From: Thalassotalea euphylliae
Lineage (GTDB): Bacteria > Pseudomonadota > Gammaproteobacteria > Enterobacterales > Alteromonadaceae
DNA length: 64,000 bases
Direction: 5' to 3'
NCBI RefSeq assembly: GCF_003390395.1
Contig: NZ_QUOV01000001.1
Coordinates: forward strand, 1,178,001-1,242,000
Shown here: piece after piece, positions 1 to 64,000 of the stretch
Numbering within the stretch: position 1 is the stretch's first letter
How the letters are laid out: every line of letters begins with the position of its first letter
The notes under the pieces: model-generated
The model's database searches: none
Told to the model about the DNA's origin: nothing
What the model saw: only the letters and a program-made list of their open reading frames with translations
Position numbers and translations under genes: made by a program

Positions 1-1
1 T

Positions 2-196
2 TTATACGAGCCAACGAAAGCGGCCCTTAAAGCTTTCTTACCAAGAATGTCTAAAGGCAGTGTCATTATGCCATTTACCCTTAATTCAGATTTATACCCA
101 GGTATGACGTTGTCAATTTTAGACGAGCTGAATATTAAAGATTACCAAGTAAAGACTATGCCTAACTATCCGAATGTTAATTACATTGTTTTGTAA
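2..196 (+). CDS. Probable SAM-dependent methyltransferase, C-terminal end (partial)
   Basis: Only the last 64 codons are present; the gene enters from the left edge and ends at TAA 194-196. The visible sequence contains LYEPTKAALKAFLPRM followed by GSVIMPF and then PGMTLSILDEL. This resembles the end of TylF/MycF-type sugar O-methyltransferases, where a helix ending in LP(R/K) precedes a GG-I-AFDE strand and a P-GE segment. It is not a clean match, because the expected DE after the strand reads TLNSD. A sugar methyltransferase would suit the glycosylation genes that follow on the other strand. The gene ends convergently against the GNAT gene, with a hairpin terminator between them. The function is inferred from a short tail only. 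Confidence 0.5.
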   Translation, partial: LYEPTKAALKAFLPRMSKGSVIMPFTLNSDLYPGMTLSILDELNIKDYQVKTMPNYPNVNYIVL

Positions 197-221
197 TGCA
201 ATTGGCTAGCTAGCACCTAAA

Positions 222-255
222 ACTAAAAAAACCTCACTGTTGAGGTCTTTTTTAG
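222..255. terminator. Bidirectional rho-independent terminator
   Basis: ACTAAAAAA and ACCTCA are followed by a short loop, then TGAGGT and TTTTTTAGT, giving a long A/T-flanked hairpin. It has a T-run on either strand and lies between two convergent genes (stops at 196 and 294), so it can serve both. Confidence 0.85.
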
Positions 256-293
256 TTTTTTGCTTACCGCAATTTACTTTAGCTTATACTGGC

Positions 294-869
294 TTAGTTG
301 AGCATAGGAAGTAAAGATAGTGACTCTTCAAATAAGCCGACCTGCACGAGATCACAAGGTTTGCCATCTAATAAATAATGGTCTTTTAGTATCCCATCTT
401 TTTGATAACCAGCTTTTAAAAATGCCTTTGTGCTGCCAATATTTGGCTTGTATGCACCCGCACAAAGTTTTCTAAGCTTTAGTGATTCAAAGCCATAACG
501 GCTAATAAGCTCAATCGCTTGCTGGGCGTAGCCTTTGCCCCAACAACTTTTCTCGCCAATAAAAAGACTAACATCGCCGATAAGGTGTACTGGCTTGATA
601 CCACCGACTTTTATGTTTCCAATATGACGATCGTTTGCGGCAAGCCTGATTGTAAACAGGTGCTCGTTTGGGTTAGCCATGATGCCGTTAATAAAGTCAA
701 TCACTGCGGCTAAATCTTGATGATAGAATCGGGTTTCTAAGTATTGATTAACTTTAGGATCGTTAAGCCAGTCTACGTAGGTCTGGCTCGCGTCATCTAT
801 GCTTATTTCTTGAAGATAGATATCTGGTACAGCAGGGCTTGATAGCTTGATAAGTTGTTTGTTGGTCAT
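294..869 (-). CDS. GNAT N-acetyltransferase, RimJ/RimL type (possible PseH role)
   Basis: This 191-residue protein has the layout of a single GNAT domain. An N-terminal segment (YVDWLNDPKVNQYLETR) is typical of RimJ/RimL-like enzymes. The acetyl-CoA pyrophosphate loop SCWGKGYAQQAIELI lies near residues 108-122, and NIGSTKAFLKAGYQKDG lies near 142-158. Such enzymes move an acetyl group from acetyl-CoA to an amine. In a pseudaminic acid locus the expected acceptor is the 4-amino group of the UDP-6-deoxy-AltNAc made by PseC, which would make this a PseH equivalent. It is the last gene of the minus-strand array, five bases after the DUF4910 gene. The acceptor cannot be read from sequence. A GNAT domain in the fusion protein at 32641-34329 is the rival PseH candidate. 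Confidence 0.75.
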   Translation of the reverse strand: MTNKQLIKLSSPAVPDIYLQEISIDDASQTYVDWLNDPKVNQYLETRFYHQDLAAVIDFINGIMANPNEHLFTIRLAANDRHIGNIKVGGIKPVHLIGDVSLFIGEKSCWGKGYAQQAIELISRYGFESLKLRKLCAGAYKPNIGSTKAFLKAGYQKDGILKDHYLLDGKPCDLVQVGLFEESLSLLPMLN

Positions 870-873
870 CGTT

Positions 874-2193
874 TTATTTCTTAGTTTTATTTTCAGTTAA
901 TAGACCAGCTTCTTGCCACAAGGTTAAATATTCAAACACTTCTTTTACTGGTAGCTGGAATTTGGTCGCGAGATCAAATACAGACATGTTGTTTTCTAGC
1001 TCTCTTGGTAAACAGTTCATCAGCTTGTTCCAGCGGCCATGCAAGGAATTGTAATCAACACCACTGTCTGTGACAGGTGGAATGGATTTATATAAGCCAT
1101 ATGCTGAAAGGCAGACTAAACCTTTAAAGTTACGTTGATAATGACGATTACACTCCAACTGTTCGAGGACTTCTAGCGTTGCATCAACTGTGTCTGATAA
1201 AGCAGATTCGTCGAGTTTATCTGGTGTGTCTAAATCAGTGTGATATTCGGGGAAGGGCCAACGTGTTAGTGAAATTGTCGGTATATTAAATGGCGGTGCT
1301 TCGAATACGGTTTCATCATTACCGTAAATAGTGCGAAACCCTCCTTGCTCAAATTCACCGTATCGCTCTTGCATCGCAAATGCTGCTGCTTGGTCTAACT
1401 CTGCTGTACCTGTGTAACTATTTTGAAGCCTCAAGCTCGCTTTATTACCTACAGATTTAAGCAGAATGCACCCCTTGATGTGTTGACGTTCAATGTCAGT
1501 TAATTGATTTAGCCAAAACATGGGTCCTTGCAATTCCGGAGCAATTATTACTCGGTAGCTGTATTTACGAGAGCCTTTCTTCTGCAAAGCCTGTATTACT
1601 CTAATGGCTACGGCGCACCCAGAGATATCATCATTGGCTTGGTATGGATGGCAATTATGTCCGTTGATAATAATGGTATCTTCCGTTTCTCCAGCCAAAT
1701 GAAAGTCTAAAACTTTCATCGTACTTGGGGTCGATTGGGTCGCTAATTCGACTCGGTAACGGCCTTCTTTCAATGTTTTACGAAGACTGTCAGGTAGACA
1801 AATTACCCAGTCAAGCTCAAGTGGACGATAGAGGTTTTGCCAGTGATAGGGAATTGCTTCAGGTTTTTGCGGGTCGCTAACAAGGTGCTGTTGAAGCTCT
1901 GCTAATGTTAACTCGCCACTAAATGATGGCGATAGTGTGCCCACACCTAGGGGGGATAATGCTGCATCATAAACAAGTTGACCATCTTTGAAAATTCTAG
2001 CATCAGTAACTCGCCAAGCATGGGGAATATGCCAACCATTCAGGCTTTGGCCAGACTGATATTCGTGAATAGTAAAATCTAGCTCGCTTAAATACTGCTC
2101 TAAGGCGCTATCGTTCCCCTTCCCCGTGATAGAGTAGGCAAAGGGGAATAGCTTTTTCACGATTGACGTGACGTTGTGTTTGTTATTATTCAC
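874..2193 (-). CDS. DUF4910/DUF2172-type aminopeptidase-like hydrolase
   Basis: The 439-residue protein matches the DUF4910 family found in polysaccharide and nonulosonate clusters. It has an M28-peptidase-like zinc fold with an inserted domain and a C-terminal winged helix. Metal and catalytic features are visible: INGHNCHPYQANDDISG around residues 176-192, IAPELQGP downstream, and a terminal PEYHTDLDTPDKL. Together they give the H, D, E and H pattern of M28 di-zinc enzymes. The last ~60 residues (NMSVFDLATKF to LWQEAGLL) look like the winged helix. The substrate is unknown. The setting suggests hydrolysis of an amide on a sugar or sugar-acid intermediate rather than peptide degradation. It sits 2 bases after the formyltransferase-like gene, so co-translation is likely. 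Confidence 0.75.
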   Translation of the reverse strand: MNNNKHNVTSIVKKLFPFAYSITGKGNDSALEQYLSELDFTIHEYQSGQSLNGWHIPHAWRVTDARIFKDGQLVYDAALSPLGVGTLSPSFSGELTLAELQQHLVSDPQKPEAIPYHWQNLYRPLELDWVICLPDSLRKTLKEGRYRVELATQSTPSTMKVLDFHLAGETEDTIIINGHNCHPYQANDDISGCAVAIRVIQALQKKGSRKYSYRVIIAPELQGPMFWLNQLTDIERQHIKGCILLKSVGNKASLRLQNSYTGTAELDQAAAFAMQERYGEFEQGGFRTIYGNDETVFEAPPFNIPTISLTRWPFPEYHTDLDTPDKLDESALSDTVDATLEVLEQLECNRHYQRNFKGLVCLSAYGLYKSIPPVTDSGVDYNSLHGRWNKLMNCLPRELENNMSVFDLATKFQLPVKEVFEYLTLWQEAGLLTENKTKK

Positions 2194-2195
2194 GG

Positions 2196-3218
2196 TTAGT
2201 CCTTAAAGCCATCGGCGGTTAGCTGCACTTGATATTGCATCGCTTGGTCTAATATTGAAGCTGGTGTAAATAATCGCATACCTTCTCGAAGTTGCTGATA
2301 GGTCGTTTGCTCAAGCTCAGTGATGCTGACAAAGCCCCCCACCGCTGAAACGACAACTTCATTGTTGAGCTTCCTGACAATCACACCTGCAGCAAAAGGG
2401 TGCATGGGAGGATGTGCTAAATCAATAGCCTTTATCGATTTGATGCGCAGTTCTTGCTGATTAACAAAGGTCGCAGCACCAGCGTATGGCGAGCTAAACG
2501 CTCGACAAAAACTAATAATATCATCTCGATGCCATTGCCAATTGATATAGGCTTGTTTATCTGTTCTCAGTCGAGGTAAATATACGCGATCTTGATTAAC
2601 GGTTTGATATGGTTTGGGCGTAAATTCAGTGCCACTGGTAAACCTATCGGCAATCAGTGCGATAAATATTAAGCCTTGCTCAATATTTTCGATAAAGTAG
2701 TCATCTGGTGTTGTCGCGCTTTCTGAAATATAAAATTTGTGCTCTGCGACAATATCGCCTTGATCTACCTCTGTTGTAATGGCTTGGAAAACACAGCCCC
2801 CTTCACGATTTTGGTTGAGAATTTGCCAAGTGTAGTGAGCTCCGCCCAAGTAATGGGGGATTGGTATTGGATTGATGTTAAACATTCCGAAGCGAAAAGC
2901 TTTGATTATATGTTGCTCAAAAATCCATGCTGGTCCAAAGCATAGAGCTGCAGAGTCTTCTGGGATTAGCCCTGAAAGTTGGCTAGAGTTAAGCTGATTA
3001 ATATCTGCGATAAGTTCACATTTAATTCCGTTTTCGCTAAAGGAATCAACTAAGGTCTTCGGCTGTTTTACGAGTTGTTCATTGCAGTGTCGCGGCGCTA
3101 TAACAGCAAAAACCTCGAAGCCTTTTTGCTGAAAGATTAAAGCGCTTTCAGCCATTAAGTCACCACCGCCAATCAATACGATGCTCTGTATGCCGTTAAA
3201 GTGAATATTTGCTGACAT
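2196..3218 (-). CDS. Formyltransferase-family protein (Fmt-like fold, His replaced)
   Basis: This 340-residue protein has the two-domain plan of methionyl-tRNA or UDP-sugar formyltransferases: an N-terminal Rossmann catalytic part and a C-terminal barrel-like part (about residues 205-320). Around residues 112-126 it reads MFNINPIPIPHYLGG, where the family has N-x-H...LP-x-(x)-G. The catalytic His position is Asn116, while Asn114 and the Asp in TEVDQGDIV (D152) are kept. Fmt enzymes use 10-formyltetrahydrofolate to formylate amines. Loss of the His could mean a changed acyl donor or a dead enzyme. It lies between the HisF-like and DUF4910 genes with 1-2 base gaps, so it belongs to the same transcript. 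A housekeeping Fmt is unlikely in this context. Confidence 0.7.
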   Translation of the reverse strand: MSANIHFNGIQSIVLIGGGDLMAESALIFQQKGFEVFAVIAPRHCNEQLVKQPKTLVDSFSENGIKCELIADINQLNSSQLSGLIPEDSAALCFGPAWIFEQHIIKAFRFGMFNINPIPIPHYLGGAHYTWQILNQNREGGCVFQAITTEVDQGDIVAEHKFYISESATTPDDYFIENIEQGLIFIALIADRFTSGTEFTPKPYQTVNQDRVYLPRLRTDKQAYINWQWHRDDIISFCRAFSSPYAGAATFVNQQELRIKSIKAIDLAHPPMHPFAAGVIVRKLNNEVVVSAVGGFVSITELEQTTYQQLREGMRLFTPASILDQAMQYQVQLTADGFKD

Positions 3219-3219
3219 G

Positions 3220-3978
3220 CTAAACCTGTTTAAACGCTAAGTTATAGTTTGTTAGATAATTTTTTGCTCTAATCGGGTTGCTGTCGGAAAAGTTAAAAAG
3301 GCTACCACAGCCAAGCGCACTAACATTGGTTTCAACAAATGCTTGCTTAAGGTGCTGGTAGTCACCGGAACCACTGCAACCGATAACTGGCACTTTACTC
3401 AGCGCCATTACTTGCGTTAATAGTGGAATATTGAAACCCGCCATCATGCCGTCGTGCTCAATAGATTGGATCATAAATTCACCTGTGCCTGCTTGCTGAC
3501 ATCTATTAATATGTTCACTTAACCTAATAGACTCGGCTTCCTGACCACAATGAGAATATAAAGTGTGCTCATTTCCTTGTTGCTTAACATCAATACTGGT
3601 TATTACTGCTTGGCTACCGAATTTATTGGCGATTTGTGTAATAAGTTCAGGCGTGGAGTATGCCGCGCTGTTAACAATGATTTTGTCAGCGCCTTGATTG
3701 ATTAAGTATGCGGCATCGTCAAAGCTGTTGATACCGCCACCAACAGCCAGTGGCATAAAGCTCACTTTGGCAATTTCAGGGATAAGCGTTGCTAGTTGTT
3801 CAACACTTCGGTTTTCTCTTGCGATATTGAGCAGAACTAACTCATCAGTGTACTGAGAATTGTATACACTAGCACTTTTAACCGGGTCACCAACATCACG
3901 CCATGTATCAAATTGGGTTGTTTTAACTAACCTGTCATCAAGTAGCAACATGAGTGGAATGATACGTTTTTTAAGCAT
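3220..3978 (-). CDS. HisF-like ammonia-channelling subunit of a sugar amidotransferase
   Basis: The 252-residue protein is a TIM-barrel homologue of HisF (imidazole glycerol phosphate synthase cyclase). It has RIIPLMLLLDDRLVK at the start, the first phosphate-binding GGGI near residue 81 and a GCSGSGD loop near 197. In HisF, Asp11 and Asp130 are catalytic. Here position 11 is Leu, while Asp130 is present in ITSID. Loss of Asp11 argues against histidine synthesis. It fits the WbpG-associated HisF homologues that pass ammonia from the HisH-like glutaminase to the amidotransferase. The genes for the HisH-like and PseA/WbpG-like partners lie immediately upstream. The start is ATG 3978. Confidence 0.8.
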   Translation of the reverse strand: MLKKRIIPLMLLLDDRLVKTTQFDTWRDVGDPVKSASVYNSQYTDELVLLNIARENRSVEQLATLIPEIAKVSFMPLAVGGGINSFDDAAYLINQGADKIIVNSAAYSTPELITQIANKFGSQAVITSIDVKQQGNEHTLYSHCGQEAESIRLSEHINRCQQAGTGEFMIQSIEHDGMMAGFNIPLLTQVMALSKVPVIGCSGSGDYQHLKQAFVETNVSALGCGSLFNFSDSNPIRAKNYLTNYNLAFKQV

Positions 3979-4000
3979 TCGAAACCTTTCTATATCTATG

Positions 4001-4672
4001 CTAGACAGCGATATTAGTAACTTGTTGGTCTATGGTATGAGCGCTCTCGCTAGGTTGCCAAACGCCATCCCACTCGCAAAAGTTCTCAAGTAACTGCATG
4101 CCATTTTTCTGGCTTTTTTCAGGGTGAAACTGTACGCCAACAACATTGCCTTTCGCCACGATGCAAACCAATGGCTCACCGTAATCAGTTATTGCTAATA
4201 TATTTTCACTGCTATCACATGCCATGTGATAACTATGGACAAAATAAAAGTCTCGACAGTCTTTTATATTCTCAAAAATGGGATGTTGTTGCGTGAACTT
4301 AGCTTCATTCCAGCCGACATGAGGCACGGGCAGTTCAGTAATTTCATTAATCGGTTTAACTTGTGCTGAAATGATCTCTAATCCAGTTGACAGCCCACCC
4401 TCGAGGCTATTAGTAGCCAATAGCTGCATACCTAAGCAAATGCCAAGCGTTGGGTTGCCTGAAGCAATAAAATCTTTTATTGCTCCGGTAAACCCTAGTG
4501 TTTCAAGTTGCTGGCTAACAGCGCTAAAGTTACCAACGCCAGGCATAATGAAGTGAGTAATGTCTGCAAGTTGGCTTGGCTCTGTGACCAAAATAGGATC
4601 ATAGCCATTTTCATAAACAGCATTAAAGACAGATTGAATATTGCCCAAGCCTATATCGAGAATTCCAATCAT
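4001..4672 (-). CDS. HisH-like glutamine amidotransferase (glutaminase) subunit
   Basis: This 223-residue class I glutamine amidotransferase has the nucleophile Cys79 in GICLGMQLL, the His and Glu in GVQFHPEKS, and a PGVGNF oxyanion-strand region. It would hydrolyse glutamine and hand ammonia to the HisF-like partner. Histidine biosynthesis is unlikely, because the other his genes are absent and the next gene upstream is a PseA/WbpG-type N-acetyl-sugar amidotransferase. Equivalent trios support amidination of acetamido sugars in Pseudomonas lipopolysaccharide loci. It starts 5 bases after the stop of the amidotransferase gene. Confidence 0.85.
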   Translation of the reverse strand: MIGILDIGLGNIQSVFNAVYENGYDPILVTEPSQLADITHFIMPGVGNFSAVSQQLETLGFTGAIKDFIASGNPTLGICLGMQLLATNSLEGGLSTGLEIISAQVKPINEITELPVPHVGWNEAKFTQQHPIFENIKDCRDFYFVHSYHMACDSSENILAITDYGEPLVCIVAKGNVVGVQFHPEKSQKNGMQLLENFCEWDGVWQPSESAHTIDQQVTNIAV

Positions 4673-4677
4673 GGTTT

Positions 4678-5865
4678 CTATTCAACTTTTGCTTTATAAA
4701 TAATGCCCTGATCTTGCTCGTCTTCGCGATACCATCGATCAAAGTCATGGGTTTTGGGCGCGTATTCCATATTGTCAAAGTCAGGCTTAAACGGCGGCAC
4801 AACGGTCTTGGCAACAATGTGATTAAACTGATCTTCGCTGATGCCCAAATATTCTAGGAAAAGCGTTAGTGACGGAGGTTTTCTTCCTTCATATTCGGCC
4901 ACTAATTTGTCGCCGTATTCCTTGCTTATACGTTCGTTTCGCAGGTCTAGTGCGACCATTTGACTCACTCGGCTGTAGCCTCGCTTAAGGTATTTGATGT
5001 AATCACGCATACCTTGCATTGAGCACTCTATTTTCTCGTAAGAGTATTCGTCCCAAGGCATTCCCTCCACTTGATCGCCACGCCAGCCGAGCTCTTCTTG
5101 AATAATTTTTGTGTTTGCTTTCACATCCCAGGGAATGAAAGAGCCTAAGCAAACTGATTGATATTTGAGGCGCTTTAGGTCACGTAGCGGTGGGTAGGTG
5201 TAAGGCGATAATTCACGCGGATCGCATTGGTAGTCGTCTTTGATCATACCGTACATGTCTTCAGCCGTAATCCCTAAATTGATAAAGCGATTAAAGCGAG
5301 TTTCGTCGACGCATTCGATTTCTTCATCTTCGTAGTCGTAGTAAGCCGTGTACTCTGAAGAAGGTTCGCCCCAGAAGATAAGTGGTACTTGGTATTTCAG
5401 CGCAATATGCATCGGGTATGCGAAAATGCCCGTATGACAATGCCAGCAAAAGTCTCCTTTGCGTACTAAAGTTTCCAGCATGAGGCGTTTAACTAGCTTC
5501 CAATTTGGCGTAAAAGAAATAACGTCAACACCCAACTTTTTAAAGGTTCGACGGTTGTTCTCCATTAAAGTGTCGCGCATAAAGCCGTGATTAAACTGCA
5601 CCACGAGAGGTCTAACTTTAAACTTCTTCACCAAGTACCACAAAGTGTAAGTCGAATCTTTGCCGCCAGAGAAAGGCACAATACAATCATACTCATATTT
5701 CCCTCTGTGCTTTTCGACTAATTCCGCGAGCATTTGAGCGCGCTTTTCCCAGTTGATTTTCTCATCCTTGTAGTCTTTTTGACGACAAATATTACACACG
5801 CCATTCTCGTCAAACTCTATGGTTTCATAGGTTTCAGGCAGGTTACAGGCGGTACATTTTTGCAT
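4678..5865 (-). CDS. pseA: N-acetyl sugar amidotransferase (PseA/WbpG family)
   Basis: The protein has an N-terminal zinc-ribbon-like pair of CxxC motifs (CTAC and CNIC, residues 4-27). The ATP-pyrophosphatase loop FSGGKDSTYT has SGGKDS at residues 66-71, and FCWHCHTG follows near residue 130. The family converts an acetamido group to an acetamidino group on sugars, as PseA does for pseudaminic acid in Campylobacter and WbpG does in Pseudomonas LPS. HisH- and HisF-like genes follow directly and would supply ammonia. I chose ATG 5865 because GGAAAA lies about 5 bases before it; a TTG at 5877 would add four residues. A 269-bp gap separates it from the upstream PIG-L gene, so it may have its own promoter. 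Whether the substrate is the free nonulosonate or a nucleotide sugar is not visible. Confidence 0.85.
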   Translation of the reverse strand: MQKCTACNLPETYETIEFDENGVCNICRQKDYKDEKINWEKRAQMLAELVEKHRGKYEYDCIVPFSGGKDSTYTLWYLVKKFKVRPLVVQFNHGFMRDTLMENNRRTFKKLGVDVISFTPNWKLVKRLMLETLVRKGDFCWHCHTGIFAYPMHIALKYQVPLIFWGEPSSEYTAYYDYEDEEIECVDETRFNRFINLGITAEDMYGMIKDDYQCDPRELSPYTYPPLRDLKRLKYQSVCLGSFIPWDVKANTKIIQEELGWRGDQVEGMPWDEYSYEKIECSMQGMRDYIKYLKRGYSRVSQMVALDLRNERISKEYGDKLVAEYEGRKPPSLTLFLEYLGISEDQFNHIVAKTVVPPFKPDFDNMEYAPKTHDFDRWYREDEQDQGIIYKAKVE

Positions 5866-6134
5866 AGTGTTTTCCAAGTCTGTTTGGTGGATAACAAATT
5901 CGCAGGGTTCAAGTTTCAGCTAACTCGGTTCATTTAGAATGGCTTACAAAGCGAATTAGTTAAGCCGGTTTAGCTCTACTGAGCAGGGCCGTTGACGAAT
6001 TTGTTGTCTATATAAGTGTGATATTTATGTATTGTTTTTACAGCAGAGAAACCTCTTGCCGTTAAATTGCAACTTCTACAGTTCTTGCTGCGGCGAGCTT
6101 TGAAAGTTTAATTTCACAGCTTCAATTTCAACGT

Positions 6135-6839
6135 TTAATTCAAAATTCGTTCCACAAAGAAAGCTTCTGCTTTGGCAAAACCGTGGGTAGCTCCGCGCAA
6201 TGTCGCGAGGGCTTCAATACACTCAAAGCTTCTACTATGAGGAAATTGTCTCATTTCCTTTTGATAGCAGTGCAGGGCGCGTTCTTTTTGTGGCCAATAA
6301 TCACTGATGTTATTTATGTATTGAGGTGTGAAACTGGGGAGCGATGGTGAGTTCCATTCAGTGCTAGAAAGAACTTCAAACGAAAAAATACTTTTCACAC
6401 CGTGCCCTGATTGCGGGCGACAAGCGGTCATTACGGCTTGATGACAAATACGGTGATCAATGTTTAAGTCGTGAGCGAAATGTGTATAAACGATTTGTGG
6501 TTTGAGTTGTTCAATAATAGGCTCGATAAAGTGAATCACACTCAATAGTGGTACAGTATCTAATTGGTTATCCGGAAAGTCTGCTTGGTGAATAGCGCTA
6601 ACATTAAGTACTTTCATTGATTGTGCCGCGGCATCGCGTCTGGCAACAATTACTGACTCATCGACCTTGTCGACCCGAGAAGATACCCCATCAGTCAAAA
6701 AAATGACTTCAACTTTATCGCCATTAGCGGTGTGCTTGGCTATTGTGCCTGCACAACCCAATACCTCATCATCAGCGTGCGCGGCAACCACGAGTACAGT
6801 GTTTTCTTCTAGGCTTGAATTAGCTAGCAGTTTAGTCAT
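6135..6839 (-). CDS. PIG-L family N-deacetylase
   Basis: The 234-residue protein carries the PIG-L zinc signature AHADDE at residues 20-25 and the second metal motif HDLNIDHR in the middle. It also has the following Cys/His-rich helix (ICHQAVMTACRP). Enzymes of this family remove acetyl groups from GlcNAc-containing molecules. In nonulosonate loci they probably expose an amine for re-acylation or amidination, which would fit the formyltransferase-like and amidotransferase genes in the same array. The start overlaps the pseI stop by 8 bases, so translation is coupled. The substrate is inferred from context only. Confidence 0.85.
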   Translation of the reverse strand: MTKLLANSSLEENTVLVVAAHADDEVLGCAGTIAKHTANGDKVEVIFLTDGVSSRVDKVDESVIVARRDAAAQSMKVLNVSAIHQADFPDNQLDTVPLLSVIHFIEPIIEQLKPQIVYTHFAHDLNIDHRICHQAVMTACRPQSGHGVKSIFSFEVLSSTEWNSPSLPSFTPQYINNISDYWPQKERALHCYQKEMRQFPHSRSFECIEALATLRGATHGFAKAEAFFVERILN

Positions 6840-7890
6840 GTTGAATTAACTCCCAGTCTACGGCTGTACCAGGCTCAATATCTTGCGTTGCTCGCATACC
6901 AATTATTTGGTCTAAATATTTCGGCGCTAAACCATAACCGGGTCGAATTCTACGTACATCTGAAGGCGTAATTTTCTGGCCTTTGGCAATCTCATTAACA
7001 AAATAAAGTGAACGGCGAAACTTCATACTTGCTTGTTCAACGGGTTTACGCTCATAACCCGCAGCGCCAATAGACTGATGGGCCGCGGTTGTTTCTTCCA
7101 CTAAACGAACCAATTCGTCGGGCTCAATAGAAAATTCGGAGTCAGGACCGTTTTGCGTACGATCTAGAATGAAGTGTTTTTCGATTAAACAGGCGCCTAA
7201 TGCAACAGCACTAACCGAGGCTACCGTGCCTAATGTGTGATCTGAGAGACCGGAAAGGACATTAAATCGCTTTGCGATATCGTTAATCGTGGCCAAATTT
7301 GCTTGCTCATATGGCGCAGGGTAGGCGCTAATACAATGCAGTACAACTAGTTCGTGACAGCCATTATCACGCGCTGTAGCAATGGCTTCTGCGATTTCTT
7401 GTTCGTTAGCCATCCCCGTTGAGATGATCATCGGCTTGCCTGTTTGTGCGACCCGCTTTATTAGAGGTAAATCGGTGACTTCAAATGACGCTATTTTGTA
7501 GGCTGGCGTATTTAGGCTTTCAAGCAAATCAACGGCTGTTTCATCAAATGGGGTTGAAAAAATAGTAATGCCGACTTCTTGAGCTTTGTTAAACAGTGCT
7601 TGATGCCATTCAAAAGGGGTGTGAGCCCATTCATATAAATCGTAAAGTTTATAGCCATCCCAAAGACCCCCTTCAATCTGAAAGTCTGGTTTGTCGCAGT
7701 CAATCGTCATCGTATCTGGTGTGTATGACTGTATTTTTATGGCGTCAGCACCGCAATGAGCAGCTTGCTCTATTGTTGCTAATGCGCTCGCCAGATCACC
7801 GTTATGGTTAGCAGAAAGCTCAGCAATAATATAGGGTTTGTGTTTTGGGCCAATCTTTCGGCCTGCGATTTCTATTTCACTGTTGGTCAT
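6832..7890 (-). CDS. pseI: Pseudaminic acid synthase (PseI/NeuB family), copy 1
   Basis: This is a full-length NeuB-family synthase of 352 residues. It condenses a 2,4-diacylamido-2,4,6-trideoxyhexose with phosphoenolpyruvate to a nine-carbon sugar acid. The N-terminal TIM-barrel starts with KPYIIAELSANHNGD and includes ADAIKIQSYTPDTMT. The stretch GLWDGYKLYDLYEWAHTP is characteristic of PseI rather than sialic acid NeuB. GLSDHTLG and IEKHF complete the barrel, and a C-terminal SAF (antifreeze-like) domain occupies about residues 290-350. It lies between the PIG-L deacetylase and a formyltransferase-like gene. A second, diverged copy lies at 31323-32363. Confidence 0.9.
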   Translation of the reverse strand: MTNSEIEIAGRKIGPKHKPYIIAELSANHNGDLASALATIEQAAHCGADAIKIQSYTPDTMTIDCDKPDFQIEGGLWDGYKLYDLYEWAHTPFEWHQALFNKAQEVGITIFSTPFDETAVDLLESLNTPAYKIASFEVTDLPLIKRVAQTGKPMIISTGMANEQEIAEAIATARDNGCHELVVLHCISAYPAPYEQANLATINDIAKRFNVLSGLSDHTLGTVASVSAVALGACLIEKHFILDRTQNGPDSEFSIEPDELVRLVEETTAAHQSIGAAGYERKPVEQASMKFRRSLYFVNEIAKGQKITPSDVRRIRPGYGLAPKYLDQIIGMRATQDIEPGTAVDWELIQHD

Positions 7891-7935
7891 TAGTAATCAG
7901 TAATTAGTAATTTTTAATTTTTGGGTAAGCCATGG

Positions 7936-8628
7936 CTACTTGGTTGAAGCTAGCGTTTTGGGGCTAAACGTTACCGTTGCGCTAAGCTGCTCTCCATCGA
8001 GCTTAGCTTGGCTAAAGGTTAATTGATAGTTGCCATGCTCAATAAAAGCACTTGGGTAACCATCAGCGTCTAGCATCCTTATTAAATCGTATATTTTATC
8101 GAGCGTTTGTTCACCATTGATATGGCTTTGCTCAGGTGTACGTCGCTTAAACTCGGTAACTTCACCTTGCTGAGGTATTGGTTTAGGTTCATTTTTGACA
8201 ATATTGGTAATCATTTCAAACGTTAACTGAGCGCTACGTTGAAAAATTTCAGTAGCACTACCTTTGAGAGACAACGGTTGTTTGGCGTAAATGGGGCCAG
8301 CATCAAACGTTTCTGTCATTTGTAGCGCGCTCAACATGGTATCTTGATGTCCGCGACTTATTAAATTTTGTAGCGGGCTGCCACCACGGCCATAAGGTAA
8401 ATCAGTCATGTGAAATGCCACGCAATTAAATTGGCTAATGATTGATTGTGGCACCAACCAGCTCCAATGTGGAAAGAAAATATACTTTGGTTTTATCGCC
8501 TCAAGATACGCGACGGTTAATTGTTTCGGCTCCGAAATTAAATGCCAGTTACCAGGCAGTGTTGCTTGATGTTGGTGAAACTGGGCGATGTTCCAAGGCT
8601 TAATCGTTGCAACGATATAATTAGTCAT
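7936..8628 (-). CDS. Formyltransferase-like protein of pseudaminic acid loci (A)
   Basis: This 230-residue single-domain formyltransferase homologue carries FHMTDLPYGRGGSPLQNLI around residues 72-90 and ETFDAGPIY around 106-114. These match the loop and Asp regions of Fmt-type enzymes. His73 and Asp109 are present, but the Asn two residues before the His is Ala71. I chose ATG 8628, inside the end of the upstream gene (8-base overlap). An upstream in-frame ATG at 8697 would add 23 residues of unrelated sequence and a long overlap. Proteins of this type often sit beside pseG and pseI in marine gammaproteobacteria, but their reaction is not settled to my knowledge. It could transfer a formyl or hydroxyacyl group to a 4- or 2-amino group. 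Confidence 0.7.
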   Translation of the reverse strand: MTNYIVATIKPWNIAQFHQHQATLPGNWHLISEPKQLTVAYLEAIKPKYIFFPHWSWLVPQSIISQFNCVAFHMTDLPYGRGGSPLQNLISRGHQDTMLSALQMTETFDAGPIYAKQPLSLKGSATEIFQRSAQLTFEMITNIVKNEPKPIPQQGEVTEFKRRTPEQSHINGEQTLDKIYDLIRMLDADGYPSAFIEHGNYQLTFSQAKLDGEQLSATVTFSPKTLASTK

Positions 8629-9262
8629 CTTTGTGAATCTCAAGTCTGAATTTCTGGCCGTTGTAGTAAAAAAATGCCGGATAGTTTTGGTTATCAACTG
8701 TTCTTAGTAATGGCATTAACTCATTTAGTGACAACCTTGGATCAAGCTCACTATCAAGGGGGGTTCTTCTAGGGTAGAAGCTCTCTTTACCTTGCTGTGG
8801 AGTGGGGCTTAGTTGTTCATACTGATCAACAAACCTAAGTGCCAGCCTAACGGATATCTCTCCTTGCATTGCTCGCCATTCTCGACAAAGCTCGTTGCCT
8901 GTCAATACAATGTTTTCTTGTAGCCATATATCACCACTATCAACTTCGGTGCTCGCTTCAATCAAAGAGACAGGAATGATATGTTGGCCGGCAATGATTT
9001 GCCAAGCCATCGGTGCAAATCCTTTACCTTGTGGTAAAGCACTTTCATGCACAACGAGGTTATATTTATTGCGAGCTAGTACATCTTCAATTACTAGCTG
9101 TGTGCACCCTAATAAAAAGCAAACATCACCCTTAGGAATATCGGCCTGATTACGATAAAGTGCCGCGGTTATGCCTCGTGCAATGAGTTCGTCCACTAGT
9201 TGTTCGGCATATACAAGGATCCAAGAGTTGTTATCTACTAATACGCTCACTTTATTGAACAC
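8621..9262 (-). CDS. Formyltransferase-like protein of pseudaminic acid loci (B)
   Basis: A 213-residue protein starting at GTG 9262, overlapping the end of pseG by 11 bases. The core contains VVHESALPQGKGFAPMAW (about 70-87) and STEVDSGDIW (about 104-113), the loop and Asp motifs of the formyltransferase fold. His72 and Asp108 are kept; the Asn expected two residues before the His is Val70. It is paralogous in plan to the next gene downstream (A), and the two overlap by 8 bases. Either they form a heteromeric enzyme or they act on two positions of one sugar. This is inferred from arrangement, with no direct evidence of the substrate. Confidence 0.65.
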   Translation of the reverse strand: MFNKVSVLVDNNSWILVYAEQLVDELIARGITAALYRNQADIPKGDVCFLLGCTQLVIEDVLARNKYNLVVHESALPQGKGFAPMAWQIIAGQHIIPVSLIEASTEVDSGDIWLQENIVLTGNELCREWRAMQGEISVRLALRFVDQYEQLSPTPQQGKESFYPRRTPLDSELDPRLSLNELMPLLRTVDNQNYPAFFYYNGQKFRLEIHKDD

Positions 9263-10433
9263 GGCTAAATACCTTATCTACAATTCTTTGACAGCCTTGC
9301 CCATCACAGACTTTAAGGCTGTTGTTTATCATCGATTCTAACTCGCTAACATGCGTTTGTATGCTGGGCAGCAGCTCAGTCACAACATGAGTGAGCTGAT
9401 TTTTCTGGTAGCTAAGGCATACATTTTCACTTGTTAAAGCCGCAGCAATATCATTTTGGTTGCTCGCCTGCACAATCAATATTGTCGGCAAACCAACGGC
9501 ACATCGCTCCCACGAGGTTGTGCCGGCGGCACCAATGGCTATATCTGCTGATAACATCAACTCACTAATATTACTGGGTGCTATATGTAAGGTCATTTCA
9601 TCATGCAGCTGACAAAACTCCATAACTTGCGCTATATGTTTAGCGCTTGTACCTATGATGACATCAATCAATCGGAAATTAGATGTTTTACCAAGCAAAG
9701 TTAGTGCCTGCAGTGTCAGGTTATCGGGATCAGTACCACCAAACATGATCAGGAGTCGAGTAGCTCCCTGCTGAATATGCAGGCGCTCTTTTCTCTGTGT
9801 GTAAATTTCTTGCTTGCTTACCCCTTTTGAGTACACAAGGTTGAATTCGTCCCTTAGCATGGCATAGTCAGTACCAAGCAATGTTTGGCTATGTGCTGGC
9901 GTTAGCTTTTTATAGCGAGATACTGGGCATAAAAATGTCTGATCTATCAGAAAGTCACACTCATGAGCTCTGTCAGCTATATCGTCAATGACAACTATTT
10001 TTCTGGTGATATTTCGAACTTGCTGGTGCCACCTAGCATCGATTCCATAATGGTCGGTAATGATAAAATCGAACCTTGACGAGACACTAATACAATCTGA
10101 TAGTTTTTTGTTTAATAGTTGGTTTTTTGCCAATGCAATAAACTCTTTGACATCATTTTCTTGAGTTTCGCCGAGCCATTCACTGTGTGCTAATTTTTCA
10201 GAGCTTTTTTTCGTTGATGCTCCATTTGACCGAGAGGTTGGTGCCGCCATCTGAACTAGATCAAACCCTGCATCCAATACGAGTTGGCTGATATTGCCTT
10301 CAGCCTGTCGGCAGAAAAAGTAGATATTTGCCCTCAGAGTTTTTTTGATGGCATTAGCTAATGTCAAGCACCGCATGATGTGACCTGTGCCAATAACCGT
10401 CGAAGAATCGGCTCGTATCGCAATATTAATCAT
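9252..10433 (-). CDS. pseG: UDP-2,4-diacetamido-2,4,6-trideoxy-altropyranose hydrolase (PseG)
   Basis: PseG removes UDP from the diacylamido-altrose nucleotide before the PseI condensation. The 393-residue protein opens with IAIRADSSTVIGTGHIMRCL, which contains the family motif G-x-GH-x-xR with catalytic His18. Later motifs of the GT-B-like fold are IMFGGTDPDN and IGAAGTTSWERCAVGLPTI. It is longer than the usual ~280-340 residues because of an insert after the first domain (about residues 60-120, rich in Ser/Lys/Glu). It lies between the class III aminotransferase and the formyltransferase-like genes. A second PseG domain occurs in the fusion at 32641-34329. Confidence 0.87.
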   Translation of the reverse strand: MINIAIRADSSTVIGTGHIMRCLTLANAIKKTLRANIYFFCRQAEGNISQLVLDAGFDLVQMAAPTSRSNGASTKKSSEKLAHSEWLGETQENDVKEFIALAKNQLLNKKLSDCISVSSRFDFIITDHYGIDARWHQQVRNITRKIVVIDDIADRAHECDFLIDQTFLCPVSRYKKLTPAHSQTLLGTDYAMLRDEFNLVYSKGVSKQEIYTQRKERLHIQQGATRLLIMFGGTDPDNLTLQALTLLGKTSNFRLIDVIIGTSAKHIAQVMEFCQLHDEMTLHIAPSNISELMLSADIAIGAAGTTSWERCAVGLPTILIVQASNQNDIAAALTSENVCLSYQKNQLTHVVTELLPSIQTHVSELESMINNSLKVCDGQGCQRIVDKVFSRVQ

Positions 10434-10453
10434 TGAGGCAAACCTGTGCTTGA

Positions 10454-11743
10454 CTATCTAACTTTAAACAGCGGTTCAAGTGGTTCGCATTGCAACTGTT
10501 CAATCACCGTTCGATTGTTTATTGCTGTATTTAGTATCGGTAGTACTTCTTCGTAGCAAGCCAGCAGGGTGGCGATATCTTCATTTGTGTGTGAATAACT
10601 TATATTGTGCGAGCCAAACGTTAAAATTCCTCGAGCGAGCATTTCCTGCATATATAGGGTTTTTATTTCAAAACTCGAATAGCCATTGCAATCTATTAGT
10701 TGTAGAAATGACCATGAGGGGTGCCCTGCCGTACTGGCAAACTGTTGGCAGTTATATTTAACAATTAGCTTGTCTAATTCAGTTAATAAGTATTGCCCTG
10801 TGCGCGCAAGTTGATCTGGTATATTGAGGTTATCAACTTTATCAAGTACCACTTTAGCAGCAGCTAATGACGCGGTTTCACCACCAAATGTGCCAGAGAA
10901 AAACACGTCTTCCATTAAGTCCATAATCTCTGCTTTACCAACAATAGCAGACAATGGAAAGCCATTAGCTAAGCCTTTTCCAAAGGTGGCGAGATCGGGT
11001 GTTATACCAAACAATTCCTGCGCACCGCCCTTAGCAAACCTACAGCCAGTTATGGTTTCATCAAACACGAATACGATATCATTAGCCTTGGCTAGAGTTT
11101 GCACTTCTGATAAATAACCGTCTTTAGGGTATTCAACGTTCATTGGCTCCATGATAATTGCAGCGATCTGTCCATGATATTGCTTTACTAAGCTTTTGAG
11201 TGCATCAATATCGTTAAATGGAAAACTTTTCGTTAATGCTTGAGTGGCTTCAGGTACGCCCAAATTTCGAGCCGTAGAACCAATATACCAATCCTGCCAG
11301 CCGTGATAACCACAAACCAACACCATGTCTTTACCTGTGAAGGCACGGGCTAGTCTAATTGCTGCCGAGGTCGCATCTGAGCCATTTTTCCCAAAACGCA
11401 CTTTTTCTGCACATGGGATAAGTTCGACAAGCTTTTCTGCTACTTCAACTTCCAACTTGTGTGGTAATGAAAAGCTCACACCCGTTTGAATTTGTTGATA
11501 AACTGCTTGGGTAACATCTTCATCAGCATAGCCGAGTGACACACACAGCAGGCCATTCATAAAGTCGATATATTCGTTGCCGTCGATATCCCAAACTCTC
11601 GCACCTTCACCTTTTTCTAGGTAAAGAGGTGCCGCACCTACTGGGAATTGTGTTTTACTTTTGCTAAAGGTTTGCGATCCAAGCGGAATGGTTTGCTCGG
11701 CTCTTTTTAACCATTGCTCAGATGATGGATATTGTCTGGTCAT
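10454..11743 (-). CDS. Class III aminotransferase (GSA aminomutase-like)
   Basis: The 429-residue PLP enzyme resembles glutamate-1-semialdehyde aminomutase and related sugar-cluster transaminases. Visible features are KNGSDATSAAIRLAR (phosphate-binding region), FVFDETITGCRF (cofactor-ring Asp) and TFGKGLANGFPLSAI, with the Schiff-base lysine. It differs from PseC (class DegT) at 38384. It is therefore not the 4-aminotransferase of the main pathway and may aminate another keto position or the side chain, or may make an acyl-group precursor. It sits 20 bases upstream of pseG and 6 bases after the cytidylyltransferase gene. The substrate is unknown. Confidence 0.8.
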   Translation of the reverse strand: MTRQYPSSEQWLKRAEQTIPLGSQTFSKSKTQFPVGAAPLYLEKGEGARVWDIDGNEYIDFMNGLLCVSLGYADEDVTQAVYQQIQTGVSFSLPHKLEVEVAEKLVELIPCAEKVRFGKNGSDATSAAIRLARAFTGKDMVLVCGYHGWQDWYIGSTARNLGVPEATQALTKSFPFNDIDALKSLVKQYHGQIAAIIMEPMNVEYPKDGYLSEVQTLAKANDIVFVFDETITGCRFAKGGAQELFGITPDLATFGKGLANGFPLSAIVGKAEIMDLMEDVFFSGTFGGETASLAAAKVVLDKVDNLNIPDQLARTGQYLLTELDKLIVKYNCQQFASTAGHPSWSFLQLIDCNGYSSFEIKTLYMQEMLARGILTFGSHNISYSHTNEDIATLLACYEEVLPILNTAINNRTVIEQLQCEPLEPLFKVR

Positions 11744-11749
11744 AGTAAA

Positions 11750-12565
11750 TTAATGCTTATTTTCTTGTGATTTAAGGGCGACACTTTGCTCTTGCTCAAT
11801 TGATTTTAAGTACCCTTCATTACGAATAATACCTTGATTAATCTTTGCTAGTTCAGGTTGTTCCACCAATAGTTGGTAGATTTGTTCGCTGTCAAAATAT
11901 TGTCCTTGTTGCCCTAGTGTCTGATAAATTTTTTCAATCAAGATGAAGTCACTTGGTTCATCAACCGTTAAGCGATAATGCGAGTAGTCAATTGTTGATG
12001 AGTAGTTGCCTTTTTTCTGTGCCAGAATGTTGCGAATAAAAGGAGTGACGTGTTCTAGCTCAGAGGGCTTTTCTGCTCTCTCCTTAGCTGTGATGAGTTG
12101 AACCATATTAAATACTTCAACATCAAATCCGTCAGGAAAAGTGGCAGGTTCAACATTTGAGGTGTAGTCATTGCCTTGTTCGATATGCATTTCAATAACT
12201 TGATCAATTATTTTTGCATCAGCTAGAGGACAGTCACCGGTTAATCGAACGATGATATCTGCTTGATAGTGCTTGGCTGCTTGGTAAAAGCGGTCAAGCA
12301 CATTGTTTAAGCTGCCTGTGTAGCATGAAATGTCTAGCTGCTGACAAAGCCTGACGATAGCCTGATCTTCTTTGTTGTCAGAGGTTGCTACAACTAATTG
12401 ATTGATGTGTTGGCAATTTGCAAGACGTTGAAGATGATGGGCAAGCATAGGCTTGCCAAGGATAGGCTTTAGCACTTTACCAGGGAGGCGGCTCGAACTT
12501 ATTCGGGCTTGCAAAATAGCAACAACCTTTGGCTTGCTATTTATCGGAGAGGTTTCGGTTTGCAT
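11750..12565 (-). CDS. SpsF-type cytidylyltransferase, probable PseF equivalent (copy 1)
   Basis: A 271-residue nucleotidyltransferase with VAILQARISSSRLPGKVL near residues 14-31, the signature of the CMP-KDO synthetase/SpsF family, and RLTGDCPLAD with the metal-binding Asp near the middle. In nonulosonate clusters such proteins replace canonical PseF (R-G-G-S-K-x-I type) and would make CMP-pseudaminic acid for the Maf transferase. The position beside the aminotransferase and pseG supports this. The tail after about residue 240 (Gln/Glu/Lys-rich) is an extension. A second family member lies at 30295-31083, matching the second PseI/PseG set. Confidence 0.75.
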   Translation of the reverse strand: MQTETSPINSKPKVVAILQARISSSRLPGKVLKPILGKPMLAHHLQRLANCQHINQLVVATSDNKEDQAIVRLCQQLDISCYTGSLNNVLDRFYQAAKHYQADIIVRLTGDCPLADAKIIDQVIEMHIEQGNDYTSNVEPATFPDGFDVEVFNMVQLITAKERAEKPSELEHVTPFIRNILAQKKGNYSSTIDYSHYRLTVDEPSDFILIEKIYQTLGQQGQYFDSEQIYQLLVEQPELAKINQGIIRNEGYLKSIEQEQSVALKSQENKH

Positions 12566-12688
12566 TTACTTACCTATTTTTCTATTAGGGGCGTTCTATC
12601 AAGGTCGTTTTATCAATGTTGCTTTAACAAAGCCATCTAATCCAAGTCGCTCTCTTAAAGGCGGAATACAGCTGAATTTAGGTGTTAT

Positions 12689-13615
12689 TTACTTAGTAAT
12701 TTGCCATAAACTCGGATTAATCAAGGCTTGTGCTTGTGAACTAAGTTCGCTTAACTTTTTTGTAAGCTCCTGTGTAGAAAGCGGGAGTTGTTTCGACATG
12801 TGATACGCCTCTACTATTTCGTCTAACTGCGCGTGTGAACAACAGCCAACAACTATTTGTTCAATAGTATTATCGTCAATTTTAGGATTCGCTTTAATTT
12901 GCCTTGCTAACATATCAAACAAGGCTAAGCATAATGTGAGCGGAGAGCAGGCGAGTGTTATCGCCAGCTGGTCGAATTTTTCAAGTGTGGCTTGATAAGG
13001 CTTAAAATATTGAGGCCGCTCAGTGGCAGGCATCAATAGCAAACCTTGTAAAAATGCGGAGCGACAATGAATTTTTACACCGTGTTTTTGGTAATCCTCA
13101 AAAAGCCTGTCTGAGACAAAACGCTGATCCAAAACGTTAGCAGGTACTTGCAATAGATCTAACTGATATTGCTTTTTTAACTGCTGCCACTGTTGTGGCG
13201 AGTAAAGCGAAGCACCAACACGATTAACAACTCCTTGCTGTTTCATTTCAGCTAATTCGCGATAGAAAGTCTTGCGTTTAGGGTGTAGAAGCAAGTCGTC
13301 TGCATGATGAAAAAGTACCGCTTCTAAGTGCTCAACATTGAGCAAATTTAAGCTGTTCTTAACCAGAGGAATAATGCTTTTAGTTTTGCTATCAAGCTTA
13401 GGGATTTTAGTGACAATACTAAACTGTCGACTGACTTCAAGCTCGCCAAGTACTTGCTCACTATTGCCATAGACACTCGCGCAATCGAGCACACTAATAC
13501 CCGCTCGATGAGCGCTTTTCAGTATTTCTTTTACTTGTAACTTATTAACTTGGCCAGCAGAGTTGCTGACGCCGTAATCTAATCCAAATTGTACTGTGCC
13601 TAAGGCTAGTTTCAT
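12689..13615 (-). CDS. Aldo/keto reductase family protein
   Basis: The 308-residue protein begins LALGTVQFGLDYGVSN and has ISVLDCASVYGNSEQVLGE, the AKR strand with Asp and the catalytic Tyr. Later come TKIPKL (Lys) and LFHHADDLL (His). The Asp-Tyr-Lys-His set of the AKR barrel is therefore visible. AKR homologues of this short type (about 300 residues) often sit beside SpsF-like genes in surface-sugar loci. It probably reduces a carbonyl on a sugar or side-chain intermediate with NADPH. A 123-bp gap separates it from the cytidylyltransferase downstream; it follows the small gene at 13654-13932 by 38 bases. Confidence 0.8.
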   Translation of the reverse strand: MKLALGTVQFGLDYGVSNSAGQVNKLQVKEILKSAHRAGISVLDCASVYGNSEQVLGELEVSRQFSIVTKIPKLDSKTKSIIPLVKNSLNLLNVEHLEAVLFHHADDLLLHPKRKTFYRELAEMKQQGVVNRVGASLYSPQQWQQLKKQYQLDLLQVPANVLDQRFVSDRLFEDYQKHGVKIHCRSAFLQGLLLMPATERPQYFKPYQATLEKFDQLAITLACSPLTLCLALFDMLARQIKANPKIDDNTIEQIVVGCCSHAQLDEIVEAYHMSKQLPLSTQELTKKLSELSSQAQALINPSLWQITK

Positions 13616-13653
13616 GCGATAGCGCTTTATTCTAGAAAGATCAAAACAAGCTG

Positions 13654-13932
13654 TTAAGGTGATTCATCAATATGTTGACGCAAAATTGCAGGCATTTCAT
13701 ATTGTAAAATATCTGCGAGGAATAATTTATCGCCTCTCTTATGGGCATCAATCATGACTTGAAAAAGCTCATTGAATACGCGGTTTCCTGTTAAAGAGTG
13801 AGCTGCGAGCAGTGCAGTTAATGCATCAATAAAATCAATATATAGGGTACTGGCTTCGCCTTCATACCCCAATCGAAAAGCGTTTGCGACCTGTTGCGCT
13901 TCTTTAGCTATTTGCTCTATTTGGCTTGCCAT
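13654..13932 (-). CDS. Small protein of unknown function, coupled to maf
   Basis: This 92-residue, largely helical and acidic protein overlaps the end of the maf gene by 16 bases, which suggests translational coupling. No family is recognised. It has no signal peptide, no membrane segment and no Cys. Hydrophobic heptad-like stretches (for example LYIDFIDALTALLAAH and FNELFQVMIDAH) suggest a helical bundle. From position it may be a chaperone or accessory subunit of the Maf glycosyltransferase, or an adaptor between flagellin and Maf. This is inference from gene order only. Confidence 0.65.
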   Translation of the reverse strand: MASQIEQIAKEAQQVANAFRLGYEGEASTLYIDFIDALTALLAAHSLTGNRVFNELFQVMIDAHKRGDKLFLADILQYEMPAILRQHIDESP

Positions 13933-15188
13933 AACGATGTTCCTGCAATTTGTGCCCCTTCTAGGCTACCGTTTAAAAATTTGATCTGGCTGTTTGCGTC
14001 TATATAACGCTCTAAGTCTCGCAGGTAACCTTTTAAATTAGGCATAGTCGCAACTTTTTCTCCATGACCGTTAAAGACCCAGTCATTAGCAAATTCAACA
14101 GCGAAATTGAGGGGGGTTTTACTTTCAGCTGATTTTTCTGGATTTGCATGACTTTTATTTTTAGTAAAAGCAAAATCAGCGCCAAGCAAAACAATAGATT
14201 TCCCCCCAATAAATGCTGCAAGATCAATCGCTGGGTGAATGACACTGCCCGCTGAAAACAAGGTAGGGCTATTTATTTGTGACTTGTAGGCTTGGTACAT
14301 CGGCGTGTTGCTATAGCTAAAGTAACGTTTGCCTTGCCATTGTTCAACAACATGTGTGGATATGCTTGGGAAGTAAACTAGGGCTGCCGCCGCAAGCTTA
14401 TTGTAGTCATCTTGATTAAACATGTTGTGTGCTAAAGCGTCAATTGAAACTACAATATCGGGCGTAATTCTATGTGCAAGTAGCGTTTTTACACTCGCAT
14501 CAACAGCGATAATAAATGGCTTATTTTCTGCTAACCAAGATAAATGGTTCTCTAGCGTTGGACCTGCTGCGGCAATATAAATTATGTCGCTCTTGGACTT
14601 GGGTAGTGCAGCAATAGACTTATCACTGTTTATAAAACTCAAATTGTTTTCAATGGTTTTTGCTACTTGAGGTAATGCCTGCTTTGATTCGATGTAGCTT
14701 TGATTAAGCTCCAAGAGAATGCGGTCCTTCAACGTCGCACATTCATCACTCGCAAGGGTGAGTTCAGCAGGGTTGGCACAAAACGGTGCATATACTTCAT
14801 TAATGTCATTATAGTGATGAAGTGTTATTTCTTTAGCATTGAGCCAGTCAGTATGATCAAGCGCATTCATTACATGGGCAAAAACACCAATGTTCAGCAC
14901 AATAATATGAATATTCTTTAAGTTTTTGTTTCTTAGCGCTAGTCTTGCTGTGTCACCTAACCCTGTGCCGTAAATAAAAGCAGATTCGGCTGTTGTGGGA
15001 ATACGACTGAGTTGTAATGCAGCCTCATGAGCGTGATCGTAGTTGGTGGTCAGCTGAATGTTATTAATTATTAGCGTATTCTGCTCTGACTCTACCGTTA
15101 GTGCTGAAAGGTCGGCACTTTCTATTGCTTGGTAAAGTTTGGGCCATCTCGCCTTGACTATATCTAAATTACTTTGCAAAAAGCTCAT
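13917..15188 (-). CDS. maf: Motility accessory factor (Maf/DUF115) flagellin glycosyltransferase
   Basis: The 423-residue protein has the DUF115 (MptE-like) core: IYIAAAGPTLENHLSWL near residues 204-219, FIIAVDASVKTLL, PDIVVSIDA near 243-251 and the later SIVLLGADFAF. Maf proteins are cytoplasmic transferases that attach nonulosonates such as pseudaminic or legionaminic acid to Ser/Thr of flagellin before export. The N-terminal ~190 residues are the usual variable region. It is the first gene of the minus-strand array, with a good ribosome site (AGGTGG about 5 bases before ATG 15188). It defines the array as a flagellin glycosylation operon. Only one Maf is visible, although two nonulosonate sets are present. 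Confidence 0.87.
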   Translation of the reverse strand: MSFLQSNLDIVKARWPKLYQAIESADLSALTVESEQNTLIINNIQLTTNYDHAHEAALQLSRIPTTAESAFIYGTGLGDTARLALRNKNLKNIHIIVLNIGVFAHVMNALDHTDWLNAKEITLHHYNDINEVYAPFCANPAELTLASDECATLKDRILLELNQSYIESKQALPQVAKTIENNLSFINSDKSIAALPKSKSDIIYIAAAGPTLENHLSWLAENKPFIIAVDASVKTLLAHRITPDIVVSIDALAHNMFNQDDYNKLAAAALVYFPSISTHVVEQWQGKRYFSYSNTPMYQAYKSQINSPTLFSAGSVIHPAIDLAAFIGGKSIVLLGADFAFTKNKSHANPEKSAESKTPLNFAVEFANDWVFNGHGEKVATMPNLKGYLRDLERYIDANSQIKFLNGSLEGAQIAGTSLWQAK

Positions 15189-15682
15189 CTACCACCTGAT
15201 ATAAATGTGTTTATTTCATTGCGAACGCTGAACAGTATAAAGGCTAAACTAATGTGGTAGCCGTTTGGCAGTTACTATCCAAGGAAAAAGCTATAGAAGA
15301 AAGCAAATGTTTAAGTTAATAGCTATTCATAACGCGGCGAGTAAGTTTAGCGATAGTATCATTATTATCAATAGATTAAATGCTAAATTGACGCCGATTA
15401 TGGGGGGCGCTGGGTGATTAAAATACTGATAGCGACTTAATTGTACTGAAAGAATACTTTAGCAAGTGCCCCTGACACAAACGTTAGTCTATGGTTAATC
15501 TTTGATAAGTAACCCTTTAACTCGCAGCTCAAGGCGTTGATATAGAACGCGTTACAATTTGTTAAAACATAAATTATTATTTATGATCAATGCCCTAGTC
15601 ATAGAGATAGCGTTTAATACGCGTCTGTCTTATTGTGTTTCCATTAATGTTGTACGACCTAATTTAGCTGAGAGTAGTCAAA
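15189..15682. other. Divergent intergenic region between maf and hddC
   Basis: This 494-bp AT-rich gap separates the minus-strand nonulosonate array from the plus-strand heptose module. I see a plausible sigma-70 promoter for the plus side (separate entry). For maf I see no convincing promoter; a TATACT-like hexamer on the minus strand at 15234-15239 lacks a good -35. There is no coding frame of note and no sigma-54 type site. Confidence 0.6.
15559..15587 (+). promoter_or_regulatory. Candidate sigma-70 promoter for the heptose module
   Basis: TTGTTA (15559-15564) and TATGAT (15582-15587) are separated by exactly 17 bases in an AT-rich stretch, about 95 bases before the hddC start. The -10 matches consensus at five of six positions and the -35 at four of six. 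In AT-rich DNA such matches occur by chance, so this is a candidate only. Confidence 0.45.
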
Positions 15683-16378
15683 ATGTTAAAAACTAAAGAG
15701 GCAATCATCCTTGTTGGTGGCCTTGGTACTCGGTTGAGCGCTGTCGTGAACGATCGCCCTAAGCCTATGGCTGATTTTAATGGCCGCCCGTTTCTCTCCT
15801 TCTTATTAGACTATTTACAGAAAAGTGGTGTCGAGCGAGTTATTCTGTCAGCAGGATACAAGGCTGACTATATCAAGTGCCATCTTGGGTTAATTGAGAC
15901 GAATATTATGCTTACCATTGTCGAAGAAAATGAGCCATTAGGCACCGGCGGGGCAGTCAAAAATGCTTTAGCACAGGTTCAATCAGAATCGTTTTTTGTA
16001 TTGAATGGTGATTCATTTTGTCAGTGTGACTTGGATTTGATGGAGCACCACCATCAAATGTCAAATGCTCAAATTACTATGTTATTGACTCAAGTCGAAG
16101 ATGCTAGTGCGTTTGGTACGGTAAGTTTGAACGGACAAGGACAATTAACGGCATTTGAAGAAAAGTCTCCGGTAAAACGCCAAGGGTTGGTTAACAGCGG
16201 CGTTTATTTGTTTGAAAAGCCAATCACCGCGAGTTTTCCTCGTGATAATCAGTTTTCGTTAGAACACGACTTCTTTCCCAAGGTATTGTCTAAAACTGTA
16301 GGATTTACAGTAAACTCTCCACTTTACGATATTGGTACGCCAGCGTCTTATCGCAACGCTTGTTTAAAATTAGGATAA
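15683..16378 (+). CDS. hddC: HddC-like heptose-1-phosphate nucleotidyltransferase
   Basis: A 231-residue sugar-phosphate nucleotidyltransferase with the signature ILVGGLGTRLSAVV followed by RPKPMADFNGRPFL (residues ~9-38) and FVLNGDSFC with the metal-binding Asp. HddC-type enzymes transfer GMP to D-glycero-D-manno-heptose 1-phosphate. This assignment is supported by a GHMP kinase of HddA type at 27443 and a GDP-mannose-dehydratase-like gene directly downstream. Other NTP-transferases such as RmlA or GalU have the same motif, so the base and sugar are inferred. It is the first gene of the plus-strand module. Confidence 0.75.
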   Translation: MLKTKEAIILVGGLGTRLSAVVNDRPKPMADFNGRPFLSFLLDYLQKSGVERVILSAGYKADYIKCHLGLIETNIMLTIVEENEPLGTGGAVKNALAQVQSESFFVLNGDSFCQCDLDLMEHHHQMSNAQITMLLTQVEDASAFGTVSLNGQGQLTAFEEKSPVKRQGLVNSGVYLFEKPITASFPRDNQFSLEHDFFPKVLSKTVGFTVNSPLYDIGTPASYRNACLKLG

Positions 16379-16381
16379 AAC

Positions 16382-17395
16382 ATGCCAAAAAAAGCACTAA
16401 TCACGGGTATTACCGGAATGGTAGGCTCTCATTTAGCAGACTACCTACTCGATAATACAGACTGGGATATTTACGGTATGTGTCGTTGGCGCAGTCCGCT
16501 TGATAATGTGCAACACCTGTTACCTCGTGTTAATGCAAAAGACAGGGTTTACTTTCTCGATGGCGATTTAACTGACTATGTGTCGCTAGTCAATGTGGTT
16601 GAGCAGAGCAAGCCCGATTATGTTTTCCATTTGGCAGCGCAAAGTTATCCTGCAACTAGCTTTACTGCGCCTTTGCAAACACTAGATACAAACATACTAG
16701 GTACAGAGCGGTTGTTGGAAGCGCTTAGACACCATCCGACAGTAGACCCTGTGATTCACGTTTGTTCTTCTTCTGAAGTATTTGGCAGAGTTCCCAAAGA
16801 AAAGTTGCCAATAGGGGAAGAGTGTAGCTTTCACCCAGCGTCTCCTTATTCCATCTCTAAAATAGGTACAGATTTAATTGGTCGTTTTCACGCTGAGGCT
16901 TATGGGCAAAAGTGTTTAACAACCCGCATGTTCACTCATACTGGTCCTAGACGTGGTGATGTATTTGCAGAGTCGAGCTTTGCTAAGCAAATTGCCATGA
17001 TTGAAGCCGGTATGTTGCCACCAGTGGTGAAAACCGGAAATTTGCAGTCACTGCGCACATGGGCAGATGTTAGAGATGCTGTTCGTGCATACTACCTGCT
17101 TGTTACAACGAACCCAGTCGCTGGCGAATATTACAATATTGGCGGCAGTTACTCCTGCACCGTTGAAGACATGCTCAATTACCTGATTTCACGCTCAACA
17201 GTGAGTGAAATCAAAGTAGAACAAGAAGCTTCACGTGTAAGACCACTAGACGCTGACCTGCAATTACCAGATACGCAAAAGTTTCAAACACACACCGGGT
17301 GGAAACCACAAATTAGTTTTGAGCAAACGATGAATGATTTGCTTGATTATTGGCGTGCGAAAGTTCGAGCTAAGGAAAACTTTTTACAGCGATGA
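16382..17395 (+). CDS. GDP-mannose 4,6-dehydratase-like (GDP-heptose dehydratase candidate)
   Basis: A 337-residue extended SDR with ITGITGMVGSHLADYLL at the NAD site (TGxxGxxG), FHLAAQSYPATSF and the active-site SSSEVFGR. SPYSISKIGTDLIG contains YxxxK. These match GMD-type dehydratases, which make the 4-keto-6-deoxy sugar from GDP-mannose. In this setting, between HddC and later HddA, the likely substrate is GDP-D-glycero-D-manno-heptose, as for DmhA/WcbK-type enzymes. The gene starts 3 bases after hddC and overlaps the NUDIX gene by 4 bases (ATGA). A true GDP-mannose substrate is possible. Confidence 0.8.
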   Translation: MPKKALITGITGMVGSHLADYLLDNTDWDIYGMCRWRSPLDNVQHLLPRVNAKDRVYFLDGDLTDYVSLVNVVEQSKPDYVFHLAAQSYPATSFTAPLQTLDTNILGTERLLEALRHHPTVDPVIHVCSSSEVFGRVPKEKLPIGEECSFHPASPYSISKIGTDLIGRFHAEAYGQKCLTTRMFTHTGPRRGDVFAESSFAKQIAMIEAGMLPPVVKTGNLQSLRTWADVRDAVRAYYLLVTTNPVAGEYYNIGGSYSCTVEDMLNYLISRSTVSEIKVEQEASRVRPLDADLQLPDTQKFQTHTGWKPQISFEQTMNDLLDYWRAKVRAKENFLQR

Positions 17396-17943
17396 CTTTA
17401 TGTCCTGACTTAAAGCCAGTTGTGATTGAATATGAGAACGACTGGTTTACTGTTAACAATCGTGGCGGTTACCTCACACATGAGCCCAAAGGTAAGCAGG
17501 TGGCAGTGCTGGTGATAAAGAATAAGCATGTACTGCTTGTTATAGTGAAGCGGCCAGTTATTAATGACTGTACTTGGGAATTACCTGCAGGGGGCTGCTA
17601 TACAAACGAGTCCCCTAAACAAGGTGCGATAAGAGAAGTCTGCGAAGAAGCCGGAATAACAATTACGAAAGAACAGCTTATCGCATTAGATAGTATGTCT
17701 ATATGCCCGAATCGCTATGTCGAGGCGCCGTATATTTATGCGGCCGAAGTGACAGAGCAACAATGGTCTGAACGACAGGGCTTTGATAGCGAAATCACGG
17801 AACGCCAGTGGTTTTCGTATGAGCAGATCCAACAAATGCTACTTGCTAATAAAATCTACGTAGCACTACCCGCATTAATTCTGGCTAAGTTATTGCTTTG
17901 TCCGAAGCAAGACGTCATGTATATGGCACTCAAAGGTAAATAA
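17392..17943 (+). CDS. NUDIX hydrolase
   Basis: The 183-residue protein has a complete NUDIX box G-x5-E-x7-REVCEEAGI (about residues 67-89), which includes the metal-binding glutamates. The overall plan resembles ADP-ribose/GDP-sugar pyrophosphatases. It overlaps the dehydratase stop by 4 bases and is followed after 5 bases by the E1-alpha gene. A possible role is removal of an unwanted nucleotide sugar or hydrolysis of a GDP-heptose intermediate. The exact substrate cannot be read. Confidence 0.8.
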   Translation: MTLCPDLKPVVIEYENDWFTVNNRGGYLTHEPKGKQVAVLVIKNKHVLLVIVKRPVINDCTWELPAGGCYTNESPKQGAIREVCEEAGITITKEQLIALDSMSICPNRYVEAPYIYAAEVTEQQWSERQGFDSEITERQWFSYEQIQQMLLANKIYVALPALILAKLLLCPKQDVMYMALKGK

Positions 17944-17948
17944 AATTA

Positions 17949-18878
17949 ATGAAACAACTACCTATATATCAAGACCTGTTTAAAAAGGCGCTGAGAATAA
18001 GGCTGGTAGAAGAAGATATCATTAGTCGATATCACACTGATAAAATTCAAAGCCCAGTTCATTTATCTATAGGTCAAGAAGCTGTGGCTGTTGGCATATG
18101 TGAGGCACTGACACCGAGCGATTTATTATTTTCAACCTATCGCTCTCATGCGTTTTATCTCGCTAAAGGCGGCAGCCTCAATGCCATGATGGCTGAGTTA
18201 TATGGGCGTGTTGATGGTTGCTGTAAAGGCAAAGGTGGCTCGATGCACTTGGCTGCACCTGAGGTTGGCTTTGTTGGCACATCCGCCGTCGTGGCAAGCA
18301 GTATTTCAAATGCTGTGGGTTCTGCGTTGGCGGCAAAATTACTCAATAAAAATCAAATTAATGTGGTGGTTTTTGGTGATGGTGCAACCGAAGAGGGAAG
18401 CTACCATGAATCACTCAACTACGCAGCTTTGCATCAAATTCCGTTGATATTTGTTTGTGAAAACAACCAGTATGCCGTTCATTCGTCGCTTGACGAAAGG
18501 CAAAGTTATCAAATTCTAGCGCATGCCAATACCTATGGTATTGAAACACATAAGCTTGAAAGTGGTTACGACTTTGTTGCTGTCGCTGACTACATGAAAA
18601 CGCTCGTAGCATCGGTTAAAAAGCGTCCTCGCCCAGTGTTTATTGAAATTCATACGTGTCGCTATAAAGAGCATGTTGGCCCTGGTGAAGACTTTTCTGG
18701 TGGTTATCGAACTGAGCAAGCTGTTGATGAATGGAAGTCAAAAGATCCACTGGTTATTGATAACGAAACTATTTCGTTGTTTAAAGAAGCCCTGCTGGCC
18801 GAAATAGAAGACAGCGTCAACTTTGCGGAAAACAGCCCACTTCCAACTCAACAACACTTACTTGAAGACATCTTCTAA
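17949..18878 (+). CDS. Thiamine-diphosphate enzyme, E1-alpha-type subunit
   Basis: A 309-residue homologue of 2-oxo acid dehydrogenase E1 alpha. It has the TPP/metal motif FGDGATEEGSYHESLNYA ending at VCENNQYAV (GDG...NN) and an early HLSIGQEAVAVG segment. The pair with the next gene (E1 beta) forms an alpha2beta2 TPP enzyme. No E2 acyltransferase or E3 lipoamide dehydrogenase lies nearby. It may therefore act as a stand-alone decarboxylase, ligase or transketolase-like unit that makes a branched or acyl building block for the glycan. It is placed between a NUDIX hydrolase and a methyltransferase. The substrate is unknown. Confidence 0.8.
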   Translation: MKQLPIYQDLFKKALRIRLVEEDIISRYHTDKIQSPVHLSIGQEAVAVGICEALTPSDLLFSTYRSHAFYLAKGGSLNAMMAELYGRVDGCCKGKGGSMHLAAPEVGFVGTSAVVASSISNAVGSALAAKLLNKNQINVVVFGDGATEEGSYHESLNYAALHQIPLIFVCENNQYAVHSSLDERQSYQILAHANTYGIETHKLESGYDFVAVADYMKTLVASVKKRPRPVFIEIHTCRYKEHVGPGEDFSGGYRTEQAVDEWKSKDPLVIDNETISLFKEALLAEIEDSVNFAENSPLPTQQHLLEDIF

Positions 18879-18908
18879 TAAAGAAGTAAGTAGAGGATTA
18901 CAAATTCT

Positions 18909-19961
18909 ATGACGACCCTTTCATATGTCGATTCGCTTGCTAAAGCTATGCATGATGCTTTAGCGGAAAATGACAATGCCGTAATTTTTGGTCAGGGTGT
19001 AGACGACTTTAAAGGAACCTTTGGTACGACTTTGGGCTTACCTGAAAAGTTCGGTGCATACCGCGTTCAAGACACCCCTCTTTGTGAAGAAGGGATGACG
19101 GGTATTTGTGTTGGTGCAGCGCTCAATGGTTTAAAACCGATACATATACACATTCGAGCTGATTTTCTCTTTCTAGCATTAAATCAAGTCCTGAACATGG
19201 CGGCTAAATATAAATATATGTTCGGCGGCCACCATGATGTACCGATTTTTATTCGCGCAGTTATTGGTCGAAGTTGGGGGCAGGGGGCACAGCACTCTCA
19301 AAGTCCGCAAGCTATGTTGTCGCATTTCCCTGGATTAAAAGTGATCATGCCAGCGACTTCTCAATCTATTTTAGAAAGTTATCGCTATGCCATAAACGAT
19401 TTTAGTGGACCTGTTGTCTCGCTTGAACATCGCTTATTGTACGGTGTTAATTTTGATGTAGAGGAAGATAAACTGCGTACAGGTGAAAACGCATTAACTT
19501 CTTACATTGTGAGAGAAGGCGCTGATGTCACTATTGTTGCCACGTCTATCATGGTACTTGAAGCGATCCGAGCAGCTAAGTACTTGGCGAGTTATGGTAT
19601 TAGTTGTGAGGTCATTGATTTGCACTCGCCAACAGATATTGATGAAAGCCTAATCATTGAAAGTGTCAGAAAAACTGGCAAATTAATGGTAGCAGATACC
19701 AGTTGGATCAACTTTGGTGTCAGTGCTGAAATTGCACGTTTAATGTGCCAACAAGGTTTTGGATTGCTGCAAAAGCCAATGGCTGCTATTGGTATGGCGC
19801 CAAGCCCATGTCCGACGGCAAAAGCGTTAGAAGACCTATATTACCCAAATCAAGAAGTCATGATTGCAAAAATACTTGAGTTGGTTGAGCGAAATGACAT
19901 TGCCATTCCCAATGAGAAATCGATGGCAGATGTTTACAAGAAGTTTAAAGGGCCATTTTAA
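18909..19961 (+). CDS. Thiamine-diphosphate enzyme, E1-beta-type subunit
   Basis: The 350-residue protein matches the E1 beta/transketolase C-terminal family. It has DTPLCEEGMTGICVGAAL with the catalytic Glu that activates TPP, HIRADFLFLALNQVLN, and a beta-domain ending with EVIDLHSPTDID. The next gene starts at the last base of its stop (ATG overlap at 19961). It follows the alpha gene by 30 bases. It would provide half of the TPP site of the alpha2beta2 enzyme. Absence of E2/E3 genes in the cluster speaks against a complete dehydrogenase complex here. Confidence 0.8.
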   Translation: MTTLSYVDSLAKAMHDALAENDNAVIFGQGVDDFKGTFGTTLGLPEKFGAYRVQDTPLCEEGMTGICVGAALNGLKPIHIHIRADFLFLALNQVLNMAAKYKYMFGGHHDVPIFIRAVIGRSWGQGAQHSQSPQAMLSHFPGLKVIMPATSQSILESYRYAINDFSGPVVSLEHRLLYGVNFDVEEDKLRTGENALTSYIVREGADVTIVATSIMVLEAIRAAKYLASYGISCEVIDLHSPTDIDESLIIESVRKTGKLMVADTSWINFGVSAEIARLMCQQGFGLLQKPMAAIGMAPSPCPTAKALEDLYYPNQEVMIAKILELVERNDIAIPNEKSMADVYKKFKGPF

Positions 19962-20914
19962 TGGTGCAAAAATCGATAACATCTGCTTGGTTTGCTGAAA
20001 AGTTTAACTGCACTGAAAGTGACATTTCACAAATAGTCAGTGCCGAAGAAATTGATGGTTTGGTGTATGAGATTTTAACTACTGAACAGCAAAACGCAGT
20101 TGTTGACGAGTTGACCGAAGTTAATCGCTCAGCTCAGCTAAGGGTTTCAACGCAAGATAGTAACCCTGTTTGGGAAAAAGGCTGGGGTGAGGTTTTTCAG
20201 CGGTTAGCATCTAGTGAAGACATAGCAAGAGAAATACTTAAACCTCAATATTTTGGCAAAGATACACGTCTCAGGTTTGATGGCCAATATATAAGAGCAA
20301 AGAGTAATAACTTTGAATATCGCATGGACCTTCTGATCCGCAAAGTTGCTTTCAGTCACTATTTCTCAGCGGTTAATAATATTGTTGAACTTGGCTGCGG
20401 TACCGCTAATAGCTTATTGCTATTAAGTGAGTTATACCCAGACAAGCCACTACAAGGCGCTGATTGGGCTACGTCTTCTCAGAAGATTGTTGAAAAGCTT
20501 GCCCGCCAAACCGGTAAAAAACTCAGTGGTGTGAATTTTAATATGTTTACTTGCGAGGGCGCTAATAGTCTTGAGGTAAATTCGGATACTGGCGTATTAA
20601 CAGTGCATGCATTGGAGCAACTAGGCCCCGATTTTCAAACGATATTGGCGCTATTATTGGATAAAAAACCAAAAGTGTGTGTGCACTTAGAGCCAATAAG
20701 CGAGCTCTATCAAGCGAATCAGGCATATGACCAAGTCGCTTTAGATTACCACAAAAAGCGCAACTATCTGGCGGGCTTTTATTCTGAATTAAAGCGCTTG
20801 GAGCAGGAAGACCAAATAGAAATTCTATGTAACCAAAGGCTTGGTTTTGGCGGCTTGTATCATGAAGCTTATAGCTTGGTCGTTTGGAGAATGAAGAGAT
20901 ATGACAGCAAGTAA
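19961..20914 (+). CDS. Class I SAM-dependent methyltransferase-like protein
   Basis: The 317-residue protein has motif I VELGCGTANSLLLL near residue 142 and an acidic turn (LQGADWA) about 25 residues on, where the SAM ribose is bound. The N-terminal ~130 residues contain WEKGWGEVF and an all-helical preface. This layout is seen in sugar methyltransferases of polysaccharide loci. Whether it methylates O, N or C is not visible. It overlaps the dioxygenase gene downstream by 14 bases, so the two are likely co-translated. Confidence 0.7.
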   Translation: MVQKSITSAWFAEKFNCTESDISQIVSAEEIDGLVYEILTTEQQNAVVDELTEVNRSAQLRVSTQDSNPVWEKGWGEVFQRLASSEDIAREILKPQYFGKDTRLRFDGQYIRAKSNNFEYRMDLLIRKVAFSHYFSAVNNIVELGCGTANSLLLLSELYPDKPLQGADWATSSQKIVEKLARQTGKKLSGVNFNMFTCEGANSLEVNSDTGVLTVHALEQLGPDFQTILALLLDKKPKVCVHLEPISELYQANQAYDQVALDYHKKRNYLAGFYSELKRLEQEDQIEILCNQRLGFGGLYHEAYSLVVWRMKRYDSK

Positions 20915-21626
20915 AAAAGCTTTGTGCCGGTTTAACGAAGCGGATGGGTTATTAAAATATGAGCATGCCGAGGGCATTTTTCCAAAAAACGTATTGGTTA
21001 GCCTACGTGAAAAATTAGCTCAATTGTCTCAAACAGAGCTAGCAACAGATAAAAAAGATCTGGCGGCGGTTAGTCGTGGTGAAAAAACAGTTGAAGTTCG
21101 ATTAAACAAGGTTTGGTTTGATGCGTGGAAAAGCTTGACGCCTAAAGGGCGAGAGTTACTAGGAGACTTTAAATATGTTATTTATCCACCACAAGTTAGG
21201 CAAATGTCAGAGCAATCTCATTATGTTCCTTGGCATCAAGACATTGCATTTGGCCGTCTAATGCCAAAGCCACATGAACACTTGATTACCTGCTTTATAC
21301 CAATAGAAGATGAACCGGAACTGCACTCTACCATTCGGTTTGCAAAAGACTATCAACATAATGCAATTGAGCATCAAGCCAGCGGTAAATTCGGTGCGGG
21401 AATTACCAATTTTCAGTTTGATGATACGGTGACTTTTGATTTAAATCTTGGTGATGCACTAGTTTTTGGTGCGCTAGTTCCGCATCAGACCTACACACCA
21501 CCTAATAAAATAGTCGAACGACGCTCACTCGAATTCAGGTTAGTTACGCAAAACAATCGGGTTGCTGGTAAGGATTATTTTGATATTGATACTCATCAGT
21601 TCGTTTGTTTACCCGAGGAAGAATAA
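20901..21626 (+). CDS. Phytanoyl-CoA dioxygenase-like Fe(II)/2-oxoglutarate oxygenase (1)
   Basis: This 241-residue double-stranded beta-helix oxygenase carries the iron motif HxD in PWHQDIAFG, the distal His in ALVPHQTYTP and the 2-oxoglutarate Arg candidate in RRSLEFRLV. These suffice for PhyH-type hydroxylation with Fe(II), oxygen and 2-oxoglutarate. In this cluster it probably hydroxylates a sugar carbon or an acyl side chain. It is flanked by two methyltransferase genes and overlaps both. A second member of the family occurs at 23165-23878; they are not close copies. Confidence 0.72.
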   Translation: MTASKKALCRFNEADGLLKYEHAEGIFPKNVLVSLREKLAQLSQTELATDKKDLAAVSRGEKTVEVRLNKVWFDAWKSLTPKGRELLGDFKYVIYPPQVRQMSEQSHYVPWHQDIAFGRLMPKPHEHLITCFIPIEDEPELHSTIRFAKDYQHNAIEHQASGKFGAGITNFQFDDTVTFDLNLGDALVFGALVPHQTYTPPNKIVERRSLEFRLVTQNNRVAGKDYFDIDTHQFVCLPEEE

Positions 21627-22432
21627 TGACCACAAATTCGCAAGATAAAATCGATAATGGCCGCAAGATTTGGCAAGCAGATGATGAAGTTGAAACTCGG
21701 CTCGTCGAGCATTTTGAAAAATACGATGTTTCACATAATGATGTATGGAAAAACTTTCCAATATACACGCGTAGAACCACACTAAAGAGGTTTTTGGCGC
21801 ATTATGAATTGTTTCAAAAAACAGTTCACTTGCCCGGTGATATTGTTGAACTAGGAGTATTTAAAGGTGCTTCATTGATGTCTTGGGCTAACTTTATGGA
21901 AATTCGCAATATGGGAGATCGCCATAAAAAAGTGGTTGGTTTTGACAACTTCAAGGGATTTGGCGAGTTAGATGAAAAAGATGGCGCCGCTTGTGCTGAT
22001 GCACAAAAACAAATTGGAGGATTTGACTCGAGCTCATTTGAAGAGCCTCTTATTGATGCGATTGATATATTTGATCAAGACCGCTTTATCCCATACAAGA
22101 AAAGAGTACACCTAGTTAAAGGTGATATTGAGCAAACCGTCCCTCAATATGTTAACGAAAATCCAGGTATGCGAATTAGCCTATTACACTTTGATGTTGA
22201 TCTATATCGTCCAACACTAACGGCTCTAGAGTCTTTGTGGCCGTTAGTTGTGCCAGGTGGCGTAGTGGCATTTGATGAATATGGAATTCCACCTTGGGAG
22301 GGAGAAGCTAAGGCTGTAGATGAGTTTTTTGCTGGTCAAAATATTGAACTCAAAAGATTCGATTGGTGCAGTAATCCAGGTGCATATCTAATTAAAAAAA
22401 TAACCCATTGTAGAGTGATAGATGAGCCTTAA
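21626..22432 (+). CDS. TylF/MycF-family sugar O-methyltransferase
   Basis: A 268-residue protein with DIVELGVFKGASLMSWANF (motif I, about residues 73-91) and FDVDLYRPTLTALESLWPL, followed by PGGVVAFDEYG. This is the metal-binding D-x-D-LY...FDEY pattern of TylF/MycF enzymes that methylate sugar hydroxyls using SAM and Mg2+. The start ATG 21626 overlaps the previous stop by one base (TAATG). A longer frame from 21605 would overlap the upstream gene without need. It overlaps the SDR gene by 11 bases. The heptose is the likely acceptor. Confidence 0.8.
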   Translation: MTTNSQDKIDNGRKIWQADDEVETRLVEHFEKYDVSHNDVWKNFPIYTRRTTLKRFLAHYELFQKTVHLPGDIVELGVFKGASLMSWANFMEIRNMGDRHKKVVGFDNFKGFGELDEKDGAACADAQKQIGGFDSSSFEEPLIDAIDIFDQDRFIPYKKRVHLVKGDIEQTVPQYVNENPGMRISLLHFDVDLYRPTLTALESLWPLVVPGGVVAFDEYGIPPWEGEAKAVDEFFAGQNIELKRFDWCSNPGAYLIKKITHCRVIDEP

Positions 22433-23147
22433 AACAGTATTAATAACCGGAGCCAGCGGTAATATTGGCAGCCACATTGCGCACCAGTTAGCTGACACTG
22501 GAAATTATCGCTTAGCTTTACACTACTTCGAAAATAGTGACTCAATAAAGAATTTGGCTAAGGAGCTCGCCAACAAAGGGGCTACAACCTTGGTTGTTAA
22601 AGCTGATTTGGCAAACGCTCATGACGTTACTCAAATGTTTAATTTCATTCGTGGTCAATGGGGAACCGTTGAGGCTTTAGTTAACAATGCTGCGATTGAT
22701 GGAGGCCGTGCTTCTGCCTATCAGCACAGCGCCAAATTGATTGAAAAAGTGATGGCTGTGAATTTTTTTGGCGCTGTTAATTGCATCGGTGAAGCATTAC
22801 CCGATATGAAAATTAATGGCGAGGGTGCAATTGTTAATATCTCGTCACAGGCTGCCATTTATGGGGGGCACCTATTAGCGCATTATGCTGCATCAAAAGG
22901 TGCTTTAAACTCTTATGTCACAGGTGTTGCTAGAGAAGTGATTAAAGATGGCATACGTATCAACACAGTTAGCCCAGGTCCAGTAGCGAGTGAGGAGTCA
23001 GGCAACAAACACAATATAAGTGACGATAGTCTACCTATTGGTCGGTTAGCTAAACCGGATGAGGTAGCAAATACTGTTGTTTGGCTGCTTTCTCAAGCAG
23101 CTAGTTATATTTCAGGAACAATAGTACCTGTCACAGCCGCACGTTAA
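22422..23147 (+). CDS. Short-chain dehydrogenase/reductase (SDR)
   Basis: The 241-residue classical SDR has TGASGNIG for the cofactor, NNAAI, Ser in VNISSQAAIYGG, YAASK and the SPGPV loop. The Tyr-Lys-Ser catalytic set is complete. It most resembles FabG-like 3-oxoacyl reductases. Here it may reduce a keto sugar or, with the acyl carrier protein at 32393, a beta-keto acyl group. Neither is provable from sequence. It overlaps the methyltransferase upstream by 11 bases. Confidence 0.8.
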   Translation: MSLKTVLITGASGNIGSHIAHQLADTGNYRLALHYFENSDSIKNLAKELANKGATTLVVKADLANAHDVTQMFNFIRGQWGTVEALVNNAAIDGGRASAYQHSAKLIEKVMAVNFFGAVNCIGEALPDMKINGEGAIVNISSQAAIYGGHLLAHYAASKGALNSYVTGVAREVIKDGIRINTVSPGPVASEESGNKHNISDDSLPIGRLAKPDEVANTVVWLLSQAASYISGTIVPVTAAR

Positions 23148-23164
23148 ATTTCGGGATCTCATTC

Positions 23165-23878
23165 GTGAAAAAGCAGTTATCATTTTTTAAAAAGCCTGAT
23201 TCGGTTCTCAATTTTTATTCTGAATACGGTTATCATATTGAATACGGGGTGATTTCCGATGATGTGTGTGATGAAATTCAATTGCTTGCTCATCAACTTG
23301 CCTGCGCAAAAAGTGGCAATTTTGCTCCTGTAATGATGCCACACCGAGAAAATGAGCAGTTTCTCCATTATATGAAAAACCCGCAAATAACGGCAATTAT
23401 GTCTGCGTTGTTAGCGGGAAATATTGCTGGGTTACAAAGCCAGTTTTTTTTCATGAAACCTGGCACTAGAGGGTTTACACCCCATCAAGATAATCACTTT
23501 GTTCAGGCACGTCATGGAGCTTTTGCATCCGCATGGCTTGCCCTTGAAGACACATGCCAAGAAAATGGCGGGTTAGTTGTATACCCAGGTACCCATAAAA
23601 TGGGCACGTTGCCTGTTGTAGAAACCAATTTAAAAAGTTTATCTGCACAAGATCCGAATGCTTACAGAACAGAAGTTTCTTTGCCAGTTGAGGTTAACCC
23701 AATTCACGTATCTGTTCCTAAAGGGGCTGTTCTTTTTATTCATGGTGATGTTGTTCATGCGTCAAACACCAACGCCTCAAAAGATAGATGGCGTCATGTA
23801 TTGTTGAACACTTATATATTACAAGGTGAAGCATTTAGGCCTGGCAGAGACGCCAAACGTGTAGAAATTTCTTTATAA
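23165..23878 (+). CDS. Phytanoyl-CoA dioxygenase-like Fe(II)/2-oxoglutarate oxygenase (2)
   Basis: A 237-residue PhyH-family oxygenase starting at GTG 23165. Clear motifs are FTPHQDNHF (HxD), GGLVVYPGTHKMG, GDVVHAS with the distal His, and RWRHVLLNTY with the 2-oxoglutarate Arg. It is a better match to the family than the first one at 20901. Similar enzymes hydroxylate acyl chains, amino acids or sugars. With two such oxygenases the final glycan probably carries at least two hydroxylations or oxidations. It follows the SDR gene by 17 bases. Confidence 0.82.
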   Translation: MKKQLSFFKKPDSVLNFYSEYGYHIEYGVISDDVCDEIQLLAHQLACAKSGNFAPVMMPHRENEQFLHYMKNPQITAIMSALLAGNIAGLQSQFFFMKPGTRGFTPHQDNHFVQARHGAFASAWLALEDTCQENGGLVVYPGTHKMGTLPVVETNLKSLSAQDPNAYRTEVSLPVEVNPIHVSVPKGAVLFIHGDVVHASNTNASKDRWRHVLLNTYILQGEAFRPGRDAKRVEISL

Positions 23879-23902
23879 CTCCGAAAAATCAAAGTTCAAA
23901 TT

Positions 23903-24973
23903 ATGTTACTTAATTCAATCGCTAAACACCTGTCTTTTAAAAAAACCTCTTTGTTACATGAGTTTGAACAAACACCATTAGGTTTTATTGATGTCGGTGC
24001 AAGAGGCGGTGTGCATGAACTTGTCGAGCCTTTTGCTATGTACACGGCTGTACTGGCTTTTGAGCCAGATAAAAAAGAGTGTCTAAGACTACAGGCTATA
24101 GAGGAAGTTACAGCTCCTTGGGCAAGCTTCACGCTTGAAGCCTCGGCATTATCTGATGAAAGAGGAAGTGCTGAGTTAGTGCTAATGTCCGCTCCAACAA
24201 ATCATTCATTAAGAGCGCCTAATTTGCAGTTGACTGACCGTTATCAGATGGAAAAATGGCGGGAAATTGGTAGGGAGCCACTGCAAGTCGATACGCTAGA
24301 CAATATAATTCAACGTAACAAAAGCCAAGTTAACCCCGTAGCAGAGTTTATCAAACTTGATACCCAAGGAAGCGAACACGAAATTTTGACTGGAGCTACT
24401 GAAACTATCAGAGAGCAAACGGTTGCAATCGTTTGTGAGGTTTCATTTGCGGAGCTCTATAAGGGGCAAAAGTTGTTCTCTGAGGTCGAGCAGCAAATGA
24501 GGTCACTTGGTTTTAGTTTTTATGGCTTCACTTCAATGTTCTCTCGTTCGCAAAAGCAGTTAAATAAATTAACTAATGGAACAAAGGAGCGACCGTTTTA
24601 TACTGACGCGATCTTTTTCAAAGATCCGCTAAGTTCTCTCAGCAACAGTGAACATCAATCGGAGCGACAATCAAAAAGTCTGTTTGTTATTTCGTTGTTG
24701 CTAGGTTATTTCGATTTCGCCCTAGAATTAGCGAAGGCGACGTGGCTGATTAATGCGTGTAGCACTGAAATCAATGCGATTGCCACACTTGTAGATGAAC
24801 TGTCTAAGCTGGATGCACAAGCTGAACAAGCGGCTTTAAATGACCTCGTTTCAAATATACAAGCAACCCCTGAAAAAATTCATTTACATATTGGCGCATT
24901 TGTCGACGCGCGTCGCGCCAATAACGATTTTCATGATGTGCTCAATACTTTGGCTACACCTCAGCCCAAATAG
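23903..24973 (+). CDS. FkbM-family methyltransferase (1)
   Basis: This 356-residue protein has the FkbM core in its first ~240 residues: FIDVGARGGVHELVEPF (motif I), LAFEPDKKEC (acidic SAM turn) and EFIKLDTQGSEHEILTGA. The K-x-D-x-Q/E-G-x-E motif is diagnostic of the family. The C-terminal ~110 residues are an extra helical part with no recognised domain. FkbM enzymes make methyl ethers on polyketides and sugars. It lies between a PhyH oxygenase and an epimerase. A second FkbM gene lies at 35853. Confidence 0.82.
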   Translation: MLLNSIAKHLSFKKTSLLHEFEQTPLGFIDVGARGGVHELVEPFAMYTAVLAFEPDKKECLRLQAIEEVTAPWASFTLEASALSDERGSAELVLMSAPTNHSLRAPNLQLTDRYQMEKWREIGREPLQVDTLDNIIQRNKSQVNPVAEFIKLDTQGSEHEILTGATETIREQTVAIVCEVSFAELYKGQKLFSEVEQQMRSLGFSFYGFTSMFSRSQKQLNKLTNGTKERPFYTDAIFFKDPLSSLSNSEHQSERQSKSLFVISLLLGYFDFALELAKATWLINACSTEINAIATLVDELSKLDAQAEQAALNDLVSNIQATPEKIHLHIGAFVDARRANNDFHDVLNTLATPQPK

Positions 24974-24982
24974 GTAATTAAA

Positions 24983-25981
24983 ATGTTGTTACAAGAATTC
25001 TCCGACCAATTAATGGGAAAAAAATGTTTAGTAACTGGCGGAACTGGGCTTATTGGTCGCCAAGTTGTGAAGTTACTTTGCGATGCTCAGGCTAAGGTTA
25101 CGATAGTCTCTTTAGATAAGTTGATTGTTGATGAACGAGCAGAGCACTTAGTACTTGATTTAACTGATTTTACTTCATGTGTAAAAGTTATGTCAGGTAT
25201 CGATTATGTCTTCCACTTGGCTGGTATTAAAGGCTCAATACAAGTGACAAAACAGTATCCAGCGAGTTTCTTTGTGCCGCTGTTAATGTTTAATACCAAC
25301 GTATTGGAAAGCGCTCGCCAAGCTAATGTCGAAAAGTTGATTTATACAAGTTCGATTGGCGCCTACTCTAGCGCAGAAGTTTTTAAAGAAGAGCAAGCAT
25401 TTGACGGCGAGCCCATGGATACTTACCCCGGCTGGGCAAAACGCATGGCTGAACTTCAAATACAGTCATATCGCGAACAGTATGGCTTGGAACATTATTC
25501 TGTTGTGAGGCCATGCAATGTTTATGGACCTGGCGATAACTTTGATCCTGAAAACGCTATGGTTATTCCGACCTTAATGCACCGAATCGCAAATAAAGAA
25601 GATCCTGTAAGCATTTGGGGGGATGGTACTGCAGTTCGTGATTTTGCATATAGCAGAGATGTTGCCATTGGCATTATTCAAACACTAATAAAAGGTACAG
25701 GAGACCAACCGTTTATCAACTTGGGTAGCGGTATTGGCTATACGATTAAAGAGTTAGTGCAAGCCTTAAACAGTTTTATTGAATTTAACTATGAATTTGA
25801 TTCTAGCAAACCTAGTGGCTTTCCAAAGCGGGTAATGGATATATCGCTTGCTGAATCATTGGTAGGCTATGAACACAAAACAAGCTTAGTTGAAGGTTTA
25901 AAAGAAACTTGGGAATGGTTTTTGCAAAATAGAGAAGAGTACTTGAATAAGAAAAATTACTTTGCGGAAGAAAATAAATAA
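24983..25981 (+). CDS. NAD-dependent epimerase/dehydratase-like, altered YxxxK (A)
   Basis: A 332-residue extended SDR with LVTGGTGLIGRQVVKLL (residues ~16-32), DYVFHLAG and YTSSIGAY. At the active site the family has Y-G-W-A-K; here residues 148-153 read YPGWAK, so the Tyr stands one residue early and the usual Tyr position is Pro149. VRPCNVYGPGDNF follows. Similar proteins act with HddA/HddC and RmlC-like enzymes in heptose modification, as C4-oxidoreductases or epimerases. The shift may mean an altered chemistry. It overlaps the RmlC-like gene by one base. Confidence 0.78.
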   Translation: MLLQEFSDQLMGKKCLVTGGTGLIGRQVVKLLCDAQAKVTIVSLDKLIVDERAEHLVLDLTDFTSCVKVMSGIDYVFHLAGIKGSIQVTKQYPASFFVPLLMFNTNVLESARQANVEKLIYTSSIGAYSSAEVFKEEQAFDGEPMDTYPGWAKRMAELQIQSYREQYGLEHYSVVRPCNVYGPGDNFDPENAMVIPTLMHRIANKEDPVSIWGDGTAVRDFAYSRDVAIGIIQTLIKGTGDQPFINLGSGIGYTIKELVQALNSFIEFNYEFDSSKPSGFPKRVMDISLAESLVGYEHKTSLVEGLKETWEWFLQNREEYLNKKNYFAEENK

Positions 25982-26493
25982 TGAAAGTAGTTGAGACGAA
26001 ATTACCTGGCGTAAAAATCATTGAATTAGAAAGATTTGAGGATTTTCGAGGGACTTATTTAGAGTCTTATAATCGAGAACTGTACCAAAAAAATGGTATC
26101 GATGTTGATTTTGTACAAGATGACTTTTCGATGTCTCGCAAGCATGTGCTAAGGGGTATTCATGGAGATGCAGAAACTTGGAAGCTAGTTAGCTGTATTG
26201 AAGGAGCGTTTCGACTAGTCGTAGTGAACTGCGATAAGGAGTCAGCTTTATTTGGCCAATGGTTAGCGGTGGATTTATCAGAGGAAAATTGCAAACAAGT
26301 ACTTATTCCCCCTAAGCACGGCAATGCGCATTTAGTGATGTCTGAGCGTGCAATTTTTCACTACAAGCAGAGCACCTACTATAACCCAGAAGGGCAATTT
26401 ACCTATAAGTGGAATGATGAGCGCTTTAATATTTGGTGGCCGATTACTGATCCTATCTTATCGCAACGCGATGACTTGGGTAAAAGAGTGTGA
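25981..26493 (+). CDS. RmlC-like sugar 3,5-epimerase
   Basis: A 170-residue cupin of the dTDP-4-dehydrorhamnose 3,5-epimerase family. HVLRGIHGD contains the catalytic His after the RG, and SCIEGAFRLVVVN and PPKHGNAHLV follow. Tyr residues in STYYNPEGQ are at the expected acid position. It would epimerise C3 and/or C5 of a 4-keto sugar. No rml genes are present, so the substrate is probably the GDP-6-deoxy-4-keto-heptose, as for the RmlC-like enzymes of Campylobacter heptose pathways. It sits between the two epimerase/reductase genes. Confidence 0.8.
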   Translation: MKVVETKLPGVKIIELERFEDFRGTYLESYNRELYQKNGIDVDFVQDDFSMSRKHVLRGIHGDAETWKLVSCIEGAFRLVVVNCDKESALFGQWLAVDLSEENCKQVLIPPKHGNAHLVMSERAIFHYKQSTYYNPEGQFTYKWNDERFNIWWPITDPILSQRDDLGKRV

Positions 26494-26495
26494 AT

Positions 26496-27446
26496 ATGCT
26501 TGAAAATAAAAGAGTTTTAGTTGCTGGTGGTGCAGGCTTTTTGGGCAGCAATTTGGTTGAAAAGTTAGTTGATGAAGGTTTTGATGTTAGCGCTACTTTG
26601 CATAACTCTCCCGCTCAAATTGAAAGTGAGCACGTAAAGTGGCTTCAGTGTGACTTACTTAATAAAGCCGATTGCTTAGCCGCGTGTAAAGACAGGGATA
26701 TTGTTTTTGTATGTGCTGCATATACTGCAGGTGCGATGGTAATTGAACATTCTCCACTTAAGTTATTGACGCCTAATCTCATTATGAATGCGTTATTACT
26801 TGAGGCTGCTTATGAATCTGGCGTCAAGAAGGTGGTTTTTGTTAGCAGTAATACTGTCTATCCTGTTGCTGGTGAAGCAATGAGTGAGGAGGATGTTACT
26901 GGAGAGTACTTCCACAAATATCATATAGTTGCTTCAATGAAAGCTTTTTCTGAGCAAATATGTCAGATGTACGCTGAGAAAATTGCGAAGCCAATAGATG
27001 TCACAGTGATAAGGCCCGGCAATATGTATGGCCCATATGATGACTTTGAATGGGAAACATCACATGTTTTACCAGCATTTATTAGACGAGTTGTAGAACG
27101 CCACAATCCAATAAGTGTCTGGGGCGATGGTAAAGATATTAAAGACCTAGTGTATGTTGGGGATGTCGTAGATGGGATGATCAAAGCCGCTAAGCAGTGT
27201 TCGGGTTATAACGAATATAATATTGCTAGCGGCCAAGGATATTGCTTAAGAGAATTACTGGCTTTATTGCAAGAGATTGATGGCTATCAAGAAGCTGATA
27301 TTGAATATGATGCTACAAAACCGTCAATGATCCCTAAAAGACTGATTAATATCAATAAAGCAAAAGCCGAACTAGGTTATGAGCCAAAAGTATCAATGCG
27401 TGAAGGGCTTGCAAAAACACTAGCTTGGTATAGGGGCTCGCTATGA
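26496..27446 (+). CDS. NAD-dependent epimerase/dehydratase-like, altered YxxxK (B)
   Basis: A 316-residue extended SDR with VLVAGGAGFLGSNLVEKL (residues ~7-24), FVSSNTVYP and VIRPGNMYGPYDDF. The catalytic segment near residues 142-149 reads YHIVASMK: four residues before the Lys there is Val145 and the nearest Tyr is three residues earlier, so YxxxK is not kept. It is related to, but diverged from, gene A upstream. I chose ATG 26496; GTG 26490 inside the end of the previous gene is an alternative. It overlaps hddA by 4 bases (ATGA). It is probably a C4-reductase or epimerase partner for GDP-heptose. Confidence 0.78.
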   Translation: MLENKRVLVAGGAGFLGSNLVEKLVDEGFDVSATLHNSPAQIESEHVKWLQCDLLNKADCLAACKDRDIVFVCAAYTAGAMVIEHSPLKLLTPNLIMNALLLEAAYESGVKKVVFVSSNTVYPVAGEAMSEEDVTGEYFHKYHIVASMKAFSEQICQMYAEKIAKPIDVTVIRPGNMYGPYDDFEWETSHVLPAFIRRVVERHNPISVWGDGKDIKDLVYVGDVVDGMIKAAKQCSGYNEYNIASGQGYCLRELLALLQEIDGYQEADIEYDATKPSMIPKRLININKAKAELGYEPKVSMREGLAKTLAWYRGSL

Positions 27447-28432
27447 TCATCACTCGAACGCCATTTCGTGTTTCTTTTTTTGGTGGTGGATCTGATTTTC
27501 CTGCGTTTTACGATGAGCACGGTGGGGCTGTTCTTAGCACTTCAATTGATAAATTTTGCTATATCACGGTAAGAGAATTACCGCCATTTTTTGATCACAA
27601 GTATCGAATTAGATATACAAAAAGAGAAGAAACCAACAGTATTCTTGACATTAATCACCCATCAGTCAGGGCATGTTTACAGCATATGGAAGTGCAAGAA
27701 GGGCTTGAAGTATTGCATACCAGCGATATTCCAGCGATGTCAGGGATTGGTTCTAGCTCATCTTTTACGGTTGGCTTACTCAATGCACTACATGCCTATC
27801 GAGATGAAAAAGTATCGAAGAGCGAATTGTGTCAAGGGGCGTTGCATGTCGAGCAAGCAATGCTAGAGGAAAATGTAGGCTCACAAGACCAAACAGCAGC
27901 TTCTTATGGCGGTTTTAATAAAATCACATTTAAAAAGAACATGCAGCCTTTGGTTTCTCCTGTTGCAATTCAACGTCACAGAAGGGTTGCTTTAGAAAAC
28001 CACTTGATGCTTTTCTTTACGCGTTTTTCAAGAGTGTCAGATACTATTGCGAAGACACAAATCGAGAAAACACCGGCATTGACGAGTGAGCTATCTTCAA
28101 TGCGAGCGATGGTTGAACAAGCGATAGAAATTTTGGTTAACGAGTCAAATTCGTTAGATCAATTTGGCGAACTCATGCATGACAGTTGGCAAATTAAGCG
28201 AACCTTAACTGAGAAAATAACAAATCCTGAGATCGATGGATATTATGAGAAGGCACGTGCTGCAGGCGCGATAGGTGGTAAACTTTGTGGTGCTGGCGGC
28301 GGAGGCTTTTTTATGTTGTTTGTCCCTCCAGAAAAGCAAGAAACCGTAAAAAAAGCACTTCATAACCTTTTACACGTGCCATTTAATTTTGACTTTGGCG
28401 GCACGCAAGTCATATATAACTCTAAGTACTAG
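27443..28432 (+). CDS. hddA: HddA-like heptose-7-phosphate kinase (GHMP family)
   Basis: A 329-residue GHMP kinase. It begins with TPFRVSFFGGGSDFPAF, typical of HddA (D-glycero-D-manno-heptose 7-phosphate 1-kinase). It has the ATP loop IPAMSGIGSSSSFTVGLL, and the C-terminal GGKLCGAGGGGFFMLF. With HddC at 15683 it would make GDP-D-glycero-D-manno-heptose. The other two steps (GmhA isomerase, GmhB phosphatase) are not in this window and could come from the LPS-core pathway. It is preceded by an epimerase gene with ATGA overlap and followed after 6 bases by a glycosyltransferase. Confidence 0.85.
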   Translation: MIITRTPFRVSFFGGGSDFPAFYDEHGGAVLSTSIDKFCYITVRELPPFFDHKYRIRYTKREETNSILDINHPSVRACLQHMEVQEGLEVLHTSDIPAMSGIGSSSSFTVGLLNALHAYRDEKVSKSELCQGALHVEQAMLEENVGSQDQTAASYGGFNKITFKKNMQPLVSPVAIQRHRRVALENHLMLFFTRFSRVSDTIAKTQIEKTPALTSELSSMRAMVEQAIEILVNESNSLDQFGELMHDSWQIKRTLTEKITNPEIDGYYEKARAAGAIGGKLCGAGGGGFFMLFVPPEKQETVKKALHNLLHVPFNFDFGGTQVIYNSKY

Positions 28433-28438
28433 TTACCC

Positions 28439-30235
28439 ATGAAAGATATACAACCAGTTCTTTCCTTTTGCTTTTGGGGAAGGAATGACAACTATACACC
28501 AGACTTTCTGTATCGAATGTCAACGACCATTAATTTTTTGGCTAATGCTGCTCAGGAGCTCGGAAAATTAAATGAGCTTGAAATTGTAGTGGCAGACTGG
28601 GGAAGTGATGAAAAGCTTGTGCATGCACTGTCGTTAAGCCAAGCTGGCGCTCAAATAACTCGCTTTATTTATGTTTCACAAGAGATAACAAGTCGATATA
28701 AAAGTAACGCATTACCGGGGAATATAGGTGCTAATATCGCATTGCGAAGAGCCAAAGGAAAGTTGGTCTCAATCTCTGGTGCAGAAATTTTAGTTCCAGC
28801 AAGAGCATTAGAGGCGCTTTTTAAACAAGCTGAAAAAAGCGATTATCAACAGCGCCTTATTGTCTGTGGTCGATTTCGTTTACCTGCACAGTGGGTATTG
28901 GCACAACCTTGTGTGCTTGAGTGGCAAGGTTACTTAGAGCGTAATTCATGGCAGTTAGCAAAAGAGCCAGGAAGAGGTTCATTTCTAACTGGTAATGCAG
29001 GGTTATTTGTTTTTCCTCAAGAAATGCTTCATGAATCTACCGGCTTGTTTGAAGCTCTGGACCCATACTGGGGATGGAATGATGTTGAATACACTATGCG
29101 TGCCTTGTCACGCTATCAAAGTGTAGATCTTCATTCAGAAGGTGTTACCGTGTTTGATATGGAGCATTTTCATTTTGCGGGCACGAGAAACACCGTGATG
29201 AAAAAGATTGCTCCCCGTTTACTTTCACAATCATTCAACGCTAACGGCAATGATTGGGGAGCAGGGTTGGTAGAGCTGGAGTGTTCAAAGGCGGAGCCAA
29301 AAGTCGTTTCAAATGGAGCAACTGTCGTTTCTAAAAACGAGCTTGAAAAACTTTTACCAGAAATTGAATTATCTCGCTTTCAATCTTTTTTTACTTGGTT
29401 TTGTGACTATGTTGAGGAAGAGCTCTCTGTAGGAGAGATTCATCATTTAGTAAGCGTGTTTAATATCGTTAAAAATCGAAATATCCTGCGTTTTAAGGAG
29501 TTTGGTTGTACTAATGGATTTAGTTACTACTTAATGCATTTCTTATTTGAGCACCTTAATAGCGTTGGAGCTGATCATTGGCTTTCTGGTGGCGGTGAGT
29601 GGGGGCCTGATCATATGGTCTATAACTTGACTACACCAGGAATGGGGCACAAAGGTCAAGCTGTGTTGGTAAATCATAGTTTAGAAGCTGATAATCGGTT
29701 GGCATCCAAATTAGTTGGAGCCAATGGATTAGTTATATTTCGAACAGACAGCGCAGTAGAGTGGTCAGCAATTGAAAATGAAGTTTATGCGGAACTGGCC
29801 AACCATGACCTTATTCTAATTGGTGAATGTGCTGAAAAGATAATTGAGTCACTTAAAAAGCAACTTCCATCACTCAGTAAAGTGAGTTGTGGTGACTTGC
29901 ATTATTTTTCGCATGAACCAATAGCACTTGCAGAGTTAGAAAAAAATGTTGAACTCATTCCTCACCTTAATCAACTAGCGCATAACTCGTCCAACTGGGG
30001 CGAACATAGCGCTGAAGTGCTAATGGAAGAAATTGCCAAACTTGATACACAAGAAATTGTGCTTTGGTATTTTGATGAAGCTCAATTCCGCCTTATTTGG
30101 CCACATGTCGAAAATAACGTAGTTGCCGTTATTAATAGTAGTAAACATGCTGCACCTGTGGAGATTGTAGATAAACTAATATCTCAAGATAAGCTATCTA
30201 TCTATGACCATATTAAGGTTATTCGGTTAAATTAA
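28439..30235 (+). CDS. GT2-like glycosyltransferase with unknown C-terminal domain
   Basis: The first ~240 of 598 residues look like a GT-A glycosyltransferase: SFCFWGRND, VVADWGSDEK, PGNIGANIALRRAKGKLV and FLTGNAGLFVF, then PYWGWNDVEYTMRA, as in GT2/GT27-like acceptor loops. The usual DxD position reads ISGAEIL, so metal binding may differ. Residues ~310-598 are not recognised. KEFGCTNGFSYYLM could be a degenerate SAM motif, and GGGEWGPDHMVYN is distinctive. It is the last gene of the heptose module, before a terminator, and is the best candidate for transferring the heptose, for example onto the nonulosonate or flagellin. Confidence 0.7.
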   Translation: MKDIQPVLSFCFWGRNDNYTPDFLYRMSTTINFLANAAQELGKLNELEIVVADWGSDEKLVHALSLSQAGAQITRFIYVSQEITSRYKSNALPGNIGANIALRRAKGKLVSISGAEILVPARALEALFKQAEKSDYQQRLIVCGRFRLPAQWVLAQPCVLEWQGYLERNSWQLAKEPGRGSFLTGNAGLFVFPQEMLHESTGLFEALDPYWGWNDVEYTMRALSRYQSVDLHSEGVTVFDMEHFHFAGTRNTVMKKIAPRLLSQSFNANGNDWGAGLVELECSKAEPKVVSNGATVVSKNELEKLLPEIELSRFQSFFTWFCDYVEEELSVGEIHHLVSVFNIVKNRNILRFKEFGCTNGFSYYLMHFLFEHLNSVGADHWLSGGGEWGPDHMVYNLTTPGMGHKGQAVLVNHSLEADNRLASKLVGANGLVIFRTDSAVEWSAIENEVYAELANHDLILIGECAEKIIESLKKQLPSLSKVSCGDLHYFSHEPIALAELEKNVELIPHLNQLAHNSSNWGEHSAEVLMEEIAKLDTQEIVLWYFDEAQFRLIWPHVENNVVAVINSSKHAAPVEIVDKLISQDKLSIYDHIKVIRLN

Positions 30236-30247
30236 GTTTACCTCTTT

Positions 30248-30281
30248 AAAAGATGGTTTGGCTTTGCCCTAACCATCTTTT
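30248..30281. terminator. Bidirectional rho-independent terminator
   Basis: AAAAGATGGTT (30248-30258) pairs perfectly with AACCATCTTTT (30271-30281) across a 12-base loop. It has T-runs on both strands and lies between convergent genes ending at 30235 and 30295. Confidence 0.88.
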
Positions 30282-30294
30282 AGTGGTGATTCAA

Positions 30295-31083
30295 CTAGGC
30301 TCTCTTTTGCTCTACATGGCGGTTAATCTCAGCAATTTCTGGATGAGCCAATAAGACTTTTTCTAGCGTTGGGTAGTCAAAGTCGGTTTGGTAGTCCATT
30401 AACTGAAAAACTCGGTCAATGGCGGTAAAGTCGTCTGCCTCATCTAGAGTCAAACGAAAATGTGTGAGATCTCGCTCGGCATACAACACTCGATTGTTTA
30501 TCTTTTGAACCTTGCCCATGCCTAGCGTAACGTGTTCTCTGTCGGCCGCTGACGTTGCAGTTAAGTGTGTTTTCTCTAGCAACTCAAAGCCAAAGATGCA
30601 GGCATCAAGGCCCCTTGGGTAACCCGAATGAGGACCTAAACTCACCATGTCATAGTGGCCCGTGTTAAATTCACTAACGGACTGCTGCACAAGCTTTACA
30701 TCAACCAAAGGGCAATCGCTGGTAATTCTCATCACTGCGGTTTCTTTTGTCGCGCCATGAGCTTTGGCAGCCAAGTAATAACGACAGAGTACATCATCTG
30801 TACTCCCTTTAAAATAGCCAACGCCAAGCTTTTGACAAAGCGCTATAATAGGGGCTTCGCTACCATCATTGGTGGTGGCAACAATAATATGCTGCTTTAA
30901 CGGTATTAAACGCTCAATAAGCCACTGAAGCATCGGCTTATTGGCCATTTTCATCATCACTTTTTCGGGTAGCCGAGTTGATGTCATTCGCGCTTGAATA
31001 ATTATTTGCAGTGATTGCAAAGCGTTATTCTCGTCCAATGATTCTGGTGTTTGAGAGCAAGGCAAAGAGTTATAATCTGGCAT
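30295..31083 (-). CDS. SpsF-type cytidylyltransferase (copy 2)
   Basis: A 262-residue SpsF/CMP-KDO-synthetase-like protein with IIQARMTSTRLPEKVM near residues 27-42 and MRITSDCPLVD with the metal Asp. The first ~24 residues are a non-conserved leader, and internal starts are possible. It differs clearly from the copy at 11750. It faces away from the second PseI gene with a 240-bp divergent region between them. This suggests that it makes the CMP-activated form of the second nonulosonate. It could also act on a different acidic sugar. Confidence 0.75.
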   Translation of the reverse strand: MPDYNSLPCSQTPESLDENNALQSLQIIIQARMTSTRLPEKVMMKMANKPMLQWLIERLIPLKQHIIVATTNDGSEAPIIALCQKLGVGYFKGSTDDVLCRYYLAAKAHGATKETAVMRITSDCPLVDVKLVQQSVSEFNTGHYDMVSLGPHSGYPRGLDACIFGFELLEKTHLTATSAADREHVTLGMGKVQKINNRVLYAERDLTHFRLTLDEADDFTAIDRVFQLMDYQTDFDYPTLEKVLLAHPEIAEINRHVEQKRA

Positions 31084-31322
31084 TATTCGTTTTAATTAGC
31101 GTGAAAATCCTTAAGTCTTGCAGACTTTACACTAACTGTGCCTTGGTCACTAGCAGCTTAAGTCGAACTTTATAGGTTTGCGCATGATTCTTGCTGTACT
31201 TTGTTTGTTGTCTTTACAGCGAATGGATTCCATTAGTTGTGTGAAACATAGTTCTATGAAAAAATTAGTTTTCTTGCTAATACCAGCAAAGTTAGTAAGC
31301 GCTGTTGAGTTTAGGAGTTGTT

Positions 31323-32363
31323 GTGACATTTAATGCTGAAATCACCATAGCGGGTCGCCCCATTGGCCCCAATCAGCCAACATATATTATTGCAGAAATG
31401 TCTGCCAACCATGGACAAGACTTAAACAAGGCTAAAGAGCTGGTACATGCGGCTAAAGAGGCAGGGGCTGATGCGATAAAGTTACAAACATACACGGCTG
31501 ATACGCTGACACTTGATTGCAAGCTTCCTCACTTTGAAGCTCAGGGGGCATGGCAAGGTCAATATTTACATGATCTATACAAAGGCGCTCATATGCCTTG
31601 GGACTTTCATGCACCACTATTTGAACTTGCAAACAAACTTGGTCTTACGTGCTTTTCTTCGCCGTTTGACAACAGCGCTGTCGATTTACTGGAATCGTTG
31701 CATGCTCCGGCTTATAAAATCGCTTCTCCAGAATTGATAGACCATCAATTAATTGAATATACAGCGAAAACAGGTAAGCCCATGATTATGTCAACCGGAG
31801 GCGCAACGCTTAATGAAATCACAGAGGCGGTAGCTGTTGCTCAACGTGCAGGTGTTAAGGAGTTGTGCTTGTTAAAATGCACAAGTAGCTACCCAGCGCC
31901 ACCGGAGAGTATTAATCTAAGAACGATCAATCATCTAGCTGACTCATTTGGTTGTCCTGTTGGTCTTTCTGATCACACATTAGGCAATAGTGTGCCGATT
32001 GCTTCTGTTGCATGCGGCGCTCAGGTCATTGAGAAACACTTTGTGATGAGTAAAGATGATGATACGGCTGATAGCTTTTTTTCCATGACCCCGGATGAGT
32101 TATCTGAATTGGTGGTTGGTGTAAGGCAAGTGGAAAAAGCACTGGGTAAAATTCATTACCCTATTGCATCATCACCGCATCGGCGTTGTTTATACGTAAC
32201 AAAAAACGTTAGAGCAGGCGAGTGCTTAACCGCAGACAATGTCGCTAACCTACGACCAGGCGGCGGCAGCATGATGCCAAAAGACATTCATCATGCGATA
32301 GGGCGCAGCGCGGTCAGAGATTTAGCGCGTGGCACTCAGTTAGACTGGCAAGACTTTATATAA
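31323..32363 (+). CDS. Nonulosonate synthase (PseI/NeuB family), copy 2
   Basis: A 346-residue synthase with PTYIIAEMSANHGQDLNKA, ADAIKLQTYTADTLT, LHDLYKGAHMPWDFH, CTSSYPAPPES, GLSDHTLG, IEKHFVM and a C-terminal SAF domain (about 285-345). The GLWDG of copy 1 is GAWQG here, so it is diverged and may take a different N-acylated hexose. The start is GTG 31323 with AGGAG 5 bases before it; an upstream TTG at 31305 would place the Shine-Dalgarno inside the gene. The ACP and PseG-GNAT fusion follow, which defines a second nonulosonate module. Confidence 0.87.
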   Translation: MTFNAEITIAGRPIGPNQPTYIIAEMSANHGQDLNKAKELVHAAKEAGADAIKLQTYTADTLTLDCKLPHFEAQGAWQGQYLHDLYKGAHMPWDFHAPLFELANKLGLTCFSSPFDNSAVDLLESLHAPAYKIASPELIDHQLIEYTAKTGKPMIMSTGGATLNEITEAVAVAQRAGVKELCLLKCTSSYPAPPESINLRTINHLADSFGCPVGLSDHTLGNSVPIASVACGAQVIEKHFVMSKDDDTADSFFSMTPDELSELVVGVRQVEKALGKIHYPIASSPHRRCLYVTKNVRAGECLTADNVANLRPGGGSMMPKDIHHAIGRSAVRDLARGTQLDWQDFI

Positions 32364-32392
32364 ATCTCGATTTGGTTATCAAGGGCACTTTC

Positions 32393-32644
32393 GTGATATC
32401 TACACTATCATTACAATCATTTTTTATTGATTTTCTCGGCGAGCGCGGCATAGACAGTTCGCTAGATGAGATAGAGAGCTTTAACTTTATGGCATCAGGC
32501 CTATTGGACTCCTTTGAACTATTAACCATGTTTATTCAGTTAGAAATGAGTTTTGGTATTAAATTAACGCCGGAAGAAATCAGTGACGAAGCTAATGCTG
32601 ATGTCTGTGGTTTAGTGAAAACGCTATTGGCTAAGGCTCAATGA
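32393..32644 (+). CDS. Acyl carrier protein
   Basis: An 83-residue acidic helical protein with GLLDSFELL, where Ser40 is the 4'-phosphopantetheine site, and LEMSFGIKLTPEEI in helix III. These mark a stand-alone ACP. I chose GTG 32393 because AAGGG lies 7 bases upstream; a TTG at 32372 would add seven residues. Its stop overlaps the PseG-GNAT start (ATGA), and the acyl ligase comes next. The likely job is to carry an acyl group, activated by the ligase, to the GNAT domain that acylates the amino sugar. A dedicated ACP in a nonulosonate cluster is unusual. Confidence 0.8.
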   Translation: MISTLSLQSFFIDFLGERGIDSSLDEIESFNFMASGLLDSFELLTMFIQLEMSFGIKLTPEEISDEANADVCGLVKTLLAKAQ

Positions 32645-34329
32645 TAAACTTTGCAATCAGAGTGGCTAGCCAGCAAGGCATCGGCCACCTAATGCGAATG
32701 AAGTGGTTAGCCCATTCACTTACTCAGCGCGACTGTCAGGTTATTTTTATTCTAGATGAGTGTGAACAAGAAAGTTGGCAGCACATTAAAGATGTTGCTG
32801 AGCAGATATATTTTATCGACACACAACAAAGTGACTATAGCCAACATTCGGATGCTTTTTTTAGTAATGAAATACTAGCAAAGCATCAATGTCAGCAGCT
32901 GATCATTGACAGCTATCAGTTGGGTATTGAATACGAGCAGGCAATCGACAAGCAAGTCAATATTACTGTTTTTGATGACTTAGCTCGAGAGCATTTTTGC
33001 CATCAGCTATTTGATATGAAGTGGTGTGGTCAGCGCACCGATGAACGTTATCAAGGCAAGTTAGCTGATGAATGCCAACGATATTTAGGGCCTACATTTG
33101 CTTTATTAGCGCCAGATTATCGCTCACATAACCTCATCTCTAAAAGTCGCGGTGTTAGCAGTGAGCAAACTTTCGACCAGACATTCAAGCAAAATGCTAG
33201 CAAAAGTCATTGCCTGTTGATTTCACTGGGTGGTGGTGGCGATTTATCGCTGGTAGAGCCATTTATTTGTCATTTGTTAAAGCGACAATCTGCGTTAAAA
33301 ATTAATTTGGTTGTTGGCCCTCAAGTCATTAATCTGCAGTCTGTTGAGCGTATTGCTGCTGAACATACGAATCTAACGTTAATCAATCAACCCAAGTCGC
33401 TACTTCCCTATTACGAAGAGGCTGATCTGTTCGTTGGGGCGCTCGGTACGTCTTTGTATGAACTGGCTGCTTGTCAGTTACCTGCGATAACTTTTAGCAT
33501 CGCTAAAAATCAAGAAAATGATATTTTGGCGCTTGAAGATCTCGGCCACTATTTTCATTTAGATAGCTATAACGCTGCGCAAGGTGAAAAGCTGGCCGCT
33601 CTTACTCAGTTGGTGTTAGAGCAATTACCCAGAGTGAAAACACTTCGAAAATCGGCAAAATTGACCTTAGATGGCTGCGGAGCTGAAAGATTAGCTGATA
33701 TCTTGCTAGCGCCAAAGTCCGCACAACAAGAGTTGGCGCGCGATCATGCCAAGCAATTGCAAGCTCAAGTAGAAAATACTAATGAACAAGCAGCTACAGA
33801 TTGTGGTAAGGAGTATTTGACTGAAAAAATTGCGATCAGGCAGGTTGAAGATCAAGATATTAATCGATACTTGAATGCCCGAAACCTACCTGTTAATGCC
33901 CAGCGTATGACAATTAATGAGGAAATACCGCGACTGTCTCATTATCATTGGTGGTTTACCACTGAGCGCGTTTCCTATTTATTGTCTGAAAACGGCCAAG
34001 ACAGGCTGTATATTTGGGATAGTAAACAACAAATTAATGGGCAGGAATACTTATACGGTGGCTGGTTTACCGTGGCTGGAGAAGTGCCGTTTAATTTGGC
34101 AATGCTGGCATTAAAGTGGCAGTTATCTCGCAGCAGGGCTGAGAGCACGGCAACTTGGTTGGCCGTTATTCATAAACAGAACAAGTTTGTGAACCTACTT
34201 AATCAGTATATGGGATTTGAAGAGACCACCTGCGAGCGAGCGATAGCGGCAACAAAAGTACTATTTCCTTGCGCAACAACAACACAATTTAACTATGTTA
34301 GCCTTGCCTGTAAGGATATTCGTCTTTGA
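32641..34329 (+). CDS. PseG-like hydrolase fused to a GNAT-like acyltransferase
   Basis: The 562-residue protein joins two functions that are usually separate. Residues 1 to ~360 are PseG-like: INFAIRVASQQGIGHLMRM with the GH motif (His16), ISLGGGGDLS, and GALGTSLYELAACQLPAIT in the nucleotide-binding half. After a Gln/Ala-rich linker (~360-390), residues ~395-555 resemble a GNAT domain (KIAIRQVEDQDINRYLNAR, WLAVIHKQNKFVNLLNQ, GFEE). It would N-acylate UDP-4-amino-sugar (PseH step) and release UDP (PseG step). Next to an ACP and an acyl ligase, the GNAT domain may use an acyl-ACP or acyl-CoA rather than acetyl-CoA. The GNAT assignment is weaker than the PseG one. Confidence 0.75.
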   Translation: MINFAIRVASQQGIGHLMRMKWLAHSLTQRDCQVIFILDECEQESWQHIKDVAEQIYFIDTQQSDYSQHSDAFFSNEILAKHQCQQLIIDSYQLGIEYEQAIDKQVNITVFDDLAREHFCHQLFDMKWCGQRTDERYQGKLADECQRYLGPTFALLAPDYRSHNLISKSRGVSSEQTFDQTFKQNASKSHCLLISLGGGGDLSLVEPFICHLLKRQSALKINLVVGPQVINLQSVERIAAEHTNLTLINQPKSLLPYYEEADLFVGALGTSLYELAACQLPAITFSIAKNQENDILALEDLGHYFHLDSYNAAQGEKLAALTQLVLEQLPRVKTLRKSAKLTLDGCGAERLADILLAPKSAQQELARDHAKQLQAQVENTNEQAATDCGKEYLTEKIAIRQVEDQDINRYLNARNLPVNAQRMTINEEIPRLSHYHWWFTTERVSYLLSENGQDRLYIWDSKQQINGQEYLYGGWFTVAGEVPFNLAMLALKWQLSRSRAESTATWLAVIHKQNKFVNLLNQYMGFEETTCERAIAATKVLFPCATTTQFNYVSLACKDIRL

Positions 34330-35852
34330 ATACTATTTATCAGTTAGTTAATCAACATCGACTAAACACCCCGCAGAAAACCGCAATCACGTACCAAGAC
34401 CAAACCAGAAGTTATCAATCCTTGCTAGAGGACGTCGATGCTTTTGCTAATGGTTTGCTTTCAATTGGGGTAAGGAGAGGTAGCAAGCTTGCATTGTTTT
34501 GTGGCAACAATAATGAGTTTGTCATTACACTGTTAGCAGTTGCTAAATTGGGGGCCGCGATAGCGCCACTGCCACTGACATTGAAGGGGAAAGCTTTAGC
34601 GACAGCACTAACAACAATTGACTGCGACTACGTTATTGCTTGGCAACATATTAGCAAGCTATTGCTTTCTCAGTCGCTAATCTCAAGCAAGCATTTAGTG
34701 ACGATTGGCAGTAAAGCGGCAAACGAGCATAGCTTTACTGAACTAATGGAAAGCGACATAAAGCCTCTTTTGGGTAATGATGAGGTATCTGCTGATGACG
34801 ATTTTATTTATACGTTGACTTCTGGTTCGACAGGTGCACCAAAACCTATCGTATTTAGTCAACAAACGAAGATAAATCGTGCGTTTAGAGCGACGGTTGA
34901 TTATTACCAGCTAAGCGCTGAGGATGTCGTTCTAGTGGCTACGCCGATGTATCACTCTTTAGCCCAGCGCTCAGTGTTAATGCCGCTTATGCTTGGCGCA
35001 AGCGCAGTGCTTCTGCCAAAATTTTCTGTGCCTGCTTGGTTATTAGCTGTAGAGCAACAACAAGTATCCTTTCTTTTTGCTGTTGCCAGTCAGTTAACGG
35101 CTTTATTACCTGAGTTGGACAAAGCAAAGCTAAGCTCTTTGCGAGTGATTGTTTCATCGTCAGCAACGCTATCAGCCGAAGACAAACGATTGCTGCTTGA
35201 TAAGTTAGATTGCCAATTTCATGAGTGTTACGGTGCGTCGGAGCTTGGTGTTGTCACTGATTTTGATGTTACAGGAGAAAATCAACCACTTACCAGTGTT
35301 GGTAAAGCGCTGCCTTTCGTTGAGCTTAAAGTGATTGATGAGCAGCGAAAAGAGTTGCCTGCGGGTCAGGTAGGGGAAATTGTGTGCCGCTCTTCAACTT
35401 GTTTCAAAGGGTATTACAATCTTCCTCAGCAAACTGCAGAAAGTTTGGACGAGCAAGGTTACTTTTATACTGGTGATTTAGGTTATCTTGATGAGGCTGG
35501 GTACTTATACTATATGGGCAGGAAAAAAGAAGTTATCTCTTCTGGCGGTATAAACGTTTATCCAAGCGACATAGAATCAGTTATCAAAACTCACCCTTTG
35601 GTTAGTGAGTGTGTAGCGTTCGGTGTTCCCGATAAAAAGTTCGGGGAGATGATTAAAGTGGTTTTTGAAACGCTAGATGAAACGATGTGCATTGACGAGA
35701 TGGAACTTCGCAAGCTTTGTTTTGAGCAACTAACCGACTATCAGCAACCTAAGTATATTCTTCAGGTTGAACGCTTAGAGCGAAATAAATTAGGTAAGTT
35801 ATTGAGAAATAATATTAAATTAGCGTACCAAACACCAGGAATTGAGCTTTAA
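34326..35852 (+). CDS. Acyl-activating AMP-dependent synthetase/ligase
   Basis: A 508-residue ANL-superfamily enzyme. Core motifs are visible: TLTSGSTGAPKP (P-loop), YGASELG (A5), YFYTGDLGYLDEAGY with the ribose-binding Asp, GRKKEVISSGGINVYP (hinge) and a C-terminal NKLGKLLR with the adenylation Lys. It would activate a carboxylic acid as acyl-AMP and load CoA or the ACP at 32393. The start is TTG 34326, supported by AAGGA about 9 bases upstream, and overlaps the preceding stop by 4 bases. The acid used cannot be named from sequence. Confidence 0.87.
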   Translation: MNTIYQLVNQHRLNTPQKTAITYQDQTRSYQSLLEDVDAFANGLLSIGVRRGSKLALFCGNNNEFVITLLAVAKLGAAIAPLPLTLKGKALATALTTIDCDYVIAWQHISKLLLSQSLISSKHLVTIGSKAANEHSFTELMESDIKPLLGNDEVSADDDFIYTLTSGSTGAPKPIVFSQQTKINRAFRATVDYYQLSAEDVVLVATPMYHSLAQRSVLMPLMLGASAVLLPKFSVPAWLLAVEQQQVSFLFAVASQLTALLPELDKAKLSSLRVIVSSSATLSAEDKRLLLDKLDCQFHECYGASELGVVTDFDVTGENQPLTSVGKALPFVELKVIDEQRKELPAGQVGEIVCRSSTCFKGYYNLPQQTAESLDEQGYFYTGDLGYLDEAGYLYYMGRKKEVISSGGINVYPSDIESVIKTHPLVSECVAFGVPDKKFGEMIKVVFETLDETMCIDEMELRKLCFEQLTDYQQPKYILQVERLERNKLGKLLRNNIKLAYQTPGIEL

Positions 35853-36974
35853 ATGATTCATGAGCTAATAGATCGTTTTTTACATAATGATGAACAAAAG
35901 TATATCTTCGGTACGACCTCTGAAGCAAAAGCCTTAGTTCAGCTTTGTCGTCAATGTAACATCAAACTTACTGGCATTATCGATAACTTTTATCCTCATT
36001 CAGACTTTGCTGGGTTGCCTTGTCAAAAATTAGCAGATGTTTCGCCCAACTCTCTTGTGCTATCCGCGGTAACCAATAGCAGGCCTATTGAGGTTGCAAA
36101 GTTACTTACTGACAACGATTTTGAACACATTGATTATTATAGCTTTTTCCGTTTTTCTGGGTTGTCATGCCCTAAGATTGAGTTTTGGCATGGGGCAAAA
36201 GCACATTGGCAAGCTAATCTAACTCGCTACCAAACAGTAAAAAACCTCCTTGAAGATGAGCAGTCAAAAGAAACTTTTGATGCCGTCGTCGCGTTCAGAA
36301 ACTCCTATGATTTGGCTAACATGAAAGGCTTTACATTTGATATTAGTAATATGTATATGGAGTCTTTTATTTTACCATTTCGTGAGCATGGTGTGTTCTT
36401 TGATTTAGGAGCATTTGATGGCACGGATACGCGTAGGTTTTTACAACGATGTCAAACGGGCGAAAGCTACTTATTTGAGCCAATTCCTGAACAAGTAAGC
36501 AAGCTTGATAAGTTTGCCGGTGACAATGAACGAATACATCTCGTACCTGTTGCTGTAGGAGAGAATACTCAAACGGTTAGGTTTTGTGTAGGCGGCACGT
36601 CTTCAAAGGTACTTGATTTGGATAAACAAACGGCAAGTGAGGAATCTAGAGAAGCACAAGAGGAGCTTAAGGGAATAGATGCCTTGAATGGCACGGTTGA
36701 AGTTAATCAAATCAGTCTTGATGATTTTTACCGTAAGCACAGTATTATCCCAGAGTACGTCAAAATGGATGTAGAGGGTGCTGAACAATCCGTTATTCGA
36801 GGGATGAATAAATTACTTGTTGAGCATAAGCCTAAGTTGGCGGTAAGTGTTTATCACAGGGTTGAAGATATTATTGATATCCCGCTAATGATCAAACGTG
36901 CGAATCCTGATTATAAGTTTTATTTACGCCATTACACACAAGGCTACAGTGAAACCGTGCTATTTGCTGTCTAA
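35853..36974 (+). CDS. FkbM-family methyltransferase (2) with N-terminal Rossmann-like part
   Basis: The 373-residue protein starts with a ~110-residue Rossmann-like segment (YIFGTTSEAKALVQLC, GIIDNF) often seen in sugar-cluster proteins. The FkbM methyltransferase follows: FFDLGAFDGTDTRRFL, YLFEPIPEQV and EYVKMDVEGAEQSVIRGM. It probably methylates the second nonulosonate, its acyl group or its precursor. It starts directly after the ligase stop and ends the plus-strand part of this module, facing the Gfo/Idh gene. Confidence 0.82.
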   Translation: MIHELIDRFLHNDEQKYIFGTTSEAKALVQLCRQCNIKLTGIIDNFYPHSDFAGLPCQKLADVSPNSLVLSAVTNSRPIEVAKLLTDNDFEHIDYYSFFRFSGLSCPKIEFWHGAKAHWQANLTRYQTVKNLLEDEQSKETFDAVVAFRNSYDLANMKGFTFDISNMYMESFILPFREHGVFFDLGAFDGTDTRRFLQRCQTGESYLFEPIPEQVSKLDKFAGDNERIHLVPVAVGENTQTVRFCVGGTSSKVLDLDKQTASEESREAQEELKGIDALNGTVEVNQISLDDFYRKHSIIPEYVKMDVEGAEQSVIRGMNKLLVEHKPKLAVSVYHRVEDIIDIPLMIKRANPDYKFYLRHYTQGYSETVLFAV

Positions 36975-37040
36975 ATTCTTATTTTCCTGAGTTTACTTCA
37001 TGGCAATCGGCGAGTAATGTACTTTGCTTATTCTAACTTC

Positions 37041-37080
37041 TTAGCTGCCAGCCTAGTTTATTAGCTGCCAGCCTAGTTTA
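37041..37080. repeat. Perfect 20-bp tandem duplication at a stop codon
   Basis: Two identical copies of TTAGCTGCCAGCCTAGTTTA at 37041-37060 and 37061-37080. The second copy contains the end of the Gfo/Idh gene including its stop codon, so the duplication adds a spare stop downstream. It looks like a recent slippage event. Confidence 0.9.
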
Positions 37081-38230
37081 CTTGATGCTTAGCGATATGC
37101 TCCCACTCACCTGAAGTATCTGATGCTTGTGCAGCAGCAAATAGTGCTAGGCCGTGAGTTGCATGGTCTAAGCCATAGACGTAGGGAGAGTCATATGGTT
37201 CATGCCGTTTGAATGCTAACAAACTATCGGCAATATCGGCATAAAGGTTGGCAAATGCTTCTACAAAACCTGTTGGGTGTCCTGGTTTCATGCGATTGTA
37301 ACGGAGCTCACTCACAACTAAGCACTTACTCGCACGATCAATGATTTTTCGGGTACCATCGTTATAGCTAATGTCTAATTCATCTGGGTTAAGCTGATAC
37401 CAGCTTGCACTGCCGAGTTCACCATATACTCTGACCTGTAGACCATTTCTGTGACCTATCGCGGTTTTCGACATCCACATGCTGCCCTTAATGTCTTTTG
37501 GATATTTAAGTAACATGTTTACGTCATCAACGAGCTTGTCGTATTGCGAGTGGTTGGCGAACTGAGCAACAGTGGCGATTGGTTCGTGGCCGATAAGTAG
37601 GCTGGAAAGGTGGTGTAAATGAACGCCAAGGTCTAAACAGATCGTCGGAACTTCTTCATCATGTAAGCGCCAAGCTTGAGGTTGTGCTACTTTACCTGCA
37701 ATATCCGGAGGTCTGCGAAACCCCTCTTGTGGCATTTCTAAGTGAATTTTCTGTATTTTACCCAACTCGCCTTTTGCAATACGTTGCCGTAACTCGCGAA
37801 CCATGGGGTAACCACTGTAATTATAGGTCACAGCTAGAAACTGCTTCGAAGAATCGTAAAATTTACGCAGCTTTGCTGCCTCTTTCGGGCCACAAACGAG
37901 TGATTTCTCACAAATCACATTGGCGCCAGCTTTAAGCAATACTTCGAGCATTGCCAAATGATCGGGTGTTGGTGTTAGTAAAACAAATGCATCAACTCTG
38001 TCTTGTTCGTTTTCAATTAATACTTGCCAATCGTTATAGGTACGCTCAGAGCTCACTCCCCATTGTATTGCTGTTGCTTGATTGCGGTCAGCATCTCGAC
38101 AAAAAGCACCAGCCACCACTTGAAAACGGTTATCCATTTGGCTGGCACAAAAATGCACATAACCAACAGCGGAAGTTTCACCACCGCCGATAAAAGCAAG
38201 CTGAAGTGGTGTAGTTGGAGAGCTTGTCAT
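37073..38230 (-). CDS. Gfo/Idh/MocA-family oxidoreductase
   Basis: A 385-residue NAD(P)-dependent oxidoreductase. The N-terminal Rossmann fold begins LQLAFIGGGETSAVGY; CEKSLV holds the family Glu-Lys. CLDLGVHLHHLSSLL gives the Asp and His of the active site in the C-terminal domain. Relatives oxidise or reduce a sugar hydroxyl/carbonyl or act on sugar acids. It is near pseB/pseC but is 153 bases away from pseC on the same strand, so co-transcription is possible. No substrate can be read. The stop lies in a 20-bp tandem duplication. Confidence 0.82.
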   Translation of the reverse strand: MTSSPTTPLQLAFIGGGETSAVGYVHFCASQMDNRFQVVAGAFCRDADRNQATAIQWGVSSERTYNDWQVLIENEQDRVDAFVLLTPTPDHLAMLEVLLKAGANVICEKSLVCGPKEAAKLRKFYDSSKQFLAVTYNYSGYPMVRELRQRIAKGELGKIQKIHLEMPQEGFRRPPDIAGKVAQPQAWRLHDEEVPTICLDLGVHLHHLSSLLIGHEPIATVAQFANHSQYDKLVDDVNMLLKYPKDIKGSMWMSKTAIGHRNGLQVRVYGELGSASWYQLNPDELDISYNDGTRKIIDRASKCLVVSELRYNRMKPGHPTGFVEAFANLYADIADSLLAFKRHEPYDSPYVYGLDHATHGLALFAAAQASDTSGEWEHIAKHQVN

Positions 38231-38383
38231 CCTATTTTAATTCCTGTTTTAATTCTTTTTATATCTCAACAAAAGTGAGTCGTGATAGTTGAAATTGCAA
38301 TTTACAAGATTTAGTAAGCGCAAGGGATTTTGTATAAAATGCTTAGTATAAAGCGCTCAATCTAAAGTAGTCAGCCAACACAA
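38231..38383. other. Gap between pseC and the Gfo/Idh gene
   Basis: 153 bp of AT-rich sequence on the minus-strand path. I see no clear hairpin or promoter; run-through from pseC is possible. Confidence 0.4.
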
Positions 38384-40563
<2,180 letters not shown>

Positions 40564-40785
40564 TCAAAGAGAAAGCAAATAATATTCCCAAAATACCAAA
40601 TTCACTCAGAGAAGAGAATAACTATATGAATCAACAGCACTGATTGTTCAAATAAGCCGCTAAGCATCATGTTTTTGAACGAGGTGACGTATTTTTGACT
40701 GCCTAAGCGTCAATTTTCTGTTGCTTATTTCAATGACACCGTTAGAATCGGATCATCATTATTATAAGTGGCAGTACAAATACTT

Positions 40786-42276
40786 ATGCATGGTCAAAAG
40801 CAAATCCTTGTAGTGGATAATGACGCAGCAAGGCGTCAGCAAATTGAAACGGTATTAGCGTTTGTTGGTGAGCACTTTTTGTCTTGTGCAGAAGACGAGC
40901 TGATCAATGTTTTTAAACAAACCGCGAATGTGCTAACAGTGATTTTTGCTGGCAATGTGTCGCATTCAGCAGTGCAGCTAATAGCTAATAATCCGCGTTG
41001 TCCATTTGTATTGCATGATGTGCTTGATCAAAACGCAGTGGCTAATTACGCCAATGTCATTGGCGAGCTGTCAGTACCACTCAATTATGCTCAGTTAACA
41101 GAGCAGATTCACCACTGCCACCAGTACCATAATAAGCTACCCACGAAAGGCCAAGGCAAACCGGGTAGCACTAAACTATTTCGTTCACTCATTGGTGTTA
41201 GTAAGCCAATGCAACAAGTACGTTTTTTGATTGAACAAGTGGCGCCAACTGCGGCTAACGTTTTAGTGCTAGGTGAATCGGGCACAGGTAAAGAAGTTGT
41301 CGCGCGCAACATTCACAATCTATCTGATCGTTCAAATGCACCGTTTGTGCCTGTGAACTGCGGTGCTATACCTGCTGAGTTACTGGAAAGTGAGCTGTTT
41401 GGCCATGAGAAGGGCGCGTTTACCGGGGCAATTTCTAGCCGTAAAGGACGTTTTGAGTTAGCCGAAGGTGGCACACTATTTCTCGATGAAATCGGCGATA
41501 TGCCACAGCCAATGCAAGTTAAACTGCTGCGCGTACTGCAAGAACGCACGTTTGAACGCGTCGGCGGTAGCAAAAGTATTAAAGCGAATGTGCGTGTTAT
41601 CGCAGCGACTCATCAAAACCTTGAAAATATGATCAAAACGGGTGACTTCCGTGAAGATTTATTTTATCGCCTGAATGTATTCCCGATTGAAACACCAGCG
41701 CTTCGAGAGCGAAAGGAAGACGTACCGCTGCTTTTACAAGAGCTGGTATCGCGTTTTGAGGCGGAACAAAATAGCAGTGTGCGCTTTACTGAAAAAGCAA
41801 TTGAATCTCTGATGGAACACCCATGGGCAGGTAATGTTCGTGAACTTTCAAACCTTATTGAACGCATGATCATTATGTATGGTGATCAAGTGGTTAATGT
41901 CAGTGAGCTACCTGCCAAGTATCAGCATATTGATGTTGATGAATACGAGCCAGAATACCCTGAAGAGCTGCAAGAGCGCGAAGCAATTAACGAGCTGTTT
42001 GCTGGCTTTGACTATGACGACGATGATTTGTCAGAGACAGAAGAAGTAGTTGATAATTCACAACCGGAGGAACAGCCTGCACCAGCTTCGGTAGGGGTAT
42101 TGCCAAGTGAAGGTATTAACCTTAAAGAATACCTAGCCGATCTTGAAGTATCGTTAATCAACCAAGCCTTAGAGCAGCACCAAGGTGTTGTGGCTAGAGC
42201 GGCTGAACTGCTCGGCATGCGCCGAACAACGCTGGTTGAAAAAATGAAAAAATACGACTTACAAAAAGATAAGTAA
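40786..42276 (+). CDS. flrA: Sigma-54-dependent flagellar master regulator FlrA (FleQ)
   Basis: A bacterial enhancer-binding protein of about 496 residues. The N-terminal FleQ domain ([15 protein letters not shown]) resembles a receiver but has no phospho-Asp where expected (VIFAGN). The AAA+ core has [10 protein letters not shown] (Walker A), GAFTGA (sigma-54 contact) and [11 protein letters not shown] (Walker B). The C-terminal HTH is [21 protein letters not shown] very acidic linker of ~60 residues lies between AAA+ and HTH. It heads the flagellar hierarchy and should activate flrBC and the fliE operon at the -24/-12 sites listed below. ATG 40786 gives the usual FleQ start; GTG 40768 is an alternative. 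A strong terminator follows. Confidence 0.93.
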
Positions 42277-42329
42277 TCTAAGTAAGTTAGTTGTTTAAGT
42301 TAGTTAGTAGTTAAACGACATAAGAACAT

Positions 42330-42365
42330 AAAAGGGCGAGCTGATTAAAACCAGCTCGCCCTTTT
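42330..42365. terminator. Bidirectional rho-independent terminator after flrA
   Basis: AAAAGGGCGAGCTG pairs with CAGCTCGCCCTTTT around a short loop, a strong GC-rich stem with T-run on both strands. It separates flrA from the convergent gene at 42393. Confidence 0.93.
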
Positions 42366-42392
42366 GAGTATTTGGTGTAAACCAGTACGTGT

Positions 42393-42683
42393 CTAAGATA
42401 GTGGTACGTGGTGAACAATACCTGCCATACCGTCATTTTTTGCTGCTAAAATTGCTTCAGCAACCACTTCGTGATTCACCTCGTCGGCTTCGTTAAGTAA
42501 GCTTTGCTCTTCTATAACGATATTGTCCCAGCCTTTGTTCATCATATACTGTTCAATTGATGCTAATTGGTCGTCAAGGCTTTCATTTTGAGTGAACAGG
42601 CTAAAGCTGTATCGTTTGCCTTTGACGAAGCTGCTGCTGTTTGCTGCATGATTTGATTCTGCACTTCCACCAAGTACTAACAT
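42393..42683 (-). CDS. Hypothetical protein between flrA and flrB
   Basis: A 96-residue soluble, acidic protein on the opposite strand from the flagellar genes. No family is recognised. There is no signal peptide or membrane segment. The central part (QLASIEQYMMNKGWDNIVIEE) looks alpha/beta. AAGGTG lies about 8 bases before ATG 42683, so the start is supported. It converges on flrA across a shared terminator. Its presence, and its separation of flrA from flrBC, may be lineage-specific. Confidence 0.65.
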   Translation of the reverse strand: MLVLGGSAESNHAANSSSFVKGKRYSFSLFTQNESLDDQLASIEQYMMNKGWDNIVIEEQSLLNEADEVNHEVVAEAILAAKNDGMAGIVHHVPLS

Positions 42684-42704
42684 ATAAACACCTTATTCAT
42701 TGTC

Positions 42705-42746
42705 TGCTAAAAATTGTTTGCTAAAAACTGTTTTCTAAAAATTTAC
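42705..42746. repeat. Imperfect 14-bp tandem repeat, nearly three units
   Basis: TGCTAAAAATTGTT (42705-42718), TGCTAAAAACTGTT (42719-42732) and a decayed TTCTAAAAATTTAC (42733-42746). It lies just upstream of the hypothetical gene on the minus strand, in its promoter region. Confidence 0.7.
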
Positions 42747-43039
42747 TAGAATTCGCTCGATAACTAATCCCAAGAAAAATACTCAACTGAACACTTCTCT
42801 ATTCCGAATCAATTATCCTTGTGTACATTCTTCTTTAAATACCATGCAGAGATAGTGCCAACAATAAAGTTTTCCTTATCCAACTGTTTTGAAAGAGTTT
42901 TTGTTTTTATCTAGCTAGTTTAATAGGTAAATTTTTAATTTTTGACGCTTGTTATTTATACGCGTTTTAAATGACTGACAGAAAATTGGCATCAACAAAA
43001 TAACCTTGTAAGTCTATGTAAATAAAGAAATAAATATTT

Positions 43040-43054
43040 TGGCACTATAAATGC
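43040..43054 (+). promoter_or_regulatory. Sigma-54 (RpoN) promoter upstream of flrBC
   Basis: TGGCAC-TATAA-ATGC, the -24 GG and -12 GC elements with correct spacing; one base differs from TTGC. It lies ~104 bases before the flrB start. In Vibrio-type hierarchies FlrA activates flrBC through such a site. Confidence 0.75.
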
Positions 43055-43157
43055 TAAATCCTAAGTACTTAGCTCATTTTAGAGCACTTTTATCGTTCAT
43101 TGCTTTAGGTCAATCAAAACCTAGTAAGCAATTTACAGCAAACTTCGGGGAAGCATT

Positions 43158-44360
43158 ATGGCTATCGCTTTAAACACTCATCATCTTGACGCTAGCAGTA
43201 CTAGTGCCATTTTTGGTCAAGGCTGTTTTGCATTTGAAGAGCACAAAGATAACTTAAGCAAGGAAGCTTATGTCGGTGAGTTAGCCTTTTTACGCCAGCA
43301 GAGCAGTCAGTTAAGTCAGCTTATTGATGTTATGCCAACAGGTGTCATCATACTCGATGGCAATGGCATTGTTGTGCGTGTTAACGAATTTGCTAAGCAA
43401 TTACTAGACGAGCCCATTTTAGGGCAAGCATGGTTTGATGTGATCAAGCGCTCGTTCAAGCCACGCGCTGATGACTGGCATGAAGTTTCGCTAAAAGATG
43501 GCCGCCGCGTGAAACTTGAGATTAGCGCATTAGGTCACCAGCCAGGTCAGCTAATTATGATCACTGACCTTACTGAAACTCGGTTATTGCAAGATAAACT
43601 AGGCCAACTGCAGCGCTTGTCTTCATTAGGGCGCATGGTTTCTAAACTGGCGCATCAAATTCGTACGCCGTTATCTGCTGCCATGTTGTACGGTGCCAAC
43701 TTAGCGAATGAAAATTTACCTGAATCCTCAAAAACAGGGTTTCAAGAAAAACTCATGTCGCGCCTTACCGATTTAGAACAGCAAGTTAACGATATGTTGT
43801 TGTTTGCCAAAAGTGGTAATCAACAAGTGGTCACTACGCTCAATGTTAACGAGCTTGTAGAAAAGTCAGTACACGCGATGGAAGCCCTAGTTAATAAATC
43901 AGAAAGTGAGGTTAAGCTGCATTTAACTAACACCCATTGCCAAGTACTGGGTAACGAAAGTGCGCTTTCAGGCGCCCTGCAAAACCTTATTCACAACAGT
44001 TTAGAGGTTATTAAGCAGAAAGCTTTCATTGATATTACCGTCGAGGCTCACGAACAGTTCGTTTATATCAGCGTTAAAGACAACGGCGACGGGATTGACG
44101 CATCAATGGCTGACAAAATCTTTGAACCATTTTTTACCTCGCGTGCAAAAGGCACAGGTCTTGGCTTAGCCGTCGTGAAGTCGGTCGCCAATGCCCATCA
44201 AGGGGATGTGAAACTGATTAGTGGCCCAAATGAAGGGGCCAATATATGTATTAAGCTGCCTTTGCTCGTGGCAGGTAATCATACTGCAGCTGCAGACAAT
44301 TCGATTAACCATAACTCAACAGAGTTGACACAACATTTTCAGGAGGTTGCCCATGGGTAG
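43158..44360 (+). CDS. flrB: Sensor histidine kinase FlrB (FleS)
   Basis: A 400-residue cytosolic two-component kinase without membrane segments. A PAS domain spans about residues 50-145 ([20 protein letters not shown]). The H-box is [15 protein letters not shown] with phospho-acceptor His166. The N-box [11 protein letters not shown] and G-boxes DNGDGID and GTGLGLAVV form the ATPase domain. It phosphorylates FlrC to switch on hook-basal-body genes. A good ribosome site precedes ATG 43158, and the gene overlaps flrC by 8 bases. Confidence 0.92.
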
Positions 44361-45693
44361 TAGCAAAATTCTCGTTGTTGAAGATGATGCGGGCTTACGT
44401 GAAGCACTCATCGACACGCTACTGTTAGCTGGCTATGAATGTGTTGAGGCAGATTCTGGCGAACAAGCCTTGATGATGCTTAAGCAACAAAGTGTTGATT
44501 TAGTAGTGAGCGATGTACAAATGGGTGGCATGTCGGGTTTATCGTTACTGAAAAGTGTTAAAGCGACCTACCCGAATTTACCTATGTTGCTGATGACGGC
44601 GTATGGCACTATCGATGATGCCGTACAGGCGATGAAAGATGGTGCTAGTAACTATATGGCTAAGCCATTTGCACCCGAAGTACTATTGAATATGGTCAGT
44701 CAATATGTGCCGATTTCTGCGGTTAACAAGCAAGAGCCAATTGCCAAAGACAGTAAAAGTATTGAGCTATTAACGCTTGCTCGTAAAGTTGCGACAACCG
44801 ACGCTTCAGTGATGGTACTAGGGCCAAGTGGCTCAGGTAAAGAAGTGTTAGCGCAATATGTGCACAATAATTCTGCGCGCAAAGAGGCGCCTTTTATTGC
44901 CATTAACTGCGCGGCAATTCCAGAGAATATGTTAGAAGCTACGCTATTTGGGTACGAGAAAGGCGCGTTTACGGGGGCTATTTCTGCTTGCCCTGGCAAG
45001 TTCGAGCAAGCCCAAGGCGGCACTATTTTACTCGATGAAATCACAGAAATGGATTTAAGCTTACAAGCTAAAATTTTACGTGTGCTGCAAGAGCGCGAAG
45101 TTGAACGCTTAGGTGGCCGTAAAACAATTTCACTTGATGTACGTGTTATTGCAACCAGTAACCGCGATCTAAAAGATGCCGTTCGTGAAGGCGTTTTCCG
45201 AGAAGACTTATACTACCGACTCAATGTATTCCCATTAACTTGGTTGCCACTGGCAGAGCGCCGAGATGATATTTTACCGTTAGCCAAACATTTGGCGCAT
45301 ATTCATAGCCAGCGCAACGGCCAGACAATGCCAGAGTTTAGCGCATGTGCGCGCAGCAAAATGCTGGCTTATCAATGGCCGGGCAACGTGCGCGAGCTGG
45401 ATAATGTGATGCAACGGGCGCTAATCCTGCATTCTGATCAGCTTATCAATGCGGGTGACATATTAATTGAAAACTTCGATACGCAAATTCAAGTCACTAC
45501 TGACATTGAGCATGAAAAAGAAGAAAAACTCGGTAATGAGCTTAAACAGCAAGAGCATCAAATTATTTTAGATACTTTGCAAGCATGCCAAGGCAGTCGA
45601 AAGGCCGTGGCTGAGCGGTTAGGGATCAGCCCAAGAACCTTGCGTTACAAAATTGCCAAAATGCGTGACTCAGGTATCGAAATACCGGCTTAG
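44353..45693 (+). CDS. flrC: Sigma-54-dependent response regulator FlrC (FleR)
   Basis: A 446-residue NtrC-type regulator. The receiver has ILVVEDDAGLREA and phospho-acceptor Asp54 in VVSDVQMGG. The AAA+ domain has GPSGSGKEVL (Walker A), GAFTGA and GGTILLDEITEMD. The C-terminal Fis-type HTH reads GSRKAVAERLGISPRTLRYK. The start is ATG 44353, because AGGAGG lies 6 bases before it; TTG 44347 would be too close to that site. It overlaps flrB, so the pair is translationally coupled. FlrC should act on the sigma-54 promoters at fliE, fliK and flhA or on other hook genes. Confidence 0.93.
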   Translation: MGSSKILVVEDDAGLREALIDTLLLAGYECVEADSGEQALMMLKQQSVDLVVSDVQMGGMSGLSLLKSVKATYPNLPMLLMTAYGTIDDAVQAMKDGASNYMAKPFAPEVLLNMVSQYVPISAVNKQEPIAKDSKSIELLTLARKVATTDASVMVLGPSGSGKEVLAQYVHNNSARKEAPFIAINCAAIPENMLEATLFGYEKGAFTGAISACPGKFEQAQGGTILLDEITEMDLSLQAKILRVLQEREVERLGGRKTISLDVRVIATSNRDLKDAVREGVFREDLYYRLNVFPLTWLPLAERRDDILPLAKHLAHIHSQRNGQTMPEFSACARSKMLAYQWPGNVRELDNVMQRALILHSDQLINAGDILIENFDTQIQVTTDIEHEKEEKLGNELKQQEHQIILDTLQACQGSRKAVAERLGISPRTLRYKIAKMRDSGIEIPA

Positions 45694-45774
45694 TACTTGC
45701 GTAGAACTTGCTTTGTACTTAATTAGAACTTGCTTAGCACTTTGACGGTTAGTTTCAACATCATTCCACCAGCC

Positions 45775-45802
45775 ACATCAGGTTAATTCCATCGCCTGAT
45801 GT
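45775..45802 (+). terminator. Possible weak terminator after flrC
   Basis: ACATCAGG pairs with CCTGATGT around a 12-base loop; a T-run begins about nine bases after the stem rather than directly. It may be a terminator or only a local inverted repeat. Confidence 0.35.
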
Positions 45803-45917
45803 AGCACCTCTTTTTGACGCCAGTTTTTGATATTTAGTCGTTCTAATTCCTCTAAACCTCATTATTAACTGATTAAATTACAAGTGGTTAGCCCTAATAA
45901 ACTCTGTTCTGTTTGAT

Positions 45918-45932
45918 TGGCACTATGCTTGC
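45918..45932 (+). promoter_or_regulatory. Sigma-54 (RpoN) promoter of the fliE operon
   Basis: TGGCAC-TATGC-TTGC matches the -24/-12 consensus in every conserved position with correct spacing. It is 63 bases upstream of fliE and should drive the basal-body/export operon under FlrA or FlrC control. Confidence 0.9.
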
Positions 45933-45994
45933 TTTACAAGGTAAGTAATGAGTTGGTGAATTAAACAACAGTTTTTTGACAGAGGTGAACCGTC

Positions 45995-46327
45995 ATGGAT
46001 ATCAAAGCAAATTCTTTACTTGCACAAATGCAAGCCATGTCTGTACAAGCAACAGGCAATCGCGCGATGCCGATGGAGTCAATGCAGCAAGTAAACGCTT
46101 CATCTTCTGATTTTGGCAATGTTTTTAAACAAGCTATTGATACTGTGAACGGTTTGCAGCAAGATGCAGGGCAGAAACGCACAGCCTTTGAAATGGGTGA
46201 CGATCGCGTTACCTTGGCTGAAACTATGATAGCTGCACAAAAATCCAGCGTTGCTTTCGAAGCAACCGTGCAGGTAAGAAATAAGTTTGTCGAAGCCTAT
46301 AAAGAAATCATGAGTATGCCAGTATAA
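45995..46327 (+). CDS. fliE: Flagellar hook-basal body complex protein FliE
   Basis: A 110-residue protein of the FliE family. FliE links the MS ring to the rod and is needed for early export. The C-terminal part is typical: MGDDRVTLAETMIAAQKSS, FEATVQVRNKFVEAYKEIM. It has no signal peptide, as expected of a type III export substrate. It is the first gene after the sigma-54 promoter, and the next gene is fliF. Confidence 0.93.
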   Translation: MDIKANSLLAQMQAMSVQATGNRAMPMESMQQVNASSSDFGNVFKQAIDTVNGLQQDAGQKRTAFEMGDDRVTLAETMIAAQKSSVAFEATVQVRNKFVEAYKEIMSMPV

Positions 46328-46379
46328 TGCGCGCTGAAATTTAGTGTGCATTCAAGTAGTCAATTAGCGGAGATGTAAA

Positions 46380-48092
46380 GTGGCTGACAATAATTCCACA
46401 GCAATGGCAACCACAGATGGCTCAGATCTTGTCGCCCAAGACAATGATATGGTCGAAGAGCAGAAGTCAGGTTTTGCTGCTTCGTTAGGTAATGTTGATG
46501 TATTAAGACAGTTAACCTTAATTATGGCATTGGCCATTTGTTTAGCGATTGCGGTCTTTGTGATCATGTGGGCCAATCAGCCAGAGTACCGCATTCTTTC
46601 CAAGCTACCTACCCAGCAGCTTATTGAAACAATGGACTTCTTGGATGCCAACCAAGTTGACTACAAACAGGCGAATAACACCATATCCGTTCGCGCAGAT
46701 GAATACCAAGACATTAAATTACTGCTTGCCCGTCAAGGCCTAACTGACGAGCCGTCTGAAGGGACAGATATTATCATGCAAGACATGGGCTTTGGTGTTA
46801 GCCAACGGTTGGAAAGTGAGCGTTTAAAGCATAGCCGTGAAAAACAGTTGGCATTTACGATTGAGCAGTTACAGTCTATTCAACGCGCTAAAGTATTATT
46901 AGCGATCCCACGTGAAAATGTTTTTGCCCGCAAACAAAAGTCGCCTTCTGCAACCGTTGTACTAACCCTAGCTCGCGGCCGAGTACTTTCTGAAGAAGAA
47001 GTAGACTCAGTCGTTGATATTATTGCCTCTGCGGTGCAAGGCATGTCACCAAATCGCGTTACAGTAACTGACCAAAACGGCCGCCTATTAAATTCTGGTA
47101 GCCAAGACTCAGTATCATCGCGCTCACGCAAAGAATTTGAAATTGAGCAAAAACGTGAAACCGAGTACATGGAAAAAATTGACTCAATTTTAATTCCTGT
47201 CGTTGGTTTAGGTAACTATACGGCGCAAGTTGACGTAGTTATGGACTTTACCAATACAGAAGAAACGTCACGCCGCTACAATCCAGATTTACCGGCATTG
47301 CGCAGTGAAATGAACAGTGAAGACACCTCAATTGGCGGTTCACTAGGTGGTATTCCTGGTGCACTGACGAATCAGCCGCCGCTCGCTTCCGATATTCCTG
47401 AAAACGCGACAGGTAATGGCGACCAGCCAGTATTACCATCACGTAAACACTCAGAATCGACTAAAAATTACGAGCTTGACGAGTCAATTAGCTATACCAA
47501 GCAGCAAACCGGGGTGATTCGCCGTATCAGTGTGTCGGTAGCATTAGATTATATTTCAACACCGGGCGCAGAAGGGGAAACCACATCGGCACCGCGCTCG
47601 GTCGCCGAGCTTGCTAATATTCGTCGTTTACTGCAAGGCAGTATTGGTTTTGATATGCAGCGCGGTGACACTTTAGAAGTGGTTACCTTGCCATTCTCAC
47701 GTATTGATTTAGGTGAAGAAGAAGAGGTACCAATTTACGAGCAGCCTTGGTTTATGCAGGCGCTGAAATTGGTAATGGGTGCATTAGTGATTATTGTCTT
47801 GATTGTGGCTGTAGTTCGCCCAATGCTGAAACGCTTAATCTACCCAGATCAAACACCTGCAGATTACGGCGACAAATCACTGGATAGCCATGTTGACCTA
47901 GGTGATGAAACCATGGATATGTTAACATCTGATTTTGATGCGGATGCCGTAGGTTTTGCGCCAGATGGTAGTTTGCAGTTACCTGATCTGCATCGTGATG
48001 AAGATATACTAAAAGCAGTTCGTGCGCTTGTTGCTAACGAGCCAGAGCTGTCATCTCAAGTTGTGAAAAGTTGGTTGAGCGAAGATGAGTGA
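46380..48092 (+). CDS. fliF: Flagellar MS-ring protein FliF
   Basis: A 570-residue membrane ring protein. There are two membrane segments, near residues 40-62 (LTLIMALAICLAIAVFVIMW) and near 458-480 (VMGALVIIVLIVAVVRPML). YscJ/FliF ring-building motifs lie between them. The cytosolic tail ending PELSSQVVKSWLSEDE binds FliG. The start is GTG 46380, preceded by GGAG seven bases earlier. It overlaps fliG by 8 bases. Confidence 0.95.
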   Translation: MADNNSTAMATTDGSDLVAQDNDMVEEQKSGFAASLGNVDVLRQLTLIMALAICLAIAVFVIMWANQPEYRILSKLPTQQLIETMDFLDANQVDYKQANNTISVRADEYQDIKLLLARQGLTDEPSEGTDIIMQDMGFGVSQRLESERLKHSREKQLAFTIEQLQSIQRAKVLLAIPRENVFARKQKSPSATVVLTLARGRVLSEEEVDSVVDIIASAVQGMSPNRVTVTDQNGRLLNSGSQDSVSSRSRKEFEIEQKRETEYMEKIDSILIPVVGLGNYTAQVDVVMDFTNTEETSRRYNPDLPALRSEMNSEDTSIGGSLGGIPGALTNQPPLASDIPENATGNGDQPVLPSRKHSESTKNYELDESISYTKQQTGVIRRISVSVALDYISTPGAEGETTSAPRSVAELANIRRLLQGSIGFDMQRGDTLEVVTLPFSRIDLGEEEEVPIYEQPWFMQALKLVMGALVIIVLIVAVVRPMLKRLIYPDQTPADYGDKSLDSHVDLGDETMDMLTSDFDADAVGFAPDGSLQLPDLHRDEDILKAVRALVANEPELSSQVVKSWLSEDE

Positions 48093-49143
48093 TGAAGGCC
48101 AAGAATTAGCCCCTGTTGGCGGCGGCGCGGGTGGCTTTGATGTTGAAAAGCTAGACGGTGCCGAAAAAGCATCTATTTTACTGCTGAGTTTGTCAGAAGA
48201 AGACGCTGCGCAAATTCTAAAGCACTTAGAGCCTAAACAAGTGCAGCAAGTGGGTATGATCATGGCGGGTATGGAAGACTTTACCCAAGAAAAGATCACT
48301 GCAGTGCACAAACTGTTTATCAACGAAATTCAAAACTTCTCGACGATTGGCTTCCAGAGTGAGGAGTTCGTGCGTAAAGCATTAACCGCAGCACTTGGTG
48401 AAGATAAAGCGGGTAACTTAATTGACCAGATCGTGATGGGCGGTGGGGCTAAAGGTTTAGATTCATTAAAATGGATGGACTCGAAGCAAGTGGCCAATAT
48501 TATTCGCAACGAGCATCCGCAGATCCAAACCATTGTTTTATCTTACCTAGAGCCAGAGCAGTCGGCCGAAATTTTAGGCCAATTCTCCGAAAAAGTGCGC
48601 TTAGACCTGATGATGCGTATTGCCAACCTAGAAGAAGTTCAACCGGCAGCATTGCAAGAGTTGAACGAAATTATGGAGAAACAGTTCGCCGGTCAAGCGG
48701 GTGCACAAGCTGCGAAAATGGGCGGCTTGAAAGCGGCTGCCGATATCATGAACTACCTAGACACTAATGTTGAAGGTATGTTGATGGATTCAATTCGCGA
48801 GCACGATGAAGAGATGAGTCAGCAGATTCAAGACCTTATGTTCGTCTTTGAAAACCTTGCAGATGTTGATGACCGTGGTATTCAAGCCATCTTGAAAGAA
48901 GTGCAACAAGACGCACTAATGAAAGCAATCAAAGGTGCTGACGAAGCACTGAAAGAGAAAATTTTGGGCAACATGTCAAAACGTGCTGCTGAAATGCTGG
49001 CAGATGATCTTGAAGCTATGGGCCCTGTACGTATTAGTGAAGTGGAAGCTGCGCAGAAAGAAATTCTCTCGGTTGCCCGTCGATTATCTGACGCAGGTGA
49101 AATTATGCTGGGCGGCGGCGGTGGCGGCGATGAATTCTTATAA
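48085..49143 (+). CDS. fliG: Flagellar motor switch protein FliG
   Basis: A 352-residue rotor protein that binds FliF and transmits torque. Conserved parts are GAEKASILLLSLSEEDAA, HPQIQTIVLSYLEP (middle domain) and DLMFVFENLADVDDRGIQ and LKEVQQDALMKAIKG (torque helix with charged residues). A ~20-residue Gly-rich N-terminal extension and a Gly-rich C-terminal tail are slightly unusual. It is translationally coupled to fliF. Confidence 0.95.
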   Translation: MSDEGQELAPVGGGAGGFDVEKLDGAEKASILLLSLSEEDAAQILKHLEPKQVQQVGMIMAGMEDFTQEKITAVHKLFINEIQNFSTIGFQSEEFVRKALTAALGEDKAGNLIDQIVMGGGAKGLDSLKWMDSKQVANIIRNEHPQIQTIVLSYLEPEQSAEILGQFSEKVRLDLMMRIANLEEVQPAALQELNEIMEKQFAGQAGAQAAKMGGLKAAADIMNYLDTNVEGMLMDSIREHDEEMSQQIQDLMFVFENLADVDDRGIQAILKEVQQDALMKAIKGADEALKEKILGNMSKRAAEMLADDLEAMGPVRISEVEAAQKEILSVARRLSDAGEIMLGGGGGGDEFL

Positions 49144-49193
49144 TCGCCTCAACCAAATCGCCACAACCAATATTTGCCTAATCACTCCTTGTT

Positions 49194-49991
49194 ATGAATA
49201 AATTCACAAAGTCGTCTGTTGGACAGCAAGTGCTTAAAGAGGGTGAACAAGAAAGTTCACTCTGGCACTTACCGGACGTTGAAAAGCAAGTATCGGCAAA
49301 AGAACTTGAGCAAACCAATGCGCTAGGTAAACCGCGCAATTGGCGCTATGAACCACCACCAGAGCCAGAGCCGGAGCCTGTACCTTTAACTGCCGAAGAA
49401 ATTGAAGAGATTCGTCAGGCCGCCTATGAAGAGGGCTTCAACCAAGGCAAGGAGGAAGGTTTTGCTAAAGGCTATGACGAAGGTAAGGCGCAAGGCCATC
49501 AAGACGGTGAGCAAGCCGGCCGCGAGCAAGGCCATGCCGAAGGTTTAGCATCTGGCGAACAAGCCATTACCGAGTTGGCGAACCAATGGCAACAGCAAGT
49601 TGAACAGTTGCATCAGCCGCTTGCTGTCGTAGAAAAAAACATTGAACATCAATTGTTAGTTTTGGTTGCACAGCTCACTGAAGCGGTCATACTGACTGAG
49701 GCTAAAACCAACCCCGATATTCTGATGGCAGCAATTAGTGAGGGCATTAAAGCGCTACCTAGCCAAGACTCGCAAGTTCAAATACTATTGCACCCAAGCG
49801 ATATTGAACGCGTTACTGAGCAATTTGGTGACAGCTATATTCAAGAGCAAGGGTGGCGATTGTTACCAGCACCGCAATTCGAGCCAGGTAGCTGTCAAAT
49901 CGAAAATAGTACATCAAGTATCGACTTAACTATCAAATCACGTATCAAACAAGTTGTGGAATCATTTTTGCAAGAAGCACTGCATAAGTAG
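49194..49991 (+). CDS. fliH: Flagellar export regulator FliH
   Basis: A 265-residue stator of the FliI ATPase. The N-terminal third is acidic and Pro/Glu-rich (EPEPEPVPL). A run of GxxxG-type repeats ([19 protein letters not shown] onward, about residues 80-125) forms the signature FliH helix. The C-terminal domain binds FliI. It lies between fliG and fliI, the standard position. Confidence 0.92.
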
Positions 49992-50011
49992 TTTGTTGTC
50001 AAAATTCCAAC

Positions 50012-51391
50012 ATGATTGAAAGTTCTCACTTGGCGGAGCGTTTAGCGCAATGCCAACCTATTATTAAGCCTTTTAGCCAAGCAGTAGCGGGTCGCTTGAT
50101 CCGTGTAGTCGGCTTAACACTTGAGGCTGTTGGAGTTAAAGCACATGTCGGCAGCCAATGTTTAGTTGAAACTGCCCACGGTGACCTAATTGCTGAAGTA
50201 GTGGGTTTTGCAGAAGATAAAACTTATCTGATGCCAGAGCAAAGCCTGACTGGCGTATTACCCGGTGCTCGTGTATTGCCACTTTCCGCTAAAGTCCGCC
50301 TACCGATGTCGATGGATCTGTTAGGGCGCGTTATTGATGGTGTTGGTAACCCGCTTGATGGCAAAGGGCCAATCGAAGCGGACGAGCATTACCGCCATGA
50401 CAACACACCACTTAACCCGCTTGCTCGTCGAGCAATTTCAGAACCGCTTGATGTCGGCGTGCGCTCTATCAATGGCTTTATTACGGTTGGCCAAGGGCAG
50501 CGTATGGGGCTATTTGCCGGCTCTGGTGTGGGTAAATCTGTGCTATTGGGGATGATGACCCGAGGCACTAGTGCTGATGTTATCGTCGTTGGCCTAGTGG
50601 GCGAGCGTGGCCGTGAGGTAAAAGAGTTTATTGAAGAAATTTTGGGCGAAGAAGGGCGGCGGCGTTCAGTTGTTGTCGCAGCTCCTGCAGACTGCTCGCC
50701 GCTTATGCGCTTAAAAGGCTGCGAAACCGCTGTACAAATTTCTGAATACTTCCGCGATCAAGGGCTTAACGTACTTTTACTTTTAGACTCGCTGACTCGT
50801 TATGCCCAAGCACAACGTGAAATCGCCTTAGCCGTCGGCGAGCCACCTGCGACCAAGGGCTACCCACCTTCTGTATTTTCTAAGCTGCCACAATTGGTTG
50901 AACGCGCAGGCAATGGCGGTGAGGGCCAAGGCTCAGTCACTGCGTTTTATACGGTACTAACCGAAGGTGATGATTTACAAGACCCTATTGCTGATGCTGC
51001 AAGGGCGATCCTTGACGGCCATATCGTATTGTCACGCTCATTGGCAGATAGTGGCCATTACCCTGCAATTGATGTTGAAGCGTCAATTTCACGTGTTATG
51101 CCCATGGTGACCAGCCCAGAGCATCAACAACTAGCGCGAAGCCTGAAACAAACTTATTCACTATATCAACAAAATAAAGATTTAATTGCCATTGGCGCGT
51201 ACACCAAAGGCAGTGATCCACGTATTGATCAGGCAATTAACTTGTTGCCAGTTATCGAATTCTATCTGCAACAGCAAATGAAGGAAGTGATCCCTTACGA
51301 TCAGAGCTTAACGCAACTCAATGAAATTGTTGCAGCAGCACAAGCACAGCAAGGGCAACCAGCCCAACAAAACATGGCAGTAGCACGCTAG
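50012..51391 (+). CDS. fliI: Flagellum-specific ATP synthase FliI
   Basis: A 459-residue F1-beta-like ATPase that powers or primes flagellar type III export. Walker A is [15 protein letters not shown] near residue 168, [14 protein letters not shown] follows, and Walker B is [16 protein letters not shown]. The protein runs through the family's C-terminal helical domain. The length agrees with the family. The gene starts 20 bases after fliH, with no strong Shine-Dalgarno seen. Confidence 0.95.
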
Positions 51392-51464
51392 TAATGTTAG
51401 GGGTGAGAAATGGCAAAGTTGACGAATGATTTAATGAACGCAACGGATAGCATAGGGTAAAGCG

Positions 51465-51905
51465 ATGTCTTCGAAGCAGCTCGATATTTTGTATCGATTC
51501 GAAAAAGAAAAAGAAACCAAAGCCGCACAGCAATTGCAAGCGGCAGAGCTTGACTACCAGCAAAACTTGCAGCGTATGCAAGGAGTCAGTGATTATCGCT
51601 TGGAGTATATGCGCAGGCTAAGTGAGCGCTCTAGAGCGGGTATCGACAGTGCGACCTTTAACCACTTTCACGCTTTTGTAAAAAAACTCGATCAAGCGGC
51701 AGAGCAAGTTTCAATTGCTATTAACCAAGCTAAAGCGTTAATGGAGCAACGCAAGCGGCAATGGTTAGCACAACGCCAGAAAGTGCAAGCGGTAGAGCAC
51801 CTCAGAGAGCTAAAACTGAAAGAGTTAGCTAAACAAGAGGCGCGTAAAGAACAAAAAATGTTTGATGAAATCGCCACTCAACAATTTGTCAGAAGGGCAC
51901 GCTAA
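51465..51905 (+). CDS. fliJ: Flagellar export chaperone FliJ
   Basis: A 146-residue protein that is almost entirely alpha-helical coiled coil (Gln/Glu/Lys/Arg-rich heptads such as EKEKETKAAQQLQAAELDY). This fits FliJ, the central stalk of the FliH-FliI ATPase complex and chaperone-escort factor. Position directly after fliI supports the call. A 73-bp gap precedes it, and it ends the first operon segment before a long non-coding stretch. Confidence 0.9.
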   Translation: MSSKQLDILYRFEKEKETKAAQQLQAAELDYQQNLQRMQGVSDYRLEYMRRLSERSRAGIDSATFNHFHAFVKKLDQAAEQVSIAINQAKALMEQRKRQWLAQRQKVQAVEHLRELKLKELAKQEARKEQKMFDEIATQQFVRRAR

Positions 51906-52301
51906 TGTTTGTTTTTTATACTGTGGCGTAATTTTTGCTTTTATTTTTGTGATACCTTGCATAGGTCTTCACTTAGATCGTTGTATAAGCCTTACGAGCC
52001 ATAGAATTAGGGCGTAAGCAAACATAAGTTAGCGGAAAATTGAAAAACCAAATTGCAATAATTGCCGCTCAGGATTCATTAGTAGCGCAAGATTTTCCGT
52101 CTAAAACCTGTGTGAAGGTTTGTGAACGACACTGACAATTGAAAAGTGCTAAGTGATGTAACTTGGCGATGTACAAAATGAGATAAGTGGTTGCTTAGTC
52201 ACCATGAATAGTTTGCCTTGAGCTTAATACCGATTGGAGATGTTGGTTGATTAACGCAATAGGCGGGCATTAAGAATGGATTTAGTTGTATTGGAACTGT
52301 T
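51906..52301. other. Non-coding leader between fliJ and fliK
   Basis: 396 bp without a convincing gene. It contains a sigma-54 type site near its start, so most of the stretch would be a ~350-base 5' leader of the fliK message. I see no clear terminator for the fliJ side. Confidence 0.5.
51924..51938 (+). promoter_or_regulatory. Candidate sigma-54 (RpoN) promoter upstream of fliK
   Basis: TGGCGT-AATTT-TTGC: -24 GG and -12 GC elements with correct spacing, two bases off the best -24 element. It lies directly after the fliJ stop, ~364 bases before fliK. Confidence 0.65.
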
Positions 52302-54323
52302 ATGACACGAGTAAATGTATTGTCGATAGACACACTACAAAGTAATGACCTAGTTGCTGGTGTAGCACCTAGTGGTGACAAAGCTAGTAATAGTGGTGAG
52401 TTTTCTAAACTTGTTGATAGCCAACTGCAAACTCAGCAAAAAGAGCAAACTAATTATACAAGTCGTGCCAATGATAAAGGTACTAATGTAGATAACAATC
52501 AAGACGCTAGTGTAGATAGTGAACATGCATTGGACAGCAAGAATACCGATGCTCAGCCAAATGACGCTAAAACAACTGAGGGTGAGGAATCATCTAGCCA
52601 GCAAAAAGATGCGCAAGCATCCGACACTCCTAAGCAAGTGGCAGGCGAAGAGCAGGTTTTAGAGGAACAAACCGCTAGTCAGTCGCTAACAAAGCAGGCT
52701 GAACAAGAAACCAAACCTGATGATTTTATGACCTTACTCGCAAAATCTGAAAAATGGCTAAGTGACGACACTGCCAAAGGTGATAAAAACACTAGCGTGC
52801 ATTTTGCTCAAGCTAACGGGGATAATAAACTTGTTGCTGATTCGACTAGCTCGAACGAATCTAAGACTAACGGCGCTGAAGTTTCTGGGGAAGATAAGCC
52901 TGCAAGTGAAAGTGAAGCACAAAATGGCACTTTATCCGATAAGTCGTCTACGAGTAAATTAGATGAGTTGTTGACTGCACATTCTTCAAAAGGTAGCGAA
53001 CAAAAAATTGACGCTAGCAAGTTGGGCAACGATAGCCAGACTAGCAAAGATGAGATTACTAATGACTTATCAGTTGGTTCTCAACCTGCTGCTAATTTGG
53101 CAGGCAAAGGCAACGGGTTGGCACAATCTACTGATCTTAATACCAAGATTGAGCCTAAGATAGCTAGCGCAGGTGTTGAAGAGTTAACCGAGGAACAATC
53201 GGCAGTCCAGCTTACTAATGCTTTAGACACGGGGACATCAGAGGCTGATGCGGCAGGTAATGGTGCATCTAGTGAGAACTCTAAGCAATTAAGCGGTGAT
53301 TTATCGGCGAGTCAAGGCGCTAATCAAGGTTCTTCTCAGAATACCTTGTCAGCAGCTTCGCAGGGTAGTAACGCTGCTAATGACAAATCTCAGGCTAATG
53401 AGCAATCATCCGTTCAACTGGTTAACGGTCAGGCAGCAAATGCAAGTAATGCAATTGACTCAGCTAATGATCAAGGGCTTGATGCAGAGCAAAACGCTGT
53501 AGCCGCGAATGATGTACAACTTACTTCAAACCAGCAACGAAATACTAACAGCGCTGCAACGCAGCGAACAAGTGGTGAACCGTCTGCCCATGTTCAACAG
53601 TTAAATGCCGTGGCGGATGCGGCGCAAGCAGAGCAGCAAGAGCAAAATTTGAATCAAGGTGAGCACCAGCAAGCTGAAACTCTGCAACAACAAATTGAAA
53701 CTAACAGCCAGCAAGCTCAAGTTACTGCTCCAAACTCGCGCATGAGTTTTGCCGAGAGCTTAGCAGCAGCGAATGCTAGCCAGACTCATACAACGAGTTC
53801 GATCACGAATACTGAAAATTTAACCCCTGAGCAAGTCGAGCAATTAGAGGCGGCTGCTAGCCGAGTAATTGACAGCAACTTAGATATTAAGAAAACCCAG
53901 CAACTACAAACGGAAACCATCAATATTTATCGCCGAGACTTTGCTAACGCGCTGAAAGATAAAGTGATGGTGATGGTCAATCAAAAGCTGCAACAAGTCG
54001 ATATTCAGCTAGATCCACCTGAGCTGGGTAATGTGCATGTGCGTGTTAATTTGCAAGGGGATCAAGCAGCGGTGAATTTCACCGTACAAAACCTGCAAGC
54101 CAAAGATGCGCTGGAACAGCACATGGATAAATTGCGAGATATGCTACAGGAAAGTGGGGTAGACGTTGGTGATGCCAATGTCGCGCAACAGCAGCAGGGC
54201 AATGGTCAAGAGCAGGGTCGATTCGGACGCGGAACTAGCGGTAATGAAGAGCTATCTACTGCACCCGAAAATATCGCTCAGTTGGTTAAAGGTTCGGCAA
54301 CTGGTATTGATTTCTACGCTTAA
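52302..54323 (+). CDS. fliK: Flagellar hook-length control protein FliK
   Basis: A 673-residue protein. The C-terminal Flg_hook domain (about residues 545-620) has VMVMVNQKLQQVDIQLDPPE and LGNVHVRVNLQG, followed by a Gln/Gly-rich end. The N-terminal ~480 residues are low-complexity, rich in Ser, Ala, Gln, Asn and Asp, with almost no aromatic residues, as expected of the unfolded ruler part. It is longer than the enteric protein (about 400 residues). FliK is exported and flips FlhB to late-substrate export when the hook is complete; its partner flhB is broken in this window. Confidence 0.9.
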   Translation: MTRVNVLSIDTLQSNDLVAGVAPSGDKASNSGEFSKLVDSQLQTQQKEQTNYTSRANDKGTNVDNNQDASVDSEHALDSKNTDAQPNDAKTTEGEESSSQQKDAQASDTPKQVAGEEQVLEEQTASQSLTKQAEQETKPDDFMTLLAKSEKWLSDDTAKGDKNTSVHFAQANGDNKLVADSTSSNESKTNGAEVSGEDKPASESEAQNGTLSDKSSTSKLDELLTAHSSKGSEQKIDASKLGNDSQTSKDEITNDLSVGSQPAANLAGKGNGLAQSTDLNTKIEPKIASAGVEELTEEQSAVQLTNALDTGTSEADAAGNGASSENSKQLSGDLSASQGANQGSSQNTLSAASQGSNAANDKSQANEQSSVQLVNGQAANASNAIDSANDQGLDAEQNAVAANDVQLTSNQQRNTNSAATQRTSGEPSAHVQQLNAVADAAQAEQQEQNLNQGEHQQAETLQQQIETNSQQAQVTAPNSRMSFAESLAAANASQTHTTSSITNTENLTPEQVEQLEAAASRVIDSNLDIKKTQQLQTETINIYRRDFANALKDKVMVMVNQKLQQVDIQLDPPELGNVHVRVNLQGDQAAVNFTVQNLQAKDALEQHMDKLRDMLQESGVDVGDANVAQQQQGNGQEQGRFGRGTSGNEELSTAPENIAQLVKGSATGIDFYA

Positions 54324-54405
54324 AACATTAAAAGCATTGGCGTAAACAGCTAACGACGATATAGTTTAGCAAAGCAACTCAACTGCTGGTTAATTAGGGT
54401 GTTTT

Positions 54406-54948
54406 ATGGCAGACGAAAAAGAATTGGAAGTCGATAACGGCGGCGGTGGCAAGAAAAAAATGATGATCATCATCATTGCCGTAGTCGTGTTATTAGCGGC
54501 AGGTGGTGGTGTATTCTTCTTTATGGGCGGCGAGCCGTCAGAAGAGGAAGTAGCAGCGGCGTTAGAAAGTGGTGAAAGCGGTGAAGGTAGTGAAGAAATG
54601 CCAGCTGAGGCGGCAGGCGCTTCAACAGGAGACGCGCTCTATGTTCCTATGCCAAGACCATTTAGATTCAACGTACCTGGTGCAACACGCGACCGTTTCG
54701 TTGAAATACGCGTGCAGCTATTAGTGCGTGGTAGTGACAATGAAGAAGAAGCGAAAAAGCATGTGCCATTAATTGAGAGCACTTTGCTGTCAACGTTTTC
54801 ATTGGCCAACGCAGATGACTTAGCAACCAGTGCCGGTAAAGCGTCGTTAAAACAGAAATCTTTAGCGGAAGTGCAAAAGATACTGAGCGAAATTTCTGGT
54901 AATAAAATTGTCGAAAAAGTGCTATTTACTGGCTTTGTGATGCAATAA
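54406..54948 (+). CDS. fliL: Flagellar basal body-associated protein FliL
   Basis: A 180-residue single-pass inner-membrane protein. A cytosolic Lys-rich start (GKKKMMIIIIAVVVLLAA) leads into the membrane helix at residues ~20-40. An acidic, Glu/Ser-rich linker and a periplasmic stomatin-like FliL domain (FRFNVPGATRDRFVEIRVQL) follow. FliL supports the stator. It lies before fliM, as in relatives. Confidence 0.92.
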   Translation: MADEKELEVDNGGGGKKKMMIIIIAVVVLLAAGGGVFFFMGGEPSEEEVAAALESGESGEGSEEMPAEAAGASTGDALYVPMPRPFRFNVPGATRDRFVEIRVQLLVRGSDNEEEAKKHVPLIESTLLSTFSLANADDLATSAGKASLKQKSLAEVQKILSEISGNKIVEKVLFTGFVMQ

Positions 54949-55000
54949 CTGGCAAGCCAGGCAAAGCGATATTTAAAATTGAGTATAAGAGTAATTTCAA

Positions 55001-56068
55001 GTGAGTGACTTACTTTCACAAGACGAGATTGATGCGCTACTGCATGGTGTCGATGAAGTCGAAGAAGATGAAATAGTCGAGGAGCAGGAGCCCCAAGAAG
55101 GGACATCTGACTATGACTTTTCTTCGCAGGATCGTATCGTTCGTGGCCGCATGCCAACACTTGAAATGGTTAACGAGCGGTTTGCGCGCCACATGCGCAT
55201 CAGTTTATTTAACATGATGCGCCGCACCGCAGAAGTCTCGATAAACGGTATTCAAATGATCAAGTTTGGTGAGTACGTACATACCTTGTTCGTACCAACC
55301 AGCTTGAATATGGTAAGGTTTAGACCGCTAAAAGGTACCGCCTTAATTACCATGGAAGCACGTTTAGTGTTTATTTTGGTAGACAACTTTTTTGGTGGTG
55401 ACGGTCGTTACCATGCGAAAATCGAAGGTCGTGAATTTACACCCACTGAACGCCGTATCATCCAAATGTTACTTAAGCTGATTTTTGAAGATTACAAAGA
55501 AGCTTGGTCGCCTGTTATGGATGTGTCGTTCGAGTACCTAGATTCAGAAGTTAACCCATCAATGGCAAACATTGTTAGCCCTACTGAAGTGGTGGTGATT
55601 AGCTCATTCCACATTGAGCTTGATGGTGGTGGTGGTGATTTCCACGTTGCCTTGCCTTATTCGATGCTAGAGCCAATTCGCGAATTACTTGACGCTGGTG
55701 TGCAAAGTGACAAAGAAGACACTGACATGCGCTGGTCAAAAGCGCTGCGCGATGAAATTCTTGATGTGCCAGTAGAGTTGACCACCAAGTTTATTGAGGT
55801 TGATTTACCGCTGCAGAAAATCATGGAGCTTGAAGCAGGCGATATTATACCTGTGGAAATTCCAGATCATGTCACAGTGCTGATAGAAGACTTACCAACC
55901 TTTAGAGCTAAATTAGGGCGAAGTCGTGACAATGTTGCTTTGCAAATTCAAGAGAAGATTAAACGTCCAGAGTCTGTGAAGTCTGAATTAACCATATTAA
56001 CCAAAGGCGGTAAACGCCTAGATAGTGATGCTGAACTGCATATGCTAGAAGACGATTTAGAGTATTAA
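55001..56068 (+). CDS. fliM: Flagellar motor switch protein FliM
   Basis: A 355-residue switch protein starting at GTG 55001. The N-terminal LLSQDEIDALLHGV is the CheY-P binding segment. The middle domain (RIVRGRMPTLEMVNERFARH) contacts FliG, and the C-terminal SpoA-like domain pairs with FliN. The acidic stretch after residue 15 is longer than in enterics. Confidence 0.95.
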   Translation: MSDLLSQDEIDALLHGVDEVEEDEIVEEQEPQEGTSDYDFSSQDRIVRGRMPTLEMVNERFARHMRISLFNMMRRTAEVSINGIQMIKFGEYVHTLFVPTSLNMVRFRPLKGTALITMEARLVFILVDNFFGGDGRYHAKIEGREFTPTERRIIQMLLKLIFEDYKEAWSPVMDVSFEYLDSEVNPSMANIVSPTEVVVISSFHIELDGGGGDFHVALPYSMLEPIRELLDAGVQSDKEDTDMRWSKALRDEILDVPVELTTKFIEVDLPLQKIMELEAGDIIPVEIPDHVTVLIEDLPTFRAKLGRSRDNVALQIQEKIKRPESVKSELTILTKGGKRLDSDAELHMLEDDLEY

Positions 56069-56080
56069 TTAGAGGCAGTT

Positions 56081-56482
56081 ATGAGTACTGAAAATGATGA
56101 CCTAAGTATGTGGGATGAGGCCTTGAATGAACAGGCCGAAGCTCGCGAGGCTGCTGAAGGCGCTGAGAAAGTCGAGTTAGAAGAACTTGAAGAAAACGAT
56201 ACACCTATCTCAGGTGAAGAACAGCGTAAACTTGATGCAATTTTAGATATTCCGGTAACAATTTCCATGGAAGTTGGTCGCTCTAATATTTCTATCCGTA
56301 ACCTGCTGCAATTAAACCAAGGTTCTGTTGTCGAACTAGATCGCGTTGCCGGTGAAGCGCTTGACGTGCTGGTCAATGGTACTTTGATTGCCCATGGTGA
56401 AGTAGTTGTCGTTAACGACAAGTTTGGTATTCGACTTACCGATGTTATCAGTCAGGTTGAACGTATTAAAAAGCTCAAGTAA
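56081..56482 (+). CDS. fliN: Flagellar motor switch protein FliN
   Basis: A 133-residue protein. The C-terminal ~75 residues form the SpoA domain (LDIPVTISMEVGRSNISIRN, GSVVELDRVAGEALDVLVNG, FGIRLTDVIS). The N-terminal ~50 residues are an acidic, variable region. It builds the lower C-ring with FliM. It is 12 bases after fliM. Confidence 0.95.
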   Translation: MSTENDDLSMWDEALNEQAEAREAAEGAEKVELEELEENDTPISGEEQRKLDAILDIPVTISMEVGRSNISIRNLLQLNQGSVVELDRVAGEALDVLVNGTLIAHGEVVVVNDKFGIRLTDVISQVERIKKLK

Positions 56483-56486
56483 TTCC

Positions 56487-57173
56487 ATGAGATTGACCAC
56501 AGCAAGTATTATCAAAGCCTGTACCTTGGTACTGGCTTTGTTTTGTGGGCTGCAGGTAAATGCTCAGCAATCAGAAGATAAAGATCAAACACCAGCAACA
56601 GAGCAAATAAATTCGCACACTGCACCCGAATCAGAGCTCGCGTTAGGCTCCACTCATACAGAGCAAACAACTAAACCGATTGAACCAACAACAGAGCAGA
56701 GTCTTCAATCAGTATCAGTGGCTAACCCTGAAAATGCTGAATCTACTGCCTCTGAATCCTCAATGGCCAGTTTGCAGCGTCCAACACCTCAACGAACTTC
56801 TCAACCAATGCCTCAACTGGCACCCCAACAAACAGCGCCAGAAGTAGGGCGTCATGTTGCCAGTAATAATCTTGAGCTATCGAGCATGTTATTATCGCTT
56901 TTAGCAGTGTTGGCGTTAATATTGCTGGCTGCTTCACTATTAAAGAAATTTAAATTAGGTGGGCAGTTGCACAGTGATTTAAAAGTGATCACGTCAATGC
57001 ACATTGGTACAAAAGAGCGATTAGTGGTTGTTGAAGTGGCGGGTAAGCAGTTATTGCTTGGTGTCACTGCCAATAATATTTCAATACTACAAGAGTTGGC
57101 TGAACCAATAACAAGTCAGCAGAACTTGCCTGTTGATATTGCGGCTAGCCTCAGTAAGCTCTTGAAAAAGTAA
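56487..57173 (+). CDS. fliO: Flagellar biosynthetic protein FliO
   Basis: A 228-residue protein with a probable cleavable signal peptide (residues 1-26, ending LQVNAQ). A long Thr/Pro/Gln/Glu-rich region (~30-125) precedes a membrane helix (SSMLLSLLAVLALILLAASL) and the cytosolic FliO domain (VITSMHIGTKERLVVVEVAG). FliO helps FliP assemble. I chose ATG 56487, just after fliN. An earlier in-frame start at 56406 lies within fliN and would bury the signal peptide. The extracytoplasmic part is longer than in enterics. Confidence 0.88.
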   Translation: MRLTTASIIKACTLVLALFCGLQVNAQQSEDKDQTPATEQINSHTAPESELALGSTHTEQTTKPIEPTTEQSLQSVSVANPENAESTASESSMASLQRPTPQRTSQPMPQLAPQQTAPEVGRHVASNNLELSSMLLSLLAVLALILLAASLLKKFKLGGQLHSDLKVITSMHIGTKERLVVVEVAGKQLLLGVTANNISILQELAEPITSQQNLPVDIAASLSKLLKK

Positions 57174-57267
57174 ACCGTCAGGGTTTAAGTATTTAACGTT
57201 AAATTGACTGTAGTAAAAGTTAGTAAGAAAGCGAATGCTGTTAACACATCATCTAGATAAGAGAATA

Positions 57268-58026
57268 ATGAAAAAAGCACTAATTGTCGTCATGTCATTA
57301 CTCGTGTTGCTGACGTCTAGCCAGTTAATGGCGGCTGACGACCTTTCGATGTCAGCGCTGAAATTAACAACCAATCCAGACGGCTCACAAGAATACTCAG
57401 TAACCTTACAAATTCTGATTTTTATGACCGCGCTCGGGTTTATCCCCGCTGCGGTAATTATGATGACCTCATTTACCCGCATTGTGGTGGTGATGGCAAT
57501 TCTCAGACAGGCATTTGGCTTGCAGCAAACGCCGTCAAATCAGGTGATCATTGGGTTAACCTTGTTTATGACAATTTTTATCATGACGCCGGTTTACAAC
57601 CAAATTGATGAAGTGGCAATTCAGCCTTACTTAGCAGAGCAAATGACGTCTGTTGATGCCATCAACGAAGCCAAAGTACCGCTCAGAGCCTTTATGCTTG
57701 AACAAACGCGCTTAAAAGATTTATCAACCCTTGCCGAAATGGCAGGTATTACTGAGGTTGACCAGCCAACTGACTTACCGATGACCGTCATTATTCCAGC
57801 TTTTGTGATCAGTGAGCTTAAAACCGCTTTCCAAATTGGTTTTATGCTGTTTATTCCTTTTTTGATCATCGACTTAGTGGTTGCCAGTGTGCTTATGGCA
57901 ATGGGTATGATGATGCTATCACCTATGATAGTGTCCTTGCCGTTTAAACTAATGTTGTTTGTGTTAGTAGATGGCTGGAATTTAGTGATTGGCACCATTG
58001 CCGCTAGTTATGGTTTAGGAACTTAG
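57268..58026 (+). CDS. fliP: Flagellar export gate protein FliP
   Basis: A 252-residue membrane protein of the export gate. A signal peptide ([19 protein letters not shown]) is followed by [20 protein letters not shown] and [17 protein letters not shown], the FliP signature, and three to four further membrane segments. I chose ATG 57268, giving the usual length; 57235 would add 11 residues before the signal peptide. FliP, FliQ and FliR form the gate helix. Confidence 0.95.
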
Positions 58027-58028
58027 CG

Positions 58029-58298
58029 ATGTCACCAGAGGTCTTTGTTGATGTACTAAGAGACTCAATGTTTCTCGTTATCTTGCTCGTTTCGGCGATT
58101 GTTGTTCCGAGCCTGATTGTCGGTTTAATTGTCGCGATTTTCCAAGCGGCGACGTCTATCAATGAGCAAACCTTGAGTTTTTTACCTCGTTTGATCGTGA
58201 CTTTATTAGCCCTAATTTTCGGTGGTCATTGGCTAGTCGAAAAATTGATGGATTACACCATCAGGCTAGTCAATAGTATCCCGAGTGTGGTGAGCTAA
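58029..58298 (+). CDS. fliQ: Flagellar export gate protein FliQ
   Basis: An 89-residue protein with two membrane helices, containing AIFQAATSINEQTLSFLPR, diagnostic for FliQ. It follows fliP by 2 bases and overlaps fliR by one. Confidence 0.95.
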   Translation: MSPEVFVDVLRDSMFLVILLVSAIVVPSLIVGLIVAIFQAATSINEQTLSFLPRLIVTLLALIFGGHWLVEKLMDYTIRLVNSIPSVVS

Positions 58299-59080
58299 TG
58301 GAGTTTACTGAGTCAGTCATTAATCAATTTATGGCTGATTTATTACTGCCTTTGACACGCGTTTCAGCGTTAGTCATGTCGATGATTGGCTTGGGTGCGC
58401 AAACCATACCAACCCGAATCAAACTACTGTTTTCGATCGCAATAACACTGGCGATAATGCCAGCCATTCCCCCTGTTGGCGTGGAAAACTTATTTGCCTT
58501 TGAAACCTTTTTACTGGTCGTTGAACAAATATTGATAGGGGTATTAATTGGTTTTGTGACTGTGCTGGTGGTTAATACCTTTACCTTGGCCGGACAAATT
58601 ATTGCAATGCAGACGGGTTTGGGCTTTGCTTCATTGGTTGACCCTGCCAGTGGTACCAACGTGCCTGCGGTTGGCCAGTTCTTTTTGATTTTGTCCACCT
58701 TACTGTTTTGGGGACTTGATGGTCATTTAACCTTTCTTCAGTTTATTGTGGTTAGTTTTGAAACCATACCTATTCCAAGTGAAGGGCTAGAAACCGTTAA
58801 ATACAAAGAAACCGTCGAATGGGCTGGCTGGATGTTTACCACGGCGTTGTCGTTGGCGTTGGCGCCTTTAACGGCCATGTTACTGATTAACTTTTCATTT
58901 GGTATTATGACCCGTGCCGCGCCACAACTTAACATTTTCTCGGTTGGCTTTCCGATTACCATGACCGGCGGCCTTATTATCATGTGGCTTACGTTAGGTA
59001 ACTTCTTACTGCATTTTGAGCAGCAGTGGGCGCGTGCCATTGATTTTACTTGCTACCTTGTTGATTGCGGTGCACGTTAA
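58298..59080 (+). CDS. fliR: Flagellar export gate protein FliR
   Basis: A 260-residue polytopic membrane protein, with PLTRVSALVMSMIGLGAQ at the start, GFASLVDPASGTNVPAVGQF in the middle and about six membrane helices. These match FliR. It ends 40 bases before flhB. Confidence 0.95.
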   Translation: MEFTESVINQFMADLLLPLTRVSALVMSMIGLGAQTIPTRIKLLFSIAITLAIMPAIPPVGVENLFAFETFLLVVEQILIGVLIGFVTVLVVNTFTLAGQIIAMQTGLGFASLVDPASGTNVPAVGQFFLILSTLLFWGLDGHLTFLQFIVVSFETIPIPSEGLETVKYKETVEWAGWMFTTALSLALAPLTAMLLINFSFGIMTRAAPQLNIFSVGFPITMTGGLIIMWLTLGNFLLHFEQQWARAIDFTCYLVDCGAR

Positions 59081-59120
59081 TTTTCTAAATGTATAAATTT
59101 CTGATGGGTAACTGGTAACC

Positions 59121-60508
59121 ATGGCAGATTCAGATTCAGGCGAACGCACTGAAGAGCCGACGGCGAAAAAACTGTCGGAGGCTCGACAGAAAGGCCAAAT
59201 TCCTCGCTCGAAAGACTTAGGCACTATGTTCGTGTTGATCAGCAGTGCGGTTGCGCTATTGATGGTCGGTGACTATTTAGTACTTAGCCTTTCGCAAATG
59301 ATGAAGCGCATGTTTACCTTCACTCGCGAAGAGGTAATGGACACCCAGAATATTTTTAATATCGTTGGTGAGGTGTTCGCCGGCGTGATGTATCCCATGC
59401 TTTGGATTTTCGGCATTATCACGCTTGCAGCCTGATCTTGCCCCGATAAAGTGGACACGCTCCATGTTTAATTTACTGCTGACTCAAATTCAGCAGGTGT
59501 TTGATATCCTAAACTCGAATGTAATCGCTGTCTATTGTAGAAGTTATTTAGGTAACTCTGCTTAGTTCGACGGCTTTGATTTTGAAATCAACTGGGTAAA
59601 ACCATGTTTTTCTGGGGTTGGTATATCTGGGCATAATGGCCTCCTCATTGAGATAAGGAGGTGTCCACTAAAATGGGGGAACTACAGCCTTTGTCGGCAA
59701 CACCTTGTTAGGCGGTATGAACTTTTCCTGGGAGGCAATGGCGCCCAAGGCCAGTAAACTGTCACCGCTGCAAGGCTTCAAGCGAATGCTAGGCGTACAA
59801 GCCGGGGTTGAGCTGATTAAATCACTGCTTAAATTCTTTGTTGTCTTTTTTGTCGCGATAACCTTACTCACCGTTCTCTTTGAAGAAATTATCAGTCTAA
59901 GTTTAGAGTCAGCGCCGAGTAACTTTGGTCATGCGGTTGAGATGCTCTTGTGGATGTTCTTAGCACTGGCGTGCTCTTTGGGCATCATTGCCGCCATTGA
60001 TGCGCCATATCAAGTGTGGAATCACACCCGCCAGCTCAAAATGACCAAGCAAGAAGTTAAAGACGAAATGAAAAATACTGAGGGTAGCCCAGAAATTAAA
60101 GGGCGTATCCGCAGGGCGCAGTATGAGATGTCGCAGCGCCGTATGATGCAAGATGTGCCACAAGCTGACGTGGTGATTACTAACCCAACCCATTATTCGG
60201 TCGCTTTAAAGTATGATACTGAGCAGGGCGGCGCCCCGATGATGATTGCCAAAGGTGCAGACCAAATGGCGATACATATACGCACTATAGCAAAAGAGCA
60301 TGGCGTTGAAATTCTGCAGTCGCCTGCGTTAGCGCGTTCTTTGTATTACACAGCAGAAGTTAACGAAGAAATACCTGAGGCACTATTTGCGGCGGTAGCA
60401 CAAGTGCTCGCTTTTATTTTTCAGTTAAGAGCACACCGCTCTGGCAAAGGTCGCCGCCCAGTGCCATTAGCCAAAAACCTTCCAATCCCAGACGATTATC
60501 GATATTGA
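59121..60508 (+). pseudogene. flhB: flhB, interrupted by an IS3-family remnant
   Basis: FlhB is the export switch protein of the flagellar type III apparatus. The reading frame opens at ATG 59121 (EERTEEPTAKK-like start, visible as GERTEEPTAKKLSEARQKG), runs 104 codons to A-A and stops at TGA 59433, which is the first triplet of an inserted element. FlhB coding resumes at 59687 (AFVGNTLLGG) in another frame and continues to 60508. This part contains the remaining membrane helices and the autocleavage site NPTH (VVITNPTHYSVALKY). Deleting 257 bases (the element plus one 3-bp repeat) restores a continuous 376-residue protein, the normal length. The second half might start at TTG 59705 or ATG 59717, but neither has a good ribosome site, and it would lack the first helices. 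Function is probably lost. Confidence 0.93.
59433..59686 (-). mobile_element. Internally deleted IS3-family insertion sequence (254 bp) in flhB
   Basis: The ends are imperfect inverted repeats: TGATCTTGCCCC...AGTGGACAC at the left and, on the other strand, TGTAGTTCCCCC...AGTGGACAC at the right. GCC flanks both ends (59430-59432 and 59687-59689), a 3-bp target duplication as IS3-family elements make. On the minus strand, ATG at 59634 begins an OrfA-like start (MPRYTNPRKTWFYPVDFKIK). The sequence ending at TAA 59468-59470 encodes the end of an OrfB transposase (NRQRLHSSLGYQTPAEFES). The two pieces are joined around 59558-59570, so nearly the whole transposase is missing. It must have moved by a full-length relative in trans, or lost its centre after insertion. 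Confidence 0.9.
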
Positions 60509-60610
60509 TATCGCGAGCATAGTGTAAGTAGCAATTTTAGTTATTGTTTTAGTAATAGCTTTAGTTATCGCCTTAAGTTATGGAATAGTTTAGTTAGAGC
60601 CTGAGCTAGC

Positions 60611-60625
60611 TGGCTTACTTATTGC
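60611..60625 (+). promoter_or_regulatory. Sigma-54 (RpoN) promoter upstream of flhA
   Basis: TGGCTT-ACTTA-TTGC carries the -24 GG and -12 GC with exact spacing, 49 bases before flhA. It lies downstream of the flhB lesion, so flhA and flhF could be transcribed independently of it. Confidence 0.8.
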
Positions 60626-60673
60626 TTAAACGGTACTATCCCGTAATCGTCAAAACTTTATCACTAATTAGAA

Positions 60674-62776
60674 ATGCAGTTATTAGCGAAATTCCCTCAA
60701 TTTGACAAAAGTAAAGTAAACCACCTTTCTGGCTTAGGTACGCCTTTCTTAGTAATGGCCGCACTCGGCATGATAGTACTGCCAATGCCTGCCATGCTAT
60801 TGGATGTACTGTTTTCCTTTAACATTGCTTTATCACTCGTGGTGTTACTGATTACGGTTTATACCTTAAAGCCTTTAGACTTTGGCGCATTCCCATCGGT
60901 TTTGTTGATTGCGACCATCCTCCGGTTGTCATTAAACGTGGCAAGTACTCGTGTGGTGCTGCTGGAAGGTCATGAGGGGCCTGATGCTGCTGGGGCTGTT
61001 ATTGAAGCGTTTGGCTCGGTTGTTATTGGTGGTAACTACGCCGTCGGTTTAGTGGTCTTCCTAATTTTGATCATCATTAACTTTGTTGTAGTTACCAAAG
61101 GTGCGGGCCGTATTTCTGAAGTAACGGCGCGTTTTACCCTAGATGCCATGCCAGGTAAACAAATGGCGATAGACGCCGATCTTAATGCTGGCTTTATCAC
61201 GCAAGATCAAGCGCGTGAGCGTCGCCAAGAAATCACCAGTGAAGCAGATTTCTACGGTTCGATGGATGGTGCCAGTAAATTCGTAAAAGGTGATGCGATA
61301 GCGGGCATTTTAATTCTTTTCATTAACATTATTGGTGGCCTAGTCATTGGTATGGTGCAGCATGACTTAAGCTTTGATGCTGCCGTTGAGATCTACACCT
61401 TACTAACCATTGGTGACGGCTTAGTTGCACAGATTCCGGGCTTATTGCTTTCAGTGGGCACTGCAATTGTGGTTACCCGTCAAAACACCTCTGAAGAAAT
61501 GGGCAAGCAGGTCAGTAGTCAGTTAGGTCAAGCCCGTTCACTGTATATTGCGGCTAGCGTCATGTTCGTTATGGGTATTGTCCCTGGTATGCCGCATTTT
61601 GCGTTTTTAACGTTTGCAGCATTAATTGCCGGTATTGCTTACTTCGGTGAAAAACTGAAAGCGAAAAAAGCGGATGAGGCTCAACAAAAGGCCCAAGAAG
61701 AGCAAGTACAAACTCAGCAAAAAGAAGAAGAAACGAAAGATTTAAGTTGGGATGATGTAAATCATGTTGATGTAATTGGACTAGAAATTGGTTATCGCTT
61801 AATTCCATTGGTAGACAAAGCACAAGGTGGGGAGTTACTCAATCGCATTAAAGGGGTGAGAAAGAAGCTTTCGCAAGAGTTTGGTTTCCTTGTACCAGCA
61901 GTGCATATTCGCGATAACTTGGACTTAGAGCCAAACACTTATCAAATTTCATTAATGGGAGTTGCAGTAGGTGAAGCGGAAATTCGCCACGATCATGACT
62001 TGGCAATTAACCCAGGCCAAGTATTTGGACAACTTGACGGAATTCCGACGAAAGATCCTGCGTTTGGCTTAGACGCTGTATGGATCAAGCAAAACCAACG
62101 CGAGCAAGCGCAATCGCTTGGCTACACAGTAGTTGATGCAGCTACGGTACTGGCTACACACTTGAGCCAAATCTTAAGTAACAATGCGTCACAGCTTATT
62201 GGTCACGAAGAAGTGCAAAACTTACTCGACCGTCTAGGCCAGAATTATCCGAAACTTGTTGAAGGACTAATTCCTGACGTTCTGCCACTTGGCACGGTTG
62301 TTAAAGTACTGCAAAACTTAATGAATGAAGGTGTCGCAGTACGTGATATGCGCAGCATTATTCAAACCTTAGTAGAGTATGGTCCGAAGAGCCAAGACCC
62401 AGAAGTATTAACGGCTGCAGTGCGAATCACGCTACGTAAATTTATCATTCAAGACATGGTTGGTTCCGCAAATGAAGTACCTGTCATAACATTGGCGCCA
62501 GAGTTGGAACAGATGTTGCATCAGTCTATGCAAATGGCTGGTGATGATGGCGCAGGTATAGAACCTGGTCTTGCAGAAAGACTGCAAAAATCATTAACCG
62601 ATGGCGCACAACAACAAGAATTAAGCGGTGAAACACCTATCTTGTTAACGTCAGGCATACTAAGAACGGTATTAGCGAAGTTTGTTAAATACACGATTCC
62701 AGGCCTGAGAGTGATTTCTTATCAAGAAGTTCCAGATGATAAGCAAATCAAGATTGTCAGCGCAATCGGTAACTAA
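60674..62776 (+). CDS. flhA: Flagellar export gate protein FlhA
   Basis: A 700-residue membrane protein. About eight membrane helices occupy the first ~320 residues (for example LGMIVLPMPAMLLDVLFSF). The FHIPEP-type signature reads ARFTLDAMPGKQMAIDADLNAG region (AMPGKQMAIDADLN), followed by a linker and the cytosolic substrate-docking domain with VLPLGTVVKVLQNL. FlhA forms the nonameric ring of the export gate. The linker near residue 340-355 is unusually rich in Gln/Glu/Lys. The gene appears intact. Confidence 0.95.
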   Translation: MQLLAKFPQFDKSKVNHLSGLGTPFLVMAALGMIVLPMPAMLLDVLFSFNIALSLVVLLITVYTLKPLDFGAFPSVLLIATILRLSLNVASTRVVLLEGHEGPDAAGAVIEAFGSVVIGGNYAVGLVVFLILIIINFVVVTKGAGRISEVTARFTLDAMPGKQMAIDADLNAGFITQDQARERRQEITSEADFYGSMDGASKFVKGDAIAGILILFINIIGGLVIGMVQHDLSFDAAVEIYTLLTIGDGLVAQIPGLLLSVGTAIVVTRQNTSEEMGKQVSSQLGQARSLYIAASVMFVMGIVPGMPHFAFLTFAALIAGIAYFGEKLKAKKADEAQQKAQEEQVQTQQKEEETKDLSWDDVNHVDVIGLEIGYRLIPLVDKAQGGELLNRIKGVRKKLSQEFGFLVPAVHIRDNLDLEPNTYQISLMGVAVGEAEIRHDHDLAINPGQVFGQLDGIPTKDPAFGLDAVWIKQNQREQAQSLGYTVVDAATVLATHLSQILSNNASQLIGHEEVQNLLDRLGQNYPKLVEGLIPDVLPLGTVVKVLQNLMNEGVAVRDMRSIIQTLVEYGPKSQDPEVLTAAVRITLRKFIIQDMVGSANEVPVITLAPELEQMLHQSMQMAGDDGAGIEPGLAERLQKSLTDGAQQQELSGETPILLTSGILRTVLAKFVKYTIPGLRVISYQEVPDDKQIKIVSAIGN

Positions 62777-62832
62777 ACCACCAGCACAAACGTAAGAATT
62801 AGAATGCTATCTGCTGAATTAAGGGGTTATCA

Positions 62833-64000
62833 GTGAAGATTAAACGTTATGTTGCTAAAGATATGAGAACTGCGTTGGCACAAATCAAAGAAGAGTTGGG
62901 TGCTGACGCTGTCATTATGTCAAACAAGAAGATTCCTGAAGGTGTCGAATTAATGGCGGCTCAAGACAACAACGCACGTGTTGAGCCAAGAATGAGCCAG
63001 TCTCAAGAGACAGCTCAAACTAAACGTGATCTTGCTGACGACGTAGTTAATTTATCGGCACCAGATCCTGCAGCGTCGTCTGGTGCGCACCAGCAAGCTG
63101 ATCAACAGCAGCGTATTGAACCGCATTTGTCGGGTTTAGACATGTCTGGTTTAGACAGTGCTGAGCAAGCGCAATCTCCAGCTGATAGCTTAAGTGCATT
63201 GTTGGCTAGAAACGTTCAGCAACAGCCTGTTTCGCAGCCGCAAAGCAGTCAAGCTAGCCAAGCAGCTGCTGTTTCAAAAAACAGTCACGATAGCGCGACG
63301 CCAGATTTGGAACTGCAATTAAAACAGTTTACTGACAAGCTTCAGCAGCAACATGCAGGCACTGAAACTGCTCAAAACGAACAACCTTTCTCGACTGAAG
63401 ATGATGGTTTTGGTGTACCTGCCAACTCTGCTATTCCTGCTCAAGCTGCTAATACCCCAACAGCAGCATATGGCAACGATTCAAGCGTAGTTAGCATGGA
63501 CGCATTTAATCAAATGAAAGCTGAAATGGCTTCTATTCGTCAATTATTGGAACACCAAGTATCAGGCTTAATGTGGCAAGATATGGCGCAAAAAGACCCC
63601 AACCGCGCTATGTTAATTGACCGCTTAACCGCACTTGGCTTGAACGAGCAGTTAGCTGATCAAATTGCGGGCTTTGTTCCTACGCATTTAGACGAAGAAC
63701 AAAGCTGGCAAAGTGCGCTGCAATTATTGAGTAGCCAAGTAAATACCACTAACAACGACATTATTCACCGTGGTGGTGTGGTATCACTAGTAGGCCCAAC
63801 AGGTGTTGGTAAAACAACAACTTTGGCTAAACTGGCTGCACGTTTTGCACAAGTTCATGGCGCAGATAGCATTTTGCTAATCTCTACAGATACTTACCGT
63901 ATCGGCGGTTTCGAGCAACTTGAAACTTACGGCAAAATTATCGGCTGTCCTGTGAAGCTGGCGAAAGACAGTGATGCACTTGAACAGTTAATTCAGCAGT
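62833..64000 (+). CDS. flhF: Flagellar SRP-like GTPase FlhF (partial, runs off the window)
   Basis: The gene starts at GTG 62833, with AAGGGG upstream, and is open to the window end (389 codons seen). Residues 1-30 (KIKRYVAKDMRTALAQIKEE) match the FlhF start. A long variable, Gln/Ser/Ala-rich region follows. The GTPase G-domain begins with LVGPTGVGKTTTLAKLA (P-loop from residue 321) and continues with STDTYRIGGFEQLETY. FlhF sets the position and number of polar flagella, together with FlhG, which is probably next. The part seen has no lesion. Confidence 0.95.
   Translation, partial: MKIKRYVAKDMRTALAQIKEELGADAVIMSNKKIPEGVELMAAQDNNARVEPRMSQSQETAQTKRDLADDVVNLSAPDPAASSGAHQQADQQQRIEPHLSGLDMSGLDSAEQAQSPADSLSALLARNVQQQPVSQPQSSQASQAAAVSKNSHDSATPDLELQLKQFTDKLQQQHAGTETAQNEQPFSTEDDGFGVPANSAIPAQAANTPTAAYGNDSSVVSMDAFNQMKAEMASIRQLLEHQVSGLMWQDMAQKDPNRAMLIDRLTALGLNEQLADQIAGFVPTHLDEEQSWQSALQLLSSQVNTTNNDIIHRGGVVSLVGPTGVGKTTTLAKLAARFAQVHGADSILLISTDTYRIGGFEQLETYGKIIGCPVKLAKDSDALEQLIQQ

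Follow-up and report, generated by a model that had tools for sequence, protein, structure and literature searches.

A candidate carrier-protein-dependent route for N-acylation of a pseudaminic acid precursor in Thalassotalea euphylliae

This study describes an operon in which an acyl carrier protein (ACP), a PseG-GNAT fusion protein and an ANL-superfamily acyl ligase are encoded together with PseI. The operon probably serves the N-acylation of a pseudaminic acid (Pse) precursor by a dedicated ACP, ANL ligase and GNAT, which we regard as the most likely mechanism. This route is favoured because the genes overlap, the module is conserved at 38 of 38 loci, the attachment serine of the ACP is invariant, the ANL motifs are in place and the GNAT fold is found, and also because the coenzyme A (CoA) loop is degenerate, the genome has no PseH above cut-off and loss of the loop is associated with an ACP. 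The parts are of known kinds; what is new is their combination, its conservation with a Gfo/Idh oxidoreductase, and a loop mark common to other ACP-linked GNATs of the PseH type.

In the proposed scheme, PseB and PseC would, going by their family assignments, yield UDP-4-amino-4,6-dideoxy-AltNAc, and the ANL ligase would adenylate a small carboxylic acid and charge the dedicated ACP with it, at the phosphopantetheine on Ser40. The fused GNAT domain would then pass the acyl group from the ACP, and not acetyl from acetyl-CoA, to the 4-amino group, the presumed future N7 of pseudaminic acid. The PseG half of the same chain would strip UDP from the acylated product, after which PseI and a cytidylyltransferase would finish a variant of CMP-Pse destined for flagellin or some other surface glycan. 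The Gfo/Idh protein, joined in this strain by an FkbM-type protein, may conceivably provide or modify the acid or, less probably, the sugar.

The operon and its parts

The window, that is, the whole stretch of 64,000 nucleotides that was analysed, comes from a single-contig genome of 4.36 Mb and contains the following features.

30295..31083, minus strand: cytidylyltransferase-like protein, likely in the PseF role (PF02348, 83.3 bits)
31305..32363, plus strand: PseI, pseudaminic acid synthase (TIGR03586, 438.7 bits against a cut-off of 340.25; a GTG start is possible at 31323)
32393..32644, plus strand: dedicated ACP, 83 amino acids from GTG (38 homologues, D39-S40-F41 invariant)
32510..32512, plus strand: codon of ACP Ser40, the predicted phosphopantetheine attachment site (unchanged in all 39 sequences; lines up with the DS motif of a solved ACP)
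32641..33790 (end approximate), plus strand: PseG-like UDP-sugar hydrolase domain of the fusion
33796..34329, plus strand: GNAT domain of the fusion, the proposed acyl-ACP-dependent N-acyltransferase
34075..34092, plus strand: loop AGEVPF at residues 479-484 of the fusion, replacing the CoA pyrophosphate loop in the beta4/alpha3 interval
34326..35852, plus strand: ANL-superfamily acyl ligase (PF00501, 230.5 bits; PF13193, 44 bits)
35853..36974, plus strand: FkbM-type methyltransferase, a possible and optional tailoring enzyme (TIGR01444, 84.9 bits)
37073..38230, minus strand: Gfo/Idh/MocA oxidoreductase, a conserved partner of the module (PF01408/PF22725)
38384..39541, minus strand: PseC aminotransferase (TIGR03588, 547.8 bits against a cut-off of 423.5)
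39538..40557, minus strand: PseB dehydratase (TIGR03589, 557.9 bits against a cut-off of 407.75)

The original prediction had placed ACP, fusion and ligase in one overlapping operon with PseI, and this observation is confirmed: the fusion, which spans 32641-34329 on the plus strand, overlaps both the ACP and the ANL ligase by 4 bases. PseB, PseC and PseI all exceed their NCBIfam equivalog cut-offs, the PseG half of the fusion scores 146.9 bits against a cut-off of 153.55, and the cytidylyltransferase-like protein has no match to the PseF equivalog model. Beyond the pse genes, the window encodes a sigma-54 activator-like protein and then FliF.

That the ACP is an artefactual open reading frame was ruled out by the 38 homologues that share its attachment site, the motif D-S-F being present in all 39 members of the family when the window protein is included. 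A match to PF00550 at E<=0.01 is found in 32 of the 39. The window ACP is not among them, and its score of 14.0 bits, below the curated cut-off of 20.8, counts against the ACP-dependent explanation. A protein search with the ACP as query gave 2 matches out of 6 candidates. DltC appears as a weak match. By Pfam, the genome holds one other PP-binding protein, and it has one phosphopantetheinyl transferase (PF01648), a finding that we also set against the proposed route. In the ligase family, motif patterns A3, A5, A7 and A10 occur in 39 of 39 members and A8 in 35 of 39; the nearest solved relatives are acyl-CoA ligases, which again counts against the use of an ACP.

Conservation of the module and the CoA loop of its GNAT

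A single-sequence scan of genome contigs gave no locus and was repeated with an alignment (A1) that took 31 of 47 fusion-related proteins. A fusion-derived pattern search of GTDB species genomes returned 36 loci (33 in Pseudoalteromonas and one each in Colwellia, Marinomonas and a proteobacterial MAG), to which a separate genome search added two, giving 38 distinct loci that were found through the fusion and not through the ACP. Duplicates (L011, L012 and L014, of L017, L023 and L041) were counted once, and L008 and L009, in which the match is confined to the PseG part (query 2-355 and 4-387), stand outside the 38. At all 38 distinct loci, most of which belong to one genus and are hence not independent, ACP, ANL and Gfo/Idh each lie no more than 5.6 kb from the fusion; PseI, PseB and PseC are nearby at 37. 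The ACP directly adjoins the fusion at 36 of the 38, and, with starts taken from the longest open reading frames, the two overlap by at most 26 bases or are separated by at most 5, except at L013 and L040. A fusion homologue from the same genus (P0002) is 81% identical to that of the window. When the GNAT domain was sought in 299 genomes of the phylum, it was found in the source genome only (1/299).

No GNAT or PseH model matches the GNAT half of the fusion, and TIGR03585 (PseH) leaves the fusion unmatched at E<=0.001. A structure search with the whole fusion covered the PseG half only, and the GNAT domain was therefore folded separately; the predicted structure of the domain alone has the GNAT fold, and its structural matches include PseH and FdhC. 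GNATs hold the pyrophosphate of CoA at the beta4-alpha3 interval. The strict Q/RxxGxG/A motif is present in none of the 78 distinct family members, and the position of the loop glycine, counted at a constant distance from the WQL motif, is occupied by P in 27, N in 22, S in 15, G in 8 and six other residues once each. The PseH proteins of the order keep the loop glycine, often behind a basic residue (for example RGTGS); the strict second G/A is absent also from the canonical PseH proteins of the order. Judged from these alignments, the CoA pyrophosphate loop of the window-type GNAT family is degenerate.

This degeneracy bears on the possibility that the ANL ligase makes an acyl-CoA, which the GNAT would use as FdhC does, the ACP serving in biosynthesis of the acid or in holding it briefly. 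There is precedent for an acyl-CoA donor in FdhC, whose structure has been determined with CoA and a 3-hydroxybutanoyl sugar, but the loss of the loop across the family and the position of the ACP directly beside the fusion make such a scheme unlikely.

Loop loss and ACP occurrence were compared across the order, in which 99 of 247 genomes have PseI above cut-off. Stretches were fetched around PseI or PseH (66 centred on the former and 32 on the latter, together covering the PseI genomes other than those of L011 and L012, which were fetched separately), and the 55 in which PseI and a detectable GNAT occur together were classed from an inspection of the loop alignment, a single aligned column not being a clean criterion (A stands in several kept loops, and G in the lost loop of L147). 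The 55 rows leave out L010, L013 and L014, found by the fusion and not by the PseI survey, the window itself, L104 and L087, with a stretch lacking PseI, and contexts without a detectable GNAT. Of the 22 loop-lost GNATs, 20 of which stand alone while 2 are the fusion, 21 have an ACP no more than 3.5 kb away and all 22 an ANL no more than 4.5 kb away; for loop-kept GNATs, some of which may be unrelated GNATs (L126, L146, L163, L164 and L166), the counts are 8 and 7 of 33. L109 is the sole loop-lost case without an ACP, and the gap before its ANL holds no carrier-like frame.

On a tree of 60 GNATs built with the loop columns removed, a single change accounts for loop loss and three for ACP presence; the GNAT domain of the fusion forms a very long branch, which counts against the ACP-dependent route. 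Several independent losses are accordingly rejected, and the count of 21 in 22 does not represent independent replicates, so that a Fisher p computed from it should be disregarded. The eight loop-kept GNATs with a nearby ACP mean that having lost the loop cannot be equated with using an ACP. Since loop loss is a single change and the tree holds only 1 independent pair for it, the survey supports ACP use and is no proof of it.

Acyl groups and acyl-carrier genes in known systems

As in the canonical Pse5Ac7Ac pathway of Campylobacter and Helicobacter (PseB-C-H-G-I-F), the window has PseB, PseC, a PseG-like protein and PseI, and its GNAT presumably acts at the PseH step. In place of PseH, however, stands a GNAT that is fused to PseG, is undetected by models, has a degenerate CoA loop and is accompanied by its own ACP and ANL ligase. 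The pair DltA and DltC offers a further parallel, in which an ANL ligase loads D-alanine onto a short stand-alone carrier protein and a membrane acyltransferase delivers it to teichoic acid. Both systems would have an ANL ligase load a small acid onto a stand-alone carrier; the window differs in its proposed GNAT-catalysed N-acylation of a nucleotide sugar. A study of Treponema denticola is said to describe an unusual N-acyl nonulosonate.

The source genome has no PseH above cut-off, the best scores being 38.8 and 24.2 bits against 93.1. The former belongs to another GNAT, at 294-869 in the second cluster, which could acetylate the same precursor and, as such, counts against the ACP-dependent route. 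The fused GNAT might be an ordinary acetyltransferase, a diverged PseH, with ACP and ANL ligase acylating elsewhere (O-acyl or 8-aminoacyl groups) or making a lipid-like substituent. Pse of C. jejuni does carry 8-N-acetylglutamine and di-O-methylglyceroyl groups, as well as propionyl (from the accessible text of PMC3068675), and the ACP and AMP-ligase sets of flagellin islands have been read as fatty-acid or liposugar genes (PMC7874193 and PMC4875605, in the sections available). We consider this rather unlikely: PseH above cut-off is absent from the genome and, by Pfam, the ten proteins of the operon region (28-41 kb) include no recognised second acyltransferase and no LuxE or LuxC.

In the available sections of the Aeromonas study, group II islands combine pse genes with an ACP, a 3-oxoacyl-ACP reductase, an AMP-dependent synthetase, LuxE and LuxC, for which the authors propose a liposugar and not N7 acylation (PMC7874193); flagellin islands of Enterobacteriaceae hold an ACP, CaiC, FabG, LuxE and LuxC (excerpts of PMC4875605). 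The window too has an ACP and an AMP ligase in a pse island, as the Aeromonas genes are given beside pseH. It differs in its PseG fusion and Gfo/Idh, and its ten proteins at 28-41 kb include, by Pfam, none of 3-oxoacyl-ACP reductase, LuxE and LuxC. One stand-alone loop-lost locus of our survey (L107) has LuxC, LuxE, an AMP-binding protein and a FabG-like SDR beside its ACP (Pfam), the gene set that those sections give for Aeromonas group II. PseG/PseH chimeras have been noted for A. caviae Sch3N, as cited in the same excerpts (PMC7874193). That chimera and the fusions at L101-L103 and L116 resemble the window in joining hydrolase and GNAT in one chain; unlike the window protein, the fusions at L101-L103 and L116 keep G-x-A in the loop, with no ACP or ANL match in the fetched stretch.

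Other acyl groups on these sugars are documented. The accessible text of PMC3765264 describes for S. oneidensis flagellin (sfmABCDE) a 274-Da nonulosonate with one N-acetyl group and an attached O-methylated moiety of 236-264 Da; the cluster has a methyltransferase gene, as does the window, but also an ATP-grasp gene (sfmE) and, unlike the window, no ACP among its five described genes. Pse with 3-hydroxybutanoyl at N7 has been reported from S. boydii type 7 and from A. baumannii K93 (PMC3628348 and PMC6586298, in part). For Cj1307/Cj1308 of C. jejuni, the accessible literature offers annotation only, as a 'putative acyl carrier protein'.

The original prediction had further suggested that an unusual carboxylic acid is activated, held on the ACP and transferred to the 4-amino group before UDP release, and that this is a candidate for an undescribed system. 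The first proposal is supported in part: it fits the conservation of the operon and of the attachment serine, a genome with no PseH above cut-off, and the degenerate CoA loop. The second was too strong in that ACP and AMP-ligase genes in pse and flagellin islands are already published (PMC7874193 and PMC4875605, in the parts consulted). A search of an open-licence library yielded no biochemically characterised ACP-dependent acylation of Pse, and none of the cited papers, as far as their accessible sections go, demonstrates acyl transfer from an ACP to Pse.

The Gfo/Idh oxidoreductase and a possible wider class

Gfo/Idh (>80 bits, within the stretch) is present in all 5 fusion stretches and in none of the 98 others that were fetched, by which a general role as a pse gene is rejected. 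FkbM as a core part of the module is also rejected, a gene more than 40% identical occurring at just 3 of the 38 distinct fusion loci. The wider Gfo/Idh family is large (3346 matches). Relatives at E<=1e-90 number 3 besides that of the source genome among 369 genomes of the class (L183-L185). At L183 and L184 the relative neighbours an FkbM protein, which matches that of the window over nearly its full length (29% and 28%, E 3e-46 and 5e-42), with an ATP-grasp protein and a DegT aminotransferase next in order; L185 has no FkbM, ATP-grasp or DegT neighbours. Some ATP-grasp enzymes couple acids to amines directly, and the setting of Gfo/Idh, FkbM, ATP-grasp and DegT suggests amide formation on an amino sugar. 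From this analogy, Gfo/Idh with FkbM may supply or trim the acid, and ACP, ANL ligase and GNAT may here fill the role that the ATP-grasp protein has at L183 and L184.

That Gfo/Idh instead acts on the sugar, for example in C8 epimerisation with an aldo/keto reductase, the ACP route still acylating N4, is very unlikely: an aldo/keto reductase match does occur in 8 of the 38 locus stretches, and an A. baumannii fusion of CTP-transferase and aldo-keto reductase makes 8-epi-Pse together with an SDR (PMC12053666, in part), but 30 of the 38 keep Gfo/Idh without such a match and the relatives at L183-L185 have no PseI match nearby.

The ACP-dependent route can be extended, tentatively and at somewhat less than even confidence, to an order-wide class of carrier-dependent GNAT sugar N-acyltransferases, marked by the degenerate CoA pyrophosphate loop, of which the Thalassotalea/Pseudoalteromonas branch is fused to PseG; in it, Gfo/Idh and an optional FkbM would produce an O-methylated acid, either a hydroxy or an aldonic one, that passes by way of the ANL ligase and the ACP to N7 of Pse. 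If true, this would explain one way in which bacteria place acids other than acetate on nonulosonates. Loop loss together with an adjacent ACP and ANL would then be a sequence mark by which such sugars could be predicted from genomes, and some published flagellin islands would be reinterpreted, their 'fatty-acid genes' forming N-acylation modules.

Carrier genes near loop-retaining PseH-type GNATs

The PGxGL motif of the CoA pyrophosphate loop is retained in the PseH-type GNATs of five loci in other genomes (L089 and L093-L096), at each of which an acyl carrier protein (ACP) lies within 0.5 kb, and an ANL acyl ligase within 1.3 kb, of the loop-kept GNAT. Either these enzymes are CoA users and the ACP serves another purpose, or they are ACP users that have retained the loop.

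At the distant locus L183, a relative of the window's Gfo/Idh oxidoreductase stands in a gene row that reads as part of an amino-sugar cluster:

L183 7552-12062: consecutive genes for FkbM, Gfo/Idh, ATP-grasp and DegT aminotransferase

A second nonulosonate cluster in the window

Another nonulosonate cluster occupies window positions 294-13615, its PseI (512.9 bits) and PseG (286.3 bits) both exceeding the cut-off. A Maf/MptE-like protein encoded at 13917-15188 is a candidate flagellin nonulosonate transferase.

294-13615, minus: PseI, PseG, class-III aminotransferase, PIG-L deacetylase, WbuX-type amidotransferase, GNAT and the two pairs below
7936-8697 and 8621-9262, minus: two formyltransferase-like ORFs, overlapping by 77 bases, both matching Formyl_trans_N
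11750-13615, minus: cytidylyltransferase-like gene adjoining an aldo/keto reductase gene
13917-15188, minus: Maf/MptE-like protein (PF01973, PF20157)

In A. baumannii, the EpaA protein combines in one chain the two domain kinds that the 11750-13615 pair encodes as separate neighbouring genes; together with EpaB, EpaA is described as producing 8-epi-pseudaminic acid (PMC12053666).

Possibly shared early enzymes

Within the window, no PseB/PseC was found besides the pair at 38384-40557, and this one pair may be common to two Pse-type products.
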